64,000 bases of DNA, taken from contig NZ_NSJB01000003.1 of the NCBI RefSeq assembly GCF_002285265.1, positions 124,001-188,000 on the forward strand. Reading direction: 5' to 3'. Below the pieces are notes generated by a model that did no database searches, was not told where the DNA came from, and saw only the letters and a program-made list of their open reading frames with translations. Within the stretch, counting starts at the first letter, position 1, and each line of letters starts with the position of its first letter. Below are positions 1 to 64,000 of this stretch, piece by piece. The stretch comes from Vandammella animalimorsus. Lineage in GTDB: Bacteria > Pseudomonadota > Gammaproteobacteria > Burkholderiales > Burkholderiaceae_C. The position numbers were made by a program, and so were the translations under genes.

Positions 1-2
1 AG

Positions 3-1796
3 GCCCGCATCGCCCCAGCCGCCAAGCTGATCGCGCTGGGCGCCATGGATGAGCGGGCCCTGATCACCAAGCTGGCCAGCGCCCCCATGGCCGGCGCGCA
101 CCAGGTGGGCACAGCCCGCGCCAGCGCCGCCACCGGCACCGCCAAGGCCACGGCCCAGCACCTGCAGTGGCAGGCCCTGCCCAGCGGCGCGCACGCCGCC
201 GCGCTGCAATACCAGTCGGACAACGCCTTCGCGCTGCGCCTGGGCCTGCTGGTCGATGCCCTGCCGGCCACGGCCATCGTGCGCGTTTACGCGCCCGGCC
301 AGGCCGAGGCCGCCATTGAAATCAGCGGCGCGCACATTCAGGAAACCCTGGCCCTGAACGCCCGCAACAGCGTCGGCGCCGCTGGCCTGACGCCCGAGCA
401 AATCAACACCTACTGGCTGCCCACCATCGCTGGCGATGCCGCCGTGCTCGAAATCGAAGTGCCCGCCGGGCTGGATCCGGCCAGCGTGCAAGTGGCCATG
501 CCCACGCTGTCGCACTTCTTTGAGTCGCCCGAAGTGGCCCTGGCCCAGATGGACAAGCTCGAGCGCATCGGCATGTCCGAAGGCTGCAACTACGACGCCA
601 CCTGCGCCACGGAAATCAGCGAAGTGCGCAAATCCGTAGGCCGCATGCTGATGACCGTGGACGGCAACAGCGGCTACTGCACCGGCACCCTGGTGGCCGA
701 CCAGGCGCGCTCGGGCACGCCTTACTTCATCACGGCCGAGCACTGCATCAGCACCCAGCCCGTGGCCTCCTCGCTGGAGACCGACTGGCGCTTCCACACC
801 GAGACCTGCACGCCTGACAGCGGCGTTTCCAAGGAGCACAACCGCCTGTTTGGCATCGAGGCCGGCGCGCGCCTGGTCTATTCCGAGCGCCGCTTCGACA
901 CCACCTTGCTGGTGCTCAACGCGCTGCCGCGCGGCAATGTGCTGTTCTCCGGCTGGTGGGCCAACCGCGAGCTGAACCAATCGGTCTATGGCATCAGCCA
1001 CCCCAGGGGTGATCTGCAAAAAGTCAGCTACGGGCGCATCAGCAGCTACGCCTCGTGCACGCCCTTCGATGCCGACGGCCTGACCTCCTGCCGCCCCGGC
1101 ACGGCCGACTTCAGCGACTTCTTCAACGTCAACTACAGCTACGGCACCACCGAGCCCGGCAGCAGCGGCTCGGGCCTGTTCGCGCGCCATGCCGATGGCA
1201 ACCACTACCTGATCGGCGTGCTCAGCTCGGGCAGCGCCTCGTGCAGCATGCGCGATGGCTCCAGCGTCTATGGCCGCTTCGACATGGCCTATGCCGATGG
1301 CCTGAAGTACTTCCTGGGCGAGAAAAACAGCACCTACCCCACGCTGCGCCCGATCTACCGCTTCTACAACCACGCCAGCGATTCGCACTTCTACACCCAA
1401 AGCCCTGAGCAGCGCGACATCGTGATCAACAACATGCCCGGCTTCACCTACGAGCATGAGCAGTTCATGGCCTACACCTACCAGGCCCCTGGCACAGTGC
1501 CGGTGCACCGCTTCTACAACCACGTGGTCGGCTCGCACTTCTACACCGCCAACGAGGCCGAAGCCCAGACCATGCGCACCCAGTTCGCCGACAGCCACAT
1601 CTACGAAGGCGTGGCCTGGTTCGCCCGCACCACCCCGGGCGATGGCACCAGCCCGGTGATGCGCTACTTCAACACCCACCGTGGCACCTACTTCTACACC
1701 ATGATCCCGGAGCAGCAACGCTTCATCGAGCTGAGCATGCCCTACTTCCGCAAAGATGGCGCGGCCTACTACGCCTGGCCCATGACCAGCCAGTAA
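3..1796 (+). CDS. Secreted lysyl-endopeptidase-like serine protease, 5'-truncated by the window edge
   Basis: The frame is open from the first bases, so the true start and signal peptide lie upstream; the Met at 45 is probably internal. The trypsin-like (S1, lysyl endopeptidase-like) core is visible: catalytic His in TAEHC (codon 741-743), Asp in RFDTTLLVL (897-899) and Ser in the GSSGSG motif (second Ser, 1164-1166). Several cysteines suggest disulfides and an exported enzyme. A long N-terminal region precedes the protease core. After it come three degenerate repeats of about 45 residues built on FYNH..SHFYT / YFNTHRGTYFYT (from about 1359 to 1790), resembling the DUF5648 repeat found at the ends of secreted hydrolases. 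Lys-specific cleavage is an inference from family resemblance. An intrinsic terminator follows directly, so the gene ends its transcription unit. Confidence 0.8.
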   Translation, partial: ARIAPAAKLIALGAMDERALITKLASAPMAGAHQVGTARASAATGTAKATAQHLQWQALPSGAHAAALQYQSDNAFALRLGLLVDALPATAIVRVYAPGQAEAAIEISGAHIQETLALNARNSVGAAGLTPEQINTYWLPTIAGDAAVLEIEVPAGLDPASVQVAMPTLSHFFESPEVALAQMDKLERIGMSEGCNYDATCATEISEVRKSVGRMLMTVDGNSGYCTGTLVADQARSGTPYFITAEHCISTQPVASSLETDWRFHTETCTPDSGVSKEHNRLFGIEAGARLVYSERRFDTTLLVLNALPRGNVLFSGWWANRELNQSVYGISHPRGDLQKVSYGRISSYASCTPFDADGLTSCRPGTADFSDFFNVNYSYGTTEPGSSGSGLFARHADGNHYLIGVLSSGSASCSMRDGSSVYGRFDMAYADGLKYFLGEKNSTYPTLRPIYRFYNHASDSHFYTQSPEQRDIVINNMPGFTYEHEQFMAYTYQAPGTVPVHRFYNHVVGSHFYTANEAEAQTMRTQFADSHIYEGVAWFARTTPGDGTSPVMRYFNTHRGTYFYTMIPEQQRFIELSMPYFRKDGAAYYAWPMTSQ

Positions 1797-1829
1797 GCAA
1801 GCCAAGGGGCAGCCCAGCGCCCCAACCCA

Positions 1830-1856
1830 CAGGCCCCGCAAGGGGCCTGTTTTTTT
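1830..1856 (+). terminator. Intrinsic terminator after the serine protease
   Basis: An 8-bp GC-rich stem (CAGGCCCC / GGGGCCTG) with a GCAA loop is followed by seven T residues. It starts 33 bases after the protease stop codon and separates the protease from the alpha-2-macroglobulin gene. Confidence 0.9.
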
Positions 1857-1976
1857 GCGCTGGCGGCTTTGTCCATGGCGGCCCTTGCCCAGCCCTACAA
1901 TGATTTGGAGCAGGCGCTCAGGCGCGCCGCAGCGCGCCGCAAGCCTTTGCAAACAACACCGAAGAGGGGCAAATCC

Positions 1977-4900
1977 ATGGCACACAGGCTTTCACCGATT
2001 AGCACCCGCCTGCGCCGCAGCCGCGCCTGGCTGGCCGGGGCTTTGGGCGCGTTGGCAGCGCTGGGCGCGCAGGCCGCGCAGATCACCTCCATCACCCCCG
2101 CAGACGTGGCCAACCACCCCAGGCAGGTGCTGGTGACGCTGAGCGAGGCGGTCGTGCCCATCGGCCAGCCACAGGCCACGCCGCCGGTGACGCTGCAATG
2201 CGATGGCGCCCAGCCCAAGGGCCAGGGCCGCTGGCTGCACGAGCGCCAATGGGCCTACCAGTTCGAGCAGCCGCTGCCCGGCGGCATGCGCTGCCAGGTG
2301 GCGCGCAACCCGCAGTTTCGCGACCTGGGCGGCCAGCCCCTGGCCGAGCTGGCCGAACACCGCTTCAACACCGGCGGCCCCAGCATTGTGGACATCCACC
2401 CCTCGCACTGGGATGGCGTGATCGAGGAGGAGCAGTACTTTCTGCTCACGCTCAACAGCCCCGTCGATCCGGCCAGCCTGGCCAAGCACGCCTGGTGCCA
2501 GATCGAGGGCGTGGGCGAGCGCGTTGCGCTGCGCGTGCTGCCCGATCAAGAGCATCAGCAGATGCGCGAGCTGCTGCGCGAGCGCCGGCGCAGGCACGAT
2601 GAGCACACCGGCCCAACCCTTGCCGTGGCCTGCCAGCGGCGCATGAGCCCCGGCGCCACCTTGACGCTGGTCTGGGACAAGGGCATGGCCGCCCCCAACG
2701 GCGTCACCACCGAAAAACGCGAGCACTACGACTACACCGTGCGCCCGCAATTTGCCGCCACCTTCAGGTGCACGCGCGAGAACGCCAGCAAGAAATGCAT
2801 CCCCATGCTGCCCATGGATTTGCACTTCAATGACGACGTGCCCATGCAGTGGCTGCCGCACATCGTGCTGCGCGCCGGCGATCGGCAATGGCTGCCCAGC
2901 GTGGAGCTCGATGACGGCAGGCTCACGCCCGAGCAATGGCAGGCCCAGGCCAAGCAGCTCGAAGGCCGCCACATGAATTGGCTGCGCTTTGATGGGCCAT
3001 TTCCTGAGAACACGCGCTTTGAGCTCGTGCTGCCCACCGGGCTGCAGGACGACTCCCAGCGCCTGCTGAGCAATGCCAGCGCCTTCCCACTGCAGGTGGC
3101 CACCGATGCCGCGCCGGCGCTGGCCAAGTTCGCCACCGGCGACTTTGCCATCATCGAGCGCTTTGCCGAGGGCTACCACCAGGCGCCGCTGCTGCCCATG
3201 ACGCTGCGCAGGGTCGAGCAGGAGCTGCCGCTGCGGGTGCTGCGCCTGGACAGCGATGCCGAGATCATCGAATGGATGTACCGCACCGAGCAGCTGCGCC
3301 CGGGCGACTACGTGCATCGCCACTATGCGCAAAGCCTGGGCCTGTCGCCCCTGCCCACGCGCTCGAAAAAGCGCGACCCGGATGAGCGCGAGCCCAATTT
3401 CGTTCAGGCGCGCATGATCGGCCTGCTGGAGCACCAACCCCAGGCGCAAAGCCGCAGCATCGCCCCCAGCCCAGGCAATGCCGATCGCCAGGCCACGGAG
3501 GTCATCGGCATCCCGCTGGAGCCGGGCTTTCAGGTCGTCGAGCTGGCCTCGCCGCTGCTGGGCAGCGCGCTGCTCGACCCCAAGTTCGACGCGCCGCGCA
3601 CGCTGTACGCGCGCACCACGGTGCTGGTGACCAACCTGGCCGTGCATTTCAAGCTCGGCGCGCACAACTCGCTGGCCTGGGTCACCTCGCTGGATACGGG
3701 CAAGCCCGTGGCCGGCGCGCGCGTGCAGGTCAACCAATGCGACGGCAGCGTGGTCGCCCAGGCCACCACCGATGCGCAAGGCCTGGCGCGCTTCGACGAC
3801 GTGGCCGGCATGCCCGAGTGCGAGCGCGCCGAAGACCGCTACTGGCACCGCCACGCCTACCTGGTCAGCGCGCGCTCGCCCGACGGCAAGGACCTGGCGC
3901 TGGTCTGGAGCGACTGGCAGCGCGGCATCGAGCCCTGGCGCTTCCAGCACAGCTACAGCGACCACCTCCAGCCCCAGAACAAGACCAAGCTGCACACGGT
4001 GCTCGATCGCAACCTGCTGCGCGCCGGCGAAACCGTGTCCATGAAGCACTACGCCCGCGCCGAGGTGCCCAGCGGCCTGGCCACCCCGGCCGCCAACGCC
4101 CTGCCCGATACCTTGTTCGTGCGCCACCACGGCAGCCAGCGCGAGTTCGAGCAAAAGCTGCAATGGGAGCGCACCGCCGGCGGCGGCATGGTGGCCACCA
4201 GCAGCCTGAAGCTGCCGGCCATGGCGCCGCTGGGCCGCTACAGCATCAGCCTGCAACGCCAGGGCCCGAACCAGGTGAGTGCCACCACCGCCCAGTTCCG
4301 GGTCGAAGAGTTCCGCCTGCCGGTGCTGGAAGGGCGCATCACGCCCCTGGCCGCGGCCGAGGGCAAAGCGGCCGAGGGCGGGGCGCTGGAGATGGCCCTG
4401 CAGCTGTCCTACCTCAGCGGCGGCCATGCCTCGAACTGGCCGGTGAAGATCTCGGCCATGCTCGAGCCGCGCTGGTTGCAGTTCGACGACTACCACGACT
4501 ATCAGTTCACGCCGCCGGCCCGGCCCAGCGAGCGGCCAGATGGCCACGGCCCACACGAGCAGGACGGGCCATCGTCCAGCGAACCGCGCCGCCTGCTGCT
4601 GGACAAACACCCGCTGACGCTGGACGCCCAGGGCCAGGGGCGCTTTACCGTGCCGGCCGCGCCCGCGCAGTATGCGGCGCAGCCGCACCAGCTGCGCATC
4701 GAGGCCAACTTTGAAGACCCCAGCGGCGAGACGCAGACCATCACCCGCCTGCAGCCCGTCTGGCCCAGCGATGTGCTGGTGGGCATCGCCACCGAGGAGT
4801 GGATCTCGGTCAAGAAACCGCTGAAGGTGCGCGCCATCGCGCTCTCGCCCCAGGGCCAGCCGCTGGCAGGCCAGGCCATCACCGTGCGCGCCCGCGCCCA

Positions 4901-7900
4901 CACCACGCTGAGCACGCGCAAGCGCATGGTCGGCGGCTTCTACAAGTACGAGCACCACCACGAAACCCAGGATCTGGGCACCGTCTGCGAAGGCCGCAGC
5001 GACGCCCTGGGCCGCTTCGATTGCACGGCCGAGCTGACGCAGCCCGGCGAGATCGAGCTGGTGGCCAGCGTGCAGGACGCGCAGGCGCGCCCCTTCAGCG
5101 CCGCCACCAGCATCTGGGTCACGCGCGAGGGCGAGCAGTGGTTCGATGCCGACTCCTCCGACCGCATGGACGTGCTGCCCGAAAAACCCAGCTACCAGCC
5201 CGGCCAGACTGCGCGCTTTCAAGTGCGCATGCCCTATCGCCAGGCCCAGGCGCTGGTCACTGTTGAGCGCGAGGGCGTGCTGCACAGCCAGATCATCGAG
5301 CTCTCGGGCCAGGACCCGAGCTTCACGCTGCACATCGACCCGAGCTGGAGCCCCAACGTCTACGTCAGCGTGCTGGCGCTGCGCGGGCGGCTGCGCGAGG
5401 TGCCCTGGTACAGCTTCTTCACCTGGGGCTTTCGCTCGCCCATTCTGTGGTGGCGCGCCTGGCGCAGCGACACCGGCGAGGCCGTGCCGCCCACCGCGCT
5501 GGTGGACTTGAGCAAGCCCAGCCACCGCCTGGGCGTGGCGATGCTGCGCGTGGGCGAAGACGGCCACCGGCTGCGCGTGCAGGTCACGCCCGACAAGCCG
5601 CGCTACCAAAGCGGCGAGACCGCCACGCTGACGCTGCAGGCCCAGCTGCCCGATGGCAAGCCCGCAGCCCATGCCGAAGTGGCGCTGGCCGTGGTGGACA
5701 AGGCCTTGCTGGAGCTCTCGCCCAACCCCAGCTGGGCGCTGCTCAAGGCCATGATGGGCGAGCGCGCCTGGCGCGTGCAAACCGCCACCGCGCAGATGGA
5801 AGTGGCCGGCCGGCGCCACTACGGCCGCAAGGCCGTGCCCGCAGGCGGCGGCGGCGGCGAGGGCGAAGGCCAGCACGCCACGCGCGAGCTGTTCGACACC
5901 CTGCTGCTGTGGCAGCCGCGCATCGCGCTGGACGCCAACGGCCGCGCCAGCGTGCAGGTGCCGCTCAACGACAGCGTCACCACCTTCCACGCCCAGGCCA
6001 TGGCCGATGCGGGCGTGCAGTTCTTCGGCGAGGGCAGCGCCGAGCTGCTGGCCACGCGCGATCTGCAAATCATCAGCGGCCTGCCGCCCGTGGTGCGCGA
6101 GGGCGACCGCTACGACGCGCGCCTCACGCTGCGCAACACCACCGACCAGCCGCTGACCGTGCAGGTCTCGGCGCGCCACGGCCAGCAGGAGCTGCCCGCC
6201 AGCAGCGTCAGCCTGGCCGCCGGCGCGGCGCAAACCGTGCAGTGGCAGGTCACCGCGCCCATGCTGGAAGGCGACCAGGCCCAGGCCAGCCTGGACTGGC
6301 AGCTGCAGGCCCAGGCCCAGCAAACGCCGGGCAATGACAAGGCCGCCCCGCAGGACAGCCTGCGCATCACGCAAACCCTGCTGCCGGCCGTGCCCGTGAC
6401 GGTGCGCCAGGCCAGCCTGCGCCAGCTGGGCGCGGCCAGCGAGGCGCCGCTGCAACTGCAGGTGGCCATGCCCGAAGGCGCGCTGGAGGGGCGCGGCGGC
6501 ATCGTGCTGCAGGCCCAGAGCCAGCTCGGCGGCGACCTGCTGCCCGGCCTGCAGCGCTGGTGGAAGCACTACCCCTATGCCTGCCTGGAGCAGCGCCACA
6601 GCAAGGCCATCGGCCTGCTCGACGAGCAGCTGTTCCAGTCCGTGCAGGCCGATCTGCCCAGCTTCCTGGACGACAACGGCCTGGCAGGCTACTTCCCGCC
6701 CAGCAGCCGCTACCCGGGCAGCGTGCCCCTGACGGCCCATTTGCTGCAGGTGGACGCCGTCATGCAGCAGCTGGGCATGCACCCCATGCGCATCGACGCC
6801 GACTCGCGCCAGCGCATGCTCAAGGCGCTGGAAGACTTCGTGCTGGGCAGGCTCGATCTCAAGGCCCCGCCCTACTACCCGAATGCACGGCATGAGCGCA
6901 GCGCCGAGCGCCTGATGGCCCTGGCCGCACTCAGCATGCACGGCGCGGCCCAGCCCAGCATGCTCGAACACCTGGAAATCACCCCCAGCGCCTGGCCCAC
7001 CTACGCCGTGCTGGACTGGCTGCAAATCCTGCGCAACCTGCCCAGCCTGCCCCAGCGCGCCAAGCTGCAGGCCCAGGCCGAGCAAACCCTGCGCAACCGC
7101 CTGCAGCACACCGGCACGCAGCTGAGCCTGAGCCAGGACGGGCCGCACCGTGGCTGGTGGCTGATGCAAAGCCCCGACAGCGACGCCGCGCGCCTGCTGC
7201 TGCTCACCGCCGACCTGCCCGGCTGGAAGGACGACGCCGGCGCCCTGGCCAGCGCCCTGCTGGCGCGCCAGAGCAACGGCGCCTGGCGCACCACCACTGC
7301 CAATCTGTGGGGCCAGCTGGCGCTGCGGCGCTTCTCCAACCTGCACGAGAGCGAGCCCGTGGGCGGCGCGCTGCAAGCCCGCCTGGGCGGCGAGCAGCAG
7401 CAGCGCGACTGGCCCGCGCCCTCGACCAGCGAAGGCCAAGGCGCAGCGCACGGCGAAGGCAAGGGCATATCGCGCCTGCAAATGCAGTTTGCCTGGCCCG
7501 ACGCCATCGCCCGCCTGGGCGATGCCCAGGCCGCCGCGCAGCTGGAAGTGGCGCAGCTGGGCACAGGCCGGCCCTGGCTGACCATCTCGGCGCTGGCGGC
7601 CATGCCGCTGACGGCCCCAGTGCACAGCGGCCTGCGCGTGGAAAAGCGCATCACCCCCGTGGTGCAGGCCACGCCCGGGCGCTGGAGCCCCGGCGACGTC
7701 TACCGCGTGCACCTGCTGCTCGACAGCGCCGCGCAGCTGAACATGACCGTGCTGACCGACCCCATCCCCGCCGGCAGCACCATCCTGGGCAGCGGCCTGG
7801 GGCGCGACTCGGCCATCGACAGCCAGGCCGGCGGCGACGAGGGCCACGATGACAGCTGGTGGCGCATCGCCTGGGTGGAGCGCAAGCACGACGCCATGCG

Positions 7901-8075
7901 CGTGTACTACCACGGCCTGCCCGCCGGGCAGACCCGCTACAGCTACACCGTGCGCCTGAACCAGCCCGGCCAGTTCCAGCTGCCGCCCACGCGCGCCGAA
8001 GCCCTGTACATGCCGCAGTTCTTCGGTGAAACCCCCAATGCCCAGTTCAGCGTGGCCGCGCCCGCGGCGCAGTAA
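1977..8075 (+). CDS. Alpha-2-macroglobulin family protein with thioester motif (periplasmic)
   Basis: Encodes about 2032 residues of a bacterial alpha-2-macroglobulin, a periplasmic protease trap thought to protect the cell when the outer membrane is breached. The thioester motif CLEQ is present (Cys at about residue 1536, codon 6582-6584), inside YPYACLEQ as in YfhM-type proteins. I chose the ATG at 1977 because it follows a purine-rich stretch (GAAGAGGGG) and opens directly onto a signal peptide ending AALGAQAA. The frame is open further upstream to 1869, but that extension is basic and not signal-like. The signal has no lipobox cysteine, so the protein should be soluble, whereas E. coli YfhM is a lipoprotein. 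A TACAAT -10-like hexamer lies at 1896-1901. The 3' end overlaps pbpC by 50 bases, the classic pairing for this family. Confidence 0.93.
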   Translation: MAHRLSPISTRLRRSRAWLAGALGALAALGAQAAQITSITPADVANHPRQVLVTLSEAVVPIGQPQATPPVTLQCDGAQPKGQGRWLHERQWAYQFEQPLPGGMRCQVARNPQFRDLGGQPLAELAEHRFNTGGPSIVDIHPSHWDGVIEEEQYFLLTLNSPVDPASLAKHAWCQIEGVGERVALRVLPDQEHQQMRELLRERRRRHDEHTGPTLAVACQRRMSPGATLTLVWDKGMAAPNGVTTEKREHYDYTVRPQFAATFRCTRENASKKCIPMLPMDLHFNDDVPMQWLPHIVLRAGDRQWLPSVELDDGRLTPEQWQAQAKQLEGRHMNWLRFDGPFPENTRFELVLPTGLQDDSQRLLSNASAFPLQVATDAAPALAKFATGDFAIIERFAEGYHQAPLLPMTLRRVEQELPLRVLRLDSDAEIIEWMYRTEQLRPGDYVHRHYAQSLGLSPLPTRSKKRDPDEREPNFVQARMIGLLEHQPQAQSRSIAPSPGNADRQATEVIGIPLEPGFQVVELASPLLGSALLDPKFDAPRTLYARTTVLVTNLAVHFKLGAHNSLAWVTSLDTGKPVAGARVQVNQCDGSVVAQATTDAQGLARFDDVAGMPECERAEDRYWHRHAYLVSARSPDGKDLALVWSDWQRGIEPWRFQHSYSDHLQPQNKTKLHTVLDRNLLRAGETVSMKHYARAEVPSGLATPAANALPDTLFVRHHGSQREFEQKLQWERTAGGGMVATSSLKLPAMAPLGRYSISLQRQGPNQVSATTAQFRVEEFRLPVLEGRITPLAAAEGKAAEGGALEMALQLSYLSGGHASNWPVKISAMLEPRWLQFDDYHDYQFTPPARPSERPDGHGPHEQDGPSSSEPRRLLLDKHPLTLDAQGQGRFTVPAAPAQYAAQPHQLRIEANFEDPSGETQTITRLQPVWPSDVLVGIATEEWISVKKPLKVRAIALSPQGQPLAGQAITVRARAHTTLSTRKRMVGGFYKYEHHHETQDLGTVCEGRSDALGRFDCTAELTQPGEIELVASVQDAQARPFSAATSIWVTREGEQWFDADSSDRMDVLPEKPSYQPGQTARFQVRMPYRQAQALVTVEREGVLHSQIIELSGQDPSFTLHIDPSWSPNVYVSVLALRGRLREVPWYSFFTWGFRSPILWWRAWRSDTGEAVPPTALVDLSKPSHRLGVAMLRVGEDGHRLRVQVTPDKPRYQSGETATLTLQAQLPDGKPAAHAEVALAVVDKALLELSPNPSWALLKAMMGERAWRVQTATAQMEVAGRRHYGRKAVPAGGGGGEGEGQHATRELFDTLLLWQPRIALDANGRASVQVPLNDSVTTFHAQAMADAGVQFFGEGSAELLATRDLQIISGLPPVVREGDRYDARLTLRNTTDQPLTVQVSARHGQQELPASSVSLAAGAAQTVQWQVTAPMLEGDQAQASLDWQLQAQAQQTPGNDKAAPQDSLRITQTLLPAVPVTVRQASLRQLGAASEAPLQLQVAMPEGALEGRGGIVLQAQSQLGGDLLPGLQRWWKHYPYACLEQRHSKAIGLLDEQLFQSVQADLPSFLDDNGLAGYFPPSSRYPGSVPLTAHLLQVDAVMQQLGMHPMRIDADSRQRMLKALEDFVLGRLDLKAPPYYPNARHERSAERLMALAALSMHGAAQPSMLEHLEITPSAWPTYAVLDWLQILRNLPSLPQRAKLQAQAEQTLRNRLQHTGTQLSLSQDGPHRGWWLMQSPDSDAARLLLLTADLPGWKDDAGALASALLARQSNGAWRTTTANLWGQLALRRFSNLHESEPVGGALQARLGGEQQQRDWPAPSTSEGQGAAHGEGKGISRLQMQFAWPDAIARLGDAQAAAQLEVAQLGTGRPWLTISALAAMPLTAPVHSGLRVEKRITPVVQATPGRWSPGDVYRVHLLLDSAAQLNMTVLTDPIPAGSTILGSGLGRDSAIDSQAGGDEGHDDSWWRIAWVERKHDAMRVYYHGLPAGQTRYSYTVRLNQPGQFQLPPTRAEALYMPQFFGETPNAQFSVAAPAAQ

Positions 8076-10380
8076 GCGCCCGCAGCGCAGTCAACACAGT
8101 CAACGCGGCGCGGCGCGGCGCCTGCTGGCTGGCGGCCTGCTGCTGGCCGGCTTGGCGCTGACAGGCGCGGGCGCGCCGGCGCTGGCCGATGGCCTGCCCA
8201 GTTTTGAGCAGGTGCGGCAGGAATTCCATTCCTCCGAAACCTGGCTGCTGGACCGCCACGGCCAGCGCCTGCAGCGCCTGCGCACCGACTTCAGCGTGCG
8301 CCGGGGCGACTGGGTGGCGCTGCAGGCCGTCTCCCCCGCGCTGCTGCACGCCATCGTGCTGACCGAGGACAAGCGCTTTTACGAGCACAGCGGCGTGGAC
8401 TGGGCCGCCGTGGGCGCGGCCGCCTGGGGCAATCTGTGGAACGAGCGCACGCGCGGCGCCTCCACCATCACCATGCAGCTGGCCGGCCTGCTCAACGAGG
8501 CGCTGCGCAGCCGCCCCGGCGGGCGCAGCTGGGGGCAGAAATGGCGCCAGCTGTGGTCGGCGCGCGATCTGGAGCAGGACTGGAGCAAGGCCCAGGTGCT
8601 GGAGGCCTATCTGAACCTGGTGCCCTTTCGCGGCGAGCTGCAGGGCATCGACGCGCTCTCGCGCAGCCTGTTCGACAAGGCCCCGCACGGCCTGGACCAG
8701 CGCGAGGCCGCCATTGCCGCCGCGCTGCTGCGCGCGCCCAACGCGCCCGTGGCGCGCGTGGCCGAGCGCGCCTGCCTGGTGCTGCAAGCGGCCCAATCGC
8801 CCTGGGGGCGCGACTGCAAGGCGCTGGCCTTCTACACCGAAGCGGCCCTGCGCCGCCGCCATTTCGAACCCGAGCAAGGCGATGCGCCGCACTTTGCCCG
8901 CTACGCGCTGCAGCAATACCAAGAGCAGCAAGCGCAGCAAGGGCCGCAAGATCAGCCACTGCCGGCCGAGCTCCCCAGCTCCCTGGACGCGGGGCTGCAG
9001 CGCCACGCCGCGCACACGCTGCGCCGGCAACTGCAGCAGCTGCAACACCAGAATGTGCGCGACGGCGCCGTGCTGGTGCTGGACAACGCCAGCGGCGAGG
9101 TGCTGGCCTGGGTCGGCTCCTCCGGGGCGCAGCTGAGCCAGGCCGCCGAAGTGGACGCCGTGCAGGCGCTGCGCCAGCCCGGCTCCACGCTCAAGCCCTT
9201 GCTCTACGCCCAGGCCATTGCGCAGCGCCGCCTGACGGCCGCCTCGCTGCTGGACGACTCGCCCGCGCGCATCCCCACCGCCTTCGGCCTGTACGTGCCG
9301 GAAAACTACGACCTGCGCTACCGCGGCTGGGTCTCGGTGCGCCAGGCGCTGGGCAGCTCGCTGAACATCCCGGCCGTGCGCGCGTTGGGCATGGTCACGC
9401 CCGAGGCCTTCGCCCAGCAGCTGCGCGCGCTGGGCTTTGCCCTGCCCGAGCCGGCCGGCTTTTACGGCCACAGCCTGGCGCTGGGCGGGGTGGACGTCAG
9501 CCTGCTGCAGCTGACCAACGCCTACCGCACCCTGGCCAATGGCGGCCTGCACGGCGCCGTGCGCAGCGCCCGCGCGCCAGCCAATGCGCCGCGCCCGGCC
9601 GACGATGCGCCACGCATCTGGGACGAGCGCGTGGCCTTCATCGTCGGCGACATGCTCTCGGACCGCCACGCCCGGCTGCTGACCTTCGGCACCGACAGCG
9701 CGCTGGCCACGCGCTTTTGGAGCGCCGTCAAGACCGGCACCAGCAAGGACATGCGCGACAACTGGGCCATCGGCTACACGCCGCGCTTTGCCATCGGCGT
9801 GTGGGTCGGCAATGCCGATGGCTCGCCCATGCACGACGTCAGCGGCATCTCCGGCGCGGCCCCGGTCTGGGCCAGCGTGGCTGCCTACCTGCACGCCCGC
9901 CACCCGGCCGCTGCGCCCCAGCAGCCTGCGGGCCTGGTGCGCCTGGGCGTGCAATACCAGCCAGAAAGCCCCGATGCCCCGCCCCCGATCGACAGCAGCC
10001 GCCAGGAATGGTTTCTGCCCGGCACCGAGCAGGCCCTCTTCACCCTGCCCGCGCCCACGGCCTCAGGCCATGCCGCCAGCGACAGCGCCGGCCACGCCAC
10101 GGCTGCGCGCATCATCGAGCCGCAACCGGGCACCATCATCGCGCTGGATCCGGACATCCCGCCAGCCAACCAAATGCTGCGCCTGCAAACCCAGGCCGCG
10201 CAGGCGCAATGGTGGTTCAACGGCCAGCGCGTCACCGGCCTGGCCGATGCGCGCCGCTGGTACTGGCCCCCCATGCCCGGCCGGCACCACATCGAACTGC
10301 GCAGCGCCGATGGCCGCACCGTCTACGACCAGGTTCACATCGAAGTGCGCGGCGCCTGGCTCAAAACCGATGCGCCTTGA
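8026..10380 (+). CDS. pbpC: Penicillin-binding protein 1C (glycosyltransferase/transpeptidase)
   Basis: A bifunctional class A PBP-type enzyme of 784 residues that polymerises and crosslinks peptidoglycan in the periplasm. An N-terminal signal/anchor (about residues 30-55) is followed by a GT51 domain with the catalytic Glu in LTEDKRFYEH (about residue 114) and GASTITMQLAGLL. The transpeptidase domain has STLK (Ser about 387), SSLN and KTGTS (about 569). A PBP1C-type C-terminal domain (from about residue 690) ends the protein. The start is the GTG at 8026, or the ATG at 8038, both inside the end of the macroglobulin gene, implying translational coupling. The macroglobulin/PBP1C pair is thought to guard and repair damaged wall, but this is family knowledge, not visible here. 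Confidence 0.93.
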   Translation: MKPPMPSSAWPRPRRSKRPQRSQHSQRGAARRLLAGGLLLAGLALTGAGAPALADGLPSFEQVRQEFHSSETWLLDRHGQRLQRLRTDFSVRRGDWVALQAVSPALLHAIVLTEDKRFYEHSGVDWAAVGAAAWGNLWNERTRGASTITMQLAGLLNEALRSRPGGRSWGQKWRQLWSARDLEQDWSKAQVLEAYLNLVPFRGELQGIDALSRSLFDKAPHGLDQREAAIAAALLRAPNAPVARVAERACLVLQAAQSPWGRDCKALAFYTEAALRRRHFEPEQGDAPHFARYALQQYQEQQAQQGPQDQPLPAELPSSLDAGLQRHAAHTLRRQLQQLQHQNVRDGAVLVLDNASGEVLAWVGSSGAQLSQAAEVDAVQALRQPGSTLKPLLYAQAIAQRRLTAASLLDDSPARIPTAFGLYVPENYDLRYRGWVSVRQALGSSLNIPAVRALGMVTPEAFAQQLRALGFALPEPAGFYGHSLALGGVDVSLLQLTNAYRTLANGGLHGAVRSARAPANAPRPADDAPRIWDERVAFIVGDMLSDRHARLLTFGTDSALATRFWSAVKTGTSKDMRDNWAIGYTPRFAIGVWVGNADGSPMHDVSGISGAAPVWASVAAYLHARHPAAAPQQPAGLVRLGVQYQPESPDAPPPIDSSRQEWFLPGTEQALFTLPAPTASGHAASDSAGHATAARIIEPQPGTIIALDPDIPPANQMLRLQTQAAQAQWWFNGQRVTGLADARRWYWPPMPGRHHIELRSADGRTVYDQVHIEVRGAWLKTDAP

Positions 10381-10448
10381 GCGCCTCAAACGCCGCAAAA
10401 GAAGAAAAGCCCCAGCAGCGAGAACGCCAACGGGACACTTGTCGCGCC

Positions 10449-10805
10449 TCAGTTCTCCGGCTCGAAACCTGAAGCAGACGGCGCATCCGGATGCAACCAG
10501 GCTGGCATGTCGCGCCGCTCATGCAGCACGCGCCAGACATCGACGTGATCTGATCGCGCGACGTAGAACACCCAATAGGGATAGCGCTTCAAAGGCCAGC
10601 TGCGCAGGCCGGGCAGGTCCAGCTCGTGCGCGTAACGCGGCGAGCCGGTGGCCGGATGGCGGGCGATCTGGGCATAGGCCTGCTCCAGCGCGTCAATGAA
10701 GCCCAGCGCAGCGGCCATGGCCTGTTCGCGCAGATAGTGCTCCAAGGCCTGGTCAACGTCCCGCCTGGCCTGGGCCCGGGGGATGACAGGCGGCAGGGCC
10801 TTCAT
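10449..10805 (-). CDS. parE: RelE/ParE-family toxin
   Basis: A 118-residue protein with the compact ParE fold signature: an N-terminal helical pair (QARRDVDQALEHYLREQ), then PATGSPRYAHEL, LRSWPLKRYPYWVFY and the C-terminal VDVWRVLHERRD strand. Family members poison DNA gyrase or cleave mRNA; the WPLKRYPYWVFY block is more typical of ParE. Its start overlaps the stop of the upstream antitoxin by four bases (ATGA), so the two are translationally coupled. The C-terminus runs about 20 residues past the usual fold and is Pro/Ser-rich. It converges with pbpC. Confidence 0.85.
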   Translation of the reverse strand: MKALPPVIPRAQARRDVDQALEHYLREQAMAAALGFIDALEQAYAQIARHPATGSPRYAHELDLPGLRSWPLKRYPYWVFYVARSDHVDVWRVLHERRDMPAWLHPDAPSASGFEPEN

Positions 10806-11038
10806 CCCCGCGCACGCTGCACCTTGGCGCGCAGCGTGTCGAAATATGCGCCATCGGCAGGCGCGCCCGGCGCAGAAGCGGCGCCGGCCAGCAGCAGGCC
10901 GCGCAGTTGCTGGCGATCCTGATCGCGGCGGATCAGCTCGCGCACATACTCGCTGCTGGTGCCATAGCCACGCTGGCTGACCTGCTCATCGACAAAGGAC
11001 TTCAGGCTTTCGGGCAGGGAGATGTTCATCGTGCTCAT
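10802..11038 (-). CDS. parD: ParD-type ribbon-helix-helix antitoxin
   Basis: A 78-residue antitoxin with an N-terminal ribbon-helix-helix DNA-binding segment (MNISLPESLKSFVDEQV, then GTSSEYVRELIRRD) and a C-terminal tail that should wrap the toxin. The frame is open up to 11131, but the ATG at 11038 (or 11029) places the RHH strand at the N-terminus as in all ParD proteins. It overlaps parE by four bases. By family rule the ParDE complex represses its own promoter, which should lie in 11039-11117, between parD and the end of alr. The antitoxin-first order is standard. Confidence 0.85.
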   Translation of the reverse strand: MSTMNISLPESLKSFVDEQVSQRGYGTSSEYVRELIRRDQDRQQLRGLLLAGAASAPGAPADGAYFDTLRAKVQRARG

Positions 11039-11117
11039 GGCGCCGCATGCTAGGCGCAATGGCAAATTTTGGCAAGGCAGGCGTGCGGGCCCGTCGGCAA
11101 GGCTTGACCAAGCCTGC

Positions 11118-12251
11118 TCACTCAGCCCCATCCAAGGGCTGCACCGAAAACGGCACGCGCTGGGCCACGGCGCACATCAGCTCATAGCCCACGGTCTGCG
11201 CGCAGGCGGCCACCTCGTCGATGGGCAGCAGCGCGCCGCCGTGCTCGGCGCTGGCCTGGCCCCAGAGCACGGCCTCGCTGCCAATGCCGCTGCCGCGCCC
11301 GGCCGCCAGCGGCGCGCTCAGATCAACGGCCAGCATGTCCATGCTGATGCGCCCCAGCGTGCGGCTGCGCACCCCGTCGATCAGCACCGGCGTGCCGGTG
11401 GGGCACAGGCGCGGGTAGCCATCGGCATAGCCGCAGGCCACGATGCCCAGCGTCATCGGCTGCGGCGCGGTAAAGCATGAGCCATAGCCCACCGTCGCCC
11501 CAGCCTGCAGCTGCTGCGTGGCGATGATGCGACTGCGCAGGCTCATGGCCGGCTGCAGGCCCCAGCTGGCGGCCGTGCCGGCCGGGTAATCGGGCGCACT
11601 GCCGTACAGCGCAATGCCGGCGCGCACCCAGTCCAGATGGGTTTGCGGCGCGCTGCCAAAGCGCAGCACGGCGGCGCTGTTGCAGATCGTGCGCTCGCCC
11701 GGCAAGCCCTGCGCGGCCTGCTCGAACAACGCCTGCTGCGCGGCGATGCCACCTGGGCCATCGGCATCGCTGAAGTGCATCATCAGCGAGATTTCATCGA
11801 CCTGCGGCAAGGCGTTCAGCCGCGCCCAGGCGGCGCGAAAGCCCGCCGGGGCAAAGCCCAGCCGGTTCATGCCGCTGTTGAGTTTGAGGAACACTCGGTG
11901 GGGCGCATGCGTCTTGTGCGCGGCCAGCATGTCGATCTGCTCCTGGCAGTGCACGGTGTGCCACAGCGACAGGCGCGAGCACAGCTCCAGGTCGCGCGGC
12001 TCGAACACGCCTTCGAGCAGCAGGATGGGCCCGCGCCAGCCCAGCGCGCGCACGCGCTGCGCCTCCTGCAAATCCAGCAGCGCAAAGCCATCGGCGCCGC
12101 GCAGCGCCTCATAGACCCGCTCAATGCCATGCCCATAGGCATTGGCCTTGATCACCGCCCACAGCTTGGCATCGCCTGCGCGGGCGCGCACCGTAGCCAG
12201 GTTGTGCCGCAAGGCAGGAAGATGAACAGTGGCTTGGATGGGGCGCGGCAT
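11118..12251 (-). CDS. alr: Alanine racemase
   Basis: PLP enzyme that interconverts L- and D-alanine for peptidoglycan precursors, cytoplasmic. The 377-residue protein has the PLP lysine in VIKANAYGHG (Lys35) and the opposite catalytic base Tyr in VGYGSCF (Tyr256). MNRLGF and the C-terminal GRISMDMLAVDL segment are also typical. The frame is open to 12377, but the ATG at 12251 gives the conventional start MPRPIQATV; the upstream extension is Cys-rich and not family-like. In relatives alr sits next to lplT; here an accessory gene lies between them. Confidence 0.95.
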   Translation of the reverse strand: MPRPIQATVHLPALRHNLATVRARAGDAKLWAVIKANAYGHGIERVYEALRGADGFALLDLQEAQRVRALGWRGPILLLEGVFEPRDLELCSRLSLWHTVHCQEQIDMLAAHKTHAPHRVFLKLNSGMNRLGFAPAGFRAAWARLNALPQVDEISLMMHFSDADGPGGIAAQQALFEQAAQGLPGERTICNSAAVLRFGSAPQTHLDWVRAGIALYGSAPDYPAGTAASWGLQPAMSLRSRIIATQQLQAGATVGYGSCFTAPQPMTLGIVACGYADGYPRLCPTGTPVLIDGVRSRTLGRISMDMLAVDLSAPLAAGRGSGIGSEAVLWGQASAEHGGALLPIDEVAACAQTVGYELMCAVAQRVPFSVQPLDGAE

Positions 12252-12370
12252 GGGCAAACAGCAGACAAAAGGGCCAAAACGGCGCGCGTATTGTGGCACC
12301 CGGAATACGCGTTCAACGCCTCGGTACGAGCAAGCACAGTCTCCAATCGCAGCAGCCTGCAAAAAAGTTT

Positions 12371-12408
12371 TTGACAACGTTTCGCGATTAGCCTGGCACG
12401 CCTACAAT
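12371..12408 (+). promoter_or_regulatory. Possible promoter for the IPTL-CTERM gene
   Basis: The 226-base divergent spacer between alr and the next gene holds a perfect TTGACA (12371-12376) and a TACAAT (12403-12408). The 26-base gap between them is too long for a normal sigma-70 promoter, so only one hexamer may be used. A T-rich tract follows at about 12449-12473. No clear operator is visible. Confidence 0.3.
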
Positions 12409-12477
12409 TCGCGCCCCCGCAGCTTGGCCCCTCTGGCACTGCGCGCTTTTTTTTGACTTTGCAGATTTTTTTGCACC

Positions 12478-14358
12478 ATGACTTCACGACGCTTTCAACT
12501 GCAGGCCACTGCACTCGCTGCTCTGCTGTGCGCCACAGGCGCTGCTCAGGCCAAAACCTGGGTTCTGTCCTCCGACAAGGAAGGGCTGTCCAGCTACGAC
12601 ACAGGCATCAGCATCGTCAACTCCATCTACAGCACATTTGAAACTGCTGCTGGCGGCCCCGCAGAAACCGTTGACGGTCGCGGTCTGCTGCATGCCAGCG
12701 CAACCGAGGCCATGCCTGCCGACGTACCCGCCGATGTGGACATCGTGGTGGTCGCCTCCGTCCAACCCAATCAAACCGTCACGGGTGTGCAGCACGGCGT
12801 TGATGCCGCGCGCTTTGCCCAAGTCATGGATTGGGCCAAAACCCGCAGCGATCTGACCTTCGTCTTCCTCAACGACGGCTGCTGCCGCCCTTCGGACACT
12901 GGTAGCGTAGCGGGCTTTCTCAGCAACAGCCTGGGCCTGAGCGGCGCGGACGAGATCACCATAGTCGGCAGCGTGGCCCCCCAAGGCAATTCCGTCTATC
13001 TCAACACCAACTCGCCTTACAAAGACAGCTTCGCTGCCCTTGCCCCCCTGGCTGTCGAGGTCTATGGCAAATACGTCAACGTCCCTGCTCCCTACGCCGT
13101 CTATTTGGCCCCTGCCGCTGCCAATACCCCGCCCGCATCCATGCCAGCAGCAGCGGACAAAGTGCAGGCCTATGGCGTCGTCGTCCCCCGCGCAGCCACC
13201 AATGGCAGCGCTTGTGTGATCGCTTTTACCGACACCAGCCAATTTGCTCTGGCCTCCGCCCCGGCGCAAGCAGGCCAACTGGCCAATAGCATCATGGCTG
13301 CCGCGAAAGACTCTGCGGGCGCCTGCCAGGTGAAAACTGTGGCGACTGCCGATCTGGTGCCCTCCATCACCCTCTCTTCGCCCCTGCAAGTAGGCGGCAG
13401 CGGCACGCTCACCGTCAAGGTGGACAACCTCGGCCAAAGCGACAGCGCCGCTGGCGGCAAAGTCGTGGTCACTCTGCCAGCACAGGCGCAAGTGGATGAC
13501 ACTGCCTTGCCCACGGGCTGCAGCAAACCAGCGCCCTCGCAAGTGGAATGCACGCTGGGTGCCATCGCCGCACAAAGCCACAAAACATTCGCACTGCCCA
13601 TCACCATCGTTGGCTCTGGCGCAGACAACACATTCAAGGCCCAAGTCATCGGCGGCTCCGCCCAAACCGGCGAACTGGCGCCCCAGTTGCAAAACAACGG
13701 CCCCATCGAGAGCAAAGTCACCATCGCCGCTCCCACAGCCACCATCAGCGGCCCGGCAAGCGCCCAACCCAACGCAGCCACCACCGTCACCGGCACCGCC
13801 ACCGGCCTGGCCGATGGCACAGTCATCAATGTCACCGTCGATGGCACCACCGTGCAGGCCACAGTGAATGGTGGCCAGTTCTCCGCCAGCTTCCCCAATG
13901 GCTTCCCTGTAGGCCAGTACCCTGTGACCATCACCGGCCCCGGCGGCCAGAACCTGTCGCTGACTGCGCCGCACAGCATTGACGTCCAGGCGGCCCCTGC
14001 CTCGGCCACCATCAGCGGCCCAGCCACCGCCCAACCCGATGCAGCCACTACCATCACCGGCACCAGCAACGCCACTGACGGCACCATCATCCAAGTCACC
14101 GTCAACGGCACCACCGTGCCCGCTACCGTCAACGGCGGCCAATTCAGCGCCCTCTTCCCCAATGGCTTTCCCGCAGGCACCCACGCGGTGACCATCACGG
14201 GCGCCACGCTGACTGCACCGCACACCATCAATGTGACGGCTGCCCCCACAGCACCCAGCAACGCAGCACCCGTACCGGCGCTGAACGTTTGGGGCTTGGG
14301 TGCCCTGGCGGCCCTGTTGGGGGCGGCAGCCCTGCGCCGCCAGCGCAAGCGCAGCTAA
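12478..14358 (+). CDS. Secreted Ig-like repeat protein with IPTL-CTERM-type sorting tail
   Basis: A 626-residue exported protein. Signal peptide residues 1-24 end GAAQA. The first 270 residues form an unrecognised globular region with paired cysteines (NDGCCRPS). A DUF11-like segment follows (residues 295-410; TVKVDNLGQSDSA). Then come two close Ig-like repeats of about 85-90 residues, each opening TISGPA.AQP.AAT and containing NGGQFSA.FPNGFP. The last 28 residues (VPALNVWGLG..., a hydrophobic helix, then RRQRKRS) match the layout of IPTL-CTERM tails, which are thought to be handled by an exosortase-like system. Codon choice is visibly less GC-extreme than in the neighbours. The gene splits alr from lplT and looks acquired. 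Function unknown; surface or matrix protein is my inference. Confidence 0.75.
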   Translation: MTSRRFQLQATALAALLCATGAAQAKTWVLSSDKEGLSSYDTGISIVNSIYSTFETAAGGPAETVDGRGLLHASATEAMPADVPADVDIVVVASVQPNQTVTGVQHGVDAARFAQVMDWAKTRSDLTFVFLNDGCCRPSDTGSVAGFLSNSLGLSGADEITIVGSVAPQGNSVYLNTNSPYKDSFAALAPLAVEVYGKYVNVPAPYAVYLAPAAANTPPASMPAAADKVQAYGVVVPRAATNGSACVIAFTDTSQFALASAPAQAGQLANSIMAAAKDSAGACQVKTVATADLVPSITLSSPLQVGGSGTLTVKVDNLGQSDSAAGGKVVVTLPAQAQVDDTALPTGCSKPAPSQVECTLGAIAAQSHKTFALPITIVGSGADNTFKAQVIGGSAQTGELAPQLQNNGPIESKVTIAAPTATISGPASAQPNAATTVTGTATGLADGTVINVTVDGTTVQATVNGGQFSASFPNGFPVGQYPVTITGPGGQNLSLTAPHSIDVQAAPASATISGPATAQPDAATTITGTSNATDGTIIQVTVNGTTVPATVNGGQFSALFPNGFPAGTHAVTITGATLTAPHTINVTAAPTAPSNAAPVPALNVWGLGALAALLGAAALRRQRKRS

Positions 14359-14487
14359 TTTCACGCCCCCATTGCTCTTCCAACCAGATCAGCGCAGGCA
14401 GCAATGCCTCGCACGCATGGTTTGGCGATTAAGCACGGGGCATGAATTGCATGAGTCACTTTGTGCGGCTACAGGCCACAGCACACA

Positions 14488-14514
14488 CAGCGCCCTGCGG
14501 GGCGCTGTTTTTTT
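14488..14514 (+). terminator. Intrinsic terminator before lplT
   Basis: An 8-bp stem (CAGCGCCC / GGGCGCTG with a TGCG loop) is followed by seven T residues. It lies 130 bases after the IPTL-CTERM gene and isolates it from lplT. The rest of 14359-14645 shows no gene. Confidence 0.85.
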
Positions 14515-14645
14515 GCCGGGCCGCCAGGCTGGGCCATTGGCTTTGCCCCATGGCAGTAGTGATATAACCGACCGCTTTGCTGCCCGTGGCGCTGGCGCGC
14601 TGCAGGCATCCTCTGCCCCACTTGCGGCCGCTGCGCCTGCCTGTC

Positions 14646-15998
14646 ATGAAACCTGGCTTTTCCACCATCATGTCCGCCCAGTTCTTCAGCTCTCTGGCGG
14701 ACAATGCCCTGTTCGTGGTGGCGGTGGAGTTGCTGCGCCGCAGCGGCGCGCCCGAGTGGCAAAGCGCGGCGCTGGTGCCGATGTTTGCGCTGTTTTATGT
14801 GCTGCTGGCGCCGTTCGTGGGCGCCTTTGCCGATGCGCAGCCCAAGGGCCGGGTGATGTTCATCAGCAATGCCATCAAGGTCGTTGGCTGCCTGATGATG
14901 ATTTCCGGCACGCCGCCGCTGCTGGCTTATGCCATCGTGGGCCTGGGGGCGGCGGCCTATTCGCCGGCCAAGTACGGCATCCTCACCGAGTTGCTGCCGC
15001 CTTCGCTGCTGGTCAAGGCCAATGGCTGGATCGAGGGGCTGACGATCGCCTCCATCATCCTGGGCGTGGTGCTGGGCGGCGCGCTGGTCAGCGATGCGGT
15101 CCATTCCTGGCTGCTGGCGCTGCAGCTGCCGGGGCTGGAGTCGGCCCTGCACAACCCGGTGCAGGCGGCCATGGCCTGCATCATCGTCATCTACGCGCTG
15201 GCGGCCTTCATCAATGTCTTCATCCCGCGCACCAGCGTGGCGCGCCGGCCGATGTGGAAGGGCTCGAACCTGGGCGTGCTGGGCAGCTTCCAGGCGATGA
15301 TGCGTGACTTCGTCACCTCCAACAACCGCCTGTGGAACGACCGCCTGGGCCAGATCGCGCTGGCCACGACGACGCTGTTCTGGGGCGCCTCGGGCAATCT
15401 GCGCTACATCGTGCTGGCCTGGAGCGCCGTGGCCCTGGGCATGGGCACGACCGAGGCCTCGTCGCTGCTGGGCATCGTGGCGCTGGGCACGGCCGTGGGG
15501 GCCGTGGTGTCCTCGGCGCGGGTGCGGCTTGAGCGCGCCACCAGCGTGCTGCCCGTGGGCGCAGCCATGGGCGCGGTGGTGATGCTGATGCATTGGGTCG
15601 GCAGCCTGTATGGCCACTGGCACACGCCGGCGCACTGGAGCGGCCACCTGTACTGGGTGGTGCCCATCTTCGTGCTGGTGGGCCTGCTGGGCGGCTACAT
15701 GGTGGTGCCGATGAATGCGCTGCTGCAGCACCGCGGCCACACGCTGATGGGCGCGGGCCGCTCCATCGCGGTGCAGAACTTCAACGAGCAGGCCTGCATC
15801 CTGGCGCTGGGCCTGCTGTATGTGCTGGCCACGCACCTGGGGCTGTCGGCCCCGGCGGCGATGACCGCCTTTGGCGCCGTGGTGCTGGGCATGACGCTGC
15901 TCATCATGGCCTGGCACCGGCGCAATCTGCGCACCGACGGCGCGCGCATCGCCCACGATCTGGAGATGATCCGCCAGGACCACCACCGCCTGGACTGA
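14646..15998 (+). CDS. lplT: Lysophospholipid transporter LplT
   Basis: A 450-residue, 12-helix major facilitator that flips lysophospholipids from the periplasmic to the cytoplasmic leaflet of the inner membrane for re-acylation. It starts MKPGFSTIMSAQFFSSLADNA, the typical LplT N-terminus, and contains SPAKYGILTELLP and MGAGRSIAVQNFNEQ. The frame is open upstream to 14577, but those residues lack membrane character. There is no aas acyltransferase gene alongside. MurU follows after a short spacer carrying an 8-bp tandem repeat. Confidence 0.93.
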   Translation: MKPGFSTIMSAQFFSSLADNALFVVAVELLRRSGAPEWQSAALVPMFALFYVLLAPFVGAFADAQPKGRVMFISNAIKVVGCLMMISGTPPLLAYAIVGLGAAAYSPAKYGILTELLPPSLLVKANGWIEGLTIASIILGVVLGGALVSDAVHSWLLALQLPGLESALHNPVQAAMACIIVIYALAAFINVFIPRTSVARRPMWKGSNLGVLGSFQAMMRDFVTSNNRLWNDRLGQIALATTTLFWGASGNLRYIVLAWSAVALGMGTTEASSLLGIVALGTAVGAVVSSARVRLERATSVLPVGAAMGAVVMLMHWVGSLYGHWHTPAHWSGHLYWVVPIFVLVGLLGGYMVVPMNALLQHRGHTLMGAGRSIAVQNFNEQACILALGLLYVLATHLGLSAPAAMTAFGAVVLGMTLLIMAWHRRNLRTDGARIAHDLEMIRQDHHRLD

Positions 15999-16012
15999 CT
16001 GCTGCGCCGCCA

Positions 16013-16036
16013 GCCCCAAAGCCCCAAAGCCCCAAA
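16013..16036 (+). repeat. Three tandem copies of an 8-bp unit
   Basis: Three exact, adjacent copies of GCCCCAAA lie between lplT and the murU start codon, ending 6 bases before the ATG. Related GCCCCAA units continue just inside the gene. Slippage here could alter spacing in the murU leader. Confidence 0.8.
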
Positions 16037-16042
16037 GCTGCC

Positions 16043-16882
16043 ATGCCCCAAGCCCCAAGCCCCCAGGCCGATGCCTGTGCCCCCGCGCTGGCACAGGCCA
16101 TGATCCTGGCCGCCGGCCGCGGCCAGCGCATGCGCCCGCTGACCGACCACACCCCAAAGCCACTGCTGATGGTGCGCGGCCAGCCATTGCTGGCCTGGCA
16201 CCTGGCGGCAATGGCCAGCGCAGGCATCGACTGCGTGCTCATCAACACCGGCTGGCTGGGCGAGCAAATCCCGGCGCGCCTGGGCAGCCATTTCGTGCCC
16301 GCCGATGCCGGCCATCCGGGCGCGCCTCAGCCCGCGCCGGCCGCCGTGCAGCTGCGCTACTCGCGCGAGGACCTAGACTTTGGCGGCGGCATCGAGACCG
16401 CCGGCGGCATCGCCCGTGCATTGCCCCAGCTGCAAGAGATGTTCTGGCTCATCGCCGGCGACGTGTATGCGCCGCAGTTTCGCTTCGATCCGCAGGCGCG
16501 CGCGCGCTTTGCCACCAGCGATGCGCTGGCGCACCTGTGGCTGGTGCCCAACCCGCCGCACCACCGGCGCGGCGACTTCCTGCTCGAGCGCGGGCTGGCG
16601 CGCCCATTGCCCGAGCCCGCCAGCGCCAGCGATGCGCAACCAGGCCCGCCGCATTGCCGGCACTACACCTACAGCACCATCGCGCTGCTCAAGCAGGCCT
16701 TGTTCGCCCCGCCCTGGTGCGAGCTGCCGCGCGGCAACCCCGAGGGCCAAGCGGCCGCGCTGGGGCCGCTGCTGCAGCGCGCCGCACGCGCCGGGCGCGT
16801 CAGCGCCAGCCTCTACCACGGCGACTGGACCGATGTGGGCACCCCGCAGCGCCTGGCGGCGCTGAACCAGCCGCCGACCTGA
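16043..16882 (+). CDS. murU: MurU-like N-acetylmuramate-1-phosphate uridylyltransferase
   Basis: A 279-residue sugar-1-phosphate nucleotidyltransferase. The signature AAGRGQRMRPLT (residues 23-34) followed by PKPLL, and LDFGGGIETAGGI, are characteristic of MurU, which makes UDP-MurNAc from MurNAc-1-P and UTP in peptidoglycan recycling. WLIAGDVY supplies the metal-binding Asp and GDWTDVGTPQRL is the usual C-terminal motif. The first 19 residues precede the fold, so a later start is possible. Its usual partner, the kinase AmgK, is not adjacent. A general nucleotidyltransferase role cannot be excluded. Confidence 0.8.
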   Translation: MPQAPSPQADACAPALAQAMILAAGRGQRMRPLTDHTPKPLLMVRGQPLLAWHLAAMASAGIDCVLINTGWLGEQIPARLGSHFVPADAGHPGAPQPAPAAVQLRYSREDLDFGGGIETAGGIARALPQLQEMFWLIAGDVYAPQFRFDPQARARFATSDALAHLWLVPNPPHHRRGDFLLERGLARPLPEPASASDAQPGPPHCRHYTYSTIALLKQALFAPPWCELPRGNPEGQAAALGPLLQRAARAGRVSASLYHGDWTDVGTPQRLAALNQPPT

Positions 16883-17034
16883 ACACAGGCTGGCCGCGCA
16901 CCCCTCCTCCAATTGGCATTTGGTAACGAGTCCAGCGCGGCGCAGCCGCCGTGGGCGCGCCACATTCGATTAGTATTGCCGCAGCGCATGGGCATCCGCC
17001 ATGCATCGTCCGTCCAAGAAAAGGCCCTTGACCC

Positions 17035-17907
17035 ATGTGGGATCGCATCAAGCAGCTCTGGAACAAAGCCCCCCGTCCGCCGCAAACCCTTCAGCTGCCG
17101 GAGCAGGAGCAGCGCAGGCTGCTCGCGCAAGCCCAGCAGGCCCTGGAGCAAGGCCAGTACGCCCAGGCCGAGCGCCAGGCCCATGAGCTGGCCGGCTCCA
17201 GCATCGACGAGCTGTCCGAGCAAGGCATGCGTCTGCTGGGGCTGGTGTACTTCCACCAGCAGCAATACCTGCAGGCCTGGCCCATCTTCCAGAAACTGGC
17301 CCAGCGCACCGGCAGCGTCAACGACTGGTTCAACGTCGTCACCTCGGCCACATTGGCCGGCGAAATCGCCCAGGGCGCCAGCGCCTTCGAAAGCGCCCTC
17401 AAGGCCCACGACAGCAGCGACGACAACCCCGCCCTGAGCGCCGCCAGCCTGCACCTGTACTACGCCTGCGCACTGCGCGACCGCGGCGAGCACGCCAAGG
17501 CCTTCGAGCACGTGCAGGTGCTGCGCGCCCTGTACGAAAAGCTGCCGCAGACCGACGCCCACACGCTGGAGCTGCGCAACTTCCCGCGGCTGGACGCCGT
17601 GCTCGACATGATGGCCGACGTACTGGCCCACTCCGGCGACATCCCCGAGGCCGAGGCCTGGCTGCGCAGCTTTGGCCAGCAGCTCAAGGGCGGCAACGTC
17701 CACAGGGACATCGCCCAGGCCATCGAACGCCTGCACCGCAACGCCCCGCCCGCCCCCGCCGCGCAAGCGGCAGAGGCAGACGCAGCGCCCGCCGCAGCCC
17801 CGGCACCGGAGCCAACCCCTGCCGCCAGCGCCCCCTCGGCCGATACCGGCGCCGCACAACAAAGCCTGCCCCTGGAGCGTCAGGACAAAGAACCGCGGCT
17901 GGACTAG
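17035..17907 (+). CDS. TPR-like repeat protein with Ala/Pro-rich tail
   Basis: A 290-residue soluble protein without a signal peptide. It opens with an aromatic helix (MWDRIKQLWNKAP). Residues 25-225 are a run of helix pairs with TPR-like spacing (ALEQGQYAQAERQAHELA, LGLVYFHQQQYLQAW). A low-complexity tail rich in Ala and Pro follows (about residues 235-280). TPR proteins are scaffolds for protein contacts; no partner is obvious. It stands alone after murU (152-base gap) and ends in a strong terminator. Confidence 0.7.
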   Translation: MWDRIKQLWNKAPRPPQTLQLPEQEQRRLLAQAQQALEQGQYAQAERQAHELAGSSIDELSEQGMRLLGLVYFHQQQYLQAWPIFQKLAQRTGSVNDWFNVVTSATLAGEIAQGASAFESALKAHDSSDDNPALSAASLHLYYACALRDRGEHAKAFEHVQVLRALYEKLPQTDAHTLELRNFPRLDAVLDMMADVLAHSGDIPEAEAWLRSFGQQLKGGNVHRDIAQAIERLHRNAPPAPAAQAAEADAAPAAAPAPEPTPAASAPSADTGAAQQSLPLERQDKEPRLD

Positions 17908-17970
17908 GAGTTGTTGAGATTCAGTATTGCGGCGGTGTTCTCGGTCAAAACTGCGCAGCTGCAACGTTGA

Positions 17971-18008
17971 AAACGCTTGCAAGGCCGGAACACCTTGCAA
18001 GCGTTTTT
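17971..18008 (+). terminator. Strong hairpin terminator, probably bidirectional
   Basis: A perfect 14-bp stem (AAACGCTTGCAAGG / CCTTGCAAGCGTTT) has an 8-base loop and ends in a T run. The mirror A run lets it serve the convergent M48 gene as well. Confidence 0.9.
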
Positions 18009-18083
18009 GCCTTGCATCTGCGGCTTTTGCCTCGAAAAACCGCTTCGCAAACCCAATCTCCCCTCCCCTAAGAGCCCGTCTGC

Positions 18084-19259
18084 TCAGCGCAAGCGCCCGG
18101 TGCGCAGGTCGCACTGCATGGCCTGGCCGGCCTGGAAGTCGGCGATGCGCAGGCCCGAGTCGGGGTGGGTGGACAGCCAGTCCCAACCCGCGCTTGGCTT
18201 GCGGCCGGCTTGCCCCTGGCCCTGCGGTGCAGGCATGGGGGTTTCGGTGACGGCGGCAAACAGTCTGGCCAGCGGGCGGGTGTCCATCTTCTGGTGGCGC
18301 ATCAGCGCCATGGAAAAGCAATCGGCCTCGCGCTCGTGCGCGCGGCTGTAGGCCAGCGTGGTCAGGCTGGTGCTGGCCAGCGCCACCCAGCCGGAGACAT
18401 CGCTCAGCGCCATGCTCAGCACGGCATTGAGCACGGTCTGCTCGATCAGCGCGCGGCTGGAGTGGCGGTGCACGATGTGGCCGATCTCGTGCGCCAGCAC
18501 GCCCAGCAGCGCGTCGTCGCCCAGCTTGTGCTTTTCGGCCAGGGCCACCATGTCATCGGTGAGCACCATCACGCCGCCGGGAAAGGCCAGCGCATTGGCG
18601 CCGATGAACTCGCTGGCGCGAAACTCCAGCCGCCACACTGGCTGATAGCCGCGGTAACGCCGCAGTGGCTCTGGGATATCGGCCAGCATGGCCTCAAAGC
18701 GCTGGCGCAGCGCCAGTTGGCGCGCCGCTGGCAGGCCGCTGGGCTTGAACACCCCGCCATCGAACTGGGCCAGTGCCTGCTGGCTGATCTCCAGCTCCCA
18801 GGCGATGGGCACGAAGCGCGCCAGTTGCGTGGCCAGCACCGGCGTGCCATAGCGAAACAGCAGCGCCAGCAGCAGCACGCTGGCGGCGGTAAAGCCCAGC
18901 AGCAGCTTCCAGCCCAGTTGCAGGCGCTCGGCCACCTTGCGCTTGCCGCCTGCGCGGCTGTAGGCCTCGTGCCACTGCGCGGCGCTTTGCACTTCCAGCG
19001 TGCCGTGCTCGCCCAGGGCCACGGTCAGGCGGTTTTGCGCCGTGCCGCGGCCATAGGTTTGCGGCCATTGCACCTGGCGGTGCGCCAGGCACAGGCCGTC
19101 GCCGGCCGCATCCAGGGGTTCGATGACCAATTGCGGGCCGCCGGCGGCCGGCTCGATCATGACCAGCACGCGCCGCCCGCGGCTGCTCAGGCCGTCATAC
19201 CACAGCGCCTTGAGGGCGCGGCCAGGCTGGGCGTCGGTGGGCGCGCGATCTGCTTGCAT
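18084..19259 (-). CDS. M48-family zinc metalloprotease, membrane anchored
   Basis: About 391 residues. A cytoplasmic N-terminal part is followed by one membrane helix (about residues 120-140; LLLGFTAASVLLLALLF). The protease domain carries HEIGHIVHRH (about residue 257) with the downstream HEREAD glutamate as third zinc ligand. The fold resembles HtpX/BepA-type peptidases that clear misfolded envelope proteins. The N-terminus is uncertain: the ATG at 19259 follows the upstream stop by 22 bases but lies in a 30-bp sequence that recurs elsewhere in the window. The frame also stays open to 19322, inside the upstream gene. It sits directly downstream of a DUF898 membrane protein in the same orientation, so the two probably work together. 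Confidence 0.85.
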   Translation of the reverse strand: MQADRAPTDAQPGRALKALWYDGLSSRGRRVLVMIEPAAGGPQLVIEPLDAAGDGLCLAHRQVQWPQTYGRGTAQNRLTVALGEHGTLEVQSAAQWHEAYSRAGGKRKVAERLQLGWKLLLGFTAASVLLLALLFRYGTPVLATQLARFVPIAWELEISQQALAQFDGGVFKPSGLPAARQLALRQRFEAMLADIPEPLRRYRGYQPVWRLEFRASEFIGANALAFPGGVMVLTDDMVALAEKHKLGDDALLGVLAHEIGHIVHRHSSRALIEQTVLNAVLSMALSDVSGWVALASTSLTTLAYSRAHEREADCFSMALMRHQKMDTRPLARLFAAVTETPMPAPQGQGQAGRKPSAGWDWLSTHPDSGLRIADFQAGQAMQCDLRTGRLR

Positions 19260-19274
19260 GGTGTGAACAGGCCC
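19245..19274 (-). repeat. 30-bp sequence repeated at 41694-41723
   Basis: This stretch matches 41694-41723 at 27 of 30 positions, in the same orientation. On the minus strand both copies contain ATGCAAGCAGATCGC. Here it supplies the presumed start codon of the M48 gene. Confidence 0.6.
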
Positions 19275-19281
19275 CGGACCT

Positions 19282-20889
19282 TCAGGTGATGATGTCAAAA
19301 CCGGCAAAGTCGGCGATGGCATCGGCCAGGGCGCCGCCTTCCTGCTGGATCACCAGCAGGCTCTTGATCTGCGAGACGCCGCCACGGATGTAGACGGTGG
19401 TGGAGTTCCACTTGGCGCGGTATTCGCGCACCCGGGCAAAGGGCCGGTAAAAGCCCAGCGTCAGCAGCGTCAGCAGCCAGTTCTGCAGGCGCAACCAGAC
19501 GAAGCCCGGCACGCTCAAAGCGCAGCGAAAGCGCGCGATGTCGCTGATGCCGGTGCGGTTCCACACCAGCCGGTGCTGGGCCGCCTCGCGGTAGGCCAGC
19601 GCGGCCTGCACAGCAGTCAGCAGCGCCACCCAGCCAAACAAAAAGGCCAGCAGGATTTTCTCGAAGGATGGGGTCCAGCTCTCCAGCCGCTCCTCGTCGA
19701 ATTGCTCGCAGGCCTGCGCCAGCGTGCTGTCTTGCGGCTGCCCGCCTTGCTGTTGTGCTGCTGGCGCTCGGGGCTGCTGCGCCTGCTCGGCCTGGCGCTG
19801 CATCTGCTGCAGGAACTCCTGCCATTGCTCCTCGGAGACGCCCTCGGGCCGCTCCATCTCGCGCAAGTCCTCATAGGTTTGCTGTTGCTGCAGCTGCACG
19901 GCGCACTGGTAGGCCTGCACCAGCCCGCTTTGCGCAAGCAAATAGCCCACGCCGCCGGCCATCACGGCCAGGCCCAGCAGGCCGATCAGCGTGCTGGCCA
20001 GCCAGATCTTGACGAAATCCCAGTAGCTGGCGCGGAACACGCCGCCTTCGATGCCCAGATAGCTGCGCTGCACCAGCAGGCGCTGGTAGTTGAACAGCAC
20101 GCGCACCACGCACAGCCAGCTCACCAGCAGCGCCAGCGCAATCAGCGCCCAGCTGCCAGGGCTCAGGCCCAGCCAGGTCATGGGGCGGGTTTCCTCCAGC
20201 AGGCTGGGCGAGGTGAAGGTGGCGATCATGTCCAGCCCGACGTAGGCGAAAAACCAGCTGGCGGCCATCAAAAACACCGGCCAGCTGGCCCAGTAAATCT
20301 CCTTCCAGTTCGTGCCAAAGCGCAGCCGCAGGCCCCGCCAGCGCGTGGCCGTGACGCGAAAGCGCTTGGCGCTGCCCCACAGAAAGGGAATGGCCACGGC
20401 CGCGCTGCTCAGCGCCAGACCCACCAGCAGCAGGTTGTCGTGGCTGATGGCCCAGTCAAAGAGCTTGTACAGCCCCAGGAAGATGAAAAAGCCAATCACC
20501 ATGCGCTTGATGCTGGCGTGAAACTCCAGCGGGCTGCGCGCGATCACGCTGTGGCTGAAGAAGTATTCGGCCGTGCGCTTGCGCGCCCAGGGCGTGTAGA
20601 TGCCCAGCGTCAGGATCAGCAGCAGCACATTGACGAACCAGACACGGAAATACTGCGCGCCCGCGCCGGTGAACTTCAGCGGGTAGGCTTTGACGGGGAT
20701 CTTGGATTTGTCGCCCCTGGCCACGGCCGGGCGCGCGGCCCTGGGCGGCGGCACGGCTCCATCGGGCGGTTGCGCTGGCGCGCTGGCGGCATCCTCATGC
20801 AGGCGCGACTGCGCCACCAGCTCCCAGTGCTCCGGGTCTGAATCAGGCCTGACAGGCGGCCCATTGCCGTGCAAATCGTTCTCGCTCAT
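19282..20889 (-). CDS. DUF898 (YjgN-family) multi-pass membrane protein
   Basis: A 535-residue inner-membrane protein. Residues 1-70 are soluble and acidic/proline-rich. Two DUF898 blocks follow: YPLKFTGAGAQYFRVW...LGIYTPWARKRT near residue 85 and VPGFVWLRLQNW...LGFYRPFARVREY near residue 465, separated by several membrane helices. A Gln-rich cytoplasmic or periplasmic insert lies around residues 325-390. I chose the ATG at 20889 because GGGGGAAG precedes it at good spacing; the frame is open to 21072. The function of DUF898 proteins is unknown. The M48 protease gene follows at once, suggesting a protease plus membrane partner. Confidence 0.85.
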   Translation of the reverse strand: MSENDLHGNGPPVRPDSDPEHWELVAQSRLHEDAASAPAQPPDGAVPPPRAARPAVARGDKSKIPVKAYPLKFTGAGAQYFRVWFVNVLLLILTLGIYTPWARKRTAEYFFSHSVIARSPLEFHASIKRMVIGFFIFLGLYKLFDWAISHDNLLLVGLALSSAAVAIPFLWGSAKRFRVTATRWRGLRLRFGTNWKEIYWASWPVFLMAASWFFAYVGLDMIATFTSPSLLEETRPMTWLGLSPGSWALIALALLVSWLCVVRVLFNYQRLLVQRSYLGIEGGVFRASYWDFVKIWLASTLIGLLGLAVMAGGVGYLLAQSGLVQAYQCAVQLQQQQTYEDLREMERPEGVSEEQWQEFLQQMQRQAEQAQQPRAPAAQQQGGQPQDSTLAQACEQFDEERLESWTPSFEKILLAFLFGWVALLTAVQAALAYREAAQHRLVWNRTGISDIARFRCALSVPGFVWLRLQNWLLTLLTLGFYRPFARVREYRAKWNSTTVYIRGGVSQIKSLLVIQQEGGALADAIADFAGFDIIT

Positions 20890-21161
20890 GCGCTTCCCCC
20901 AATCCCCCATGTACGCGCGCTTGTTGTCTTGCGCGGCCTGTTGCAAAAGGCAAAAGCCACGCCATGGCTGCAAACGCAAGCAAGTGTAACGTTTTGTCGC
21001 CCACTTCACGGCAAACGCAGGCCTGCGCCCGTGGCAGGCGCCTGTGGGCCCCCCTGCCCTGGCGCAGCCCAAGGCTTTTCAGAGGCCGCGCAGCGGCGCA
21101 CAATCGCTGCTTTCGCGCGCACTCCAGCCGCGCCGCGCCCCGCTTGCCGCCCCTGCCGATC

Positions 21162-21956
21162 GTGAAATTCCGTGCCTACTGGCGCCGTGCCCGCCCGCTT
21201 TCAGGCCGCACCCGCACTGCGCGCAACAATCTGTGGTTGAGCCTGGTGCTGGCCTTCGTGGCCGGCGGGGCCAATGCCGGCGGCTTTCTGGCCGTGCAGC
21301 AATACACCTCGCACATGACAGGCATCGTGGCGCACATGGCCGACTCCATCGCGCTGGGCGCCTACCACGCGGCGCTCTCCGGCCTGGGCGGGCTGCTGTC
21401 CTTCATCATGGGCTCGGCCTGCACCGCCATCATGATCGGCTACGCCCGGCGCCACCGGCTCGAGAGCGAATACGCCATGCCGCTGCTGCTGGAGGCGGCG
21501 CTGCTGATGCTCTTTGGCGCGCTGGGCGCGCGCCTGCAGGCCCTGCCCTCGCTGCTGTTCATCCCCATGACGGTGGTGCTGCTGTGCTTCATCATGGGGC
21601 TGCAAAACGCCGTGGTCTCGCAACTGGGCGGCGCGCAGATCCGCACCACGCACGTCACCGGCATCGTCACCGACATGGGCATCGAGCTGGGCCGGCTGCT
21701 GTACTGGAACCGCACCGACCTGGGCGACGAGCAGCGCAAGGTGCGCGCCAACCGCCGCCACCTGGCCATGCTCGGCGCGCTGCTGCTGTGCTTCTTCGTC
21801 GGCGGCGTGGTGGGGGCCGTGGCCTTCAACACCATCGGCTACGTGTTCACGGCCGCGCTGGCGCTGATTCTGGTGACCCTGGCCAGCGCGCCGGTGCTGC
21901 TGGATCTGCGCATTGCCTGGCGACGCTGGCGCAGCGTGCGCCGCCGCCACCGCTGA
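21162..21956 (+). CDS. DUF1275 (YoaK-family) membrane protein
   Basis: About 264 residues with six or so membrane helices. It contains the family pattern GGANAGGFLAVQQYTSHMTGI near the N-terminus, then MGLQNAVVSQLGG and RTTHVTGIVTDMGIELG in the middle. Members are predicted transporters of unknown substrate. I use the GTG at 21162, which places a basic leader (VKFRAYWRRARP) before the first helix; the frame is open upstream without a plausible start. It is divergent from the DUF898 gene. Confidence 0.8.
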   Translation: MKFRAYWRRARPLSGRTRTARNNLWLSLVLAFVAGGANAGGFLAVQQYTSHMTGIVAHMADSIALGAYHAALSGLGGLLSFIMGSACTAIMIGYARRHRLESEYAMPLLLEAALLMLFGALGARLQALPSLLFIPMTVVLLCFIMGLQNAVVSQLGGAQIRTTHVTGIVTDMGIELGRLLYWNRTDLGDEQRKVRANRRHLAMLGALLLCFFVGGVVGAVAFNTIGYVFTAALALILVTLASAPVLLDLRIAWRRWRSVRRRHR

Positions 21957-22160
21957 GGACAATCCGCCCGGGCCGCGGCGCCCGCCTTGCCGCTGAGTTG
22001 GCGCAGCCCATCCCTGAGGCGGCGCGGCACAGGGCCGCTACAATCGCCCAGCCCATGCCGCGCCGCCATCGCGGCACACCCGGCCAGGCGCTCTGGGGCA
22101 CAGCGCGCGATGCACCGGGGGGCTTGTTCAAACCTTGCTTGGCCGCTGCTTGCGTGCGCC

Positions 22161-22976
22161 ATGCCTGCGCGATTTCCTATGCACACCACTGACCTGCTTC
22201 GCATTTGCAGCGCGGCCGCGCTTGCGGCCTTGCTCGCAGCCTGCTCCAGCACCTCGTCCGACCGCTCCGCCAACTGGTCGCCCGACCGGCTCTACACCGA
22301 GGCGCGCAGCGAAATGAATGCCGCGAACTTCGAGAAGGCCGTGCCGCTGCTCGAGCGCCTGGAAGGGCGCGCAGCGGGCACCACGCTGGCGCAGCAGGCG
22401 CAGATCGACAAGGCCTACGCCCAGTACCGCAATGGCGACAAGGCCGAGGCCATCGCCACGCTCGATCGCTTCTTGCAGCTGCACCCGACCAGCCCGGCGG
22501 CCGATTACGCGCTCTACCTCAAGGGCGTGGTCAACTTCAACGACAACCTCGGGCTGTTTTCCTGGCTGCACCGCCAGGATCTGTCCGAGCGCGACCAGCG
22601 CGCGGCCAAGGAATCCTTCGAAGCCTTCAAGGAACTGGTCGAGCGCCACCCCGATTCGCGCTACGCCCGCGATGCGCGCCAGCGCATGGTCTACATCGTC
22701 AATGCGCTGGCCGCGTACGAGGTGCACGTGGCGCGCTACTACTACTCGCGCGGCGCCTACGTGGCGGCCATCAACCGCGCCCAGCTGGCCATCCAGGACT
22801 ACCAGGACGCCCCGGCGCTGGCCGAGGCGCTGCAGATCCTGGAGCGCTCCTACGACAAGCTGGGCATGACCGAGCTGCGCGACGACACGCGCCGCGTGAT
22901 CGAGAGCTCCTTCCCGCAGGGCCTGCCCGGCGCGCAGCCGGCGCAGTCCAAATCCTGGTGGCGCTTCTGGCGCTGA
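22161..22976 (+). CDS. bamD: Outer-membrane assembly lipoprotein BamD
   Basis: A 271-residue TPR lipoprotein of the BAM complex, which inserts beta-barrel proteins into the outer membrane with BamA (57256-59559 here). The signal peptide ends in the lipobox LAAC (Cys28 from the ATG at 22161; an ATG at 22179 is also possible). Family-typical stretches are SPDRLYTEA, LYLKGVVNF and SWLHRQDLSERDQ. TACAAT at 22039-22044 is a plausible -10 box with no good -35. Five TPR units are expected. A hypothetical secreted protein follows after 46 bases. Confidence 0.93.
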   Translation: MPARFPMHTTDLLRICSAAALAALLAACSSTSSDRSANWSPDRLYTEARSEMNAANFEKAVPLLERLEGRAAGTTLAQQAQIDKAYAQYRNGDKAEAIATLDRFLQLHPTSPAADYALYLKGVVNFNDNLGLFSWLHRQDLSERDQRAAKESFEAFKELVERHPDSRYARDARQRMVYIVNALAAYEVHVARYYYSRGAYVAAINRAQLAIQDYQDAPALAEALQILERSYDKLGMTELRDDTRRVIESSFPQGLPGAQPAQSKSWWRFWR

Positions 22977-23022
22977 CCCCGCCAACCTGCTGAGCCGCTG
23001 ACCACTACGAAAGGGCGCTGTC

Positions 23023-23772
23023 ATGACACCTCTGCGAACCGCTTGCCGCACCTTGTTGCTGAGCGCCGCCCTGGCCCTGGGCGCTGGCGCGCCGGCCTGG
23101 GCCTGGATGAGCACCGATGGCGGCATGAGCCTGTCCATCGGCGCGGGCAATTACCTGCTCAGCAGCCAGGTGCTCAAAAACAGCTCTGGCGGCAGCAAAA
23201 AGGCCCAGGCCTCGCGCAAGGCCGCGCCCAAGCCCAGCGCCTACCGCTACCGCTACGCCCCGGCCGTCAGCCAGCAGGTGCGCGCAGAGTTCATGCAAGG
23301 CATGCGCCAGCGCATCAAACAATCCAGCGCGGGCGATGCCACCAGCCTGGCCATCGTCAACGCGCTGGCCGATTACGACGGCATTGCCTCCATGCGCGAG
23401 CAATTCAAGCGCATGGGCCACGACCCCGACAGCGTGGCCACGGCCATGGCCTTCTGGCTGCTGGGCAATTACCGCATCGTGCACGACATCGACATGGCCC
23501 AGATCGAGACCGCCGGCCTGCTCAAGCAGCTGCAAAGCGTGCTCAGCAGCGATTCAGGCATGCTCAAGCAAAGCGATGCCGACAAACAGCGCATGGCCGA
23601 GCTGCTGCTGTGGACGGCCATCGTGCAGCAAATCGCCTACAACCAGGCCGATGAAAAAAACGACGCCAGCGCCAAGGCCCAGGTCGCCAGCCAGGCGCGC
23701 GCCAGCCTGCAGCGCGTGGGCTTTGACGTCGATGCGCTGCAGCTGGACTCCAGCGGGCTGCGCCTGCGCTGA
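23023..23772 (+). CDS. Secreted protein of unknown function
   Basis: A 249-residue protein with a clear signal peptide (residues 1-27, ending GAPAWA) and a ribosome site AAAGGG upstream. The mature part is largely alpha-helical with a basic linker (SKKAQASRKAAPK) and the segment YRYAPAVSQQVRAEFMQ. It has no cysteines after the signal and no motif I can tie to an enzyme. It may belong to the DUF6683-type periplasmic proteins, but I cannot confirm this. It follows bamD by 46 bases and may share its transcript. Confidence 0.65.
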   Translation: MTPLRTACRTLLLSAALALGAGAPAWAWMSTDGGMSLSIGAGNYLLSSQVLKNSSGGSKKAQASRKAAPKPSAYRYRYAPAVSQQVRAEFMQGMRQRIKQSSAGDATSLAIVNALADYDGIASMREQFKRMGHDPDSVATAMAFWLLGNYRIVHDIDMAQIETAGLLKQLQSVLSSDSGMLKQSDADKQRMAELLLWTAIVQQIAYNQADEKNDASAKAQVASQARASLQRVGFDVDALQLDSSGLRLR

Positions 23773-23814
23773 CGCCCTGCCCCACCGCCGCCATCAACAG
23801 CCCCCAAAGCGCCA

Positions 23815-25002
23815 TCAGCACTGCATGATGGCGTAGCCGTGCAGGCGCTCGTGCTCGGCCAGCGCAAAGCGGTCGGTCATGCCGGCGATGAAATCGGCCA
23901 CGCTGCGCGCCGCGCCTGCGTCGCTGCCGGCCTGCTGGGCGCGGGCGGCAAACTCCGGCGGCATGCGCTCGGGCGCGGCCAAGTAGTGCTGGAACAAATC
24001 GGTGATGACCTGCTGGGCGCGCTCGGTGGTCTGCTGCACCTGCGGGTGGCGGTACAGGTGCTCAAACAGCGCCTGCTTGAGCTGCACGGCCTGGCGCTGC
24101 ATGGCCTCACTGAAACGCAGCAGCGGCGGCAGCTGGCGCACGGCATCGGCGCTGGCCGGCCGGTGCTGGGCCAGGTGCGCGCCGGTGGTGTCGATGACGT
24201 CGTAGATCTGCGCGCTGAGCATGCGGCGGATGGTCTCGTACAGCCAGCGCCGGGGCTGCTGGCGCAACGCCGGAAACTCATCGGCGGCCTGGGCGTGGTG
24301 CTGGGCAAACAGCGCCACCTCCTGCAGTTGCTCGGCCTGCAACAGGCCCGAGCGGATGCCGTCGTCGATGTCGTGCGCGTTGTAGGCGATGGAGTCGGCC
24401 AGGTTGCACAGCTGCGCCTCCAGGCTGGGGCTGGGCCACTGCGCATCCAGAAAACGCCGCGCGATGCCGCCGGGCTCGCGCGCCTCGATGGCGCGGGCAT
24501 TGCGCGCCGAGCAGTGCTTGAGGATGCCCTCGCGGGTTTCAAAGCACAGGTTCAGCCCATCGAACTGCGGATAGCGCTGCTCCAGCACATCGACCACGCG
24601 CAGGCTTTGCAGGTTGTGCTCAAAGCCGCCAAAGTCGCGCATGCAGGCGTGCAGCGCATCCTGCCCGGCATGGCCAAAGGGCGTGTGGCCCAGATCGTGC
24701 GCCAGCGCAATGGCCTCGACCAGATCCTCATCCAGCCCCAGCGGCCGGGCGATGGAGCGCGCCACCTGCGCCACCTCCAGCGAATGCGTCAGCCGCGTGC
24801 GGAACATATCGCCCTCGTGGTTGAGGAACACCTGCGTCTTGTAGACCAGGCGGCGAAAGGCCGAGGAATGCACGATGCGGTCGCGGTCGCGCTGAAAGTC
24901 GCTGCGCGTGGGTGCGGCCGCTTCGGCCACGCGCCGCCCGCGCGTGTGCGCGGGCTGGCAGGCATAAGGCGCGTGACGCGCGCTGGCGGGGGCGGAGCTC
25001 AT
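23815..25002 (-). CDS. dgt: Deoxyguanosinetriphosphate triphosphohydrolase-like protein
   Basis: A 395-residue HD-domain enzyme that hydrolyses dNTPs to deoxynucleoside and triphosphate. It shows the family N-terminus QRDRDRIVHSSAFRRLVYKTQVF, then FRTRLTHSLEVAQ (first His) and ALAHDLGHTPFGHAG (HD motif). NLADSIAYNAHDIDDG supplies the last metal Asp. The start at 25002 gives the usual short leader before the conserved block; the frame is open to 25164. In related genomes dgt directly follows aroB; here two genes and an AT-rich stretch lie between. Confidence 0.92.
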   Translation of the reverse strand: MSSAPASARHAPYACQPAHTRGRRVAEAAAPTRSDFQRDRDRIVHSSAFRRLVYKTQVFLNHEGDMFRTRLTHSLEVAQVARSIARPLGLDEDLVEAIALAHDLGHTPFGHAGQDALHACMRDFGGFEHNLQSLRVVDVLEQRYPQFDGLNLCFETREGILKHCSARNARAIEAREPGGIARRFLDAQWPSPSLEAQLCNLADSIAYNAHDIDDGIRSGLLQAEQLQEVALFAQHHAQAADEFPALRQQPRRWLYETIRRMLSAQIYDVIDTTGAHLAQHRPASADAVRQLPPLLRFSEAMQRQAVQLKQALFEHLYRHPQVQQTTERAQQVITDLFQHYLAAPERMPPEFAARAQQAGSDAGAARSVADFIAGMTDRFALAEHERLHGYAIMQC

Positions 25003-25139
25003 GGGCGGGTGGTTTCTGCAAGGCATCACAAAGGGGTTTGGGCAACAGAGGGCAGTAAGCGCGCGGCGCATTGTGCCGTCTATCATGCGCTGCTGCGGCC
25101 ACAGCGCCGCGCCCAAGAGCCGTGCAGGAGATGAACAAC

Positions 25140-25922
25140 ATGCGCATGCCCACCGCCGCGCCATTGGAGCGCTACTGGATCGTCAACCCGCACACCGTGG
25201 CCGAGGCCAATCTGCGCATGGGCGCGGCCTTGATCATGGTCATGGGCGGGAGCATCGGCGCGTTCTCGCTGCTCAAGATCGGCGGCTGGTTCAGCCTGCT
25301 GGCCCTGCCCTTTGCGGCCCTGGCGCTGCTGGCGGCACTGGTCTGGGGGCGGCTGTTTGCCTTTGCCTTTTTGCACCCCCAGCGCCGCCTGGCGCAGATC
25401 GACCAGCACGGCCTGCGTCTGGCGGTGGATCACAGCGTGCTGGCCGGCTTCTGGCCCCGCCAGCAACTGGGCCCGCCCATGCCCTGGCAGCAGCTGCAGG
25501 CCGTCTACGCCTACCAGACGCAGCGCATGGGCGAGCACGGCATGCTGTACTTCAGCCACCTGGCCGTGGTGTTCAAGGATGGCCAGACCCAGCGCTTTGA
25601 CACCGACGTGCTGGGCCAGCACGCCGTCAGCGAAGACATTGCCGCCGCGGCCCAGGCCGTGCTGGCCGGCCAGCGCCCGCCCGCCGCGCCGGATGTGGCG
25701 CTGCACATCCGGCCGCTGGGCTGGCTGGTGGCGGCGCTCGGCCCGCTGTGCGTGCTGCTGCTGATCGCCCTGCTGGCCTTCAAGAGTGAGCTGCAGCCCA
25801 TCCTGGGGCCCCACTTCAATCGCACCAGCGACTACGCCATGACGCTGCTGCTCCTGCTGATGTGCGCCCGCCTGGCGCCATCCTGGCAGGCGCAACAAGT
25901 GGAGCTGCCCGAGCGGCGGTAA
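25140..25922 (+). CDS. Membrane protein of unknown function (four predicted helices)
   Basis: About 260 residues. AGGAG at 25126-25130 favours the ATG at 25140. Two membrane helices lie near residues 25-75, then a 100-residue cytoplasmic domain (DQHGLRLAVDHSVL, PWQQLQAVYAY, FKDGQTQRFDTDVL). A further helix pair lies near residues 190-250. The central domain reads like the PH-like/YcxB-type membrane-anchored folds, but no motif is decisive. It is divergent from dgt and isolated from other plus-strand genes. Confidence 0.6.
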   Translation: MRMPTAAPLERYWIVNPHTVAEANLRMGAALIMVMGGSIGAFSLLKIGGWFSLLALPFAALALLAALVWGRLFAFAFLHPQRRLAQIDQHGLRLAVDHSVLAGFWPRQQLGPPMPWQQLQAVYAYQTQRMGEHGMLYFSHLAVVFKDGQTQRFDTDVLGQHAVSEDIAAAAQAVLAGQRPPAAPDVALHIRPLGWLVAALGPLCVLLLIALLAFKSELQPILGPHFNRTSDYAMTLLLLLMCARLAPSWQAQQVELPERR

Positions 25923-26173
25923 TGCGAGCAATGGTGCTTTGTGGCGCAAAGCAGCCGGTCTCGTGACGGCCGCGTGCAGCAGCGCCTGCCGAGCCGGCCA
26001 CAGGCTTCAATGGCCCAATGACCAAGATTGGAGATTGACGTGCATGCGCATTGGCAGCGGATTCTGCGCTGCTGGCTTGGATAAGCCCAAGCATAAAAGC
26101 AAGTAGATATCCAAGAAAAAACCAATAACAAATCAATCAGTTAGGGATTTCTTCTTGGCTAACCCCTGGCTTT
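25923..26173. other. AT-rich gene-free spacer
   Basis: This 251-base stretch between two converging genes is much richer in A and T than its surroundings, especially 26091-26160. I see no gene, no clean hairpin terminator and no repeat ends. It may mark the edge of inserted DNA that includes the AlbA_2 gene. Confidence 0.4.
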
Positions 26174-27922
26174 TCAATCCTTCTTGGCGCCTGGTTCTAG
26201 ACAAGCTTGCTGCGCCGTCAGGCGCCATTGGGGGCGGGTCTTGCTGCCCGTGTTCACGATGATTGCATCGCGGCGCATGACCTGCAGCAGGTTCTTGATC
26301 TTGTTGGCCTTTTGCTGCTCGTCGAGCACCCCTGCGAGTTTGCCCAGCAACAAGTCATTGAGTTCCCCCCTGCTGGCCTGGCCGTATTTCTGCAAATACT
26401 CGATCACCAGCTGCTGGTAGTGGCGATCGTCCAGGCCGCGTTGATGGATGTACACGGCCCTTTGATCGGTCCAGTCCGCCACCTTGGATGAAATCAGGTA
26501 GTTCGGCGCTCGCCCTTCAATCAGGCCAGATTGTCTGAGCTCCGAGGCATCTTGCTTGCCGATCGGTTGCTTTTTCTGCACCTTGTCGAGCAGCAGAACC
26601 TGGCGCAACTCAAGATCGGCGCGCTTCATCAGCAACCGGGTGTATTTCGAATCCATCACCCGCCCCGGGATCGTCACCTCCACCCGTGGATGGCCTTGGG
26701 GACTCGTCTCGAATACGAAATCGGGCAAGGGAAAAAAGCGCTCACGTTGAGTCTGGAACATGCGGCGAATACCGCTGCCGACCTGATCGACCATGCGCAA
26801 GCGGATCATGCCGTCAATCAGCCATTGGTTGCGGTAGTGCTCAGGGGGAGACTGGTGCTCCAGCATCCACTCCACACTCGGGGGAATGAACTGCCCGAGA
26901 TTGGTGAACACCAGCCTGTCGGGATGCTCTACGACGTTGACCTTGCCGCCAAGGCGGTAGTCCTGATGCGCGATGCAGTTGTGCAGAGCCTCCCGAATGA
27001 CCCAGGCGTCGTATTGCTGCACCGCCACGGGAAACAGTGCGCCACCGGGCATCTCCTCGATCACATCGTTGCGAATCTGGCGAAAAATTCGCTCCGTGGC
27101 CAGCAAGAAAGGCATTCCGAAAGGGTGTGAAGGGCCTGCGGCATTGTCTGCGCCGCGCCGAATCCAGCTCAACTTGGCGTCCGCCGGGGCCAGGAAGTAC
27201 GCCGCCTCATCCTTGCCAAGCAGCAGCAGTGCTGCCCGCGTGATGCGCCCAGCCTTGGTCAGGCGCGCCTTGTTCAACAGGGTCACCACATCCCAGCCCT
27301 GGACCTCGGCGCGAATGCGCTCATGCCGCTGTGTATCGGGCTCTGCCTTCAACAGGTATTCGGTAAAGCGCAAGCGTGCTGCGTCCAGCGCCTCCGGATC
27401 CAGATCTTCCAGCGTCGCATCAGGCACGATTTCGCCCGACCAATCGGTCTTTTGATCCAACAAGCCCCAAATGCGCGACTCCTTGTCGGGATGCTCACTC
27501 AGGCTGGTTTTGTGGCTGTCGATCCGGATGTGGCGCACACCGGCAAATGCCAACGGGGCCGAGCGCGGCGCCCAGATCTCCAGCACCACCACCCGACCTT
27601 GCGGGTGCTGCACTTCGTGAAACTCAAAATCCGGCTTCGGCCGTATTTTCTGCGTCAGCCACATGCCCAGCGATTGATTGCCCTCGCCCTTGGCGTTGAA
27701 TGGGTCAAACGCTGTTCCTGTCACCTCATGCGTCTTGTCATCCACGCCCCACACCACGTAGGCCCGCTCGTGCTGCGCCAGCACTGCCGCATTGGCCAGG
27801 GCGGACACATACACGCCGATGTCCTGCGGCTCCTTCCAGTTCGACTTGAACTCCACCGTGCTGCTCTCCCTCGCCTGGGCGCGCAGCCGATTGACCAGCT
27901 CAATCAGATCGGTTTGCTCCAC
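26174..27922 (-). CDS. Schlafen AlbA_2 / HATPase_c_4-type ATP-binding protein
   Basis: About 582 residues. An N-terminal AlbA_2 domain (ESSTVEFKSNWK, then YVSALANAAVLAQHERAYVVWGVDD, then HIRIDSHKTSLSEHPDKE) is followed by a GHKL-like region (REALHNCIAHQDYR with Glu and Asn, then RLVFTNLGQFIPPS and VDQVGSGIRRMF). The C-terminal part contains winged-helix-like segments (RADLELRQVLLLDKVQ). The GTG at 27922 lies 9 bases after AGGAG. It begins 25 bases after aroB ends, so it may be read from the aro transcript. Codon use is less GC-biased than in aroB. These proteins are often accessory, with suspected roles in nucleic-acid sensing, regulation or defence; its actual role is unknown. Confidence 0.8.
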   Translation of the reverse strand: MEQTDLIELVNRLRAQARESSTVEFKSNWKEPQDIGVYVSALANAAVLAQHERAYVVWGVDDKTHEVTGTAFDPFNAKGEGNQSLGMWLTQKIRPKPDFEFHEVQHPQGRVVVLEIWAPRSAPLAFAGVRHIRIDSHKTSLSEHPDKESRIWGLLDQKTDWSGEIVPDATLEDLDPEALDAARLRFTEYLLKAEPDTQRHERIRAEVQGWDVVTLLNKARLTKAGRITRAALLLLGKDEAAYFLAPADAKLSWIRRGADNAAGPSHPFGMPFLLATERIFRQIRNDVIEEMPGGALFPVAVQQYDAWVIREALHNCIAHQDYRLGGKVNVVEHPDRLVFTNLGQFIPPSVEWMLEHQSPPEHYRNQWLIDGMIRLRMVDQVGSGIRRMFQTQRERFFPLPDFVFETSPQGHPRVEVTIPGRVMDSKYTRLLMKRADLELRQVLLLDKVQKKQPIGKQDASELRQSGLIEGRAPNYLISSKVADWTDQRAVYIHQRGLDDRHYQQLVIEYLQKYGQASRGELNDLLLGKLAGVLDEQQKANKIKNLLQVMRRDAIIVNTGSKTRPQWRLTAQQACLEPGAKKD

Positions 27923-27947
27923 TATCACCAACTCCTGGCATCGGCCA

Positions 27948-29102
27948 TCACGCGCCAGGCTGCGCCAGTGCCTGCAGCAGCAGGGCCTGCACGGTGGCGT
28001 CGTCCACCTTTTGCGTGATGGCCTTGCCCGGTTGCTGCAGCACGACAAAGCGCAGCGCCCCGGCCTGGGTTTTCTTGTCCACGCGCATCAGCTCCAGGTA
28101 GCGCTGGGCGCCGGCGGCGACATCGGCGGCCAGCGGCGGGGCCTGCACGGGCAGCCGGGCCTGTTGCAGCAGGGCCTGCAGGCGGGCGGCGAAGTCCTCT
28201 TGCACGGCCAGGCCCAGCCGTTGCGACAGCGCCGTGGCCAGCACCATGCCGGCGGCCACGGCGTGGCCGTGCAGCCATTGGCCGTAGCCCATGCCAGCCT
28301 CGATGGCGTGGCCGAAGGTGTGGCCGAAGTTGAGGATTTCGCGCAGCCCGGCCTCGGTTTCGTCGGCGCTGACCACGGCGGCCTTGATCTCGCAGCTGCG
28401 CCGGATGGCATGGCGCAGCGCATCGGTGCGGCGCGCCATCAGCTCGGGCATGTGCTCTTGCAGCCAGTCGAAGAACGCCATGTCGTAGATCGGGCCGTAT
28501 TTGATGACTTCGGCCAGGCCGGCGCTGTATTCGGCCGCCGGCAGGGTTTGCAGCGTGTCCAGGTCGCAGACCACCAGGCGCGGCTGGTAGAAGGCGCCGA
28601 TCATGTTCTTGCCCAGCGGGTGGTTGATGGCGGTTTTGCCGCCCACCGAGGAGTCGACCTGCGCCAGCAGCGTCGTGGGCACTTGCACGAAGGGCACGCC
28701 GCGCATGTAGCAGGCGGCGGCAAAGCCGGTCATGTCGCCGATCACGCCGCCGCCCAGCGCGTACAGCACGGTCTTGCGGTCTGCGCCCTGCGCCAGCAGC
28801 ACATCGAAGATTTGGTTGAGCACCTGCCAGTTCTTGTGCACCTCGCCGTCGGGCAGCACGATGGTCTCGACCTTGGCGTAGTGCGGCTGCAGGCGCTGGC
28901 GCAGGGCCTGGGCCAGCAGCGGCGCCACGCGCTCGTTGCTGACGATGTAGGCGCTGCTGCCGGCCGGGAAATGCGCCTGGGCCTGCTGCCACAGGGCCTG
29001 GCCCTGGCCGATGAGGATGGGGTAGGAGCGCTCGCCCAGCGCGATCGGCACGAGGTCGATGGCGGCGTCCGCTGCGCTGGTCTGTGGGGTCGATGGGTTC
29101 AT
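27948..29102 (-). CDS. aroB: 3-Dehydroquinate synthase
   Basis: Second enzyme of the shikimate pathway, converting DAHP to 3-dehydroquinate with NAD and a divalent metal, cytoplasmic. The 384-residue protein has [13 protein letters not shown] (NAD site), [15 protein letters not shown] and [10 protein letters not shown]. The metal ligands sit in LAEVIKYG (Glu) and [12 protein letters not shown] (His). It follows aroK after 69 bases, the conserved aroKB pair. The downstream neighbour is unusual for this locus. Confidence 0.96.
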
Positions 29103-29171
29103 GTGCTTGGCGTGCCGCCCTGGGGCGGGCTGAAAAACAAGGGGACGAAAAACAAGCAGCGGCGCGGCCCC

Positions 29172-29735
29172 TCAACCGGGGCTGCCGCCGGGTGCGTGGC
29201 TGGCTGGCTGCGGGCGAATGCCCAGCGGGCGCAGATAGCGTTCGATGACCTGCAGGGTGCCGCGCAGGCCCAGGCCCTCGACCTGCACGGTGCAATCGGC
29301 CGTGTCCTGGTAGAGCGGCTGGCGCTGGGCGTGCAGCTCGCGCAGCCGCTGCAGCGGGTCGGCCACCTGCAGCAGCGGGCGCGTGCGATCCTGGCGCACG
29401 CGCTGCAGCAGCATCTCGGGCGGCGCGCTGAGGTAGATGGCGTGGCTGTGCTGGCGCAGCGCGGCGCGGTTCTCGGGCCGCAGCACGATGCCGCCGCCGG
29501 TGGAGATGACCAGGGGCTCGCTGCATTGCAGCTGCTCGGCCAGCACGCGGCTTTCAACGTCGCGAAAGGCCGCCTCGCCCATGCGCTCGAAGTATTCGGC
29601 GATGCGGCAGCCGATGTGCTGCTCGATGACGTGATCCAGATCGACGAAGGGGCGCCCGTAGTGCCGCGCCAGCTTGCGCCCGATGGTGGTCTTGCCGATG
29701 GCCGGCATGCCGATCAGCGCGATGTGCAATGCCAT
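29172..29735 (-). CDS. aroK: Shikimate kinase
   Basis: A 187-residue P-loop kinase that phosphorylates shikimate at the 3-hydroxyl. The Walker A is GMPAIGKTT (residues 9-17). FVDLDHVIEQ gives the magnesium/shikimate Asp, FRDVESRVL the substrate Arg and ISTGGGIV the Walker B loop. The lid Arg is in RQDRTRPLL. The ATG at 29735 is preceded by AGGGAAGG; the longer frame to 29837 runs into trhP. A Pro-rich tail of about 15 residues follows the fold. Confidence 0.95.
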   Translation of the reverse strand: MALHIALIGMPAIGKTTIGRKLARHYGRPFVDLDHVIEQHIGCRIAEYFERMGEAAFRDVESRVLAEQLQCSEPLVISTGGGIVLRPENRAALRQHSHAIYLSAPPEMLLQRVRQDRTRPLLQVADPLQRLRELHAQRQPLYQDTADCTVQVEGLGLRGTLQVIERYLRPLGIRPQPASHAPGGSPG

Positions 29736-29752
29736 GCCTTGGCCTTCCCTGT

Positions 29753-31156
29753 TCAGGCCGCGGCGGCCTGCTGCGCCGCTGCCGGCAGCAGGCGCGCCAC
29801 CAGTGCACCCTGGGCCGGCCCTTCGAGCGGGAACCACACGCGCAGCGGGTTGCCGGCGGCCACGTCGATCGACGCGCCGTCGGCGTTTTGCATGGTCTCC
29901 AGCTTGATGAGGCGGTTGCCGCTGGGGTGGATGATCTCCAGCGTGTCGCCCACGGCGAAGCGGTTTTTGGTTTCCACCTCCACCCAGCCATCGGCGCGCA
30001 CGCCGCGCACTTCGCCCACGAACTGGCTGCGCTGGGCCACGGAGTGGCCGGTCTCATAGTTCTGGTAGCTGTGCGCCGGGCGGCGCTCAAGCAGGCCGCC
30101 GGTGTAGCCGCGGTTGGCCAGGCCCTCCAGCTCGGTGATCAGCTCGGGGTTGAAGGGGCGGCCGGCCACGGCATCGTCGATGGCGCGGCGGTACACCTGG
30201 GCGGTGCGCGCCACGTAGTACAGGCTTTTGGTGCGGCCCTCGATCTTGAGCGAATCGACGCCGATGCGCGTGAGGCGCTCGACGTGCTCGACGGCGCGCA
30301 AGTCCTTGCTGTTCATGATGTAGGTGCCGTGCTCGTCCTCCATGATGGGCATGAGCTCGCCAGGGCGGCCCACTTCCTCGATCAGATAGACCTGATCGGC
30401 CTTGGGGTGGCGGATGCCGTCGCCGCAGGCGGAAAAGGCCTTGTCGGCTTCTTCCTGCAGGCCCTGGAAGCTGAAGTCCCGGCCCAGTTGGTCGATGGCC
30501 AGCGCCTCGCCCGTGTTCGGGTCGACGGCGGCGGCGTGGGTCTTGTAATCCCAGCGGCAGGCGTTGGTGCAGGTGCCCTGGTTGGGGTCGCGGTGGTTGA
30601 AATAGCCCGAGAGCAGGCAGCGGCCCGAATAGGCAATGCACAGCGCGCCGTGCACGAAGACTTCGATCTCCATGTCCGGGCAGTCCTGGCGGATTTGCTC
30701 GATTTCTTTGAGGCTTAATTCGCGCGAGAGGATGATGCGCGAGACGCCCACCTTCTGCCAGAACTTCACCGAGGTGGAGTTGGTGGTGTTGGCCTGCACC
30801 GAGAGGTGGATGGGGATGTGCGGCCACTTCTCGTGCACCAGCATGATCAGGCCCGGGTCGGCCATGATGAGCGCATCGGGCTGGAGCGCAATCACCGGCT
30901 CGATGTCGCGCAAATACGTGCGCACCTTGTCGTTGTGCGCCAGCAGATTGCTGGTGACGAAGAATTTCTTGCCGCGCGCGTGGGCTTCCTCGATGCCTTG
31001 CTTCAGCTGCTCCAGGCGGAACTCGTTGTTGCGCGCGCGCAAGCTGTAGCGCGGCTGGCCAGCGTACACGGCATCGGCGCCAAAATCGTAGGCGGCTCGC
31101 ATCTTTTCCAGCGAACCGGCCGGCAGCAGCAATTCAGGGCTGAATGTGGTGGTCAT
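29753..31156 (-). CDS. trhP: tRNA hydroxylation protein TrhP (U32 peptidase-like family)
   Basis: A 467-residue YegQ homologue. In E. coli TrhP introduces the 5-hydroxyuridine at position 34 of tRNAs, using prephenate-derived chemistry and an iron-sulfur cluster; it is not a true peptidase. The TIM-barrel start LLPAGSLEKMRAAYDFGAD is present. Cysteines for a cluster lie in ALCIAYSGRC (173, 180) and GTCTNACRW (196, 200), with another in FSACGDG. The U32 signature EVFVHGALC is intact. It reads toward aroK, 17 bases away, which fits since its oxygen donor derives from the shikimate/chorismate branch. Confidence 0.92.
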   Translation of the reverse strand: MTTTFSPELLLPAGSLEKMRAAYDFGADAVYAGQPRYSLRARNNEFRLEQLKQGIEEAHARGKKFFVTSNLLAHNDKVRTYLRDIEPVIALQPDALIMADPGLIMLVHEKWPHIPIHLSVQANTTNSTSVKFWQKVGVSRIILSRELSLKEIEQIRQDCPDMEIEVFVHGALCIAYSGRCLLSGYFNHRDPNQGTCTNACRWDYKTHAAAVDPNTGEALAIDQLGRDFSFQGLQEEADKAFSACGDGIRHPKADQVYLIEEVGRPGELMPIMEDEHGTYIMNSKDLRAVEHVERLTRIGVDSLKIEGRTKSLYYVARTAQVYRRAIDDAVAGRPFNPELITELEGLANRGYTGGLLERRPAHSYQNYETGHSVAQRSQFVGEVRGVRADGWVEVETKNRFAVGDTLEIIHPSGNRLIKLETMQNADGASIDVAAGNPLRVWFPLEGPAQGALVARLLPAAAQQAAAA

Positions 31157-31297
31157 GGTGCAATCCCATACAGGCAGGCAGCGGCGCGGCGTACGACGTA
31201 CGAGCGATCACGGCCGCAGCCAAGGCCGCGATTATCCCCGGCCAGGCCAGCGCCTGCCATGGGCGCGCCAGCGGGGCAGACAAAAAATTGCCGCACT

Positions 31298-31329
31298 TTG
31301 CCGAAGGCGGCCCAAAACACCCCTATAAT
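31298..31329 (+). promoter_or_regulatory. Promoter of the tRNA-Val gene
   Basis: A perfect TATAAT (31324-31329) lies 17 bases before the mature tRNA. A TTGCCG (31298-31303) is the best -35, with a slightly long 20-base spacer. Transcription should start around 31335. Confidence 0.6.
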
Positions 31330-31346
31330 CGCGAGCTTCGGCAAAC

Positions 31347-31423
31347 AGGCGCGTAGCTCAGTTGGTTAGAGCACCACCTTGACATGGTGGGGGTCGTTGG
31401 TTCGAATCCAATCGCGCCTACCA
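31347..31423 (+). tRNA. tRNA-Val (GAC anticodon)
   Basis: A 77-base cloverleaf: the 7-bp acceptor AGGCGCG / CGCGCCT pairs fully, with U8, discriminator A and an encoded CCA. The anticodon stem CCACC / GGTGG encloses the loop TTGACAT, giving anticodon GAC. The T-loop TTCGAATC is intact. Confidence 0.97.
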
Positions 31424-31470
31424 ATGCTGCAACAGCAGCATTGGCCAGGGCCATATGCCAGGCTGCGACG

Positions 31471-31494
31471 ACCTCCTGATCAGGAGGTTTTTTT
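31471..31494 (+). terminator. Intrinsic terminator after tRNA-Val
   Basis: The arms ACCTCCT / AGGAGGT enclose a 4-base loop and are followed by seven T residues. It separates the tRNA from the sirtuin gene. Confidence 0.88.
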
Positions 31495-31562
31495 ACGCCT
31501 GCCGCACCGCCCGCGCGCAGGCCACGGCCACAGGCTGCGCTGGCGCACCCCAGGAGGCATGC

Positions 31563-32252
31563 ATGAAACAGCACATCGTCGTCTTCAGCGGCGCGGGCAT
31601 CAGCGCCGAGAGCGGGCTGCGTACCTTCCGCGATTTCGACGGCTACTGGCACGAATACCGCATCGACGAAGTGGCCACCCCCGAAGGCTATGCCGCCAAC
31701 CCCGCGCTGGTGCTGGAGTTCTACAACCTGCGCCGCCGCGAAGTGCGCGCCGCCCAGCCCAACGCCGCGCACCTGGCGCTGGCGCAACTGCAGCAGCGCT
31801 ACGAGGTCACGGTCATCACGCAGAACATCGACGACCTGCACGAGCGCGCGGGCTCGGCGCGCGTCATCCACGTACACGGTGAGATCACCAAGGGCCAGAG
31901 CAGCCGCGACAGCCAGCTGGTCGTGCCACTGAGCAAGCCCGACATCACCCTGGGCGAGCTGGCGCCCGATGGCAGCCAGTTGCGCCCGCACGTGGTCTGG
32001 TTCGGCGAGGCCGTGCTGTGCCTGGACGAGGCGCTGCAGGCCATGGCCAGCGCCGACAAGGTGCTGGTCGTGGGCACCTCGCTGTCGGTCTTTCCCGTCG
32101 CCGCGCTGGTGCAGGAGGCCCCGCCCCATGCCGAGAAAATCCTCATCGCGCTGGACGTGCAGCAGGCGCCGCCGCACTACCAGTTCCGCCCTGGCCGCGC
32201 CACCGAGCTGGTGCCGCCGCTGGTGCAGCGCTGGCTGCAGCAGGCCGCCTGA
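31563..32252 (+). CDS. Sir2-family NAD-dependent protein deacylase lacking zinc cysteines
   Basis: A 229-residue sirtuin expected to remove acyl groups from lysines using NAD. A strong AGGAGG (31552-31557) fixes the ATG at 31563. The NAD site GAGIS (10-14), RTFRD, TQNIDDLHERAG (86-97) and catalytic His105 in HVHGEI are intact, as is VGTSLSVFP. The usual four zinc-binding cysteines are missing: the segment after HGEITKGQSS has no Cys at all. Zinc-free sirtuins are known as a sub-group, so it is probably active. It has its own unit after the tRNA terminator. Confidence 0.88.
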   Translation: MKQHIVVFSGAGISAESGLRTFRDFDGYWHEYRIDEVATPEGYAANPALVLEFYNLRRREVRAAQPNAAHLALAQLQQRYEVTVITQNIDDLHERAGSARVIHVHGEITKGQSSRDSQLVVPLSKPDITLGELAPDGSQLRPHVVWFGEAVLCLDEALQAMASADKVLVVGTSLSVFPVAALVQEAPPHAEKILIALDVQQAPPHYQFRPGRATELVPPLVQRWLQQAA

Positions 32253-32305
32253 ACCTGGCCTGACGCCAGGTCGCTACCACCCCCACCAAGGCCGTCATCA
32301 AACCC

Positions 32306-33757
32306 ATGCCAACCACCACATCGCCCCCGCTGGTCGTCGATCTGGACGGCACGCTGATCCTGACCGATTCGCTGCAAGAGCTGGCCCTGGCGCAGTGCAA
32401 AAGCAATCTGTGGCAGGCACTGCGCATCCCCGCCTGGCTGCGGCAGGGCAAGGCCCAGCTCAAGCAGGCCCTGGCCGAGCGCAACCGGCTGGACGCCGCC
32501 AGCCTGCCCTACCACCAGGAGCTGCTGCAATGGCTGCGCGCCGAGCAGGCCCAGGGCCGCACGCTGGTGCTGTGCACCGGGGCCGACCAGCGCGTGGCCC
32601 AGGCGGTGGCCGAACATCTGGGCCTGTTCAGCGCCGTCATCGCCAGCGATGGGCAGCACAACCTCACCGCCGCCCGCAAGGCCCAGGCCCTGGTGCAGCG
32701 CTACGGCGCGCAGGGCTTTGACTACGTGGGCAATTCGCGCGATGACCTGCCCGTCTGGCAGCAGGCGCGCCAGGCCATCGTCGCCAACGCGGCCCCTGCC
32801 GTGCAGCAGGCCGCGCAGCAACAAGGCAATGTGGCGCGCAGCTTCCCCGCGCCCGCGCGCGATGCGCGCAGCCTGCTGCGCATGCTGCGCCCGCACCAAT
32901 GGCTCAAGAACCTGCTGCTGTTCGTGCCCCTGCTGGCCGCGCAGCAGTTCGGCAACGGCGCGGCCTGGGGGCAGCTGCTGCTGGCCTTTTTGTCCTTCAG
33001 CCTGTGCGCCTCGGCGGTGTACATCGGCAATGATTTGCTCGATCTGCAAAGCGATCGCCAACACCCGCGCAAATGCCAGCGCCCCTTCGCCAGCGGCCGC
33101 ATCCCCTTGGCCTGGGGCGTGGCGCTGGCGCCGCTGCTGCTGGCCGCCAGCCTGGGGCTGGGGCTGCTGGTCGGCCCGGCCTTTCTGGGCTGGCTGGCGG
33201 CGTACTTTGCGCTGACCTGCTGGTATTCGCTGAGCCTCAAGCGCCTGGTGCTGCTCGATTGCCTGACGCTGGCCGGGCTGTACACGCTGCGCATCGTCGC
33301 CGGCGCGGCGGCCGTGGGCCTGGTGCTCTCGCACTGGCTGTTCGGCGTCTCGGGCTTCATGTTTCTCTCGCTGTCCTTTCTCAAGCGCTACACCGAGCTG
33401 CACATGCTGGCGCAGCGCGGCAGCGGCCAGGCCAGCGCCCACGGGCGCGGCTACCTGGCCCAGGATGCGCCGCTGGTGCAGGCGCTGGGCGTGGGCACGG
33501 GCTACGCCGCCGCCGTGCTGCTGGCCCTGTATCTGGACAGCAACACCGCGCGCACGATGTACCGCCTGCCCGAGGCCATCTTCCTGGCCATTGCCGTGCT
33601 GGTCTATTGGATCAGCTGGCTGTGGCTGCAGGCGCACCGCGGCCAGATGCACGACGACCCGGTGTTCTTCGCCATTAAGGACCGCACCAGCCTGCTGTGC
33701 GGCCTGGCCTTTGCCGCCACGCTGGCGCTGGGCATGCTGGGCCTGCCATGGGCATGA
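32306..33757 (+). CDS. HAD phosphatase-UbiA prenyltransferase fusion (decaprenyl-phosphate phosphoribosyltransferase-like)
   Basis: A 483-residue fusion. Residues 1-175 are a HAD-type phosphatase: DLDGT (Asp12/Asp14), LVLCTGA, the Lys near 125 and VGNSRDDLPVW. Residues 190-483 are a polytopic UbiA prenyltransferase with NDLLDLQSD (Asn242-Asp250) and the second polar loop SLKRLVLLDCL. Of UbiA enzymes it most resembles those that transfer phosphoribose from PRPP to polyprenyl phosphate (Rv3806c type). The HAD domain would then remove the 5-phosphate from the product. Its stop codon overlaps the start of the DprE1-like gene (ATGA), and the set of four genes supports a polyprenyl-phosphate arabinose role. 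Substrate assignment is inference. Confidence 0.82.
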   Translation: MPTTTSPPLVVDLDGTLILTDSLQELALAQCKSNLWQALRIPAWLRQGKAQLKQALAERNRLDAASLPYHQELLQWLRAEQAQGRTLVLCTGADQRVAQAVAEHLGLFSAVIASDGQHNLTAARKAQALVQRYGAQGFDYVGNSRDDLPVWQQARQAIVANAAPAVQQAAQQQGNVARSFPAPARDARSLLRMLRPHQWLKNLLLFVPLLAAQQFGNGAAWGQLLLAFLSFSLCASAVYIGNDLLDLQSDRQHPRKCQRPFASGRIPLAWGVALAPLLLAASLGLGLLVGPAFLGWLAAYFALTCWYSLSLKRLVLLDCLTLAGLYTLRIVAGAAAVGLVLSHWLFGVSGFMFLSLSFLKRYTELHMLAQRGSGQASAHGRGYLAQDAPLVQALGVGTGYAAAVLLALYLDSNTARTMYRLPEAIFLAIAVLVYWISWLWLQAHRGQMHDDPVFFAIKDRTSLLCGLAFAATLALGMLGLPWA

Positions 33758-35142
33758 GCGCCAAGCAGCGCCAAGCCGCGCCGGCCACCGTGCCCGTCAG
33801 CGCCTGGGGGCAGCTGCAGGCGGCCGAGCACCAGCTGCTGGCGCCCGATGCGCTGGCCCCGCAGCAGCCCTGGCCGCAGGCGGCGCAAGGCGCCAGCGTG
33901 CTGCCGCACGGCATGGGGCGCAGCTATGGCGACGTCTGCCTCAACCCTGGCGGGGCGCTGTGGCTGGGCCGCGCGCTGGATCAATGGCTGGAATTTGACG
34001 CCCAGCAAGGCCTGCTGCGCTGCCAGGCCGGGGTGCAGCTGGGCGAGATCCAGCGCCTGCTGGCACCTCGCGGCTGGATGCTGCCCGTCACCCCCGGCAC
34101 GCAGTTCGTCACCGTCGGCGGAGCCATCGCCAACGACGTGCACGGCAAAAACCACCACGTCATGGGCAGCTTTGGCGAGCACGTGCGCGCGCTGACGCTG
34201 CTGCGCAGCGACGGGCGTCGCATCGCCTGCGCCCCCGGCCAGCATGAGGACTGGCTGCACGCCACCATCGGCGGCCTGGGCTTGACCGGGCTGATCACCG
34301 AGGCCACGCTGCAACTGCGCCGCGTAGCCGGCCCCTGGCTGAAGGCGCAAAGCATTGCCTTCGAGCGCCTGGCCGATTTCTATCCGCTGGCCGAGCAGTC
34401 CGAGGCCGATTGGGAATACACCGTGGCCTGGATCGACTGCCTGCACCGGCAGGGGCGCGGCATCTTCATGCGCGCCAACCACTGCCAGGCGCACGAGGCC
34501 ACGCCCGCGCACGCGCCCCGGCAGCCCCAGCGCAGCATGCCCGTCACGCCGCCGCTGTCGCTGGTCAACCCGCTGAGCCTGCGCGCCTTCAACTGGGCCT
34601 ACTACCACCTGCAGCGCCGCAGCGCGCAGGCCACGGCAGGCCAGGCCGGCGGCGCCATCAGCCATTACCGGCCATTTTTCTACCCGCTCGATGGGCTGGC
34701 GCACTGGAACCGCATGTACGGGCCACGGGGCTTTTACCAGTACCAATGCGTGATCCCGTTCGCGCCCGCGCCGGGCTCGGCCGGGCCGGCCGGGGCCGAT
34801 GCCATTGCCGCGCTGCTGGCACAGATTGCGCGCAGCGGCCAGGGCTCCTTCCTGGCCGTGCTCAAGACCTTTGGCCAGCGCCCAGCGCCCGGCATGCTCA
34901 GCTTCGCGCAGCCGGGCATCACGCTGGCGCTGGACTTTCCCAACCGGGGCCAGGCCACGCTGCGGCTGTTCGATGCGCTGGACGCCATCGTGCGCGCCGC
35001 CGGCGGGCGCCTGTACCCGGCCAAGGACGCGCGCATGCCCGCCGAGCTCTTCCAGGCCAGCTACCCGCAGCTGGCGCAGTTCCTGCCCTACCGCGACCCG
35101 GGCATCAGCTCGGCCATGTCGCGCCGCCTGCTGGGCGCATGA
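33754..35142 (+). CDS. FAD-linked oxidase, DprE1-like (decaprenylphosphoryl-ribose 2'-oxidase)
   Basis: A 462-residue FAD_binding_4 oxidoreductase. In mycobacteria DprE1 oxidises the 2'-hydroxyl of polyprenyl-phosphoryl ribose, the first half of epimerisation to arabinose. The diagnostic block GGAIANDVHGKNHH...GSFGEHV is present (His130, the equivalent of mycobacterial flavin-binding His132). SYGD and GGLGLTG are FAD contacts, and PAKDARMP supplies the active-site Lys (424, equivalent to Lys418). The start at 33754 overlaps the upstream stop (ATGA); an ATG at 33748 is also possible. This is the most secure assignment in the cassette. Confidence 0.88.
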   Translation: MSAKQRQAAPATVPVSAWGQLQAAEHQLLAPDALAPQQPWPQAAQGASVLPHGMGRSYGDVCLNPGGALWLGRALDQWLEFDAQQGLLRCQAGVQLGEIQRLLAPRGWMLPVTPGTQFVTVGGAIANDVHGKNHHVMGSFGEHVRALTLLRSDGRRIACAPGQHEDWLHATIGGLGLTGLITEATLQLRRVAGPWLKAQSIAFERLADFYPLAEQSEADWEYTVAWIDCLHRQGRGIFMRANHCQAHEATPAHAPRQPQRSMPVTPPLSLVNPLSLRAFNWAYYHLQRRSAQATAGQAGGAISHYRPFFYPLDGLAHWNRMYGPRGFYQYQCVIPFAPAPGSAGPAGADAIAALLAQIARSGQGSFLAVLKTFGQRPAPGMLSFAQPGITLALDFPNRGQATLRLFDALDAIVRAAGGRLYPAKDARMPAELFQASYPQLAQFLPYRDPGISSAMSRRLLGA

Positions 35143-35201
35143 GCCAGGCGGCCCGCAGCCCCTGCAACGCCCGCATCCCCCCGCACCACCCACACCACAC
35201 C

Positions 35202-35954
35202 ATGAGCACAAGCCAATACATCGTCGTCATCGGCGCCACCTCCCACATTGCCCAGCAATGCTGCCGCCTCTGGGCCGAACAAGGCCCTTGTGAGTTCCTG
35301 CTGGTGGGCCGCGATGCGCAGCGCACCGAGCAGGTCGCGGCCGACCTGCGCGCGCGCGGCGCGGCCGTCAGCGCCCAGGTGCAAACGCTGGATTTCGACG
35401 ACCCGGACGCCGCAGCGGCCCTGGCGCGCAGCGCACAGGCCCGCGGCCGCGTGGACATCGTGCTCATCGCCCACGGCGCGCTGCCCGATCAGGCCCAATG
35501 CCAGAGCGAGCTGCGCGCCGCGCAGCAGGCGCTGCACATCAACGGCCTGTCGCCCGCGCTGCTGGCCGAGGCCTTTGCCGGCCCCATGCAGCAGGCCAAC
35601 CATGGCCGCCTGTGCATCATCGGCTCCGTGGCCGGGGATCGCGGGCGCAAGAGCAACTACGTCTATGGCGCGGCCAAGGGCCTGCTCGAACGCTACGCCC
35701 AGGGCCTGCAGCACCGCCTGGCCGGCACGGCCGTGCGCGTGACGCTGGCCAAGCCCGGCCCGACCGACACGCCGATGACGGCCCGCCTCAAGCAAGGCGG
35801 CGCGCGCCTGGCCAGCGCCCAGGCCGTGGCCCAGCGCATCGTGCGCGCCATCGAGGCCGGCCGCCCCGTGGTCTACGCCCCAGCCCAATGGGCGCTGATC
35901 ATGCTGGTCATCCGCAACCTGCCGCGCCGGGTGTTTCACAAGCTCGATATTTGA
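35202..35954 (+). CDS. Short-chain dehydrogenase, DprE2-like (keto-arabinose reductase)
   Basis: A 250-residue SDR expected to reduce the keto intermediate made by the DprE1-like enzyme to polyprenyl-phosphoryl arabinose using NAD(P)H. The cofactor motif VIGATSHIAQ is near the N-terminus. IAHGALPD and the catalytic Ser of IGSVAGDRG are in place, as are Tyr and Lys of YVYGAAKG. A membrane-seeking C-terminal segment (WALIMLVIRNLPRRVF) fits work on a lipid-linked substrate. In the same frame an ATG at 35139 overlaps the previous stop and would add 21 residues. DprE2-type function rests largely on neighbourhood. Confidence 0.8.
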   Translation: MSTSQYIVVIGATSHIAQQCCRLWAEQGPCEFLLVGRDAQRTEQVAADLRARGAAVSAQVQTLDFDDPDAAAALARSAQARGRVDIVLIAHGALPDQAQCQSELRAAQQALHINGLSPALLAEAFAGPMQQANHGRLCIIGSVAGDRGRKSNYVYGAAKGLLERYAQGLQHRLAGTAVRVTLAKPGPTDTPMTARLKQGGARLASAQAVAQRIVRAIEAGRPVVYAPAQWALIMLVIRNLPRRVFHKLDI

Positions 35955-35955
35955 G

Positions 35956-36411
35956 ATGCGCCTGAGCCTGCTCTACAGCCTGTTTTGCGCCCTGGCCATT
36001 GCCGTCAACATCGGCACGCAGGAGGCCGTGGTGCGCCTGGGCCACTGGCTGCAGCAGCAGCTGGACATGGCCACGCCGCTGCCGGGCCTGATCCTGCTGT
36101 CCATCGCCGCGGGCACCGCCACGGGGCTGGTCGTCAAATACCTGCTGGACAAGCGCTACATCTTCCGCTTCCAGCCCCAAAGCGCCGCGCACGACGGCAA
36201 GACCTTTGTGCGCTACACCCTGATGGGGCTGGCCACCACGCTGATCTTCTGGGGCTTCGAATACGGCTTCTGGCTGATCTTCCAGAGCGCGACCATGCGC
36301 TACCTGGGCGGCGTCATCGGGCTGGTGCTGGGCTACGTCAGCAAATACCACCTGGACAAGCGGTTCGTTTTCAACCCTGCCGCAGCGGGATCGCAGGGCC
36401 GTTCGGCCTGA
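35956..36411 (+). CDS. GtrA-family membrane protein (polyprenyl-phosphate sugar flippase candidate)
   Basis: A 151-residue protein with four membrane helices and the GtrA signatures YLLDKRYIF and YLGGVIGLVLGYVSKYHLDKRFVF. GtrA proteins are thought to flip or assist flipping of lipid-linked sugars; Rv3789 is the member beside mycobacterial dprE1. It starts one base after the SDR stop, so it belongs to the same operon. It is the last gene of the cassette, and earP follows after 33 bases. Confidence 0.85.
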   Translation: MRLSLLYSLFCALAIAVNIGTQEAVVRLGHWLQQQLDMATPLPGLILLSIAAGTATGLVVKYLLDKRYIFRFQPQSAAHDGKTFVRYTLMGLATTLIFWGFEYGFWLIFQSATMRYLGGVIGLVLGYVSKYHLDKRFVFNPAAAGSQGRSA

Positions 36412-36444
36412 GTGCCTGGGCCTGAGTACCTGCCACGCACAGCC

Positions 36445-37755
36445 ATGCCCGCCACCGACACTGCACCGCCGCCCCTGGCCTGGGACATCTTCTGCCGCGT
36501 CATCGACAACTACGGCGATGCCGGCGTCTGCTGGCGCCTGGCCTGCGACCTGGCCGGGCGCGGCGATGGCGTGCGGCTGTGGATCGACGAGCACAGCGCG
36601 CTGCGCTGGCTCAGCAGCGCGCCGGCCTCGCTCTGGGATGCGCCGCCGCCCTGGCAGCACCAGGGCGTGCGCATCCTGCCCTGGGCGCTGGCCGAAAGCC
36701 TGGCCCCTGGGCAACTGGCGACGCTGGCGGCGCTGGCGGCGCTCACGCCAGCTTCGCCCGCACAGCCAGCGCCGCGCCAAGTGCTGATCGAAGCCTTTGG
36801 CTGCGAGATCCCCGACGCCTACCTCAGCGCCCTGGCCCAGCTCGCTGGCGGCCAAGCCGGCCCTGCCAACGCCATTGGGCCGCGCCCCTGGCCGCTGTGG
36901 CTGAACCTCGAATACCTCTCGGCCGAACCCTACGTGGAGCGCATGCACCTGCTGCCCTCGCCGGTGATGTTCGGCCCGGCCGCAGGGCAGCGCAAGACCT
37001 TTTTCTACCCTGGGCTGACGCCGCGCACCGGCGGCCTGCTGCGCGAGCCGACTCTGGCGCAGCGCCGGGCGCGCTTCGATGCCACGGCCTGGCGCCGCGC
37101 CTTCCTGCAGGCGCAACCCGCCGCCGCACAGGCCTCCAAGCCGATCGACCACGCCACCCAGGCCAGTTGGATCAGCCTGTTCGCCTACGAACCCGCCTGC
37201 CTGCCGCAGTGGCTGCGCGCCTGGGCCCAGGCCGCGCAGCCCGTGCAGCTGCTGGCCGCGGCCGGGCGCTCGCAAGCCTGGCTGCGCCAGTGCTGGCAGC
37301 AGCTGGGCTGGGCCGGCGCGCAGCAGGGCGCGCTGACGGTGCACTGGCTGCCCTTCATGCCGCAGGCGCAGTTCGACGAGCTGCTGTGGGCTTGCGACCT
37401 GAACATCGTGCGCGGCGAGGATTCGCTGGTGCGCGCGCTGTGGGCCGCGCGCCCCTTTTTGTGGCACATCTACCCCCAGCACGACAACGCCCATCACGGC
37501 AAACTGCAGGCCTTCATGGACTGGCTGCAACCGCCTGAGCACTGGCGCGCCGCCTTGCTGCAACTCAACGGCATGGCCAGCGCCAACGCGCCGCCGCAGC
37601 CCTCGCCCAGCAGCGCCCTTCAAGGCACACAACAGGCAAGCTGGGCGCACTGGCAGGACTGCGCGCGCGCCGCCTGCAGCCGCCTGCAGGCCCAGCCCGA
37701 CCTGGCCACGCAGCTGCGCGCCTGGGCCGCCACCGGTGCGCAGCAGCCCACGTAG
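36445..37755 (+). CDS. earP: EF-P arginine rhamnosyltransferase EarP
   Basis: A 436-residue GT-B glycosyltransferase that adds rhamnose from dTDP-rhamnose to Arg32 of elongation factor P, needed for translating polyproline stretches. The EarP start DIFCRVIDNYGDAGVCWRLA contains the catalytic Asp residues. LNLEYLSAEPYVE, FFYPGLTPRTGGLLRE and NIVRGEDSLVRALWA are the nucleotide-sugar and acceptor motifs. The ATG at 36445 is preferred to 36412. Its usual neighbour efp is absent here, where an MBL-fold gene follows instead. A low-complexity insert lies near residues 380-400. Confidence 0.93.
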   Translation: MPATDTAPPPLAWDIFCRVIDNYGDAGVCWRLACDLAGRGDGVRLWIDEHSALRWLSSAPASLWDAPPPWQHQGVRILPWALAESLAPGQLATLAALAALTPASPAQPAPRQVLIEAFGCEIPDAYLSALAQLAGGQAGPANAIGPRPWPLWLNLEYLSAEPYVERMHLLPSPVMFGPAAGQRKTFFYPGLTPRTGGLLREPTLAQRRARFDATAWRRAFLQAQPAAAQASKPIDHATQASWISLFAYEPACLPQWLRAWAQAAQPVQLLAAAGRSQAWLRQCWQQLGWAGAQQGALTVHWLPFMPQAQFDELLWACDLNIVRGEDSLVRALWAARPFLWHIYPQHDNAHHGKLQAFMDWLQPPEHWRAALLQLNGMASANAPPQPSPSSALQGTQQASWAHWQDCARAACSRLQAQPDLATQLRAWAATGAQQPT

Positions 37756-37765
37756 AATGCCCGCC

Positions 37766-38404
37766 ATGCTCCAATACCACACCCTCCCCGTCACCGCCTT
37801 TGCGCAAAATTGCAGCATCGTGTGGTGCGATGAAACCCGCGAGGCCGCCATCATCGACCCGGGCGGCGATCTGCCGCAAATCCGCGCCGCCATCGAGCAG
37901 CTGGGCCTGACGCCCAAGGCCATCTGGCTGACCCACGCCCACATCGACCACGCCGGCGGCGCGGGCGAGCTGGCGCAGGCGCTGGGCCTGCCCATCATTG
38001 GCCCGCACCCGCAAGACCAGTTCCTCATCGACAGCCTGCCCGCACAAAGCCAGGCCTATGGCTTTGCGCCAGCGCAGACCTTCACGCCCGCGCGCTGGCT
38101 GGGCGATGGCGATCAGGTGCAGATCGGCCAGCAGGTGCTCGACGTCTACCACACCCCCGGCCACACCCCCGGGCACGTGATCTTCCACGCCCCTGCCAGC
38201 GGCCTGGCCTTCGTCGGCGACGTGCTGTTTGCCGGCAGCATCGGGCGCACGGACTTTCCGCGCGGCAACCACCAGCAGCTCATCGACAGCATCGTGCACA
38301 AGCTCTGGCCGCTGGGCGACCAGACGCGCTTCGTGCCCGGCCACGGGCCCGAGAGCAGCTTTGCCCGCGAGCGCGCCAGCAACCCCTTCGTCGGCGGCAC
38401 CTGA
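37766..38404 (+). CDS. MBL-fold metallo-hydrolase (YcbL/glyoxalase II-like)
   Basis: A 212-residue metallo-beta-lactamase-fold hydrolase with the zinc motif THAHIDHAGG, then TPGHTPGHV, VGDVLFAGSIGRTDF and a final PGHGPESS. The layout matches YcbL-type glyoxalase II-like enzymes that cleave thioesters such as S-lactoylglutathione. The family start MLQY..LPVTAFAQNCS places the ATG at 37766, with 37757 as an alternative. It lies 10 bases after earP and is probably cotranscribed. Confidence 0.88.
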   Translation: MLQYHTLPVTAFAQNCSIVWCDETREAAIIDPGGDLPQIRAAIEQLGLTPKAIWLTHAHIDHAGGAGELAQALGLPIIGPHPQDQFLIDSLPAQSQAYGFAPAQTFTPARWLGDGDQVQIGQQVLDVYHTPGHTPGHVIFHAPASGLAFVGDVLFAGSIGRTDFPRGNHQQLIDSIVHKLWPLGDQTRFVPGHGPESSFARERASNPFVGGT

Positions 38405-38494
38405 GCCCCGGCGCCACGGCGGCCCCCTGCCCTGCCGGGCCGGTGCGCCCGCCTCCCCTGCGCGCCACTGCCAACGCATTGCCCTGCATCCCGC

Positions 38495-39898
38495 ATGCCC
38501 AGCCCCACACCGCCGCCGCCCGCCGCCGCGCCTGCCACGGCCGCCACGGCCGCGCCCGCCATGCACTGGTTGCAGGCGGCGCAGGTCTATCTTGAGCCGG
38601 CCTGCCTGCGCATGCTGCTGCTGGGCTTCTCGGCCGGGCTGCCCATGCTGCTGGTGTTCAACACGCTGGGCTTCAGGCTGCGCGAGGCCGGCATCGACCG
38701 CAGCACCATCGGCTTCATCAGCTGGGTGACGCTGGCCTACGGCTTCAAATGGGCCTGGTCGCCGCTGGTCGATCACCTGTCCATCCCCTGGCTGACGCGC
38801 CGCCTGGGGCAGCGGCGCAGCTGGCTGCTGCTGTCGCAGTGCTGCGTCATGCTGGCGCTGCTGGGCATGGCGCTGCTCGATCCGCGCCAGCAGCTGGGCG
38901 CGCTGACGCTGTGCGCCGTGGCGGTGGCCTTTGCCTCGGCCACGCAGGACATTGCGCTGGACGCCTACCGCATCGAAACCGGCGATACCCAGCGCCAGGC
39001 CGCCATGGCGGCGATGTACCAGGGCGGCTACCGCGTCGCGCTGATCTGGGCTGGCGCAGGCGCGCTCTGGCTGGCCGCGCGCGGCGAAAGCGCCGGCCAG
39101 ACAGGCTACCAACAGGCGGCCTGGGCCTTTTCCTACATCGTCATGGCCGCCACCATGCTGGTGGGCATGATCGCCACGTTGCTGGCGCCTGAGCCGCAAC
39201 GCCCGCCGGCAGCGCCCATGCGCGATCTGCGCCAATGGCTGGCGCAGGCCGTGGTCGCGCCCTTTGCCGACTTCATCGGCCGCTACGGCCGCCAGGCGCT
39301 GCTGATCCTGGCGCTGATCTCCGTCTACCGCATCAGCGACATCGTCATGGGCGTGATGGCCAGCGCCTTCTACGTGGACATGGGCTACACCAAGGACCAG
39401 ATCGCCGCCGTCACCAAAATCTACGGCGTGCTCATGACGCTGCTGGGCGCCTTCGCCGGCGGCTGGGTGGCCATGCGCATCGGCGTGCTGCGCGTGCTGA
39501 TGCTCGGGGCGCTGCTGTCCTCGGCCACCAATGTGCTGTTTGCCTGGCTGGCCCAGCAGCAAGGCCCGCACTTCATCGGCCTGGTGCTGGTGGTCTCGGC
39601 CGACAACCTGGCCGCGGGCCTGGCCTCCTCGGCCTTCATCGCCTACCTCTCCAGCCTGACCAACGTGCGCTACTCGGCCACGCAGTACGCGCTGTTCAGC
39701 TCCATGATGACGCTGCTGCCCAAGTGGCTGGGCGGCTTCTCGGGCCAGTTCGTCGATGCCCACGGCTACGCCCAGTTCTTCACGCTCACCGCCTGCCTGG
39801 GCCTGCCCGTGCTGCTGCTGATTGCCTGGATCGCCCGCCTCGACGCGCGCGCCGCGCCCCATCGGGATGGCGGCCCGGCGCAGCCAGGCAGCGCCTGA
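38495..39898 (+). CDS. ampG: AmpG-family muropeptide permease-like transporter
   Basis: A 467-residue, 12-helix major facilitator. The AmpG hallmarks are LLLGFSAGLPMLLVFNTLGFRL (in part), WSPLVDH, QDIALDAYRIE and AAMYQGGYR. AmpG brings anhydromuropeptides into the cytoplasm for wall recycling and feeds beta-lactamase induction; the MurU-like enzyme at 16 kb could act downstream of such recycling. A Pro/Ala-rich leader of about 22 residues precedes the first helix, so the start may be later. A nearby benE-like gene follows on the same strand. Confidence 0.85.
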   Translation: MPSPTPPPPAAAPATAATAAPAMHWLQAAQVYLEPACLRMLLLGFSAGLPMLLVFNTLGFRLREAGIDRSTIGFISWVTLAYGFKWAWSPLVDHLSIPWLTRRLGQRRSWLLLSQCCVMLALLGMALLDPRQQLGALTLCAVAVAFASATQDIALDAYRIETGDTQRQAAMAAMYQGGYRVALIWAGAGALWLAARGESAGQTGYQQAAWAFSYIVMAATMLVGMIATLLAPEPQRPPAAPMRDLRQWLAQAVVAPFADFIGRYGRQALLILALISVYRISDIVMGVMASAFYVDMGYTKDQIAAVTKIYGVLMTLLGAFAGGWVAMRIGVLRVLMLGALLSSATNVLFAWLAQQQGPHFIGLVLVVSADNLAAGLASSAFIAYLSSLTNVRYSATQYALFSSMMTLLPKWLGGFSGQFVDAHGYAQFFTLTACLGLPVLLLIAWIARLDARAAPHRDGGPAQPGSA

Positions 39899-39937
39899 CG
39901 CCCCCGTTTTTTGCCCCCGCCCCGATTGGCCCACCCC

Positions 39938-41131
39938 ATGCGACAACTCTGGCACGACCTGAGCGCCTCGACCGCCACCGCCGGCTTTGTGGCCGTGCTG
40001 GTGGCCTTCACCAGCTCCACGGCCGTGATCTACCAGGCCGCGCAGGCGCTGGGCGGCACGCCGGGGCACATCACCTCGTGGATCTGGTCCATCAGCCTGG
40101 GCTGCGCCGTGGTGGCGCTGCTGCCCTCGCTGCTGCTGAGAAAGCCGGTGATGCCCGGCTGGTCCGTGCCGGGGGCGGTGGTCATCGCCACCACTGCCGC
40201 CTCGGGCGGCTTCACGCTGGCCCAGGGCGTGGGCGCGTTCATGATGAGCGCGGCGCTCATCGTGCTGGTGGGCGCCACGGGCTGGTTCGAGCGCATGATG
40301 GGCCGCATCCCGCTGGCCCTGGCCAACGCCCTGCTGGCGGGCGTGCTGGGGCGGTTTGCGCTCGATGGCTTTGGCGCGGCCCGCACCGCGCCGCTGCTGC
40401 TGACGCTGATGCTGCTGGCCTACCTGGCCGCGCGCCGCTGGCTGCCGCGCTACGCCGTCATCGTCACCTTGCTGGTGGGCATGGCCCAGGCCACGCTGGC
40501 CGGGCAGATGCAGTGGTCGGCCATTGGCCCGCTGCAGCTGGCGCGGCCCATCTTCGTCTGGCCCGAGTTCAGCCTCAGCGCCTTCATGAGCATGGCCTTG
40601 CCGCTGTTCATCGTCACCATGGCCTCGCAAAACCTGCCGGGCGTGGCCGTCATGCGCGCCACCGGGTACTTCATGCCCGTCTCGCGCCTGATCACGCTCA
40701 CCGGCTTGGTGACGCTGGCGCTCTCGCCCTTTGGCTGCTTTTCGGTCAACCTCTCGTCCATCACCGCCGCCATCTGCATGGGGCCGGGCGCGCACGAGGA
40801 CCCGGCCCGGCGCTACAGCGGCGCCGTGGTCTGTGGCCTGCTGTATTTGCTGGTGGGCTGCTTTGCCGGCATCATCACCGGCTTGCTGCTGGCCTTTCCG
40901 CAAGAGCTGGTGCTGGCCATTGCCGGCATCGCCCTGCTGGGCAGCATCGGCAGCGGCCTGGCCCAGGCCATGGCCGACGAAAGCCAGCGCGAAGCGGCGC
41001 TGATTTCCTTTCTGGTCACGCTCTCGGGCGTGAGCATCGCCGGCATTGGCTCGGCCTTCTGGGGGGTCGTGGCCGGCGCTGCCGCCTTGCTGATCCAGCG
41101 CTGGCGCGCAGCGCCCCCATCGCAGCCGTGA
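39938..41131 (+). CDS. BenE-family (benzoate/H+ symporter-like) transporter
   Basis: A 397-residue polytopic protein of the BenE family, shown by AFTSSTAVIYQAAQ, MPGWSVPGAVV, PLALANALLAGVLGRF and TMASQNLPGVAVMR. Founding members import benzoate with protons, but no benzoate pathway genes are nearby and the substrate here is unknown. The ATG at 39938 is preferred to the TTG at 39911. It follows ampG after 39 bases. Confidence 0.85.
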   Translation: MRQLWHDLSASTATAGFVAVLVAFTSSTAVIYQAAQALGGTPGHITSWIWSISLGCAVVALLPSLLLRKPVMPGWSVPGAVVIATTAASGGFTLAQGVGAFMMSAALIVLVGATGWFERMMGRIPLALANALLAGVLGRFALDGFGAARTAPLLLTLMLLAYLAARRWLPRYAVIVTLLVGMAQATLAGQMQWSAIGPLQLARPIFVWPEFSLSAFMSMALPLFIVTMASQNLPGVAVMRATGYFMPVSRLITLTGLVTLALSPFGCFSVNLSSITAAICMGPGAHEDPARRYSGAVVCGLLYLLVGCFAGIITGLLLAFPQELVLAIAGIALLGSIGSGLAQAMADESQREAALISFLVTLSGVSIAGIGSAFWGVVAGAAALLIQRWRAAPPSQP

Positions 41132-41161
41132 ACACGCTCTAACTTAAGGAGAATCGCCACC

Positions 41162-41566
41162 ATGGAGCATCCCACCCCCGAAAGCCAGCAATTGCTGCTG
41201 GCGCTTTGTCAGGCCCTGCGGCAAGACCCGGGCCTGATCGCGCCGGGCGCGGCCTGGCACAAGCTGATCGTGGTCGGCGTGCAGGGCAAGGGCCACAGCC
41301 GCATGTACGGCTACCGCTTTGACGCCCAGGGCGAGGACGAGGCCGTCTCCCCCGACGACGGGCACGCGCAAGACGCCTTGCGGCATTTGCAGCAGGCCAT
41401 GCAGGCCGAGCACCCCGCAGGCCGCGCCTGGCAGGCCTGCCTGATTCGGCTGGGCAGCGACGGGCGCTTTGGCGTGGAGTTCGAATACGACAACGCGCAG
41501 CGCTGGGCCGTCACGCCGGCCAATTACCAGCAGCGCGTGCAGGAGTTTGCGCAAATGCCGGTGTGA
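41162..41566 (+). CDS. Small cytoplasmic protein, YezG/DUF600-like immunity candidate
   Basis: A 134-residue soluble protein with a strong ribosome site (TAAGGAG, 41145-41151). The order of elements, WHKLIVVG..., then MYGYRFD..., then a helix, then LIRLGSDGRFGVEFEYDNAQRW, resembles the YezG/DUF600 family of toxin-immunity proteins. I recognise this by pattern only. No toxin gene lies beside it, so if correct it is an orphan immunity gene. It follows the BenE gene by 30 bases. Confidence 0.55.
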   Translation: MEHPTPESQQLLLALCQALRQDPGLIAPGAAWHKLIVVGVQGKGHSRMYGYRFDAQGEDEAVSPDDGHAQDALRHLQQAMQAEHPAGRAWQACLIRLGSDGRFGVEFEYDNAQRWAVTPANYQQRVQEFAQMPV

Positions 41567-42031
41567 GTGCCTGCTCAAACTCTCTGCACGGCGGGCAAGA
41601 GCGCAGATGTGAGCAGCCTCGTTGGCAACCCTCGAAGGGGCATCCAGCCTTGCTGCGGTTGCCGCCTTGTGCTCGGCCCCTGTAGGCCCCAATGCGATCT
41701 GCTTGCATAGTGCGCACAGGCCCTGAGTTTGAACTTCTCATGAAGTTGGTATCAAAAACCACCGCCGGGGACGCACAGCCCACCCGGCAAGCGGCACTGC
41801 CCAACTTGACGAGCACCGCTCTCTGGCCGTCTTTTGATGCCAAGATCGCCAATCTTGCCGACAACAGAACGTAAAAACCCGGCACGCCACGGCCGGGCCG
41901 ATGCGCTGCCTGCAACGCGCCAGTCAGGGCCCGCGCACATCACCCATCTGAAAAGCCCAGCGCAGCTCACAGGGGCTTTGCCGGGTCTGTAGACTGTCGC
42001 CCGTCCAGAACCTCTACTCAGGAGTCACACC
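41567..42031. other. 465-base region without a convincing gene
   Basis: Short frames here lack coding character. The stretch 41694-41723 is the second copy of the 30-bp sequence found at 19245-19274. The block from about 41575 to 41735 may be a longer dispersed element. AGGAG at 42019-42023 serves the next gene. No terminator for the upstream gene is obvious. Confidence 0.5.
41694..41723 (-). repeat. 30-bp sequence repeated at 19245-19274
   Basis: It matches 19245-19274 at 27 of 30 positions, including a 15-base exact core (GCGATCTGCTTGCAT). Here it is intergenic, which suggests that the copy at the M48 gene is the intruding one. Confidence 0.6.
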
Positions 42032-42703
42032 ATGAAACTTATCCAAACCGCCGTTGCCGCCTCGCTGGCTTGCCTGTCGCTGTCGGCCATAGCCAGCGGC
42101 CATTCCGTCACCTACGCCTGCGAGGGCGGCAAGCAAGTGCAAGTGCGCTACCAGTTCAACAAGGCCGGCATCCCCACCCGCGCCGAAGCCCACATTCGGG
42201 GCGCCAAGCGCGTCATGGCCTACGACATGAACCGCTCGGACGACGTGGACACCTTCTTTGCCAACAAGTCCGGCTATCGCCTGTCCTCAGACTACATGGA
42301 CGCCAAGAACTTCCGCAAGAGCAGCATCATGATCACGGCGCCCAATGATGAAATCCTGTTCAAGAGCTGCACGGCCCAGTCGGGTGCTTCATCGTCCGGG
42401 CGAAATGCAGGCGGCTCCCAAAACACCCTGCAAGTGGCCTATACCTGCAACAACGGCCGCCTCTCGGTGGCCTACCAGTTCAACTCCGCCGGCATCCCCG
42501 TCAGCGCCACGGCCCAGTTGCAAGGCAAGCGCCGCACCCTGAACTACGACCTGAACAACTCCAGCAACGTGGAGACTTTTTTCACGGCCCAGGGCTACCG
42601 CCTGGCCACCGATGGCATGACGCGCGACAACTTCCAGTCGCTGCCCATCATGGTCACGGCCCCGGGCAACAAAATCCTGCACAAGTCCTGCACGCCGAAC
42701 TAA
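42032..42703 (+). CDS. Periplasmic tandem Adhesin Complex Protein (ACP)-like protein, candidate lysozyme inhibitor
   Basis: A 223-residue exported protein with a signal peptide ending SAIA (about residue 21). Two homologous domains (about 25-115 and 130-223) each contain TYAC/TYTC, a [F/Y]QFN.AGIP strand, a [V/E]DTFF/VETFF segment, a YRL turn, and end in I.VTAP..KILHKSC-type sequence. Each keeps its two cysteines, probably a disulfide. The pattern closely follows the single-domain Neisseria ACP, a surface-exposed protein that inhibits C-type lysozyme and supports adhesion. Duplication in one chain is unusual. AGGAG precedes the ATG. It is monocistronic and ends in a strong terminator. Lysozyme inhibition is inference. 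Confidence 0.75.
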   Translation: MKLIQTAVAASLACLSLSAIASGHSVTYACEGGKQVQVRYQFNKAGIPTRAEAHIRGAKRVMAYDMNRSDDVDTFFANKSGYRLSSDYMDAKNFRKSSIMITAPNDEILFKSCTAQSGASSSGRNAGGSQNTLQVAYTCNNGRLSVAYQFNSAGIPVSATAQLQGKRRTLNYDLNNSSNVETFFTAQGYRLATDGMTRDNFQSLPIMVTAPGNKILHKSCTPN

Positions 42704-42752
42704 GCACGACAGCCTATGCCCAGCGCCCTGGCGTGACGGCATCGGCCTGCAG

Positions 42753-42800
42753 GCAGAAAAAACACCAAGAGGCCCCATCGGCCCTTGGTGTTTTTTCTGC
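42753..42800 (+). terminator. Bidirectional intrinsic terminator between convergent genes
   Basis: A 16-bp stem (GCAGAAAAAACACCAA / TTGGTGTTTTTTCTGC) encloses a 16-base GC-rich loop. T runs appear on both strands, so it can end both the ACP-like gene and the opposing DUF945 gene. Confidence 0.9.
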
Positions 42801-42851
42801 GCCGCGCGCCATGACGTTGCCGTGGCCAATGGCGTGTTTTTTGCCGAGGCC

Positions 42852-44309
42852 CTATTGCAGCAGCTGCTCGATGCCCCGCAAGTCGAACGGGTGGCCATTG
42901 ATGCTGGAGTGACCGCCCTGGTACTGCAAGACCGTGCGGATTTGGCCTGCCTCTTGCCGCACCAGGCCTTGCTGCACGAGCAGCTCCAGGTTCTCCTGGC
43001 CCTGCCAGTGCAGGGCCAGCGGCTGAGCAATCTCCAGCTGCACGCTGGCATGGAGCTTGGCCAGCAGGCTGTGCGGCAAGAAGCCCAGGTCAATGGCATG
43101 CAGCTGCGGCGCGCTGGCCTGGCCGCTCAGCGCCCATTGCCCTTCGGGCAACTGCCCCGCCAGGCGCTCAACCTTCAGGCGCAGGCCCTGCGCCAACAGC
43201 GCGGCCAGGCGCTCGCGCACCTGGCCTTGCTCGGCCAGCGGCAATTGCTCCCAGGCCGTCGAGGCCCCCATTTGCGCCAATAGCCAGCGCCAGCCCCAAG
43301 AACCTAAAGCCTCATAGCTAGGCAAGTGCAACTGCTCCACGGCGGCCTTGAGCTCCAGCGCGCTCAATGCCGGCTGATTGTTCGGCTGGCCGGCTGGCTG
43401 CTCGCCCCGCGCCTGCGGGCCATCGCCGGGCAGTTGCAGCCGCTGCAATTGCACCTGCAGCGGCAGGCGCAGCCATTGCCCGTCCTGGGCCTGGATGCCA
43501 AAGGCCAGCGCCAGGCCCTGCAATTGCCAGCCGCCCGCCTGCTGCCATTGCCCCAGGCTGTAGCGGCTTTGGCCCAGGTAGCTGTGCTGCAGGCCTGCGG
43601 CCCGCTGGTAGTCGTCACGCCCATGCAGTTGCTCGATGTGCAGCAGCTGCACGCCTTGGGCATTGCGCAGCGTCATGCCGCCCCATTGCAGGGCGCTGCG
43701 CAGGCTGCGCCCGTCAGGGCCGCGCTCGCCCTCCCAGTGCAAAGGCCGCATGTGCAGTGTTTGCGCCGCGCCCTGGGCATCCTCCCAAGGGCGTTGCCAG
43801 GCTGGGCCGGCCAGCCGCCAGTGCACGCTGCCGCCGTAGCCCAGCACGGCGTCGAGCACATAGGGCGGCGCATCGCCCAAACTGGGGCGCAATGCGGCCT
43901 GCCCCGCCGGGCTGAGCACTGGCGTGCTGCGCACAGCCACCCAGCCAGCGCGGTGCGGCGCGGCCAGCAGCGGCAGATGGCGGATGCGGTGCTCCAGCAC
44001 GATGGTCTGGCCGCGCAGCCCTTGGCCGAAGAACCATTGCTGCTGCGGGGCGGTGGCCGTTGGGAGTACTGATGAGGTCGCGCCATGCTCCGGCGGCTCG
44101 ATGCGCACGACGCTGCGCGCGCTGGAATGGAACAGGCCGCGCTCGTACTGGGTCAGCTGCGCCGAGACCCCCAGCGCGGCGCTGAACGCAGCGTGGGCCT
44201 GCTGCACATGCTGCTGCGTCTGCAGGCCCACATACCAGGCTGCGGCGCTGTAGCCCAGCCCCAGCAGCGCAACCAACAGCACCGCCGCCCCCACCATCTT
44301 CTTGCGCAT
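42852..44309 (-). CDS. DUF945 (YdgA-like) protein
   Basis: A 485-residue protein with one N-terminal membrane helix (residues 4-24) starting MRKKMVGAAVLL. The family pattern GLGYSAAAWYVG, then LTQYERGLFHSSA, identifies DUF945, whose best-known member is E. coli YdgA. Members are envelope proteins of unsettled function. The remainder is a long beta-rich periplasmic region with Gln/Leu-rich strands. The ATG at 44309 gives the conventional lysine-rich start; the frame is open to 44348. It is divergent from ribE. Confidence 0.8.
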   Translation of the reverse strand: MRKKMVGAAVLLVALLGLGYSAAAWYVGLQTQQHVQQAHAAFSAALGVSAQLTQYERGLFHSSARSVVRIEPPEHGATSSVLPTATAPQQQWFFGQGLRGQTIVLEHRIRHLPLLAAPHRAGWVAVRSTPVLSPAGQAALRPSLGDAPPYVLDAVLGYGGSVHWRLAGPAWQRPWEDAQGAAQTLHMRPLHWEGERGPDGRSLRSALQWGGMTLRNAQGVQLLHIEQLHGRDDYQRAAGLQHSYLGQSRYSLGQWQQAGGWQLQGLALAFGIQAQDGQWLRLPLQVQLQRLQLPGDGPQARGEQPAGQPNNQPALSALELKAAVEQLHLPSYEALGSWGWRWLLAQMGASTAWEQLPLAEQGQVRERLAALLAQGLRLKVERLAGQLPEGQWALSGQASAPQLHAIDLGFLPHSLLAKLHASVQLEIAQPLALHWQGQENLELLVQQGLVRQEAGQIRTVLQYQGGHSSINGHPFDLRGIEQLLQ

Positions 44310-44560
44310 AGGCCTGCCATTCCTCCATGTCTTTGCTGTGCGCGGCATTGTTTCACAGGCTTTGCCTGGCCAGCGCCATGGTGCCCGCTATAGTGCCGGC
44401 TTTTCAGCAAGGCACGGTCTGCACGAATCGCTGCGCCGCAAACCGCCCGGCTGCGGGGATGAGCGCGGCGCGAGGATTTGGATGACAGCCCACAGCCCCT
44501 CACAGCGCGCGCACCGGCCGGCACGGCCCGTGGCCAGCGCGCCATCTTCCAAGGAGTTTC

Positions 44561-45205
44561 ATGTTCACCGGCATCATCACCGCCATTGGCCAAATCCAGC
44601 ATGTCGAGGATCTGGGCAGCAGCCAGGCCCATGGCAAGCGCTTGAGCATCGCCTGCCCGCCGGGCTATCTGGACGACGTGGTGCTGGGCGACAGCATTGC
44701 CCTGAATGGCGCCTGCATGACCGTGACGGCGCTGGCGCTGGATGCACAGGCCTTCGTGGTCGAAGTCTCGGCAGAATCGCTGCGCCTGACTGCGGGGTTG
44801 GATCAAGTCGGCGAAGTCAATCTGGAAAAGGCCTTGCGCGCAGCCGACCGCCTGGGCGGGCACATCGTCAGCGGCCACGTGGATGGCATCGGCACCGTCA
44901 GCGCCCTGAACCCGGTGGGCGAAAGCCATGAGCTGCGCATCCTCGCCCCCAGGCAGCTGATGCCCTATCTGGCCGTCAAGGGCTCCGTCACGGTGCAAGG
45001 CGTCAGCCTCACGCTCAACAGCGTGCGCGATCTGCAGGAGGGCTGCGAGTTCAGCATCAACCTGATTGCCCACACCATGGCCCACACCACCCTCAAGCAC
45101 CTGCGCCCGGGCAGCGCCGTGAACCTGGAGGTGGACCTGATCGCCCGCTACGTGGCCCGCATGCTGCAGACCGGCAGCGCCCTGCCAACCGGCCAGCCCC
45201 GCTAG
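44561..45205 (+). CDS. ribE: Riboflavin synthase, alpha subunit
   Basis: A 214-residue enzyme that dismutates two 6,7-dimethyl-8-ribityllumazines into riboflavin. It has the two-barrel layout of the family: MFTGII start, LNGACMTVT and GHIVSGHVDGIG ending the first barrel, VQGVSLTLNSV and INLIAHTMAHTT in the second. AAGGAG lies 6 bases before the ATG. I looked for an FMN riboswitch in the 251-base leader and found none of its conserved blocks. Other rib genes are not adjacent. Confidence 0.95.
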   Translation: MFTGIITAIGQIQHVEDLGSSQAHGKRLSIACPPGYLDDVVLGDSIALNGACMTVTALALDAQAFVVEVSAESLRLTAGLDQVGEVNLEKALRAADRLGGHIVSGHVDGIGTVSALNPVGESHELRILAPRQLMPYLAVKGSVTVQGVSLTLNSVRDLQEGCEFSINLIAHTMAHTTLKHLRPGSAVNLEVDLIARYVARMLQTGSALPTGQPR

Positions 45206-45259
45206 AGCGGTTTCGATTCTGATGAAGACATTTCCTGCAAGCGCCGCCTTCTCTCGTTC

Positions 45260-45380
45260 TCGTCACACCCGCGAAGGCGGGTGTCCAATCGCGGCGCGCT
45301 GACAGACGGTGCTGCCGTTTGCCAATCCCCGCTCCGTGCGCAAGGGTGGCGCTGGATGGCCGCCTTCGCGGGCATGACGA
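45260..45380. repeat. Large imperfect palindrome, dispersed-repeat-like
   Basis: Arms at 45260-45288 and 45352-45380 are inverted copies matching at 23 of 29 positions, with core CCCGCGAAGGCGG. The 63 bases between hold no gene. Such palindromes built on GCGAAGGCGG are a common dispersed repeat type in beta-proteobacteria. Confidence 0.7.
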
Positions 45381-45465
45381 GGCCTGCGAGATGGCGATGC
45401 CAGTGCGCGGCCAGGTCTTGGATTTGCCAACGTTCGAGCAGAACACGCTTTAGAGGCTGCGCCAA

Positions 45466-45504
45466 CAAAAAGCCTGCTGGCATCACTGCACAGCAGGCTT
45501 TTTG
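45466..45504 (+). terminator. Bidirectional terminator between ribE and rplY
   Basis: A perfect 14-bp stem (CAAAAAGCCTGCTG / CAGCAGGCTTTTTG) with an 11-base loop carries T runs on both strands. It lies between the convergent ribE and rplY genes. The rest of 45206-45571 contains only the palindrome. Confidence 0.9.
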
Positions 45505-45571
45505 CTTTGACAAGCGCCCGCTCGCATCGGCAGGCGGGCAGGCTTGCTTTGGTTTTGCGCAGGGTCTGTAA

Positions 45572-46186
45572 TCAGGCCGCTGCGTCCGCACCGCCTTCGG
45601 CAGCCGGTGCGTCTTCTTCCACAGCCGGGGCGGCCGTGGCCGTGGCCAGCACGGGGTTGATGGCGGCCAGGCGCTTGACGGCGCTCACACCGCGGGGCAG
45701 TTTGATGTCGCGCAGGCGCAGCACGCCGTTCTTGCCCAGCTTGCTCAGGTTCACCAGGATGAATTCCGGCAGATCGGAAGGCATACAGCTCACGTCGATT
45801 TCCGTCGTGACGGTGCTCACCACCTGGCCTTCGACCTTGACGGCAGGGGACTCTTCAGCGCCTTCGTAGTGCACGGGCACTTTCATGTGCAGGCGGGTGC
45901 GCGCGTTGACGCGCTGGAAATCCACGTGCAGCACGAGCTGCTTGTAGGGGTGGTATTGCACATCGCGCAGCAGGACTTTCTCGGTCTTGCCGTCCAGCTC
46001 CAGATCCAGCACGCTGGAGTGGAACGCCTCTTTCTGCAGCGCAAACCACAGCGGGTTGTGATCGAGCTCGATCATCGTCGGCTCTTGATCGCCGCCGTAA
46101 ATGATGCCGGGCGTACGGCCCGAATGACGCAGGCGGCGGCTCGCACCCGTGCCCTGCTTTTCACGTGCAAATGCAACTACTTGCAT
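45572..46186 (-). CDS. rplY: 50S ribosomal protein bL25 (CTC form)
   Basis: A 204-residue two-domain bL25 that binds 5S rRNA; the C-terminal CTC domain is typical outside enterics. It starts MQVVAFAREKQGTGASRRLR and includes GRTPGIIYGG and VQYHPYKQLVLHVDFQRV. The ATG at 46186 is preceded by AGGAGAAAAC. An acidic/Ala-rich tail follows the fold. It lies downstream of prs; pth, which commonly follows rplY, is not present here, as ribE converges from the other side. Confidence 0.95.
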   Translation of the reverse strand: MQVVAFAREKQGTGASRRLRHSGRTPGIIYGGDQEPTMIELDHNPLWFALQKEAFHSSVLDLELDGKTEKVLLRDVQYHPYKQLVLHVDFQRVNARTRLHMKVPVHYEGAEESPAVKVEGQVVSTVTTEIDVSCMPSDLPEFILVNLSKLGKNGVLRLRDIKLPRGVSAVKRLAAINPVLATATAAPAVEEDAPAAEGGADAAA

Positions 46187-46350
46187 GTTTTCTCCTGATA
46201 GAGGCAGGTCGCGACCAACTCTGCCCCGGTTTGAGAGACTGCCCGCCAGGCACTGTGGCCCACAGGCAACCTCGAACAACGCACGGCCACAAAGCCATGC
46301 ACGAAAAATCCCAGTCGCACCCTGGCACTGCCAGGCCCGACCTTCGGTAT

Positions 46351-47328
46351 TCAGAACAGCCCGCCTTGCTCCTTGAACAGGCTCATCACCGAGTCGCCAC
46401 GGGCAATGCGCTGGATGGTTTCGGCAATCAGCGGCGCCACCGTGAGCTGGCGAATCTTGCTGCAGGCGCGCGCCTGCTCGCTCAAGGGAATGGTGTTGGT
46501 GACCACCACCTCATCGAGCGCCGAGCCGGCGGCAATGCGTTCGATGGCCGGGCCCGAGAAGATCGGGTGCGTGCAGTAGGCATGCACGCTCTTGGCGCCA
46601 CGCTCTTTGAGCACTTCGGCGGCTTTGACCAGCGTGCCGGCAGTGTCGATCATGTCGTCCATCACGACGCAGTTGCGGCCTTCGATCTCGCCGATGACGT
46701 TCATGACTTCGCTGACGTTGGCCTTGGGGCGGCGCTTGTCGATGATGGCCAGATCGCAGCCCAGCTCCTTGGCCAGTGCGCGCGCGCGCACCACCCCGCC
46801 CACGTCGGGCGAGACCACGATCAAATCCTCATAGCGCTTTTTGTTCAGATCGCTCAGCAGCACCGGCGAGGCGTAGATGTTGTCCACCGGGATGTCGAAA
46901 AAGCCCTGGATCTGATCGGCGTGCAAGTCCATGGTCAGCACGCGCGCCACGCCCACGGTCTGCAGCAGGTTGGCCACCACCTTGGCCGAGATCGGCACGC
47001 GGGTCGAACGCGGCCGGCGATCCTGGCGGGCATAGCCGAAATAGGGGATGACGGCGCTGATGCGCTCGGCCGATGCGCGCTTGAGCGCATCCACCATGAT
47101 CAGCAGCTCCATCAGGCTGTCGTTGGTCGGCGCGCAGGTGGGCTGCACCACGAACACGTCGCGCGCACGCACGTTCTGCCGGATCTCGACCGTCACTTCC
47201 CCATCGGAGAAGCGCCCCACGTGCGCCGCGCCCAGCGATGTGCCCAGGTGCTCGGCAATCTCTTTGGCCAACGCGGGGTTGGCGTTGCCGGTGAACAGCA
47301 TGAAGTCGGAGTGGTGGGAAACGCTCAT
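46351..47328 (-). CDS. prs: Ribose-phosphate pyrophosphokinase
   Basis: A 325-residue enzyme that makes PRPP from ribose-5-phosphate and ATP for nucleotide, His and Trp synthesis. PRPP would also be the phosphoribosyl donor for the UbiA-like enzyme at 32.3 kb. [46 protein letters not shown] and the PRPP loop [13 protein letters not shown] are present. Its place between tRNA-Gln and rplY is conserved in beta-proteobacteria. Confidence 0.97.
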
Positions 47329-47482
47329 AAGGCCGCCGCAATACTCAGCTTGAGGAGGAGACGAAGTTTTTTTCTGTCAGGGCCGGTGCCAGCAAACCCG
47401 CAGCAGCCGTCAGAAAAAACCATCAGCGCATTGGGGCACAGCCATATACAGCGCACCGCCAACGCGAGAAAACCCGTCAATC

Positions 47483-47510
47483 TAAAACAAAACGCCGCAA
47501 ATGCGGCGTT
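47483..47510 (-). terminator. Intrinsic terminator after tRNA-Gln
   Basis: On the minus strand, AACGCCGC / GCGGCGTT forms a hairpin with a small loop, followed by TTTTGTTTT. It would release the tRNA transcript, so prs needs its own promoter in 47329-47482. Confidence 0.75.
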
Positions 47511-47536
47511 ATTCATCAGATCAAGCAATCAAACGA

Positions 47537-47613
47537 TGGCAGGGGAGGAAGGATTCGAACCCTCGAATGCCGGAATCAAAATCCGGTGCCTTAACCAACT
47601 TGGCGACTCCCCT
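47537..47613 (-). tRNA. tRNA-Gln (TTG anticodon)
   Basis: A 77-base tRNA with encoded CCA. The acceptor AGGGGAG / CTCCCCT pairs fully, with U8-C9-G10 as in other tRNA-Gln. The anticodon stem CCGGA / TCCGG encloses TTTTGAT, giving TTG. Confidence 0.96.
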
Positions 47614-47650
47614 GCAAAGCCCATGCGCAACAGAGCACACAGACAAGAAA

Positions 47651-48580
47651 CTATGCAGCACAGATCCAATCACTCAGCGGATGGCTTGGCAATCCATTGC
47701 AAAGCCTGACCGCCCAGCCTGAAGATGCGCCCCGCGCCGCTTCAAGCACATTGAGCAAATGCTCTTGGCTGCAATTCTGCGGCACTCTTGCGAACACTGC
47801 AGAACCAGAGCCCGTCATTCTAGCCTGAAATCCTTGCCCTGAAAGCCAATCGACGGCTTTTTTTATTTCGGGGCAGAGATTTTGTGCCACGGGCTGCAGG
47901 TCATTGCGACCAAATCCAAAAGGATCAGCACTGAAGCGCGAGATTGTAGCACGCTCGCTGGCCCTCTGAAGCGCTGGATGCGAAAAAATTGCCGCCGTGG
48001 CCACGCCGGCGGCAGGCTTGATGACGATGAAGCGCGCCGGCGGCAAGGCCTGCTCGCCCTGCAGGGGCGTGAGCTGCTCGCCAATGCCTTCGACCCAGGC
48101 GTTGCCGCCGCCCAGAAAGAACGGCACATCGGCGCCCAGCTGCAGGCCGATGTCCTGCAGCCGCTGCACCGGCCAGTGCAGGCCCCACAGGCGGTTCAGC
48201 GCCAGCAAGGTGCTGGCCGCATCGGATGAGCCCCCGCCCATGCCCGCCTGGGCCGGGATGTGCTTTTCCACCCGGATGTGCACGCCGCGGCGCTCGCCAG
48301 CGGCCTGCTGCAGGGCAGCGGCCGCGCGCACGATCAAATCGCGCTCCGGCAAGGGCTGGCCCAGGTCCTCACGGCTGATGCGCGGGCCTTCGGGGCGCAG
48401 CGCAAAACTCAGCCAGTCGCACCAGTCGATGAGCACGAAGGCCGATTGCAGCAGGTGGTAGCCATCCTCGCGGCGGCCCAGAATGTGCAAGAACAGGTTG
48501 AGCTTGGCCGGCGCGGGCACGCGCAGCAATTCGTCCGCGGCCGCCGGCGGCGCGGGCGCGTCACAGGCGGTCATCGGCAT
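47651..48580 (-). CDS. ispE: 4-Diphosphocytidyl-2-C-methyl-D-erythritol kinase
   Basis: A 309-residue GHMP kinase of the MEP isoprenoid pathway, acting between dxr and the later steps. PAPAKLNLFLHILGRREDGYH is the N-terminal substrate motif (shown in part), AQAGMGGGSSDAAS is the ATP loop, and MTGSGSAVFA ends the fold. It overlaps lolB by 20 bases, so the two are translationally linked, and tRNA-Gln follows on the same strand. Confidence 0.95.
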   Translation of the reverse strand: MPMTACDAPAPPAAADELLRVPAPAKLNLFLHILGRREDGYHLLQSAFVLIDWCDWLSFALRPEGPRISREDLGQPLPERDLIVRAAAALQQAAGERRGVHIRVEKHIPAQAGMGGGSSDAASTLLALNRLWGLHWPVQRLQDIGLQLGADVPFFLGGGNAWVEGIGEQLTPLQGEQALPPARFIVIKPAAGVATAAIFSHPALQRASERATISRFSADPFGFGRNDLQPVAQNLCPEIKKAVDWLSGQGFQARMTGSGSAVFARVPQNCSQEHLLNVLEAARGASSGWAVRLCNGLPSHPLSDWICAA

Positions 48581-49097
48581 GGAGAATCACCCGCAGGCTC
48601 GCCCGCGGCAACGGTTGTTCGCGCAGCGCGTGAATGCGCCCTTGCCCGTAGCGCGACAGATCGACCTGCCAGCCCGGCTCCTGCCTGGCCTGGCCTGAGA
48701 GCCAGTCAAACAGCGCCGCAATGGGGATGGGCGCGCCGAACACCTGCGCCACCAGCGCATCGAGCGACTCGCTGGCGATTTGCTCCGAGCCCTTGTCCAG
48801 CAGGGCCTGCTGCGGGTTCCAGCGCAGGCGCGCAATGATGTTGCCCAGCGGGTTGTAGACCTCCAGCTCGCCTTGCTGCGGGCTGCCGCGCAAGGCGAAT
48901 TCGGCGCTGAAGGACTGTGGGCGCTCTTCTTCGGTGTTCAGGGCGATGCGCCCGCGCCAGATGCCCTGGCGCAGCACGTAGGGGCGCGGCGCGGCGCAGG
49001 CGGCCAGCAGGCAGGCCGATACCAGCGCCGCCAGCCATGTGCGCCGGGTGCCGTGCGCCGCAGTCTGGGCCGCGGCCCTGTCGCAACCGGCCTTCAT
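48561..49097 (-). CDS. lolB: Outer-membrane lipoprotein receptor LolB
   Basis: A 178-residue lipoprotein that receives lipoproteins from LolA and inserts them into the outer membrane. The lipobox is LAAC (Cys34) after a twenty-residue charged leader. WRGRIALNTEEE, FSAEFALRG, GELEVYNPLGN and LFDWLSGQ are typical. It overlaps the TPR gene by four bases (ATGA) and ispE by 20, forming a three-gene unit. Confidence 0.9.
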   Translation of the reverse strand: MKAGCDRAAAQTAAHGTRRTWLAALVSACLLAACAAPRPYVLRQGIWRGRIALNTEEERPQSFSAEFALRGSPQQGELEVYNPLGNIIARLRWNPQQALLDKGSEQIASESLDALVAQVFGAPIPIAALFDWLSGQARQEPGWQVDLSRYGQGRIHALREQPLPRASLRVILHADDRL

Positions 49098-51115
49098 GGC
49101 GCCACCGCCGGCTCTTGCGGGCCAGGCGCCGGCTCGGCGGGCTCGGCAGGGCTGGGCGCCTCATGGCCGAGCACCAGCTCCAGCAGCGAGGGCCGGGCCT
49201 TTTGCCGCGCCTGTGCGGGATGGGCCTGCAACAAGGGGCTGCTCGCCCCGGCCAGGCGCCCGATGGTCTTGCGCAGCACCTCGTTGCGGGCGTTGCTTTG
49301 CAGGCCGCGCTCCCAAACGGCATTGGCCTCGCCCTGCCGCCCGAGCTGCCACAGCACTTCGCCCAGATGGGCGGCGATTTCCGCGTCCGCCTCGGTGGCG
49401 AAGGCCTTTTGCAACAGATCCAGGGCCTGCGCCAGATTGCCCTGGCGGTATTCCAGCCAGCCCAGGCTGTCGGTAATGTAGGGGCTGCCGGGCTCGAGCT
49501 CCAGCGCCTTGGTGATGAGGCGCCGCGCTTCGGCAAAGCGCACGCCCCGGTCTGCATAGGAGTAGCCCAGGGCATTGAGTGCATGGGCATGTTCGGGCGT
49601 GCGCGCCAGCAGGCTGCGCAGGCGCTTTTCCATCTCCTGCACACGGCCCAGGCGCTCGGCCATCAGCGCGTATTCGTAGAGCAGCTCGTCGTCATCGGGC
49701 TGCTGACGCAGCATGCTCTGCAGCAGGGCGTAGGCCTGCTGGTATTGGCCGCTGTCGCGCAGCAGCTGCACTTCGACGCGCGCCTTGAGCTGCTGGGTTT
49801 TCTCGTCCGGGGCGGCGATGGCGCGCACGACCTGGCGCGCCAGATCGAACTGCCCCTCCTCGGCCAGGATCTGCGCACGCTGGAGCTGCGCGCGCAGCAG
49901 CGTCTGGGGGTTGCCGACTTTTTCCAGCGCGCGCTGCGCCTGCTCATGCCGGCCCTGCAGATCGGCCATGTGCGCCCGCAGGATCTGCGCTTCATCCAGG
50001 CCACGCTGGCGCAGCGCCGGCCTGGGCACGGCGTCCAGCGTCTTGACGAAGACCACCAGCGATTGCTCGGCCGCGGCGAACTCCCCCTGCGCGGCCTGCA
50101 GCGCGGCCTTGGCGATCCAGGCCTCGGGCATCTGCGGCTGCTTGGCCAGCAGGCGCTCGAGCACCTGCAGCGCCTGGGTGTTTTCTTGCTGCGCCACCAA
50201 CAGGCGCGCATAGGCCAGCAAAAAGGGCGTGCTCGCCGCATCCTGGCTGGCGTAATCCTTGAGCAGTGCCTGCGCGCTTTTTTCGCCATGGGCGGCCAGC
50301 TCCAGGGCCAAAAAACCCAGGCCGCTGGCCTGGGGGTTGACCGCATGCGCCTGGTTCAAGGTCTGCAGGGCCTGCGGCACATCCCCGGCCTGCAACTGCA
50401 TGCGCCCCAGCGCTGCCAGGGCATCGGCCCGCCAGGGCGATTCGGGCTGGAGCTGGTCTTCCAGCGCGGCCTGCACCACCTGCAGGGCCTGGCGCTTGTC
50501 CGCCACGCGCTGATAGAGCAAGGCGATGGCCTGCAGGTTTTCGGCCATTTCATCGCCCTGCGACAGGCGCAATTCCTGCTTGAGATGCCACTGGGTTTGC
50601 GGCAGCTGGTTGAGCAGCACCAACACCTGCAGCACGGCCTTGTTGGCCTCGCGCGAATGCGGCAGCGTCCGGTGCCAGCTCTCGGCCGCGCGCAGCGCGC
50701 GGCGGCCATCGCCGAGCTGAAAGGCCGACTGGATGGCGCGCTGAAACAGCTCGTCCTGGCGCCGTGTCTGCGCGGCATGCAGCAGCAGCTCGTAGCTGGC
50801 CTGCCAATCACCGGCCTGCCCCAGCAACTCGCCCACCAGGGTTTCGTAAAAGCTTTGCGCCATGGCCCGCGAGCTGAGCAATGGCGGCTGGGGCTGCTCC
50901 TCCTGCACAGCCGTGTGCAGGCCCTGGGCCGGCGCATCGTGCACGGTGGCGGCCTGGCAACCGGCTGTGAGCACCGCTGCGGCCAGGCTGCTGGCCAGCA
51001 GGCCAGAGAGCCTGCCCACCTCCGTGCGGCGGGCCAACGGCACGGCCTTGGGCTGGCCGCTGCGGCCTGCACCGGGCCTGCGAACAGGCTCTGAACTTTG
51101 ATCGTCTCTTTGCAT
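49094..51115 (-). CDS. Tetratricopeptide-repeat lipoprotein
   Basis: A 673-residue protein with an unusually long basic leader, a signal helix and a lipobox LTAGC (Cys53). The remainder is a superhelix of TPR units (for example [27 protein letters not shown] near residue 540, in part, and [20 protein letters not shown]). A short Pro/Ala/Glu-rich tail ends the chain. TPR lipoproteins upstream of lolB are common in this group and may help lipoprotein or OMP traffic; no function is proven. The frame is open far upstream, but the ATG at 51115 is the only start followed by a signal. It is divergent from mutM. Confidence 0.82.
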
Positions 51116-51175
51116 GAGACGATAATAATTCAATTGCCCGCAGCGTCTGGTTTGGCCTGCGGGCTTTTGCACGCC

Positions 51176-51991
51176 ATGCCAGAACTCCCCGAAGTCGAAG
51201 TCACCCGCCAGGGCATTGCCCCGGCCATTACCGGTCAGCGCATTGCCGCGCTGGTGCTGGGCAAGCCATTGCGCTGGCCGCTGGGCTGCGCGCCTGCGGC
51301 GCTGGCCGGCCGCACCGTGCAGGCCGTGCGCCGCCGGGGCAAGTACCTGCTGCTTGAGCTCGATGGCCCCGACCTGTTGCTGCTGCACCTGGGCATGTCC
51401 GGCAGCGTGCGCATCCTGCCGCTGGGCACGCCCGCCGGGCCGCACGATCACGCCGATCTGGTGTTCGGGCATGCGCTGCTGCGCCTGCACGATCCGCGCC
51501 GCTTTGGCGCGCTGGTGTATGCGCCCAGCGCGGATGCGCCCATCGTGCACAAGCTGCTGGGCCGCCTGGGGGTGGAGCCGCTGTCGGAGGACTTCACCGC
51601 CGCGCATCTGGCTGCCGCCCTGCGCGGGCGGCGCGTGAGCATCAAGCAGGCGCTGCTGGCGGGCCAGGCTGTGGTGGGCGTGGGCAATATCTACGCCAGC
51701 GAGGCCTTGTTCCTGGCCGGCATCGACCCGCACACGCCCGCCGGCCAGCTGCGCCGCCCCCGGCTGGAACGCCTGCACGGGGCCATCGTCCAGGTGCTCA
51801 ACGAGGCCGTGCAGCGCGGCGGCAGCAGCCTGCGCGATTTCGTCGCCAGCGATGGCAGCCACGGCCACTTCCAGCTGGCCGCCCGCGTTTACGGCCGCCA
51901 GGGCCAGCCTTGCCCGCGCTGTGGCGCGGCCATCCGGCTCAGCACGCAGGGCCAGCGCAGCACCTACCACTGCCCGCGCTGTCAGCGCTGA
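51176..51991 (+). CDS. mutM: Formamidopyrimidine-DNA glycosylase
   Basis: A 271-residue repair enzyme that excises 8-oxoguanine and FaPy lesions and nicks the DNA. The N-terminus [14 protein letters not shown] supplies the catalytic Pro2 and Glu3. [15 protein letters not shown] and [13 protein letters not shown] are present. The zinc finger CPRCGAAI...YHCPRCQ ends the protein. Its 3' end overlaps the convergent rnhB gene by 10 bases. The divergent spacer to the TPR gene is only 60 bases. Confidence 0.96.
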
Positions 51992-52629
51992 ACACGGAGC
52001 GCGGCCCTGCGCACCGGGGCAAAGCCCATGCGGTGCGCGCTGCAAGGGCCGTGTTGCTGCAAGGCCGCCAGGTGCAAGGCCGTGCCATAGCCCTTGTGCT
52101 GCGCAAAGCCGTATTGCGGCCACTGCCGGTGCGCCTGCATGCACCAGGCATCGCGGTGCACCTTGGCCAGGATGGAGGCCGCCGAGATGGCCTGCACCTT
52201 GGCATCGCCACCCACCACGGCCACGGCACTCATCGGCAGGGCCGGCGTGCGGTTGCCATCGACCAGCACCAGCTGCGGCGCGATGGCCAGGCCGGCCACG
52301 GCGCGCTGCATGGCCAGCATGGTGGCCTGCAGGATGTTCAGGCGCTCGATTTCCTCCACGCTGGCCTGGGCCACGCAGAACGCCAGGGCCTGGGCCTCGA
52401 TGGCCTGGGCCAGTTGCTCGCGCCGGCGCGCGCTCAAGCGCTTGGAGTCGGCCAGGCCGGCAATGGGCCGGGCCGCATCGAGGATCACCGCCGCCGCAAA
52501 GACCGGGCCGGCCAGCGGCCCGCGCCCGGCCTCGTCCACCCCGGCCTGCAGCGCAGGCCCTTCGGGCTGCAGCGGCAGCTCGGCCTGGCCCTGGGCGGCT
52601 TCAGGCGTGCAGCAGTTGTTTGAGGACAT
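51982..52629 (-). CDS. rnhB: Ribonuclease HII
   Basis: A 215-residue endonuclease that removes RNA from RNA-DNA hybrids and single misincorporated ribonucleotides. [14 protein letters not shown] gives the Asp-Glu pair, [13 protein letters not shown] follows, and VDGN and [14 protein letters not shown] supply the remaining acidic and basic residues. It overlaps lpxB by 29 bases at its start, and its end overlaps mutM, so it closes the lpx operon. Confidence 0.95.
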
Positions 52630-53806
52630 GGGCGCTCAAGGCGGCGGTGTCGGCCTGCAACGATTGATGCAACGCCGTCAAGGCCTGCTGCAGCCGCTGC
52701 CAATCGGCATTGCGCTGCCGGCTGGCGTGCAGCCACTGGGCGCATGCCTGGGCCAGTGCGGCCGGGGTGGCCGCCTCTTGCAGCAGTTCGGGCACCAGCT
52801 CTTGCTGCAGCAGGATGTTGGGCAGGCCCACCCAGGGCTGCAGTTGCTTGCGGCGCATCAGCATCGCGCTCACCGGGTGCATGGCATAGCTGATGACCAT
52901 GGGCTTTTTGAACAGCGCAGCCTCCAGCGTGGCCGTGCCGCTGGCGATCAGCGTCACGTCGCAAGCCTGCAGCGCCAGATGCGATTGACCGCTCAGCACG
53001 CGCAGCCGCCCCTGCAGCTGGCCCTGGCCTTGCACGATGGCCTGCACCCGCGCCAGCTGCGCCGGCACGCAAGGCAGGATCAGCTGCAGCCGGGGCTGCT
53101 CGGCCAGCAAGCGCTGCGCGGCGGCGAGAAAGCGCGGCAGCAGGTAGTCGATTTCCTTGCTGCGGCTGCCCGGCAGCAGCGCCAGCACCGGAGCGCCCGG
53201 CTCCAGTTGCAGCTGCTGGCGCGCCGCTGTGGTGGCCTGCTCGGCCTGCTGCGGCGATTGCAGGGCAATGGCCTGGGCCAGCGGGTGGCCGACGAAAGTG
53301 GCCTCGATGCCATGTTGGCGCAGCAGCGCAGGCTCGAAGGGGAATAGGCACAGCACATGGCTGGCGGCGCGGCGGATGGCGTGCACGCGCTCGGGGCGCC
53401 AGGCCCAGATCGATGGGCAGACGAAATGCACGGTGGGAATGCCCGCCGCGCGCAGGCGCTGCTCCAGGCCCAGGTTGAAATCCGGCGCGTCCACGCCCAC
53501 GAACACATCCGGGCGCTGCGCCAGCAGGCTGTCGCCGAGCTGGCGGCGAATGCGCAGCAAGCCGGCCACGCGCTTGAGCACCTCCCAGCTGTAGCCGTGC
53601 ACGGCCAGCCGCTCGGCCGGCCATTGCGCGTCAAAGCCCTGCGCCTGCATGTGCGGCCCGCCGATGCCCCAGCTGCGCAGGGCCGGCCACAGCGCCGGCA
53701 CGTGCGCCTGCATGCCTTGCAGCAGCAGCGCGGCCAGCAAGTCGCCCGAGGCCTCGCCGGCCACCATGGCCAGGCGCAGCGGTGCGGCGGCAGGGTTGGG
53801 GCTCAA
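52601..53806 (-). CDS. lpxB: Lipid-A-disaccharide synthase
   Basis: A 401-residue GT19 glycosyltransferase that joins UDP-2,3-diacylglucosamine and lipid X into the lipid A disaccharide at the inner membrane. [32 protein letters not shown] and [12 protein letters not shown] are the family motifs, and [13 protein letters not shown] forms the UDP site. It overlaps lpxA by four bases. Confidence 0.96.
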
Positions 53807-54603
53807 CGCGCGATGCCCCGCTCGGCCTGCTGCAGGAACATCAGCATGCCCAGCAGCTCTTCCCAGCCATCGCCCTGCACGGCGCGGGTCTGCAAGTCCT
53901 GCAATTGCGCGCAGGCGTCCTGCAGGGTGCGGCCCTCGCGGAACACGATGCGATAGGCGGTTTTGAGCGCCGCAATCTGGTTGGCGTTGAACTGGCGCCG
54001 GCGCAGGCCCTCGATGTTCAGGCCGCGCACGGCAAACGGGTTGCCGCCTGCGAGCACGTAGGGCGGCACGTCCTGCGAGACGTGGCTGGAAAAACCGATC
54101 ATGGCGTGCGCCCCGATGCGCGTGAACTGGTGCACGCCCGTCAGGCCGCCCAGAATGGCCCAGTCGCCCACGTGCACATGGCCGGCCAGCGCCACGCTGT
54201 TGGCCATGACGGTGTGGCTGCCGACCTGGCAGTCGTGCGCGATGTGCGCATAGGCCATGATCCAGTTCTCATCGCCCAGGCGGGTGACGCCGCCGCCCTG
54301 CACCGTGCCGGTGTTGATGGTGGTGAACTCGCGGATGGTGTTGCCATCGCCGATGTACAGCTCAGTGGGCTCGCCGGCGTATTTCTTGTCCTGCGGCGGG
54401 CCGCCGATGCTGGCGTGTGCGTGGATGGTGTTGCGCGCGCCGATGCGGGTGCGGCCATCGATGACGCAATGCGCGCCGATGTGTGTGTCGGCGCCGATGT
54501 GCACATGCTCGCCAACCACGGCGTAGGGGCCGATGCGCACGCTGGGGTGCAACTGGGCGCCCGGGTGCACGATGGCGCTGGGGTGGATCAAGGGGTCAGC
54601 CAT
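53803..54603 (-). CDS. lpxA: UDP-N-acetylglucosamine acyltransferase
   Basis: A 266-residue left-handed beta-helix enzyme that adds the first hydroxyacyl chain in lipid A synthesis. Hexapeptide repeats run from residue 5 to about 185 (VHIGADTHIGAHCVI, for example). The catalytic His lies in AYAHIAHDCQVG, and GGLTGVHQFTRIG and ERGI-type C-terminal helices are present. A 221-base gap separates it from fabZ; that gap shows no gene. Confidence 0.97.
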   Translation of the reverse strand: MADPLIHPSAIVHPGAQLHPSVRIGPYAVVGEHVHIGADTHIGAHCVIDGRTRIGARNTIHAHASIGGPPQDKKYAGEPTELYIGDGNTIREFTTINTGTVQGGGVTRLGDENWIMAYAHIAHDCQVGSHTVMANSVALAGHVHVGDWAILGGLTGVHQFTRIGAHAMIGFSSHVSQDVPPYVLAGGNPFAVRGLNIEGLRRRQFNANQIAALKTAYRIVFREGRTLQDACAQLQDLQTRAVQGDGWEELLGMLMFLQQAERGIAR

Positions 54604-54824
54604 AGGGGATTCGCGTTGCGGGCAGACAAAATGCGCGGCGCGGGCGTGCTGAGAATCTGTTCACGAGCCGCTGCGCGGCAGGCCATCACAGCGGCGCACA
54701 CAACGCCATTCATGCCGCATGGCATTGCCAGGCCAGAGAAGAAGCTAAACGCCAAGTACCGGGCAGATGCAGGCCACTTGGCAGGCGGGCGCGCAAGGCC
54801 GCGCGCTGCCATGGGCCACGGCCA

Positions 54825-55280
54825 TCAACCGCGCTCGACCGGGCGCATGGTACACATCAGGTCGGCCTCGGCCACGACCTGGCCATCGACCTTGGCCACG
54901 CCCTTGTACTTGTAGATGCCGCCGCGCACGCGGTCGATGCTGGCCTCCAGCACGAGCTGATCACCGGGCACCACCGGGCGCTTGAAGCGCGCGTTGTCGA
55001 TGCCGACGAAGTAAAACACCTTGTCCTCGCCCGGCGCCTCGCCATAGGTCTCGAAGGACAGCAGCCCGGCCGCCTGGGCCAAGGCTTCGAGCACCAGCAC
55101 CCCGGGCATGACGGGGTTCTTGGGAAAGTGGCCGTTGAAAAAGGGCTCGTTGACGGTCACGTTCTTGTACGCAACGATGCGCTCGCCCAGATGAATTTCC
55201 GTCACCCGATCCACCAGCAAGAAAGGGTAGCGGTGGGGCAGAAGTTCGAAGATCTTGTGAATGTTCATGATGGTCGTCAT
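54825..55280 (-). CDS. fabZ: 3-Hydroxyacyl-ACP dehydratase FabZ
   Basis: A 151-residue hot-dog-fold dehydratase of fatty acid elongation. [14 protein letters not shown] is the start of the fold, [21 protein letters not shown] carries the catalytic His and Glu, and [10 protein letters not shown] follows. The ATG at 55280 overlaps the lpxD stop (ATGA); an ATG at 55268 ([15 protein letters not shown]) is the alternative start. FabZ and LpxA/LpxD compete for hydroxyacyl-ACP, which explains the linkage. Confidence 0.96.
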
Positions 55281-56302
55281 GCCGATGGTTGTGGCGGCTG
55301 CCCGCCCTGCAGGGCCGCCAGTTCTTTTTCCAGCGCCTTGATGCGCTCGCGCATTTTCTTGAGTTGGCGCAGCAGGGCCGCATTTTGTTCCCATTTTGCG
55401 TGGGGCTCGAACGGATACACCCCGGTATAGCGCCCCGGCTCGGTCAGCGAGCGCGAAATGACGGTCGCCCCCGAGACGTGGGTGTTGTCGGCCAGCTCGA
55501 TATGGCCCACCACGCCCACACCACCGGCCAGGGTGCAGTTGGCCCCGATCTTGGTGCTGCCCGAGATGCCCACGCAAGCGGCCATGGCGGTGTTCTCCCC
55601 CACCTGCACGTTGTGCGCGATCTGAATCAGGTTGTCGAGCTTGACGCCGTTGGCAATCACGGTATCGCCCAGGGCGCCACGGTCGATGCAGGTGTTGGCG
55701 CCGATTTCCACATCATCGCCAATGCGCACCGCGCCAAGCTGCTCGATCTTGACCCAGACCTTGCCGCCAGCAGCGGCCGGGGCCTGCGCAAAGCCAAAGC
55801 CATCGCCGCCGATCACGGCACCGGACTGCACGATGCAGCGCGCACCGATCTCACAGTTGCGCTCGATCGTCACGCGCGCGCCGATGCGGCTGTGCGCACC
55901 AATGCGCACGCCCGGGCCGATCACCGTCAGCGGGCCGATGCTGGCCGTGGCATCGATCTGCGCCGAGGGATCGACCACCGCGCTGGGGTGGATGCCCGGC
56001 GCGGGCAGATCGCCCAGCCGCTGGCGCCACCATTGCGTCAGACGCGCGAAGTACAGATAGGGGTCGTCGGCCACGATGCAGGCCCCGCGCGCCTGGGCCT
56101 GCTCGGCATGGGCGGCCTGCACGATCACGCAAGCGGCCTGGCTGGCCTGCAGCAGCGGCAGCAGGCGCGGGTTGCTCAAAAAGCTGATCTGCGTCGGGCC
56201 GGCAGATTCCAGCGCCGCAATGGCCGTGATCGGCGTTGCGGCATCGCCATGCAACTGCCCGCCCAGTGCCGCGCAAATTTCTCCAAGCGTTGCCGCTGTC
56301 AC
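55277..56302 (-). CDS. lpxD: UDP-3-O-(3-hydroxyacyl)glucosamine N-acyltransferase
   Basis: A 341-residue trimeric acyltransferase, third step of lipid A synthesis. An N-terminal uridine-binding domain ([20 protein letters not shown]) precedes hexapeptide repeats from about residue 105 to 310. The catalytic His is in [15 protein letters not shown], and GVSG.TKIG-type turns continue the helix. The C-terminal coiled coil ([19 protein letters not shown]) is in place. It overlaps fabZ by four bases. A 417-base gap lies upstream. Confidence 0.96.
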
Positions 56303-56719
56303 ACGTCGTTCCTGTCTGAAGAAGTCCCCGCGCTGCCCCTGGCCTGAGCCATTGGCACGAGCCTGCCGACACCAAGCCCCATGGGCTTGTCAGCGAGCGG
56401 GAAAAGATTGGGCGCCGATGTGCGCCTCAGAGCCTGTTCGCCGAAATTTTGAACAAGGCTCTTGGCTGGCCCATGCCTGGCAAGGCAGGCATGGGCGCAA
56501 AGCGCGCCACGACGGGCCCGCCTCAAAAAGCATCAGAAGGGGCGGTCTCACCCCACAAAGAGACGGCACGCTGCAGACGCCGCGACGGTCTCAATGTGGC
56601 AAAGCTGCCGCTGTGCCCAGCGCCGCGTGCACACGCCCACTTCTGCACAGCAGCAAGGCCACGAACTGCGCCGCCTGCCAGCGCTGCTGCCAAGCCCTGC
56701 CCTTCTATGGCCTTACCGC
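56303..56719. other. 417-base gene-free gap within the envelope operon, with inverted repeats
   Basis: Between skp and lpxD, otherwise tightly packed, no credible gene is seen. A perfect 11-bp hairpin (arms 56469-56479 and 56486-56496, 6-base loop) and a near-perfect one (56429-56439 with 56451-56462) lie side by side. Neither has a T run on the minus strand, so they are not simple terminators. Confidence 0.6.
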
Positions 56720-57232
56720 TCAGCGGCTGCCGTTGAGTGCGCGGATGACCTTGTCGGTGATGTCGTGCTGCGGGCTGACCCAGACGGCCTCCTGCAGGAT
56801 CACGTCGTATTTCTCGCTTTCGGCCACTTGCTGCACCACGGCGTTGGCGCGTTCAAGCACCTTGGCCAGTTCCTCGGTCTTGCGTGCGGCCAGGTCCTCC
56901 TGGAATTCGCGGCGCTTGCGCTGGAATTCGCGATCCTGCTCCATCAACTGGCGCTGGCGCTGGGTGCGCTGGCTCTCCGAGAGGGTGGCGGCCTCGCGCT
57001 CGAAGCGCTCGGACGCGGCCTGCAGGCTGTTGCCCAGGTTGACGATTTCCTTCTCGCGGCGCGAGAACTCCTGCTCCAGGCGCTGCTGCGCGCTCTTGGC
57101 CATGTTGGCGTCACGCAGGATGCGGTCGGTGTTGACAAAGCCGGCCTTGAAGCTTTGCGCCATGGCAGGCGCACAGGCCAGGGCCGCTGCCAGAACGACG
57201 GCGGAAGAGAGTTTGGAGGTCAATGCTTTCAT
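56720..57232 (-). CDS. skp: Periplasmic OmpH/Skp-family chaperone
   Basis: A 170-residue periplasmic holdase for unfolded outer-membrane proteins. Signal peptide residues 1-25 end PAMA. FKAGFVNTDRILRDA is the conserved beta strand, followed by a long charged coiled coil (residues 45-125) forming the jellyfish tentacles. It lies 23 bases after bamA, its usual partner. Confidence 0.93.
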   Translation of the reverse strand: MKALTSKLSSAVVLAAALACAPAMAQSFKAGFVNTDRILRDANMAKSAQQRLEQEFSRREKEIVNLGNSLQAASERFEREAATLSESQRTQRQRQLMEQDREFQRKRREFQEDLAARKTEELAKVLERANAVVQQVAESEKYDVILQEAVWVSPQHDITDKVIRALNGSR

Positions 57233-57255
57233 GACAGACGCTTTGAGGACAAGGG

Positions 57256-59559
57256 TTAAAAGGAAGTCCCGATCTGGAACTGGATTTCTTCGATTCTATC
57301 GCCAGCTTTCTTGCGGATCGGATGGGCGTAGGCAATGCGCAGCGGGCCCACGGGCGAAATCCAGCTCAGGCCCAGGCCGGTGGAGGCGCGCAGGTCGGAG
57401 AAGCTGACTTTCTCGTGCTCGCCAAACACGTTGCCGGCATCGACGAAGGCGAACACGCGCAGCGTGCGGTCGTTGCCGGCGCCCGGGAAGGGCGTGATGA
57501 ACTCGACGTTCATGTTGACCTTCTTGGCGCCGCCCAGCGATGCCCCGATCAGGTCGCGCGGGCCCAGCGTGCCTTGCTCGAAGCCACGCACCGAGCCCAG
57601 ACCGCCCGAATAGAAGTTCTTGAACACCGGGAAGGGCTGGCCGCTGAAGCCCTTGCCCCAGCCCAGCTCGCCGTTGAAGGCCAGCGTGTAGCGCTTGCTC
57701 AGCGGCAGGTATTGCTGGTACTGGTAGTTGCTCTTCAGGTAGCGCGTGTCGCCAGCGAAGGACCATTCGCTGTTGAAGCGCTGGTAACGCCCTTCGTTGG
57801 GCGCCAGCGCGCTGTCGCGGCTGTCGCGCGACCAGCCGATGGTGAAAGGCACCGAGGTGCTGCTGTAGCCAAAGGTGTCGGCGTAGTGCAGATAGGCCGC
57901 AGGGATGGCGGTGCCGGGCTTGATACGGTTGCGCTCCACGCCCAGGCCGAAGTAAACGGTGTCGATCTCACTGAAGGGCACGCCAAAGCGCAGTGCGCCG
58001 CCGTAGGTGACCAGCGAGTAATTGCCGCCCATGCGGTCGTAGGGTTTGTCGGTGCGGTAGTAGGCATCGAGCGTGCGCGACACACCCGACTGCGTGAAGT
58101 ACGGATCGGTGGTGCTGAACACCAGCGTGCGGTTGTACTTGCTGGTGTTCAAGTCCACGCCCAGGTAATGGCCCGAGCCCATGAAGTTCTCCTGCTTGAG
58201 CGCAAAGGAGAACGAGAGCTTGTCGGCGCTGGAAAAGCCCGCGCCGATCTGCACCGAGCCGGTGGGCTTTTCGGCCACGGTGATCTGCAGATCGACCTGA
58301 TCGGGCACGCCCGGCACCTCCTGGGTCTCGACTTCGACCTGGGTGAAATAGCCCAGCCGATCGACCCGGTCGCGCGAGAGGCGAATCTTCTCGCCGTCGT
58401 ACCAGGAGGCCTCGTACTGGCGGAACTCGCGGCGGATGACCTCATCGCGCGTGCGCGTGTTGCCGGTGACGTTGATGCGCCGCACGTACACGCGCGCCTG
58501 CGGCTCCGAGCGCAGCACGATGGCCACGGTGTTGCGCTCGCGGTCCACCTCGGGCTGGGCCTGTACGCGGGCGAAGGCGTAGCCATAGTTGCCGAAATGC
58601 TCGGTGAAGGCCTCGCGGGTGTTGGTCACCTCCTCCTCGTTGAAGGGCTGGCCGGGGCGGATCTGCACCAGCGACTTGAACTCATCGTCGCGCCCCAGAT
58701 AGTCGCCCTCCAGGCGCACGCCGGAGACGGCAAAGCGCTCGCCCTCGTGCACGTTGATGGTGATGGAGATGCTTTGCTTGTCCGGCGAGATCGCCACCTG
58801 CGTGGAGTCGATGCGGAAGTCCAGGTAGCCGCGCTGCAGGTAGTGCGAGCGCACGGTCTCCAGATCGGCGTTGAGCTTGGCGCGCGAGTAGCGGTTGGAC
58901 TTGGTGTACCAGCTCAACCAGCCGCCCGTGTCCTGGTCCATCAGGCCCTTGAGGGTGGATTCGCTGAAGGCCTTGTTGCCGGTAAAGCGGATGTCGCCGA
59001 TCTTGGCCACGCCGCCCTCGGTGACGGTGAACACCAGGTTGACGCGGTTGCGATCCACCGGCGTGACGGTGGTCACGACCTGCGCGCCGTAGTAACTGCG
59101 CGAGAGGTATTGGCGCACCAGCTCCTGCTCGGCGCGATCGGCCAGCGAGCGATCGAACGGCCGCCCTTCTGCCAGGCCCACGTCGCGCATGGCATTGACC
59201 AGCGCCTCGCGGTCGAATTCGCGCGTGCCGGCGAACTCCACGCTGCCGATCACCGGGCGCTCCTGCACCACGACCACCAGCACATTGCCATCGGCCTCGA
59301 TGCGCACGTCATTGAACAGGCCCAGCGCAAACAGCGCGCGGATCGAGTCCGAGGCCTTGTCGTCCGTGTACTGGTCGCCCACGCGGATCGGCAGTGAGGC
59401 AAAGACCGTGCCCGGCTCGACGCGCTGCAACCCCTCGACGCGGATGTCGCGCACCATGAAAGGCTCGATGGCCCACAGCGGCAGGCTGCAGGCGCAGGCG
59501 GTCACGGCCGCTGCCGCGCGCATGGAAAAACGTTTTAACAAGTGGTTCATGGATTGCAT
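57256..59559 (-). CDS. bamA: Outer-membrane assembly factor BamA
   Basis: About 767 residues: a signal peptide ending SLPLWA, five POTRA domains (about residues 25-420) and a 16-stranded Omp85 barrel. The loop-6 motif SVRGFEQGTLGPRD is near residue 655, and the chain ends in the aromatic signal FQIGTSF. The frame is open to 59622, but the ATG at 59559 (or 59550) opens on the signal peptide. It works with BamD (22 kb). rseP lies 37 bases upstream and skp 23 bases downstream. Confidence 0.96.
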   Translation of the reverse strand: MQSMNHLLKRFSMRAAAAVTACACSLPLWAIEPFMVRDIRVEGLQRVEPGTVFASLPIRVGDQYTDDKASDSIRALFALGLFNDVRIEADGNVLVVVVQERPVIGSVEFAGTREFDREALVNAMRDVGLAEGRPFDRSLADRAEQELVRQYLSRSYYGAQVVTTVTPVDRNRVNLVFTVTEGGVAKIGDIRFTGNKAFSESTLKGLMDQDTGGWLSWYTKSNRYSRAKLNADLETVRSHYLQRGYLDFRIDSTQVAISPDKQSISITINVHEGERFAVSGVRLEGDYLGRDDEFKSLVQIRPGQPFNEEEVTNTREAFTEHFGNYGYAFARVQAQPEVDRERNTVAIVLRSEPQARVYVRRINVTGNTRTRDEVIRREFRQYEASWYDGEKIRLSRDRVDRLGYFTQVEVETQEVPGVPDQVDLQITVAEKPTGSVQIGAGFSSADKLSFSFALKQENFMGSGHYLGVDLNTSKYNRTLVFSTTDPYFTQSGVSRTLDAYYRTDKPYDRMGGNYSLVTYGGALRFGVPFSEIDTVYFGLGVERNRIKPGTAIPAAYLHYADTFGYSSTSVPFTIGWSRDSRDSALAPNEGRYQRFNSEWSFAGDTRYLKSNYQYQQYLPLSKRYTLAFNGELGWGKGFSGQPFPVFKNFYSGGLGSVRGFEQGTLGPRDLIGASLGGAKKVNMNVEFITPFPGAGNDRTLRVFAFVDAGNVFGEHEKVSFSDLRASTGLGLSWISPVGPLRIAYAHPIRKKAGDRIEEIQFQIGTSF

Positions 59560-59596
59560 CAATCGCGCGCCACGGCGCCTGGGCCGGGCGCGCCAA

Positions 59597-60991
59597 CTAG
59601 GGCAGCAGCCGCGCCAAATCATTGAACAGGGCCAACGCCATCAACATGAAAAGGGCTGCAATGCCCAAGGCTTGCAGCCGCTCCTGCCAGAGCGCGGACA
59701 CTGGCCTGCCAGTGACCGCCTCCCAAAGATAATATATCAGGTGCCCGCCATCGAGCATGGGCAGCGGCAGCAAATTCAGCACCCCCAGGCTGAGGCTGAC
59801 CACCGCCAGGAATTGCAGGAATTGCGCCATGCCCAGGCGCGCCGATTGACCGGCATATTGGGCAATGCTGACAGGGCCGCTGAGGTTTTGCAGCGATGCC
59901 TGACCCAGCACCATGCGGCCAAACATGCGCAGCGTGAGCGCGGCCATCTCGCCACTGAGCTGCACGCCGCGCGCCAGCCCGTCCCAGGCGCCATAACGCA
60001 CCCGCACCAGGGCCGTTGCAGGGCCGGGGCCCAGGTAGGCGCCCACTTCCGCCCAGCGCCGCTCGCCCTCCTGCCGCAGGCGCGGCTGCACCTGCAGCAG
60101 CAGCTGCTGGCCATTGCGCAGCACCGTCCAGCGCTGCACGGGCATGGCGGCCGCTGGCGCGCCGGGCAGGCCATCGCCCGCCTGGCCGGGTAGCGCATGC
60201 AGCAGGGCGATGAGCTGCTGCACATCGCCCATGGGCACGCCGTCCACGGCCTGCACGATGTCGCCCGGTTGCAGCCCGGCCTGCGCCGCCGGGCTGCCCG
60301 GCTGGATGCTGCCGAGCTGCGGCGGCGCCAGCGGCGCGAGCAGCCCGATGCGGCGCACCGCCTGGGCATCCAAATCCTGCAGCTGCAATGCCGACAGGGG
60401 CAGGCGCAGTTCCTGCTGGCCATCGCCACGCTGCACTTGCAGCCACACGTCCTGCTGCAGCAGCGCGGCGCGCTGCAGCGCCCAGCTCAGCTCGTCGAAA
60501 GACTGGATGGCCTGGGGCCGCCCGCCCTGCCCCACGCGCAGCTGCAGGACCCGATCGCCCTGGCGCAGGCCTGCCTGGGCCGCCAGCGAATCGGCCTCGG
60601 GCGTGGCCAGCAGCGCCTGCGGGGCCTGCACGCCCCACCAGTTGACGGCCGAAAAGCACAGCACCGCCAGCAGCAGATTGGCCAGCGGCCCGGCCAGCAC
60701 GATGGCCATGCGCTGCGGCAGTGGCTGCCGGTTGAAGGCGCGCGCCAGCTCCTCTGGCGGCACGGGGCCTTCGCGCTCATCGAGCATGCGCACGTAGCCG
60801 CCCAGCGGCAGGGCCGAGAGTACGAACTCGGTCTCATTACCCGGGCGCCGCCAGCGCAGCAGCGGCCGCCCCATGCCGATGGAAAAGCGCAGCACCTTCA
60901 CGCCGCAGGCGCGCGCCATGCGGTAGTGGCCATATTCGTGGATGGTCACCAGCAGGCCGATGGTGACGAGAAAGGCCAACAAAGTCAGCAT
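59597..60991 (-). CDS. rseP: RIP metalloprotease RseP
   Basis: A 464-residue site-2 intramembrane protease that cleaves anti-sigma-E factor RseA after stress. The zinc motif HEYGH (residues 18-22) lies in the first membrane helix. GNETEFVLSALPLGGYVRM is conserved (in part), two PDZ domains lie between about residues 120 and 320, and MLDGGHLIYY supplies the third ligand. It sits between dxr and bamA as usual. Confidence 0.95.
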   Translation of the reverse strand: MLTLLAFLVTIGLLVTIHEYGHYRMARACGVKVLRFSIGMGRPLLRWRRPGNETEFVLSALPLGGYVRMLDEREGPVPPEELARAFNRQPLPQRMAIVLAGPLANLLLAVLCFSAVNWWGVQAPQALLATPEADSLAAQAGLRQGDRVLQLRVGQGGRPQAIQSFDELSWALQRAALLQQDVWLQVQRGDGQQELRLPLSALQLQDLDAQAVRRIGLLAPLAPPQLGSIQPGSPAAQAGLQPGDIVQAVDGVPMGDVQQLIALLHALPGQAGDGLPGAPAAAMPVQRWTVLRNGQQLLLQVQPRLRQEGERRWAEVGAYLGPGPATALVRVRYGAWDGLARGVQLSGEMAALTLRMFGRMVLGQASLQNLSGPVSIAQYAGQSARLGMAQFLQFLAVVSLSLGVLNLLPLPMLDGGHLIYYLWEAVTGRPVSALWQERLQALGIAALFMLMALALFNDLARLLP

Positions 60992-61021
60992 GGCCGCGCC
61001 TGCAGGGTGTGCGCCATGGCT

Positions 61022-62257
61022 TCAGCCCAGGCGCGCCACGCTGGCCTGGGCCAGGCGCCGCGCCCGCTCGTCGAGCTCCAGCAAGGCCGGCAGCGAATCC
61101 ACGGCCCCGGTGGCGCAGTGCTCCAGCGTGTGGGCGTTGACGGCATGGATGCGGTCAAAGCGCAATCGGCCTTGCAAGAAGGCTTCGACCGCCACCTCGT
61201 TGGCGGCATTGAGCACTGCCGTGCTGCCGGCCGGGCCCTGCAGCGCCTGCCAGGCCAGCGCCAGGCAAGGAAAGCGCCGCTGGTGCTGGGCTTCGTCAAA
61301 GGATTCGAACGTCAGCGCGCGCAGCGCCATGAAGTCCAGCCGCGCGCTGCCGGACTCCATGCGCTCGGGCCAGGACAGGCCGTAGGCAATGGGCACGCGC
61401 ATGTCGGGCGTGCCCAACTGCGCGACGATGGAGCCATCGCGGTACTGCACCATGGAATGGATCACGCTTTGCGGGTGGATGAGCACCTGCAGCTGCTCGG
61501 GCGGCAGGTCAAACAGATAGCGCGCCTCGATCACCTCCAGCGCCTTGTTCATCATCGTGGCTGAGTCCACCGAAATCTTGCGCCCCATGCTCCAGTTGGG
61601 GTGGGCGCAGGCCTGCTCGGGGGTGACTTCGGCCAGCGTGGCCGGATCGCGCTGGCGAAACGGCCCGCCCGAGGCGGTGAGGATGATCTTCTCCACGCGC
61701 GCCGCCCAGGTCTCGGGCGACTCGGGCAGGGATTGGAAAATGGCCGAATGCTCGCTGTCGATGGGCAACAGCGTCGCCCCATGCGCGCGCACCTGCTGCA
61801 TAAACCAGGCGCCGCCCACCACCAGCGCCTCTTTATTGGCCAGCAGCAGTTTCTTGCCGGCCTGCACGGCCGCCAGCGCCGGCGGCAGGCCGGCCACGCC
61901 GACGATGGCCGCCATCACGGCATCGACCTGCTCGTGCGCGGCCAGCTGCGCGATGGCCTGGCTGCCGGCCAGCACCTGCGTGCCGCTGACGCCCTGCTCG
62001 CGCAATTGCTGGCGCAGGGCCTGGGCCACGTGCTCCTGCGGCACGGCGGCGTAGCGCGGCTGAAATTGCACGCACTGCTGCACCAGGCGCTGCACGTTGC
62101 GCCCGGCCGTGAGGGCAAAGACTTCGAAACGCTCGGGGTGGCGCGCCAGCACATCCAGTGTGCTGACCCCGATCGAGCCGGTGGAGCCCAGCACGGTGAT
62201 GCGCTGGCGCTCGGTCTGGGACGGAGCCTGGGGCTGAGCCATGAACTGCTGCACCAT
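61022..62257 (-). CDS. dxr: 1-Deoxy-D-xylulose 5-phosphate reductoisomerase
   Basis: About 411 residues; the committed enzyme of the MEP pathway, using NADPH. LGSTGSIGVSTLDVLARHP is the cofactor site, ANKEALVVGG and PIDSEHSAIFQ bind metal and substrate, and LTASGGPFR and HPNWSMGRKISVDSATMMNK form the flexible loop. The ATG at 62257 overlaps the cdsA stop (TGATG); the ATG at 62242 is an alternative with a shorter leader. Confidence 0.96.
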   Translation of the reverse strand: MVQQFMAQPQAPSQTERQRITVLGSTGSIGVSTLDVLARHPERFEVFALTAGRNVQRLVQQCVQFQPRYAAVPQEHVAQALRQQLREQGVSGTQVLAGSQAIAQLAAHEQVDAVMAAIVGVAGLPPALAAVQAGKKLLLANKEALVVGGAWFMQQVRAHGATLLPIDSEHSAIFQSLPESPETWAARVEKIILTASGGPFRQRDPATLAEVTPEQACAHPNWSMGRKISVDSATMMNKALEVIEARYLFDLPPEQLQVLIHPQSVIHSMVQYRDGSIVAQLGTPDMRVPIAYGLSWPERMESGSARLDFMALRALTFESFDEAQHQRRFPCLALAWQALQGPAGSTAVLNAANEVAVEAFLQGRLRFDRIHAVNAHTLEHCATGAVDSLPALLELDERARRLAQASVARLG

Positions 62258-63123
62258 CACACGGCCCTCGCCAGCAAGGCCAGCACCAGCATGCCCATGG
62301 GCATGACGGGCAGCAGGCCGTCGATGCGGTCCAGCATGCCGCCATGGCCGGGCAGGATGGCGCTGCTGTCCTTCACGCCTGCGGCGCGCTTGATCAGCGA
62401 TTCCAGCAGATCGCCCAGCACGCTCATGGCCGTCAGGGCCAGGCACACCCCGATCATCATGGTCAGGCCCTGCTGGCGCACCAGCCCGTAAAAGCTGCGC
62501 CCCCAGTCCGCGGCCAGCGAGCGATCCAGCCACAGCCACAGAAAGGCCAGCAGCACGACGCCGATCATGCCGCCAAAGACGCCCTCCCAGCTCTTGCCGG
62601 GGCTGACCGTCGGCGCCAGCTTGCGCGCCACCAGCTTCTGCCCAAAGGTGCGGCCGGCAAAGTAGGCGCCGATGTCGGCCATCCACACCAGCGCCATCAG
62701 CGACAGCAGGTAGTTGATGCCCAGCTGGTAGGCCCGCAGCACGGCCACCCAAACCACGGCAAACACCACGATGCCCAGCAGCAGCCGCAGCGCGCGCGGC
62801 AACGCCAGCCAGCCGGCCGTGCCTTCACGCAGCACGAATACCGCCCCCACCAGCCAAGCCATGGAAAAGAGCAGCCAGAACAGGCTGGGCTTGCTGACCT
62901 CTTGCACGCCGTTGAGCGCGGCCACCGTGCAGCCCAGCGCAAACACCAGCCCGACCACCTTCGCGGCCATGCCGCCAATGCCGTTGAGCCTGGCCCATTC
63001 CCAGGCCGTGATGCTCAGCACCGCCGTCACCAGCACCACGAAAGGCCAATCCCAGGGGGCGAACAGGCAGACCAGAATCACTGCCAGCAAGGCCAGGGCG
63101 GTGATGATTCTTTGCTTCAGCAT
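62257..63123 (-). CDS. cdsA: Phosphatidate cytidylyltransferase
   Basis: A 288-residue membrane enzyme that makes CDP-diacylglycerol from phosphatidate and CTP. It starts MLKQRIITALAL (ATG at 63123) and has about eight helices. The signature SVLGDLLESLIKRAAGVKDS...LPGHGGMLDRIDGLL carries the metal-binding Asp residues. It overlaps dxr by one base. The 162-base gap to uppS shows no gene. Confidence 0.95.
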   Translation of the reverse strand: MLKQRIITALALLAVILVCLFAPWDWPFVVLVTAVLSITAWEWARLNGIGGMAAKVVGLVFALGCTVAALNGVQEVSKPSLFWLLFSMAWLVGAVFVLREGTAGWLALPRALRLLLGIVVFAVVWVAVLRAYQLGINYLLSLMALVWMADIGAYFAGRTFGQKLVARKLAPTVSPGKSWEGVFGGMIGVVLLAFLWLWLDRSLAADWGRSFYGLVRQQGLTMMIGVCLALTAMSVLGDLLESLIKRAAGVKDSSAILPGHGGMLDRIDGLLPVMPMGMLVLALLARAV

Positions 63124-63285
63124 CCAGGAATCCCCAATAGAAAAAGAAAGCTGCGGCGCAGCATGTTCAGCGTTCAGCGTTCGGCAATCAGGCTGCAGCC
63201 GTTGGCATGGCCAGGATCGGCAGCCACGGCCAACAGAGCCGCTCCCCATCTGCCACCCACTGGCACCGAGATTTTGAGCAGATTC

Positions 63286-63996
63286 TCAGCGCGCCACCTG
63301 CTCGCCCGTCTTGCCGAAACGGCGCTGGCGCTGTGCATAGTCGTGCAGCGCGGCATCCAGGTCCTGGGCGTCGAAATCGGGCCAGAGCACATCGGAAAAA
63401 TACAGCTCCGTATAGGCCAGCTGCCACAGCAGAAAATTGCTGATGCGCAACTCGCCGCCGGTGCGGATGAGCAAGTCCGGATCGGGCACGTGCGCCAGCG
63501 CCAGCGCAGCCGACAGGCTGTCCGCATCGATGGGCTGGCCCTGCTGACGCAGGCGCTCGGCGGCCTGGGCGATGTCCCAGCGGCCGCCGTAGTTGAAGCA
63601 CACGTTGAGGATCAGGCGCTCGTTGCCCGCGGTGTCCTGCTCGGCCTGCGCCAGGCTGGCGCGCACCTTCTCGCTCAGGCGGGAGCGATCGCCCACGCAA
63701 TGCAGGCGCACGCCATTGGCCTTCAGGCTGGTGACTTCCTTGGCCAGCGCCGAGGCCATCAACCCCATCAGGCCATCGACCTCATCGGCAGGCCGGGCCC
63801 AGTTCTCAGAGGAAAAGGCAAACACCGTCAGCACCCGCACGCCACGCTGACCGCACAGGCCCACGCAACGGCGCAGCGCATCCACGCCTTTTTTGTGCCC
63901 CGCCAGGCGGGGCAGCATGCGCCGCTGGGCCCAGCGGCCATTGCCATCCATGACGATGGCAATGTGCTGGGGCAAGGCAGATGAGACTGAGGTCAT
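63286..63996 (-). CDS. uppS: Undecaprenyl diphosphate synthase
   Basis: A 236-residue cis-prenyltransferase that builds the C55 carrier for peptidoglycan and other envelope glycans. The catalytic Asp17 lies in IAIVMDGNGRWA; FAFSSENWARP, NVCFNYGGRWDI and LLIRTGGELRISNFLLWQ are the family blocks, and the final SDVLWPDF is present. The gene is complete and starts 4 bases from the window end. It heads the envelope cluster visible here; further genes probably lie upstream. Confidence 0.97.
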   Translation of the reverse strand: MTSVSSALPQHIAIVMDGNGRWAQRRMLPRLAGHKKGVDALRRCVGLCGQRGVRVLTVFAFSSENWARPADEVDGLMGLMASALAKEVTSLKANGVRLHCVGDRSRLSEKVRASLAQAEQDTAGNERLILNVCFNYGGRWDIAQAAERLRQQGQPIDADSLSAALALAHVPDPDLLIRTGGELRISNFLLWQLAYTELYFSDVLWPDFDAQDLDAALHDYAQRQRRFGKTGEQVAR

Positions 63997-64000
63997 CGAC

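Follow-up and report, generated by a model that had tools for sequence, protein, structure and literature searches.

A Schlafen-type gene of restriction-modification lineages standing alone behind aroB in Vandammella animalimorsus, and the repeat element at its 3' end

How does a gene of a kind usually met in restriction-modification (R-M) operons come to lie by itself directly behind aroB, and what could it do there? The question is raised by a window of Vandammella animalimorsus DNA (the window being the whole stretch analysed, 64,000 nucleotides long), in which a 582-aa open reading frame occupies 26174-27922 on the minus strand, with a GTG start at 27920-27922 and a stop at 26174. A sequence-only reading of the window had described this frame as a Schlafen AlbA_2 plus GHKL-type gene beginning 25 bases after aroB, and both the coordinates and the Pfam domains bear it out: the aroB stop ends at 27948, leaving a 25-base gap to the start of what we will call the orphan. 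The immediate surroundings are as follows.

25071..25922 (start maybe 25122), plus strand: gene assigned to no Pfam family, lying between the orphan and dgt and converging on the orphan
25940..27958, no strand: stretch unlike the flanks of the sister species, containing the orphan and its 3' element (comparison with genome G002)
26174..27922, minus strand: orphan Schlafen (AlbA_2) - GHKL-type - C-terminal helical/winged-helix-like protein (Pfam, AlphaFold, Foldseek)
27932..27936, minus strand: Shine-Dalgarno-like AGGAG, 9 bases ahead of the GTG (from the sequence)
27948..29102, minus strand: aroB, co-directional and directly upstream of the orphan (Pfam)

Genomic setting and distribution in the genus

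A search of the minus strand between aroB and the orphan for promoter-like and terminator-like sites found none and, judged from the sequence, it is plausible that the orphan is read from the aroB transcript. The claim that the gene is placed between aroB and dgt is right on the aroB side, but on the other side the plus-strand gene at 25071/25122-25922 intervenes, so that dgt is not simply next after the orphan. This intervening gene matched no Pfam family; a counterpart (89% identity) adjoins dgt in G002 too, and none was found in G007, in G008 or in the incomplete G009. Elsewhere in the window, two small overlapping genes at 10449-11131 (minus strand) look by eye like a ParD/ParE-type toxin-antitoxin pair.

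Among 10 genomes of the genus, its own included, a true homologue of the orphan is present in its own genome only, where it is single-copy; the other genomes gave no match better than E 2.6e-10. The presence/absence comparison thus agrees with the proposal that the gene is accessory, as it is missing from this site in all nine of the others. That aroB and dgt are commonly adjacent in relatives holds for seven of these nine, in which dgt follows aroB on the same strand, the two matches lying no more than about 260 bases apart, but fails for the two closest, G002 and G009 (aroB 97% and 94% identical, G009 being a fragmented assembly), where aroB is followed by other genes, which we take to be nitronate-monooxygenase-like and holA-like, and dgt is on another contig. 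Similarity to G002 stops near 25939 on one side and 27959 on the other, so the intervening ~2 kb is private to the window genome in the set compared; it also replaces the aroB stop, giving an aroB product of 384 aa here as against 380 aa in G002. A plain insertion into an aroB-dgt interval was considered and dropped, G002 and G009 being rearranged there: the junction (window 25071-29102; L072, L073 and L110 in the other genomes) is a rearrangement point, and dgt is located elsewhere in both, together with its divergent neighbour. At greater distance, matches at E <= 1e-60 occur in 23 of 299 genomes of a family sample and in 14 of 369 genomes of a class sample, the own genome being counted in each.

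The orphan also has the different codon character that had been ascribed to it. Its codon log-likelihood is 0.157, whereas 44 other genes of the window average 0.537 (sd 0.124), a strong signal but not a unique one since two native window genes score even lower; its GC3 is 0.76 against 0.88, and GC across the gene is 0.54-0.63 against about 0.68-0.70 around it. The case named in advance as refuting the accessory reading, a gene kept at this site throughout the genus and with codon use that matches, did not turn up.

Domain architecture and R-M context of the relatives

The chain divides into three parts.

27503..27868, minus strand: SLFN_AlbA_2 domain, aa 19-140 (Pfam E 6.5e-16), with putative active site E19, E24, D62
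26957-26992, minus strand: N-box E311xxxN315, just before HATPase_c_4
26711..26950, minus strand: HATPase_c_4, aa 325-404 (Pfam E 3.6e-12), a family found in 44 of 44 homologues
26177..26662, minus strand: C-terminal region, read from the helix/strand pattern in the AlphaFold model as a pair of winged-helix-like domains (aa 421-485; aa 486-582; the split at 485/486 is our own division)

The Schlafen domain scores 59.4 bits, above the Pfam cut-off of 25.3. In an alignment of 44 homologues, which omits eight of the 52 loci as partial or split, E19, E24 and K26 are invariant, and the position of D62 is occupied by D in 33, N in nine, and A and E in one each. The spacing of these residues (E-E +5, E-D +38) equals that of E205, E210 and D248 in rat SLFN13, whose mutation lowers tRNA cleavage according to excerpts of the published account, and the N-domain of that protein is matched in structure as well, with a Foldseek E of 5.6e-4 (PMC5862951, PDB 5YD0).

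The middle domain calls for more caution. GHKL proteins have an N-box of the form E-x3-N and a G1 motif, DxGxG, which includes an aspartate. E311 and N315 of the N-box are kept in all 44 sequences, and the canonical G1 aspartate is absent from the same alignment (N341 in 42 of 44, S in two), so that we class this part of the protein as a GHKL-type fold that may bind nucleotide, and not as a demonstrated ATPase. As for the C-terminal part, Pfam HTH models match only one of the 44 homologues; the helix/strand pattern of the AlphaFold model (mean pLDDT 88.5, pTM 0.64) fits a wHTH, and we read this part as winged-helix-like on the strength of that model.

With the AlphaFold model as query, the top Foldseek match, across most of the chain, is DIP2311 of Corynebacterium diphtheriae (PDB 3LMM, E 1.4e-19), from which it differs in sequence (15% identity) and, as TM-scores of 0.41-0.43 indicate, in the arrangement of the domains. 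Chains of SLFN14, SLFN11 and SLFN13 come next (E 1e-4 to 6e-4), and many histidine kinases are matched too. Unlike the mammalian Schlafens, to which its overall TM-score is low, the orphan protein has one Schlafen unit per chain in place of two lobes, and carries GHKL-type and C-terminal DNA-binding-like domains instead. Searches by sequence were less informative: NCBIfam matches to the protein were all far below cut-off, PADLOC gave weak partial matches only (best E 7.4e-5), and the PDB held no relative at E 0.01.

Proteins that combine a Schlafen RNase, a minimal histidine kinase and a wHTH are recorded from the BREX loci of no fewer than 1017 taxa according to excerpts of PMC12839542, which refers in turn to a preprint on the part that bacterial Schlafens play in phage defence. 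The window copy resembles these proteins in having a Schlafen domain first, then a GHKL-type ATPase fold and, at the C-terminus, a region read as winged-helix-like, and also in the defence context of its relatives, but it is an orphan behind aroB, and its relatives belong to R-M operons of types I and III; a 3' element of the sort described below is not mentioned in the excerpted text.

The expectation that homologues would be linked to defence finds support among the relatives. An R-M gene lies within five genes of the homologue (here X) in 33 of the 51 other loci, 22 of them type III and 11 type I, a few of these assignments being weak or short matches (e.g. L019, L082, L087); the remaining 18, several of which are short contigs, have none within that distance. 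In 17 loci mod stands immediately before X and res immediately after it. Type III loci usually have this mod-X-res order, and in several type I loci X follows hsdS. Pfam finds N6_N4_Mtase in 18 and Methylase_S in five of 43 upstream neighbours, and ResIII in 20 and RE_endonuc in 10 of 46 downstream neighbours, counts that depend on heuristic gene calls, with neighbours below 85 aa unscanned and, on the downstream side, two loci dropped and two neighbours exchanged. PADLOC, run on chosen neighbours, returned MTase_III, REase_III, MTase_I and REase_I, with type I enzymes in L017. Several type III loci have an SNF2-type helicase and a DUF4391 gene upstream; in RefSeq, a Phaeobacter plasmid shows the five-gene order helicase/DUF4391/mod-X-res, and a Sulfitobacter plasmid shows the same order plus an inserted IS256 transposase.

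No R-M gene lies within five genes of the window copy, which mod and res do not flank. In a quick maximum-likelihood tree it groups with L007 (SH-aLRT 99), then with L030 (99) and with L008/L009 (98). Its closest relatives lie between mod and res, both of which are absent at the window copy, and since it is nested among copies from type III mod-X-res operons it is best read as an orphan of such an operon. It is probably a phage-defence gene of a type whose usual place is within R-M operons.

Several other loci deserve mention. On contig C19 of the own genome (L127 5793-10438) there is a second mod-res pair of type III-like character, with 11 bases between its genes and no Schlafen gene; it was considered as the orphan's source and set aside, as its mod is only 39% identical to that of L007 and no Schlafen gene lies between mod and res. 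Contig C1 (L128 3976-14200) has a same-strand run of helicase-like, DUF262-like, methyltransferase, RhuM-like and ResIII genes; the RhuM-like gene occupies the place that the Schlafen gene has in other loci. Among loci lacking R-M genes nearby, X follows shortly behind an unrelated same-strand gene in some, L085 (27 bases) and L089 (3 bases) being examples. In genome G082 (L071/L086) a broken copy adjoins an intact relative, and the L029 copy is divided over two frames. L010 was tried as a half-decayed type III locus because its 3' flank resembles a res start, and rejected: the resemblance is by eye only, BLAST returned nothing beyond a shared core of 16 bases, and its upstream genes gave no match to the mod, res, helicase and DUF4391 clusters.

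A repeat element at the 3' end of the gene

When the 3' flanks of the homologues are aligned, a common core appears right behind the stop, regardless of which gene follows. In the window the element comprises four parts.

26180..26187, minus strand: direct arm CCAAGAAG, within the last codons of the orphan
26151..26158, minus strand: direct arm CCAAGAAG, 15 bases past the stop
26131..26143, plus strand: IHF consensus AATCAATCAGTTA, a candidate site that fits WATCAAnnnnTTR
26111..26118, plus strand: inverted arm CCAAGAAA, one mismatch (from the sequence)

The consensus WATCAAnnnnTTR for integration host factor (IHF) is that given in excerpts of PMC10380432. Of 51 loci, the window included, 30 carry it no more than 150 bases from the stop, compared with eight of 607 control genes, which are the remaining genes at these loci (Fisher P 6e-31, a value that overstates independence since the loci are related). 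Its orientation goes by clade, reverse in 17 and forward in 13. The arms vary among loci, being TTAGACAA, TGCAGAGA, AGCCAATG or others where the window has CCAAGAAG. Repeated 8-mers between -35 and +170 are significant at p <= 0.05 in 23 of the 43 loci tested, versus 30 of 250 control regions (P 7e-9), in a test that omits nine of the 52 loci (seven of Bacteroidota, one Nitrospira fragment and one contig end); the window's own repeats are not significant by this 8-mer test (p 0.20), and its IHF consensus is present.

Spacing within the element is regular. In loci with TTAGACAA arms and a core, the direct arm begins 46-48 bases past the core start in nine of 10 and the inverted arm 19 bases past it in four of 10; in the other clade the arm distance, taken over 13 loci, is 34-36 in four, 45-47 in six and 57 in one, with two exceptions, the value for L085 resting on an arm that matches exactly and a core that has a single mismatch. 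Tandem arms with an 11-base period occur in L093, L100 and L141. Steps of about 11 bases, together with the tandem arms, suggest binding along one face of the DNA, with the reservation that the arms used for the spacing analysis were hand-picked after inspection. L030 has the 3' core twice between its Schlafen gene and res (11737-12003), the second at +203; the idea that the second core marks a displaced C-terminus was dropped, there being no translated match.

How general is the element? In 16 further loci from other families and from Alphaproteobacterial plasmids (one of 17 was omitted as lacking the gene's end), repeats reach p <= 0.05 in nine, compared with four of 51 controls (P 1.2e-4). 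The 16 are not fully independent, as three of them are closely related plasmid copies from Rhodobacterales. The IHF consensus is present in none of these 16, nor in any of 51 control genes. The arms therefore generalise and the IHF core does not, and we reject IHF as a general feature of the element.

The identity of the arms goes with that of the last domain. L093/L095 are 26-28% identical in the Schlafen domain to L094, L097, L098 and L099; in the last domain identity to the same loci is 39-58%, and the arm GCCAAT is common to them. The last domain of L093 is 14-23% identical to those of L096, L092 and L091, and their repeats differ. Over 25 loci, arm similarity tracks last-domain identity when the three other domains are controlled for (partial Mantel r 0.50, p 0.0005), again with arms that were hand-picked after inspection. 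No description of such a 3' element, and none linking Schlafen with type III restriction, was found in the literature searched, and a text search (most subscription papers and preprints being outside its coverage) returned no paper on Schlafen together with integration host factor. The sequence-only reading had put the mechanism of such proteins down as unknown; the kept Schlafen catalytic residues and this previously unseen repeat element narrow it.

Alternative readings and a possible mechanism

The simplest alternative is that the orphan is a decaying remnant, on its way out after the loss of its R-M partners and without present function. The orphan state itself would fit, as would the broken relative in G082 and the split copy in L029, and the window branch carries more non-synonymous change by simple parsimony (79 synonymous and 111 non-synonymous inferred changes) than that of L007 (97 and 69), with an end branch of 0.30 as against 0.15. 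That excess suggests that constraint has weakened or changed. Yet all 582 codons are open, the catalytic and N-box residues are intact, the ribosome-binding site is good, and the pairwise comparison with L007 (dN 0.19, dS 1.15) indicates constraint on the gene, so far as can be read from these sequences; we regard a remnant as unlikely. We extend the same low probability to a DNA-binding transcription regulator, of res for example, that uses a Schlafen fold with no RNase role. Schlafen-fold proteins of this sort are often annotated as regulators, one phage record labels such a protein 'putative transcriptional regulator', the arms follow the C-terminal domain, and in type III operons the arm element lies between X and res. 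Against this, the element stays 3' of X where X is terminal in type I loci and in orphans, without any res, arms of the TTTAGACAAG type are mostly near the 3' end and rarely elsewhere in their loci, and the Schlafen glutamates are invariant.

Two further alternatives concern the element. It might be RNA (a terminator, a 3'-UTR structure or a small RNA partner) in place of a protein-DNA site, as its inverted arms can pair and the inverted repeat of the window would also make a good RNA hairpin (z -3.39; -2.47 in L082). The z-score is, however, 0.12 in L012 and only -1.6 to -1.7 in L033, L084 and L094, the IHF core is inverted between clades, the repeat spacings step by about 11 bp, and Rfam has nothing close to cut-offs near the element, all of which makes an RNA role in our view quite improbable. 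Least credible to us is a mobile cassette, comparable to an integron cassette without a promoter, in which the element would serve for recombination: the gene does sit close behind unrelated same-strand genes, whether the locus is type III, type I or orphan, the element travels with it, and L030 has a second copy of the core, but no recombinase was found nearby and no matching site on the 5' side, the own genome holds one copy only, and branching in the tree goes with R-M type (12 changes versus 24.4 in shuffles).

The reading we prefer, in which we have about even confidence, is that the protein is a Schlafen RNase anchored to DNA, of a kind at home in R-M loci, whose gene was captured behind aroB; its function we infer. 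A copy of the type III mod-X-res lineage of this single Schlafen-type effector gene, whose normal home would be R-M operons, may have entered the genome without mod and res and been kept immediately downstream of aroB, probably sharing the aroB transcript while having a ribosome-binding site of its own. The C-terminal domain would hold the protein on the arm repeats at the 3' end of its own gene, a step suggested by the 3' element, and in Burkholderiales IHF would bend the DNA between the arms. The GHKL-type domain could act as a switch in which a nucleotide-dependent change is coupled to activity. Upon infection or DNA damage, the Schlafen domain would cleave tRNA-like RNA and growth would stop; the conserved Schlafen residues and what excerpts of PMC12839542 report for the BREX proteins point to this RNase step, and the trigger for release is a guess. 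It is tempting to go further and to speculate that these Schlafen-GHKL-wHTH effectors each have a private anchoring array at the 3' end, of helically phased arms with an IHF bend in Burkholderiales, co-diversifying in sequence with the C-terminal domain, on which the protein would stay silent until phage attack freed the RNase. We offer this only as a tentative idea and would not bet on it. A phage that degrades or strips host DNA would in that event free the RNase from the array, and release by loss of host DNA would let the gene work by itself, as in the window.

Schlafen effectors are a common thread between the antiviral defences of animals and bacteria, and the literature searched gives no account of what holds the bacterial proteins inactive. 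A repeat element that is conserved and specific to each locus would be a cheap and direct handle on the target of the DNA-binding tail and on the control of the RNase, and the orphan behind aroB shows that a Schlafen unit can persist without its R-M partners.

Follow-up and report, generated by a model that had tools for sequence, protein, structure and literature searches.

Four neighbouring genes in Vandammella animalimorsus raise the question of which lipid-linked sugar they would make, and which enzyme would then pass that sugar to which acceptor. We analyzed a window of 64,000 nucleotides (positions 124001–188000 of contig C16, in a genome of 3.10 Mb and 22 contigs), in which the genes occupy positions 32306–36411. 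An earlier note on this DNA had proposed a four-gene cassette at that place for a polyprenyl-phosphate arabinose pathway in a Gram-negative bacterium, and had seen neither an arabinosyltransferase nor a pilin or glycan cluster beside it. The four frames were indeed found there, co-directional on the + strand and intact with zero internal stops, and the statement about the neighbours is correct for the window. The proposed pathway is likewise supported by HMM scores, by the closest solved structures and by catalytic motifs.

We consider it probable that the four genes serve to make undecaprenyl-phosphate-D-arabinofuranose and to export it, and that a transferase, for which a WsfD-type protein is the leading candidate, adds D-arabinofuranose (D-Araf) to a surface glycan. 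If so, this animal-mouth bacterium joins the carriers of a lipid-linked arabinose pathway at which new tuberculosis drugs are aimed, and D-arabinose on the bacterial surface would be a distinctive antigen. The cassette type itself has already been published (PMC11127046, PMC12369383, PMC5080398). What is new here is the detached WsfD-type candidate for the missing transferase, which can be tested and is named below together with candidate acceptors. The earlier note had read the lack of a neighbouring transferase as a sign of novelty. We do not follow it in this, because such systems are published, the Pseudomonas transferase also lies elsewhere, and a WsfD-type homologue is present in the genome.

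The four cassette genes and their predicted functions

All four proteins were searched against HMMs individually, as the earlier note had suggested. The first gene (32306–33757, + strand, 483 aa) encodes a fusion of an N-terminal HAD domain (about residues 5–165) and a C-terminal UbiA-type domain (about residues 185–480). It scored 648 bits against NCBIfam PRK08238 (cut-off 351), and the next-best models were decaprenyl-phosphate phosphoribosyltransferases at 155 bits or less. The closest solved structure, 8j8j, is also a decaprenyl-phosphate phosphoribosyltransferase (E 5.5e-26). The HAD domain scored 45 bits and has its Asp-nucleophile motif DLDGT at residue 12. A UbiA lacking PRPP-type residues had been named as a result that would count against the pathway. 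These residues are present: loop II N-D-x-x-D-x-x-x-D (N242, D243, D246, D250) and loop IV R-x-x-E (R361, E364) have the same spacing as N247/D248/D251/D255 and R366/E369 of Citrobacter youngae ORF15, in which the group N247, D248, D251 and D255 is required for full activity (PMC11127046). From this strong homology and the intact motifs, we infer that the protein is a polyprenyl-phosphate 5-phosphoribosyltransferase with a fused phosphatase.

The second gene (33754–35142, + strand, 462 aa) overlaps the first by ATGA at 33754–33757 and encodes a FAD oxidase, the putative polyprenyl-phosphate-ribose 2'-oxidase. It scored 328 bits against the DprE1 model NF053785, with the runner-up family at 45 bits, and is called DprE1-like rather than DprE1 because this score falls under the NCBIfam equivalog cut-off of 500 bits. 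Solved DprE1 chains matched it at E ~1e-64. The signature HGKNHH...GSFGEHV (from residue 130) and the active-site Lys (K424 in YPAKDAR) are both intact, as the earlier note had read them. HMM scores, solved relatives, active-site motif and Lys together support its place in the DprE1 group among the FAD_binding_4 oxidases. The counterpart in V. animalimorsus NML 03-0146 is 97% identical. Benzothiazinones are a drug class that traps DprE1 via Cys387 in mycobacteria. At that position, Ala was found in 53 of 53 readable DprE1 relatives, which are thus predicted not to be trapped by these drugs.

The third gene (35202–35954, + strand, 250 aa) adjoins the DprE1-like gene and encodes a DprE2-like short-chain reductase, which would convert the keto intermediate to arabinose. 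An alternative upstream ATG at 35139, instead of the start at 35202, would give an ATGA overlap with the DprE1-like gene. The protein scored 170 bits against the DprE2 model NF053786, under the equivalog cut-off of 250, and its top-scoring model was an unnamed SDR, PRK07102 (246 bits). Its best PDB match is 21gq_C, a decaprenylphosphoryl-2-keto-pentose reductase (E 2.9e-31), and it carries the SDR motif Y-x-x-x-K as YVYGAAK at 153 as well as GATSHIA. The fourth gene (35956–36411, + strand, 151 aa) follows after 1 base and encodes a GtrA-family membrane protein (Pfam PF04138; 185.5 bits against gtrA_1, NF037976, cut-off 50), presumed from family membership to be the flippase of the lipid-linked sugar. 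The ATGA overlap or near-zero spacing described in the earlier note was thus seen at the first and last junctions and would extend to the middle one with the start at 35139.

From homology and motifs, the HAD-UbiA protein would join PRPP and undecaprenyl phosphate, the fused HAD domain would take off the 5-phosphate, and the DprE1-like oxidase and DprE2-like reductase would invert C2, turning ribose into arabinose. GtrA, judging by its family, would flip the lipid-linked sugar to the periplasm, and the neighbourhoods of relatives suggest that a GT-C-like polytopic transferase, most likely the WsfD-type protein on contig C20 (G000:C20), would attach it as a D-Araf side chain. Two housekeeping genes outside the cassette, named by eye from the sequence, may supply the substrates: prs for ribose-phosphate pyrophosphokinase as the PRPP source (46351–47328, − strand) and uppS for undecaprenyl diphosphate synthase as the source of the presumed lipid carrier (63286–63975, − strand). 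The cassette is flanked by a sirtuin-type gene upstream and an earP-like gene downstream, both also recognized by eye.

The cassette in relatives and in published systems

Scanning 84,980 species genomes yielded at least 80 cassette loci (79 of the 80 listed have a called DprE1), mostly in Burkholderiales and Gammaproteobacteria and some in Alphaproteobacteria. Records labelled "Chloroflexi" and "Rhizobium" carried betaproteobacterial-like proteins, and these labels may be binning errors. Among the matches listed, DprE2 adjoins DprE1 in 68 of 79 loci. In 29 of the 79 listed loci UbiA is fused to HAD; 27 have a separate UbiA, accompanied in 17 cases by a gene for a divergent PAP2 phosphatase (DUF212, Pfam) instead, which suggests that the phosphatase step is retained either as the fusion or as a gene of its own. 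The arrangement is not a matter of chance, since relatives belonging to many proteobacterial families show the same order of genes. In 30 of 61 loci, the gene right after DprE2 or GtrA runs in the same direction and codes for a polytopic protein no shorter than 350 aa; the share among flanking genes is 12%, giving a binomial tail of 2.6e-12 for relatives that are non-independent. These polytopic proteins are highly diverse and most have no Pfam match, as would be expected if they were transferases with different acceptors.

Kelly (2024) described this kind of system as a HAD-fused synthase, a flippase and a GT-C, with DprE1/E2 homologues marking Araf glycans, and found such systems to be widespread with unknown acceptors (PMC11127046). 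The Citrobacter youngae O1/O2 systems resemble the present one in the N-terminal HAD on a PRPP-using UbiA-type synthase, the lipid-linked pentofuranose and the presence of a flippase. They differ in that the flippase is a MATE protein rather than an in-cluster GtrA, the transferase is a GT136 within the cluster whereas the WsfD-type candidate here is distant, and the acceptor is the O antigen whereas none is assigned here (PMC11127046). In Pseudomonas paraeruginosa PA7/Pa5196, D-Araf for pilin depends on PSPA7_6245–6251 with TfpW, and a UbiA-type synthase for lipid-linked D-Araf is again combined with a transferase at a separate locus (PMC12369383). Its phosphatase has no HAD fusion, unlike the fused form here (PMC11127046), and its transferase sits with pilA, whereas the WsfD-like candidate has no pilin neighbour.

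Mycobacterial Rv3806c, Rv3807c, DprE1, DprE2 and Rv3789 carry out the same reaction series as predicted here, with homologous synthase, oxidase and reductase, but with a decaprenyl carrier, a phosphatase that is not fused and comes from a different family, transferases of the Emb/Aft type and arabinogalactan as the acceptor. The rhizobial noeC(N)HOP genes, which make D-Araf for Nod factors in Azorhizobium and Rhizobium, are a further Gram-negative case of mycobacterial-pathway homologues, accompanied by a transferase gene of their own; there, however, the acceptor is the Nod factor and the transferase NoeP lies inside the operon (PMC5080398).

A candidate transferase on another contig

The genome-wide search for GT-C transferases proposed in the earlier note had a divided outcome: PMT_2 (PF13231) gave zero matches in the window's genome, while a WsfD-type candidate was found on another contig. 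The order UbiA-E1-E2-GtrA-transferase occurs in Comamonas and Ottowia records, and likewise in an Acidovorax record, where a greedy gene call swallowed GtrA. The proteins at the last place in Comamonas sp. SCN 65-56 and in the Acidovorax and Ottowia MAGs belong to a single family, are about 500 aa long and have roughly 10 hydrophobic helices each, and Lampropedia hyalina has a WsfD-type homologue 0.8 kb from DprE1. A search of the window's genome with the alignment of this cassette-linked family found a single gene, at C20:7710–9152 (E 5.5e-56). Its product scored 122.8 bits against the NCBIfam WsfD model NF051875 (cut-off 80), and has an invariant Asp right behind the first hydrophobic helix. 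Over 467 residues, its identity with the Lampropedia protein is 36.6%; with the other three it is 26–27%. An AlphaFold model of the Lampropedia transferase, from a four-sequence alignment, had a mean pLDDT of 44.7.

The V. animalimorsus orthologue is 89.5% identical, and in both Vandammella genomes lapB, lapA and a gene for a short secreted-type protein lie next to it. In the window's genome rpsA is a further neighbour, with rpoN on the other side. In NML 03-0146 it lies about 62 kb from the cassette on the same contig of 408,811 bases; in the window's genome the two are on separate contigs. Paenibacillus alvei WsfD is proposed to move lipid-carried glucose onto the S-layer glycan (PMC2943079), which is the role of the third component needed here and makes the WsfD-like protein a candidate transferase. 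The P. alvei WsfD/WsfH system thus shares with the present one the WsfD family and a lipid-linked monosaccharide donor, and differs in that the donor is lipid-linked glucose and the acceptor an S-layer glycan (PMC2943079). On the gene neighbourhoods in relatives, the WsfD-like protein may well be the arabinosyltransferase, an assignment that we hold tentatively. A different, hexose donor is conceivable, as in one family genome (G021) a lone WsfD-like homologue (37% identity) occurs without DprE1 and without the phosphoribosyltransferase, and the window's genome encodes two GT2 proteins (L154 and L155) resembling polyprenyl-phosphate-hexose synthases. Co-occurrence of WsfD-like genes and DprE1 in 151 family genomes gives no support, because there are only 2 carriers, one of them without DprE1. 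In the cassette-bearing genomes, a WsfD-like gene was found in 5 of 37, and many others have unrelated polytopic genes at that place.

Candidate acceptors and competing readings

The most serious competitor for the transferase role is another polytopic protein, for example a DUF7657/DUF7654 protein of 896 aa. It lies directly behind Wzm, Wzt (Wzt_C) and a methyltransferase at L147:11038–16901 (about C16:83–89 kb), about 70 kb from the cassette, and the acceptor would then be an ABC-exported polysaccharide. In several relatives, too, the cassette has Wzm/Wzt-type genes at most 10 kb away. Against this, DUF7657 homologues were found beside none of the cassettes in the fetched flanks, whereas WsfD-type homologues are beside four, and we regard this choice as rather unlikely.

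Apart from the Wzm/Wzt locus, there are other candidate acceptor loci. The genome encodes two O-antigen-ligase-type proteins, and contig C21 carries a Kps-type locus with a KpsS-like protein, a second Capsule_synth protein, an ABC transporter, a GalE-like protein, an amidotransferase, and glycerol-phosphate cytidylyltransferase-like and CDP-glycerol transferase-like proteins. It also encodes a GlfT2-like galactofuranosyltransferase, which matches mycobacterial GlfT2 (4fix) at E 1.2e-51, and a UDP-galactopyranose mutase that scored 395 bits (cut-off 304). A galactofuranose polymer is already known in a Gram-negative, the Kingella kingae galactan. An arabinogalactan-like surface polymer, in which the WsfD-type transferase would attach cassette-derived D-Araf to a galactofuranose-containing polysaccharide, is conceivable and quite unlikely: presence in one genome is the only link between the cassette and the C21 locus, and the fetched flanks of relatives' cassettes held neither GlfT2-like nor Glf genes.

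The product itself may be questioned. It could be polyprenyl-phosphate-ribofuranose or carry some other pentose. Alternatively, the DprE1/DprE2-like enzymes could serve another redox step. In either case arabinose would not be made. None of the three enzymes (HAD-UbiA, DprE1-like, DprE2-like) reaches the curated cut-offs of the mycobacterial equivalog models, which demand more than homology. The comparison across Comamonadaceae envisaged in the earlier note showed, moreover, a patchy DprE1 in 15 of 151 family genomes as sampled and a synthase match in 30, so the synthase occurs without DprE1. However, DprE1 and DprE2 are by far the nearest solved relatives, their genes adjoin each other and the synthase in most loci, and DprE1/E2 are the Araf markers of the published systems (PMC11127046). 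We therefore judge a product other than arabinose improbable.

To the same low degree we credit transfer onto a type IV pilin, as by TfpW in P. paraeruginosa, where biosynthesis genes and transferase are at different loci too. Pilin (PF00114) gave weak matches in the window's genome, the best at E 0.02 and below the Pfam cut-off, a weak test with one family model; a prepilin-motif scan of three places in the genome found nothing, and the WsfD-like gene adjoins lapAB and not a pilin. That the cassette is a non-functional remnant is very improbable: its transferase is non-adjacent, unlike in close relatives, and few family genomes keep DprE1, but all four frames and the motifs are intact and both cassette and candidate transferase are retained in two Vandammella genomes.

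Arabinosylation of a surface glycan by the WsfD-type protein remains the reading that we prefer. As for the wider occurrence of the cassette proteins, phage records contained a single partial synthase match (36%), and 71 plasmid records, chiefly rhizobial, had a DprE1-like match.

Cys387 position of the DprE1-like protein

The DprE1-like protein of the cassette (window 33754-35142) carries Ala at the site of mycobacterial DprE1 Cys387, and the same residue occupies this site in all 53 readable DprE1 relatives among the matches listed. With Ala instead of Cys387, we predict from sequence that benzothiazinones would not covalently trap the window protein or its relatives, a prediction that also leans on general knowledge of this drug class.

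Genes downstream of the cassette

Only 33 bases separate the cassette end from an EarP-like gene (window 36445-37755, named by eye) in the window gene calls, and the two possibly share a transcript. In about 23 relatives among the matches listed, a conserved trio lies 3' of DprE2 or the cassette, including loci L034, L039, L045, L061, L064, L067, L092 and others. Two of its genes resemble those for an NAD-dependent epimerase and an FAD amine oxidase, and the remaining one is a second gene of GtrA type; together the three may make a second lipid-linked sugar.

Other glycan genes and synteny

Elsewhere in the genome, a DUF7657/DUF7654 polytopic protein of 896 aa, encoded in a Wzm-Wzt-methyltransferase operon (L147:14211-16901, G000:C16 about 86-89 kb), is a second candidate periplasmic transferase. 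A Kps-type capsule locus (L158, G000:C21:46001-66000), which has polyketide-type ketoreductase and aminotransferase-like genes as neighbours, codes for a GlfT2-like transferase as well as for UDP-galactopyranose mutase. The protein at L154:1474-2547, adjoined by a radA-like gene, fuses a GT2 (DPM1-type) domain to a GtrA domain, a putative synthase and flippase within a single polypeptide.

Synteny with V. animalimorsus NML 03-0146 (L160) breaks after the genes at window 16043-17907: there, their counterparts are followed by the WsfD-like gene, a candidate arabinosyltransferase gene, and lapAB, whereas in the window's genome the WsfD-like gene and lapAB lie on a different contig.

Further genes in the window

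By eye, the genes at window 2052-10380 resemble an alpha-2-macroglobulin/PBP1C pair: the first codes for a very large protein of secreted type, 2007 aa long, and the next is penicillin-binding-protein-like. Two small overlapping genes (window 10449-11038) look, again by eye, like a ParE/ParD-type toxin-antitoxin pair.
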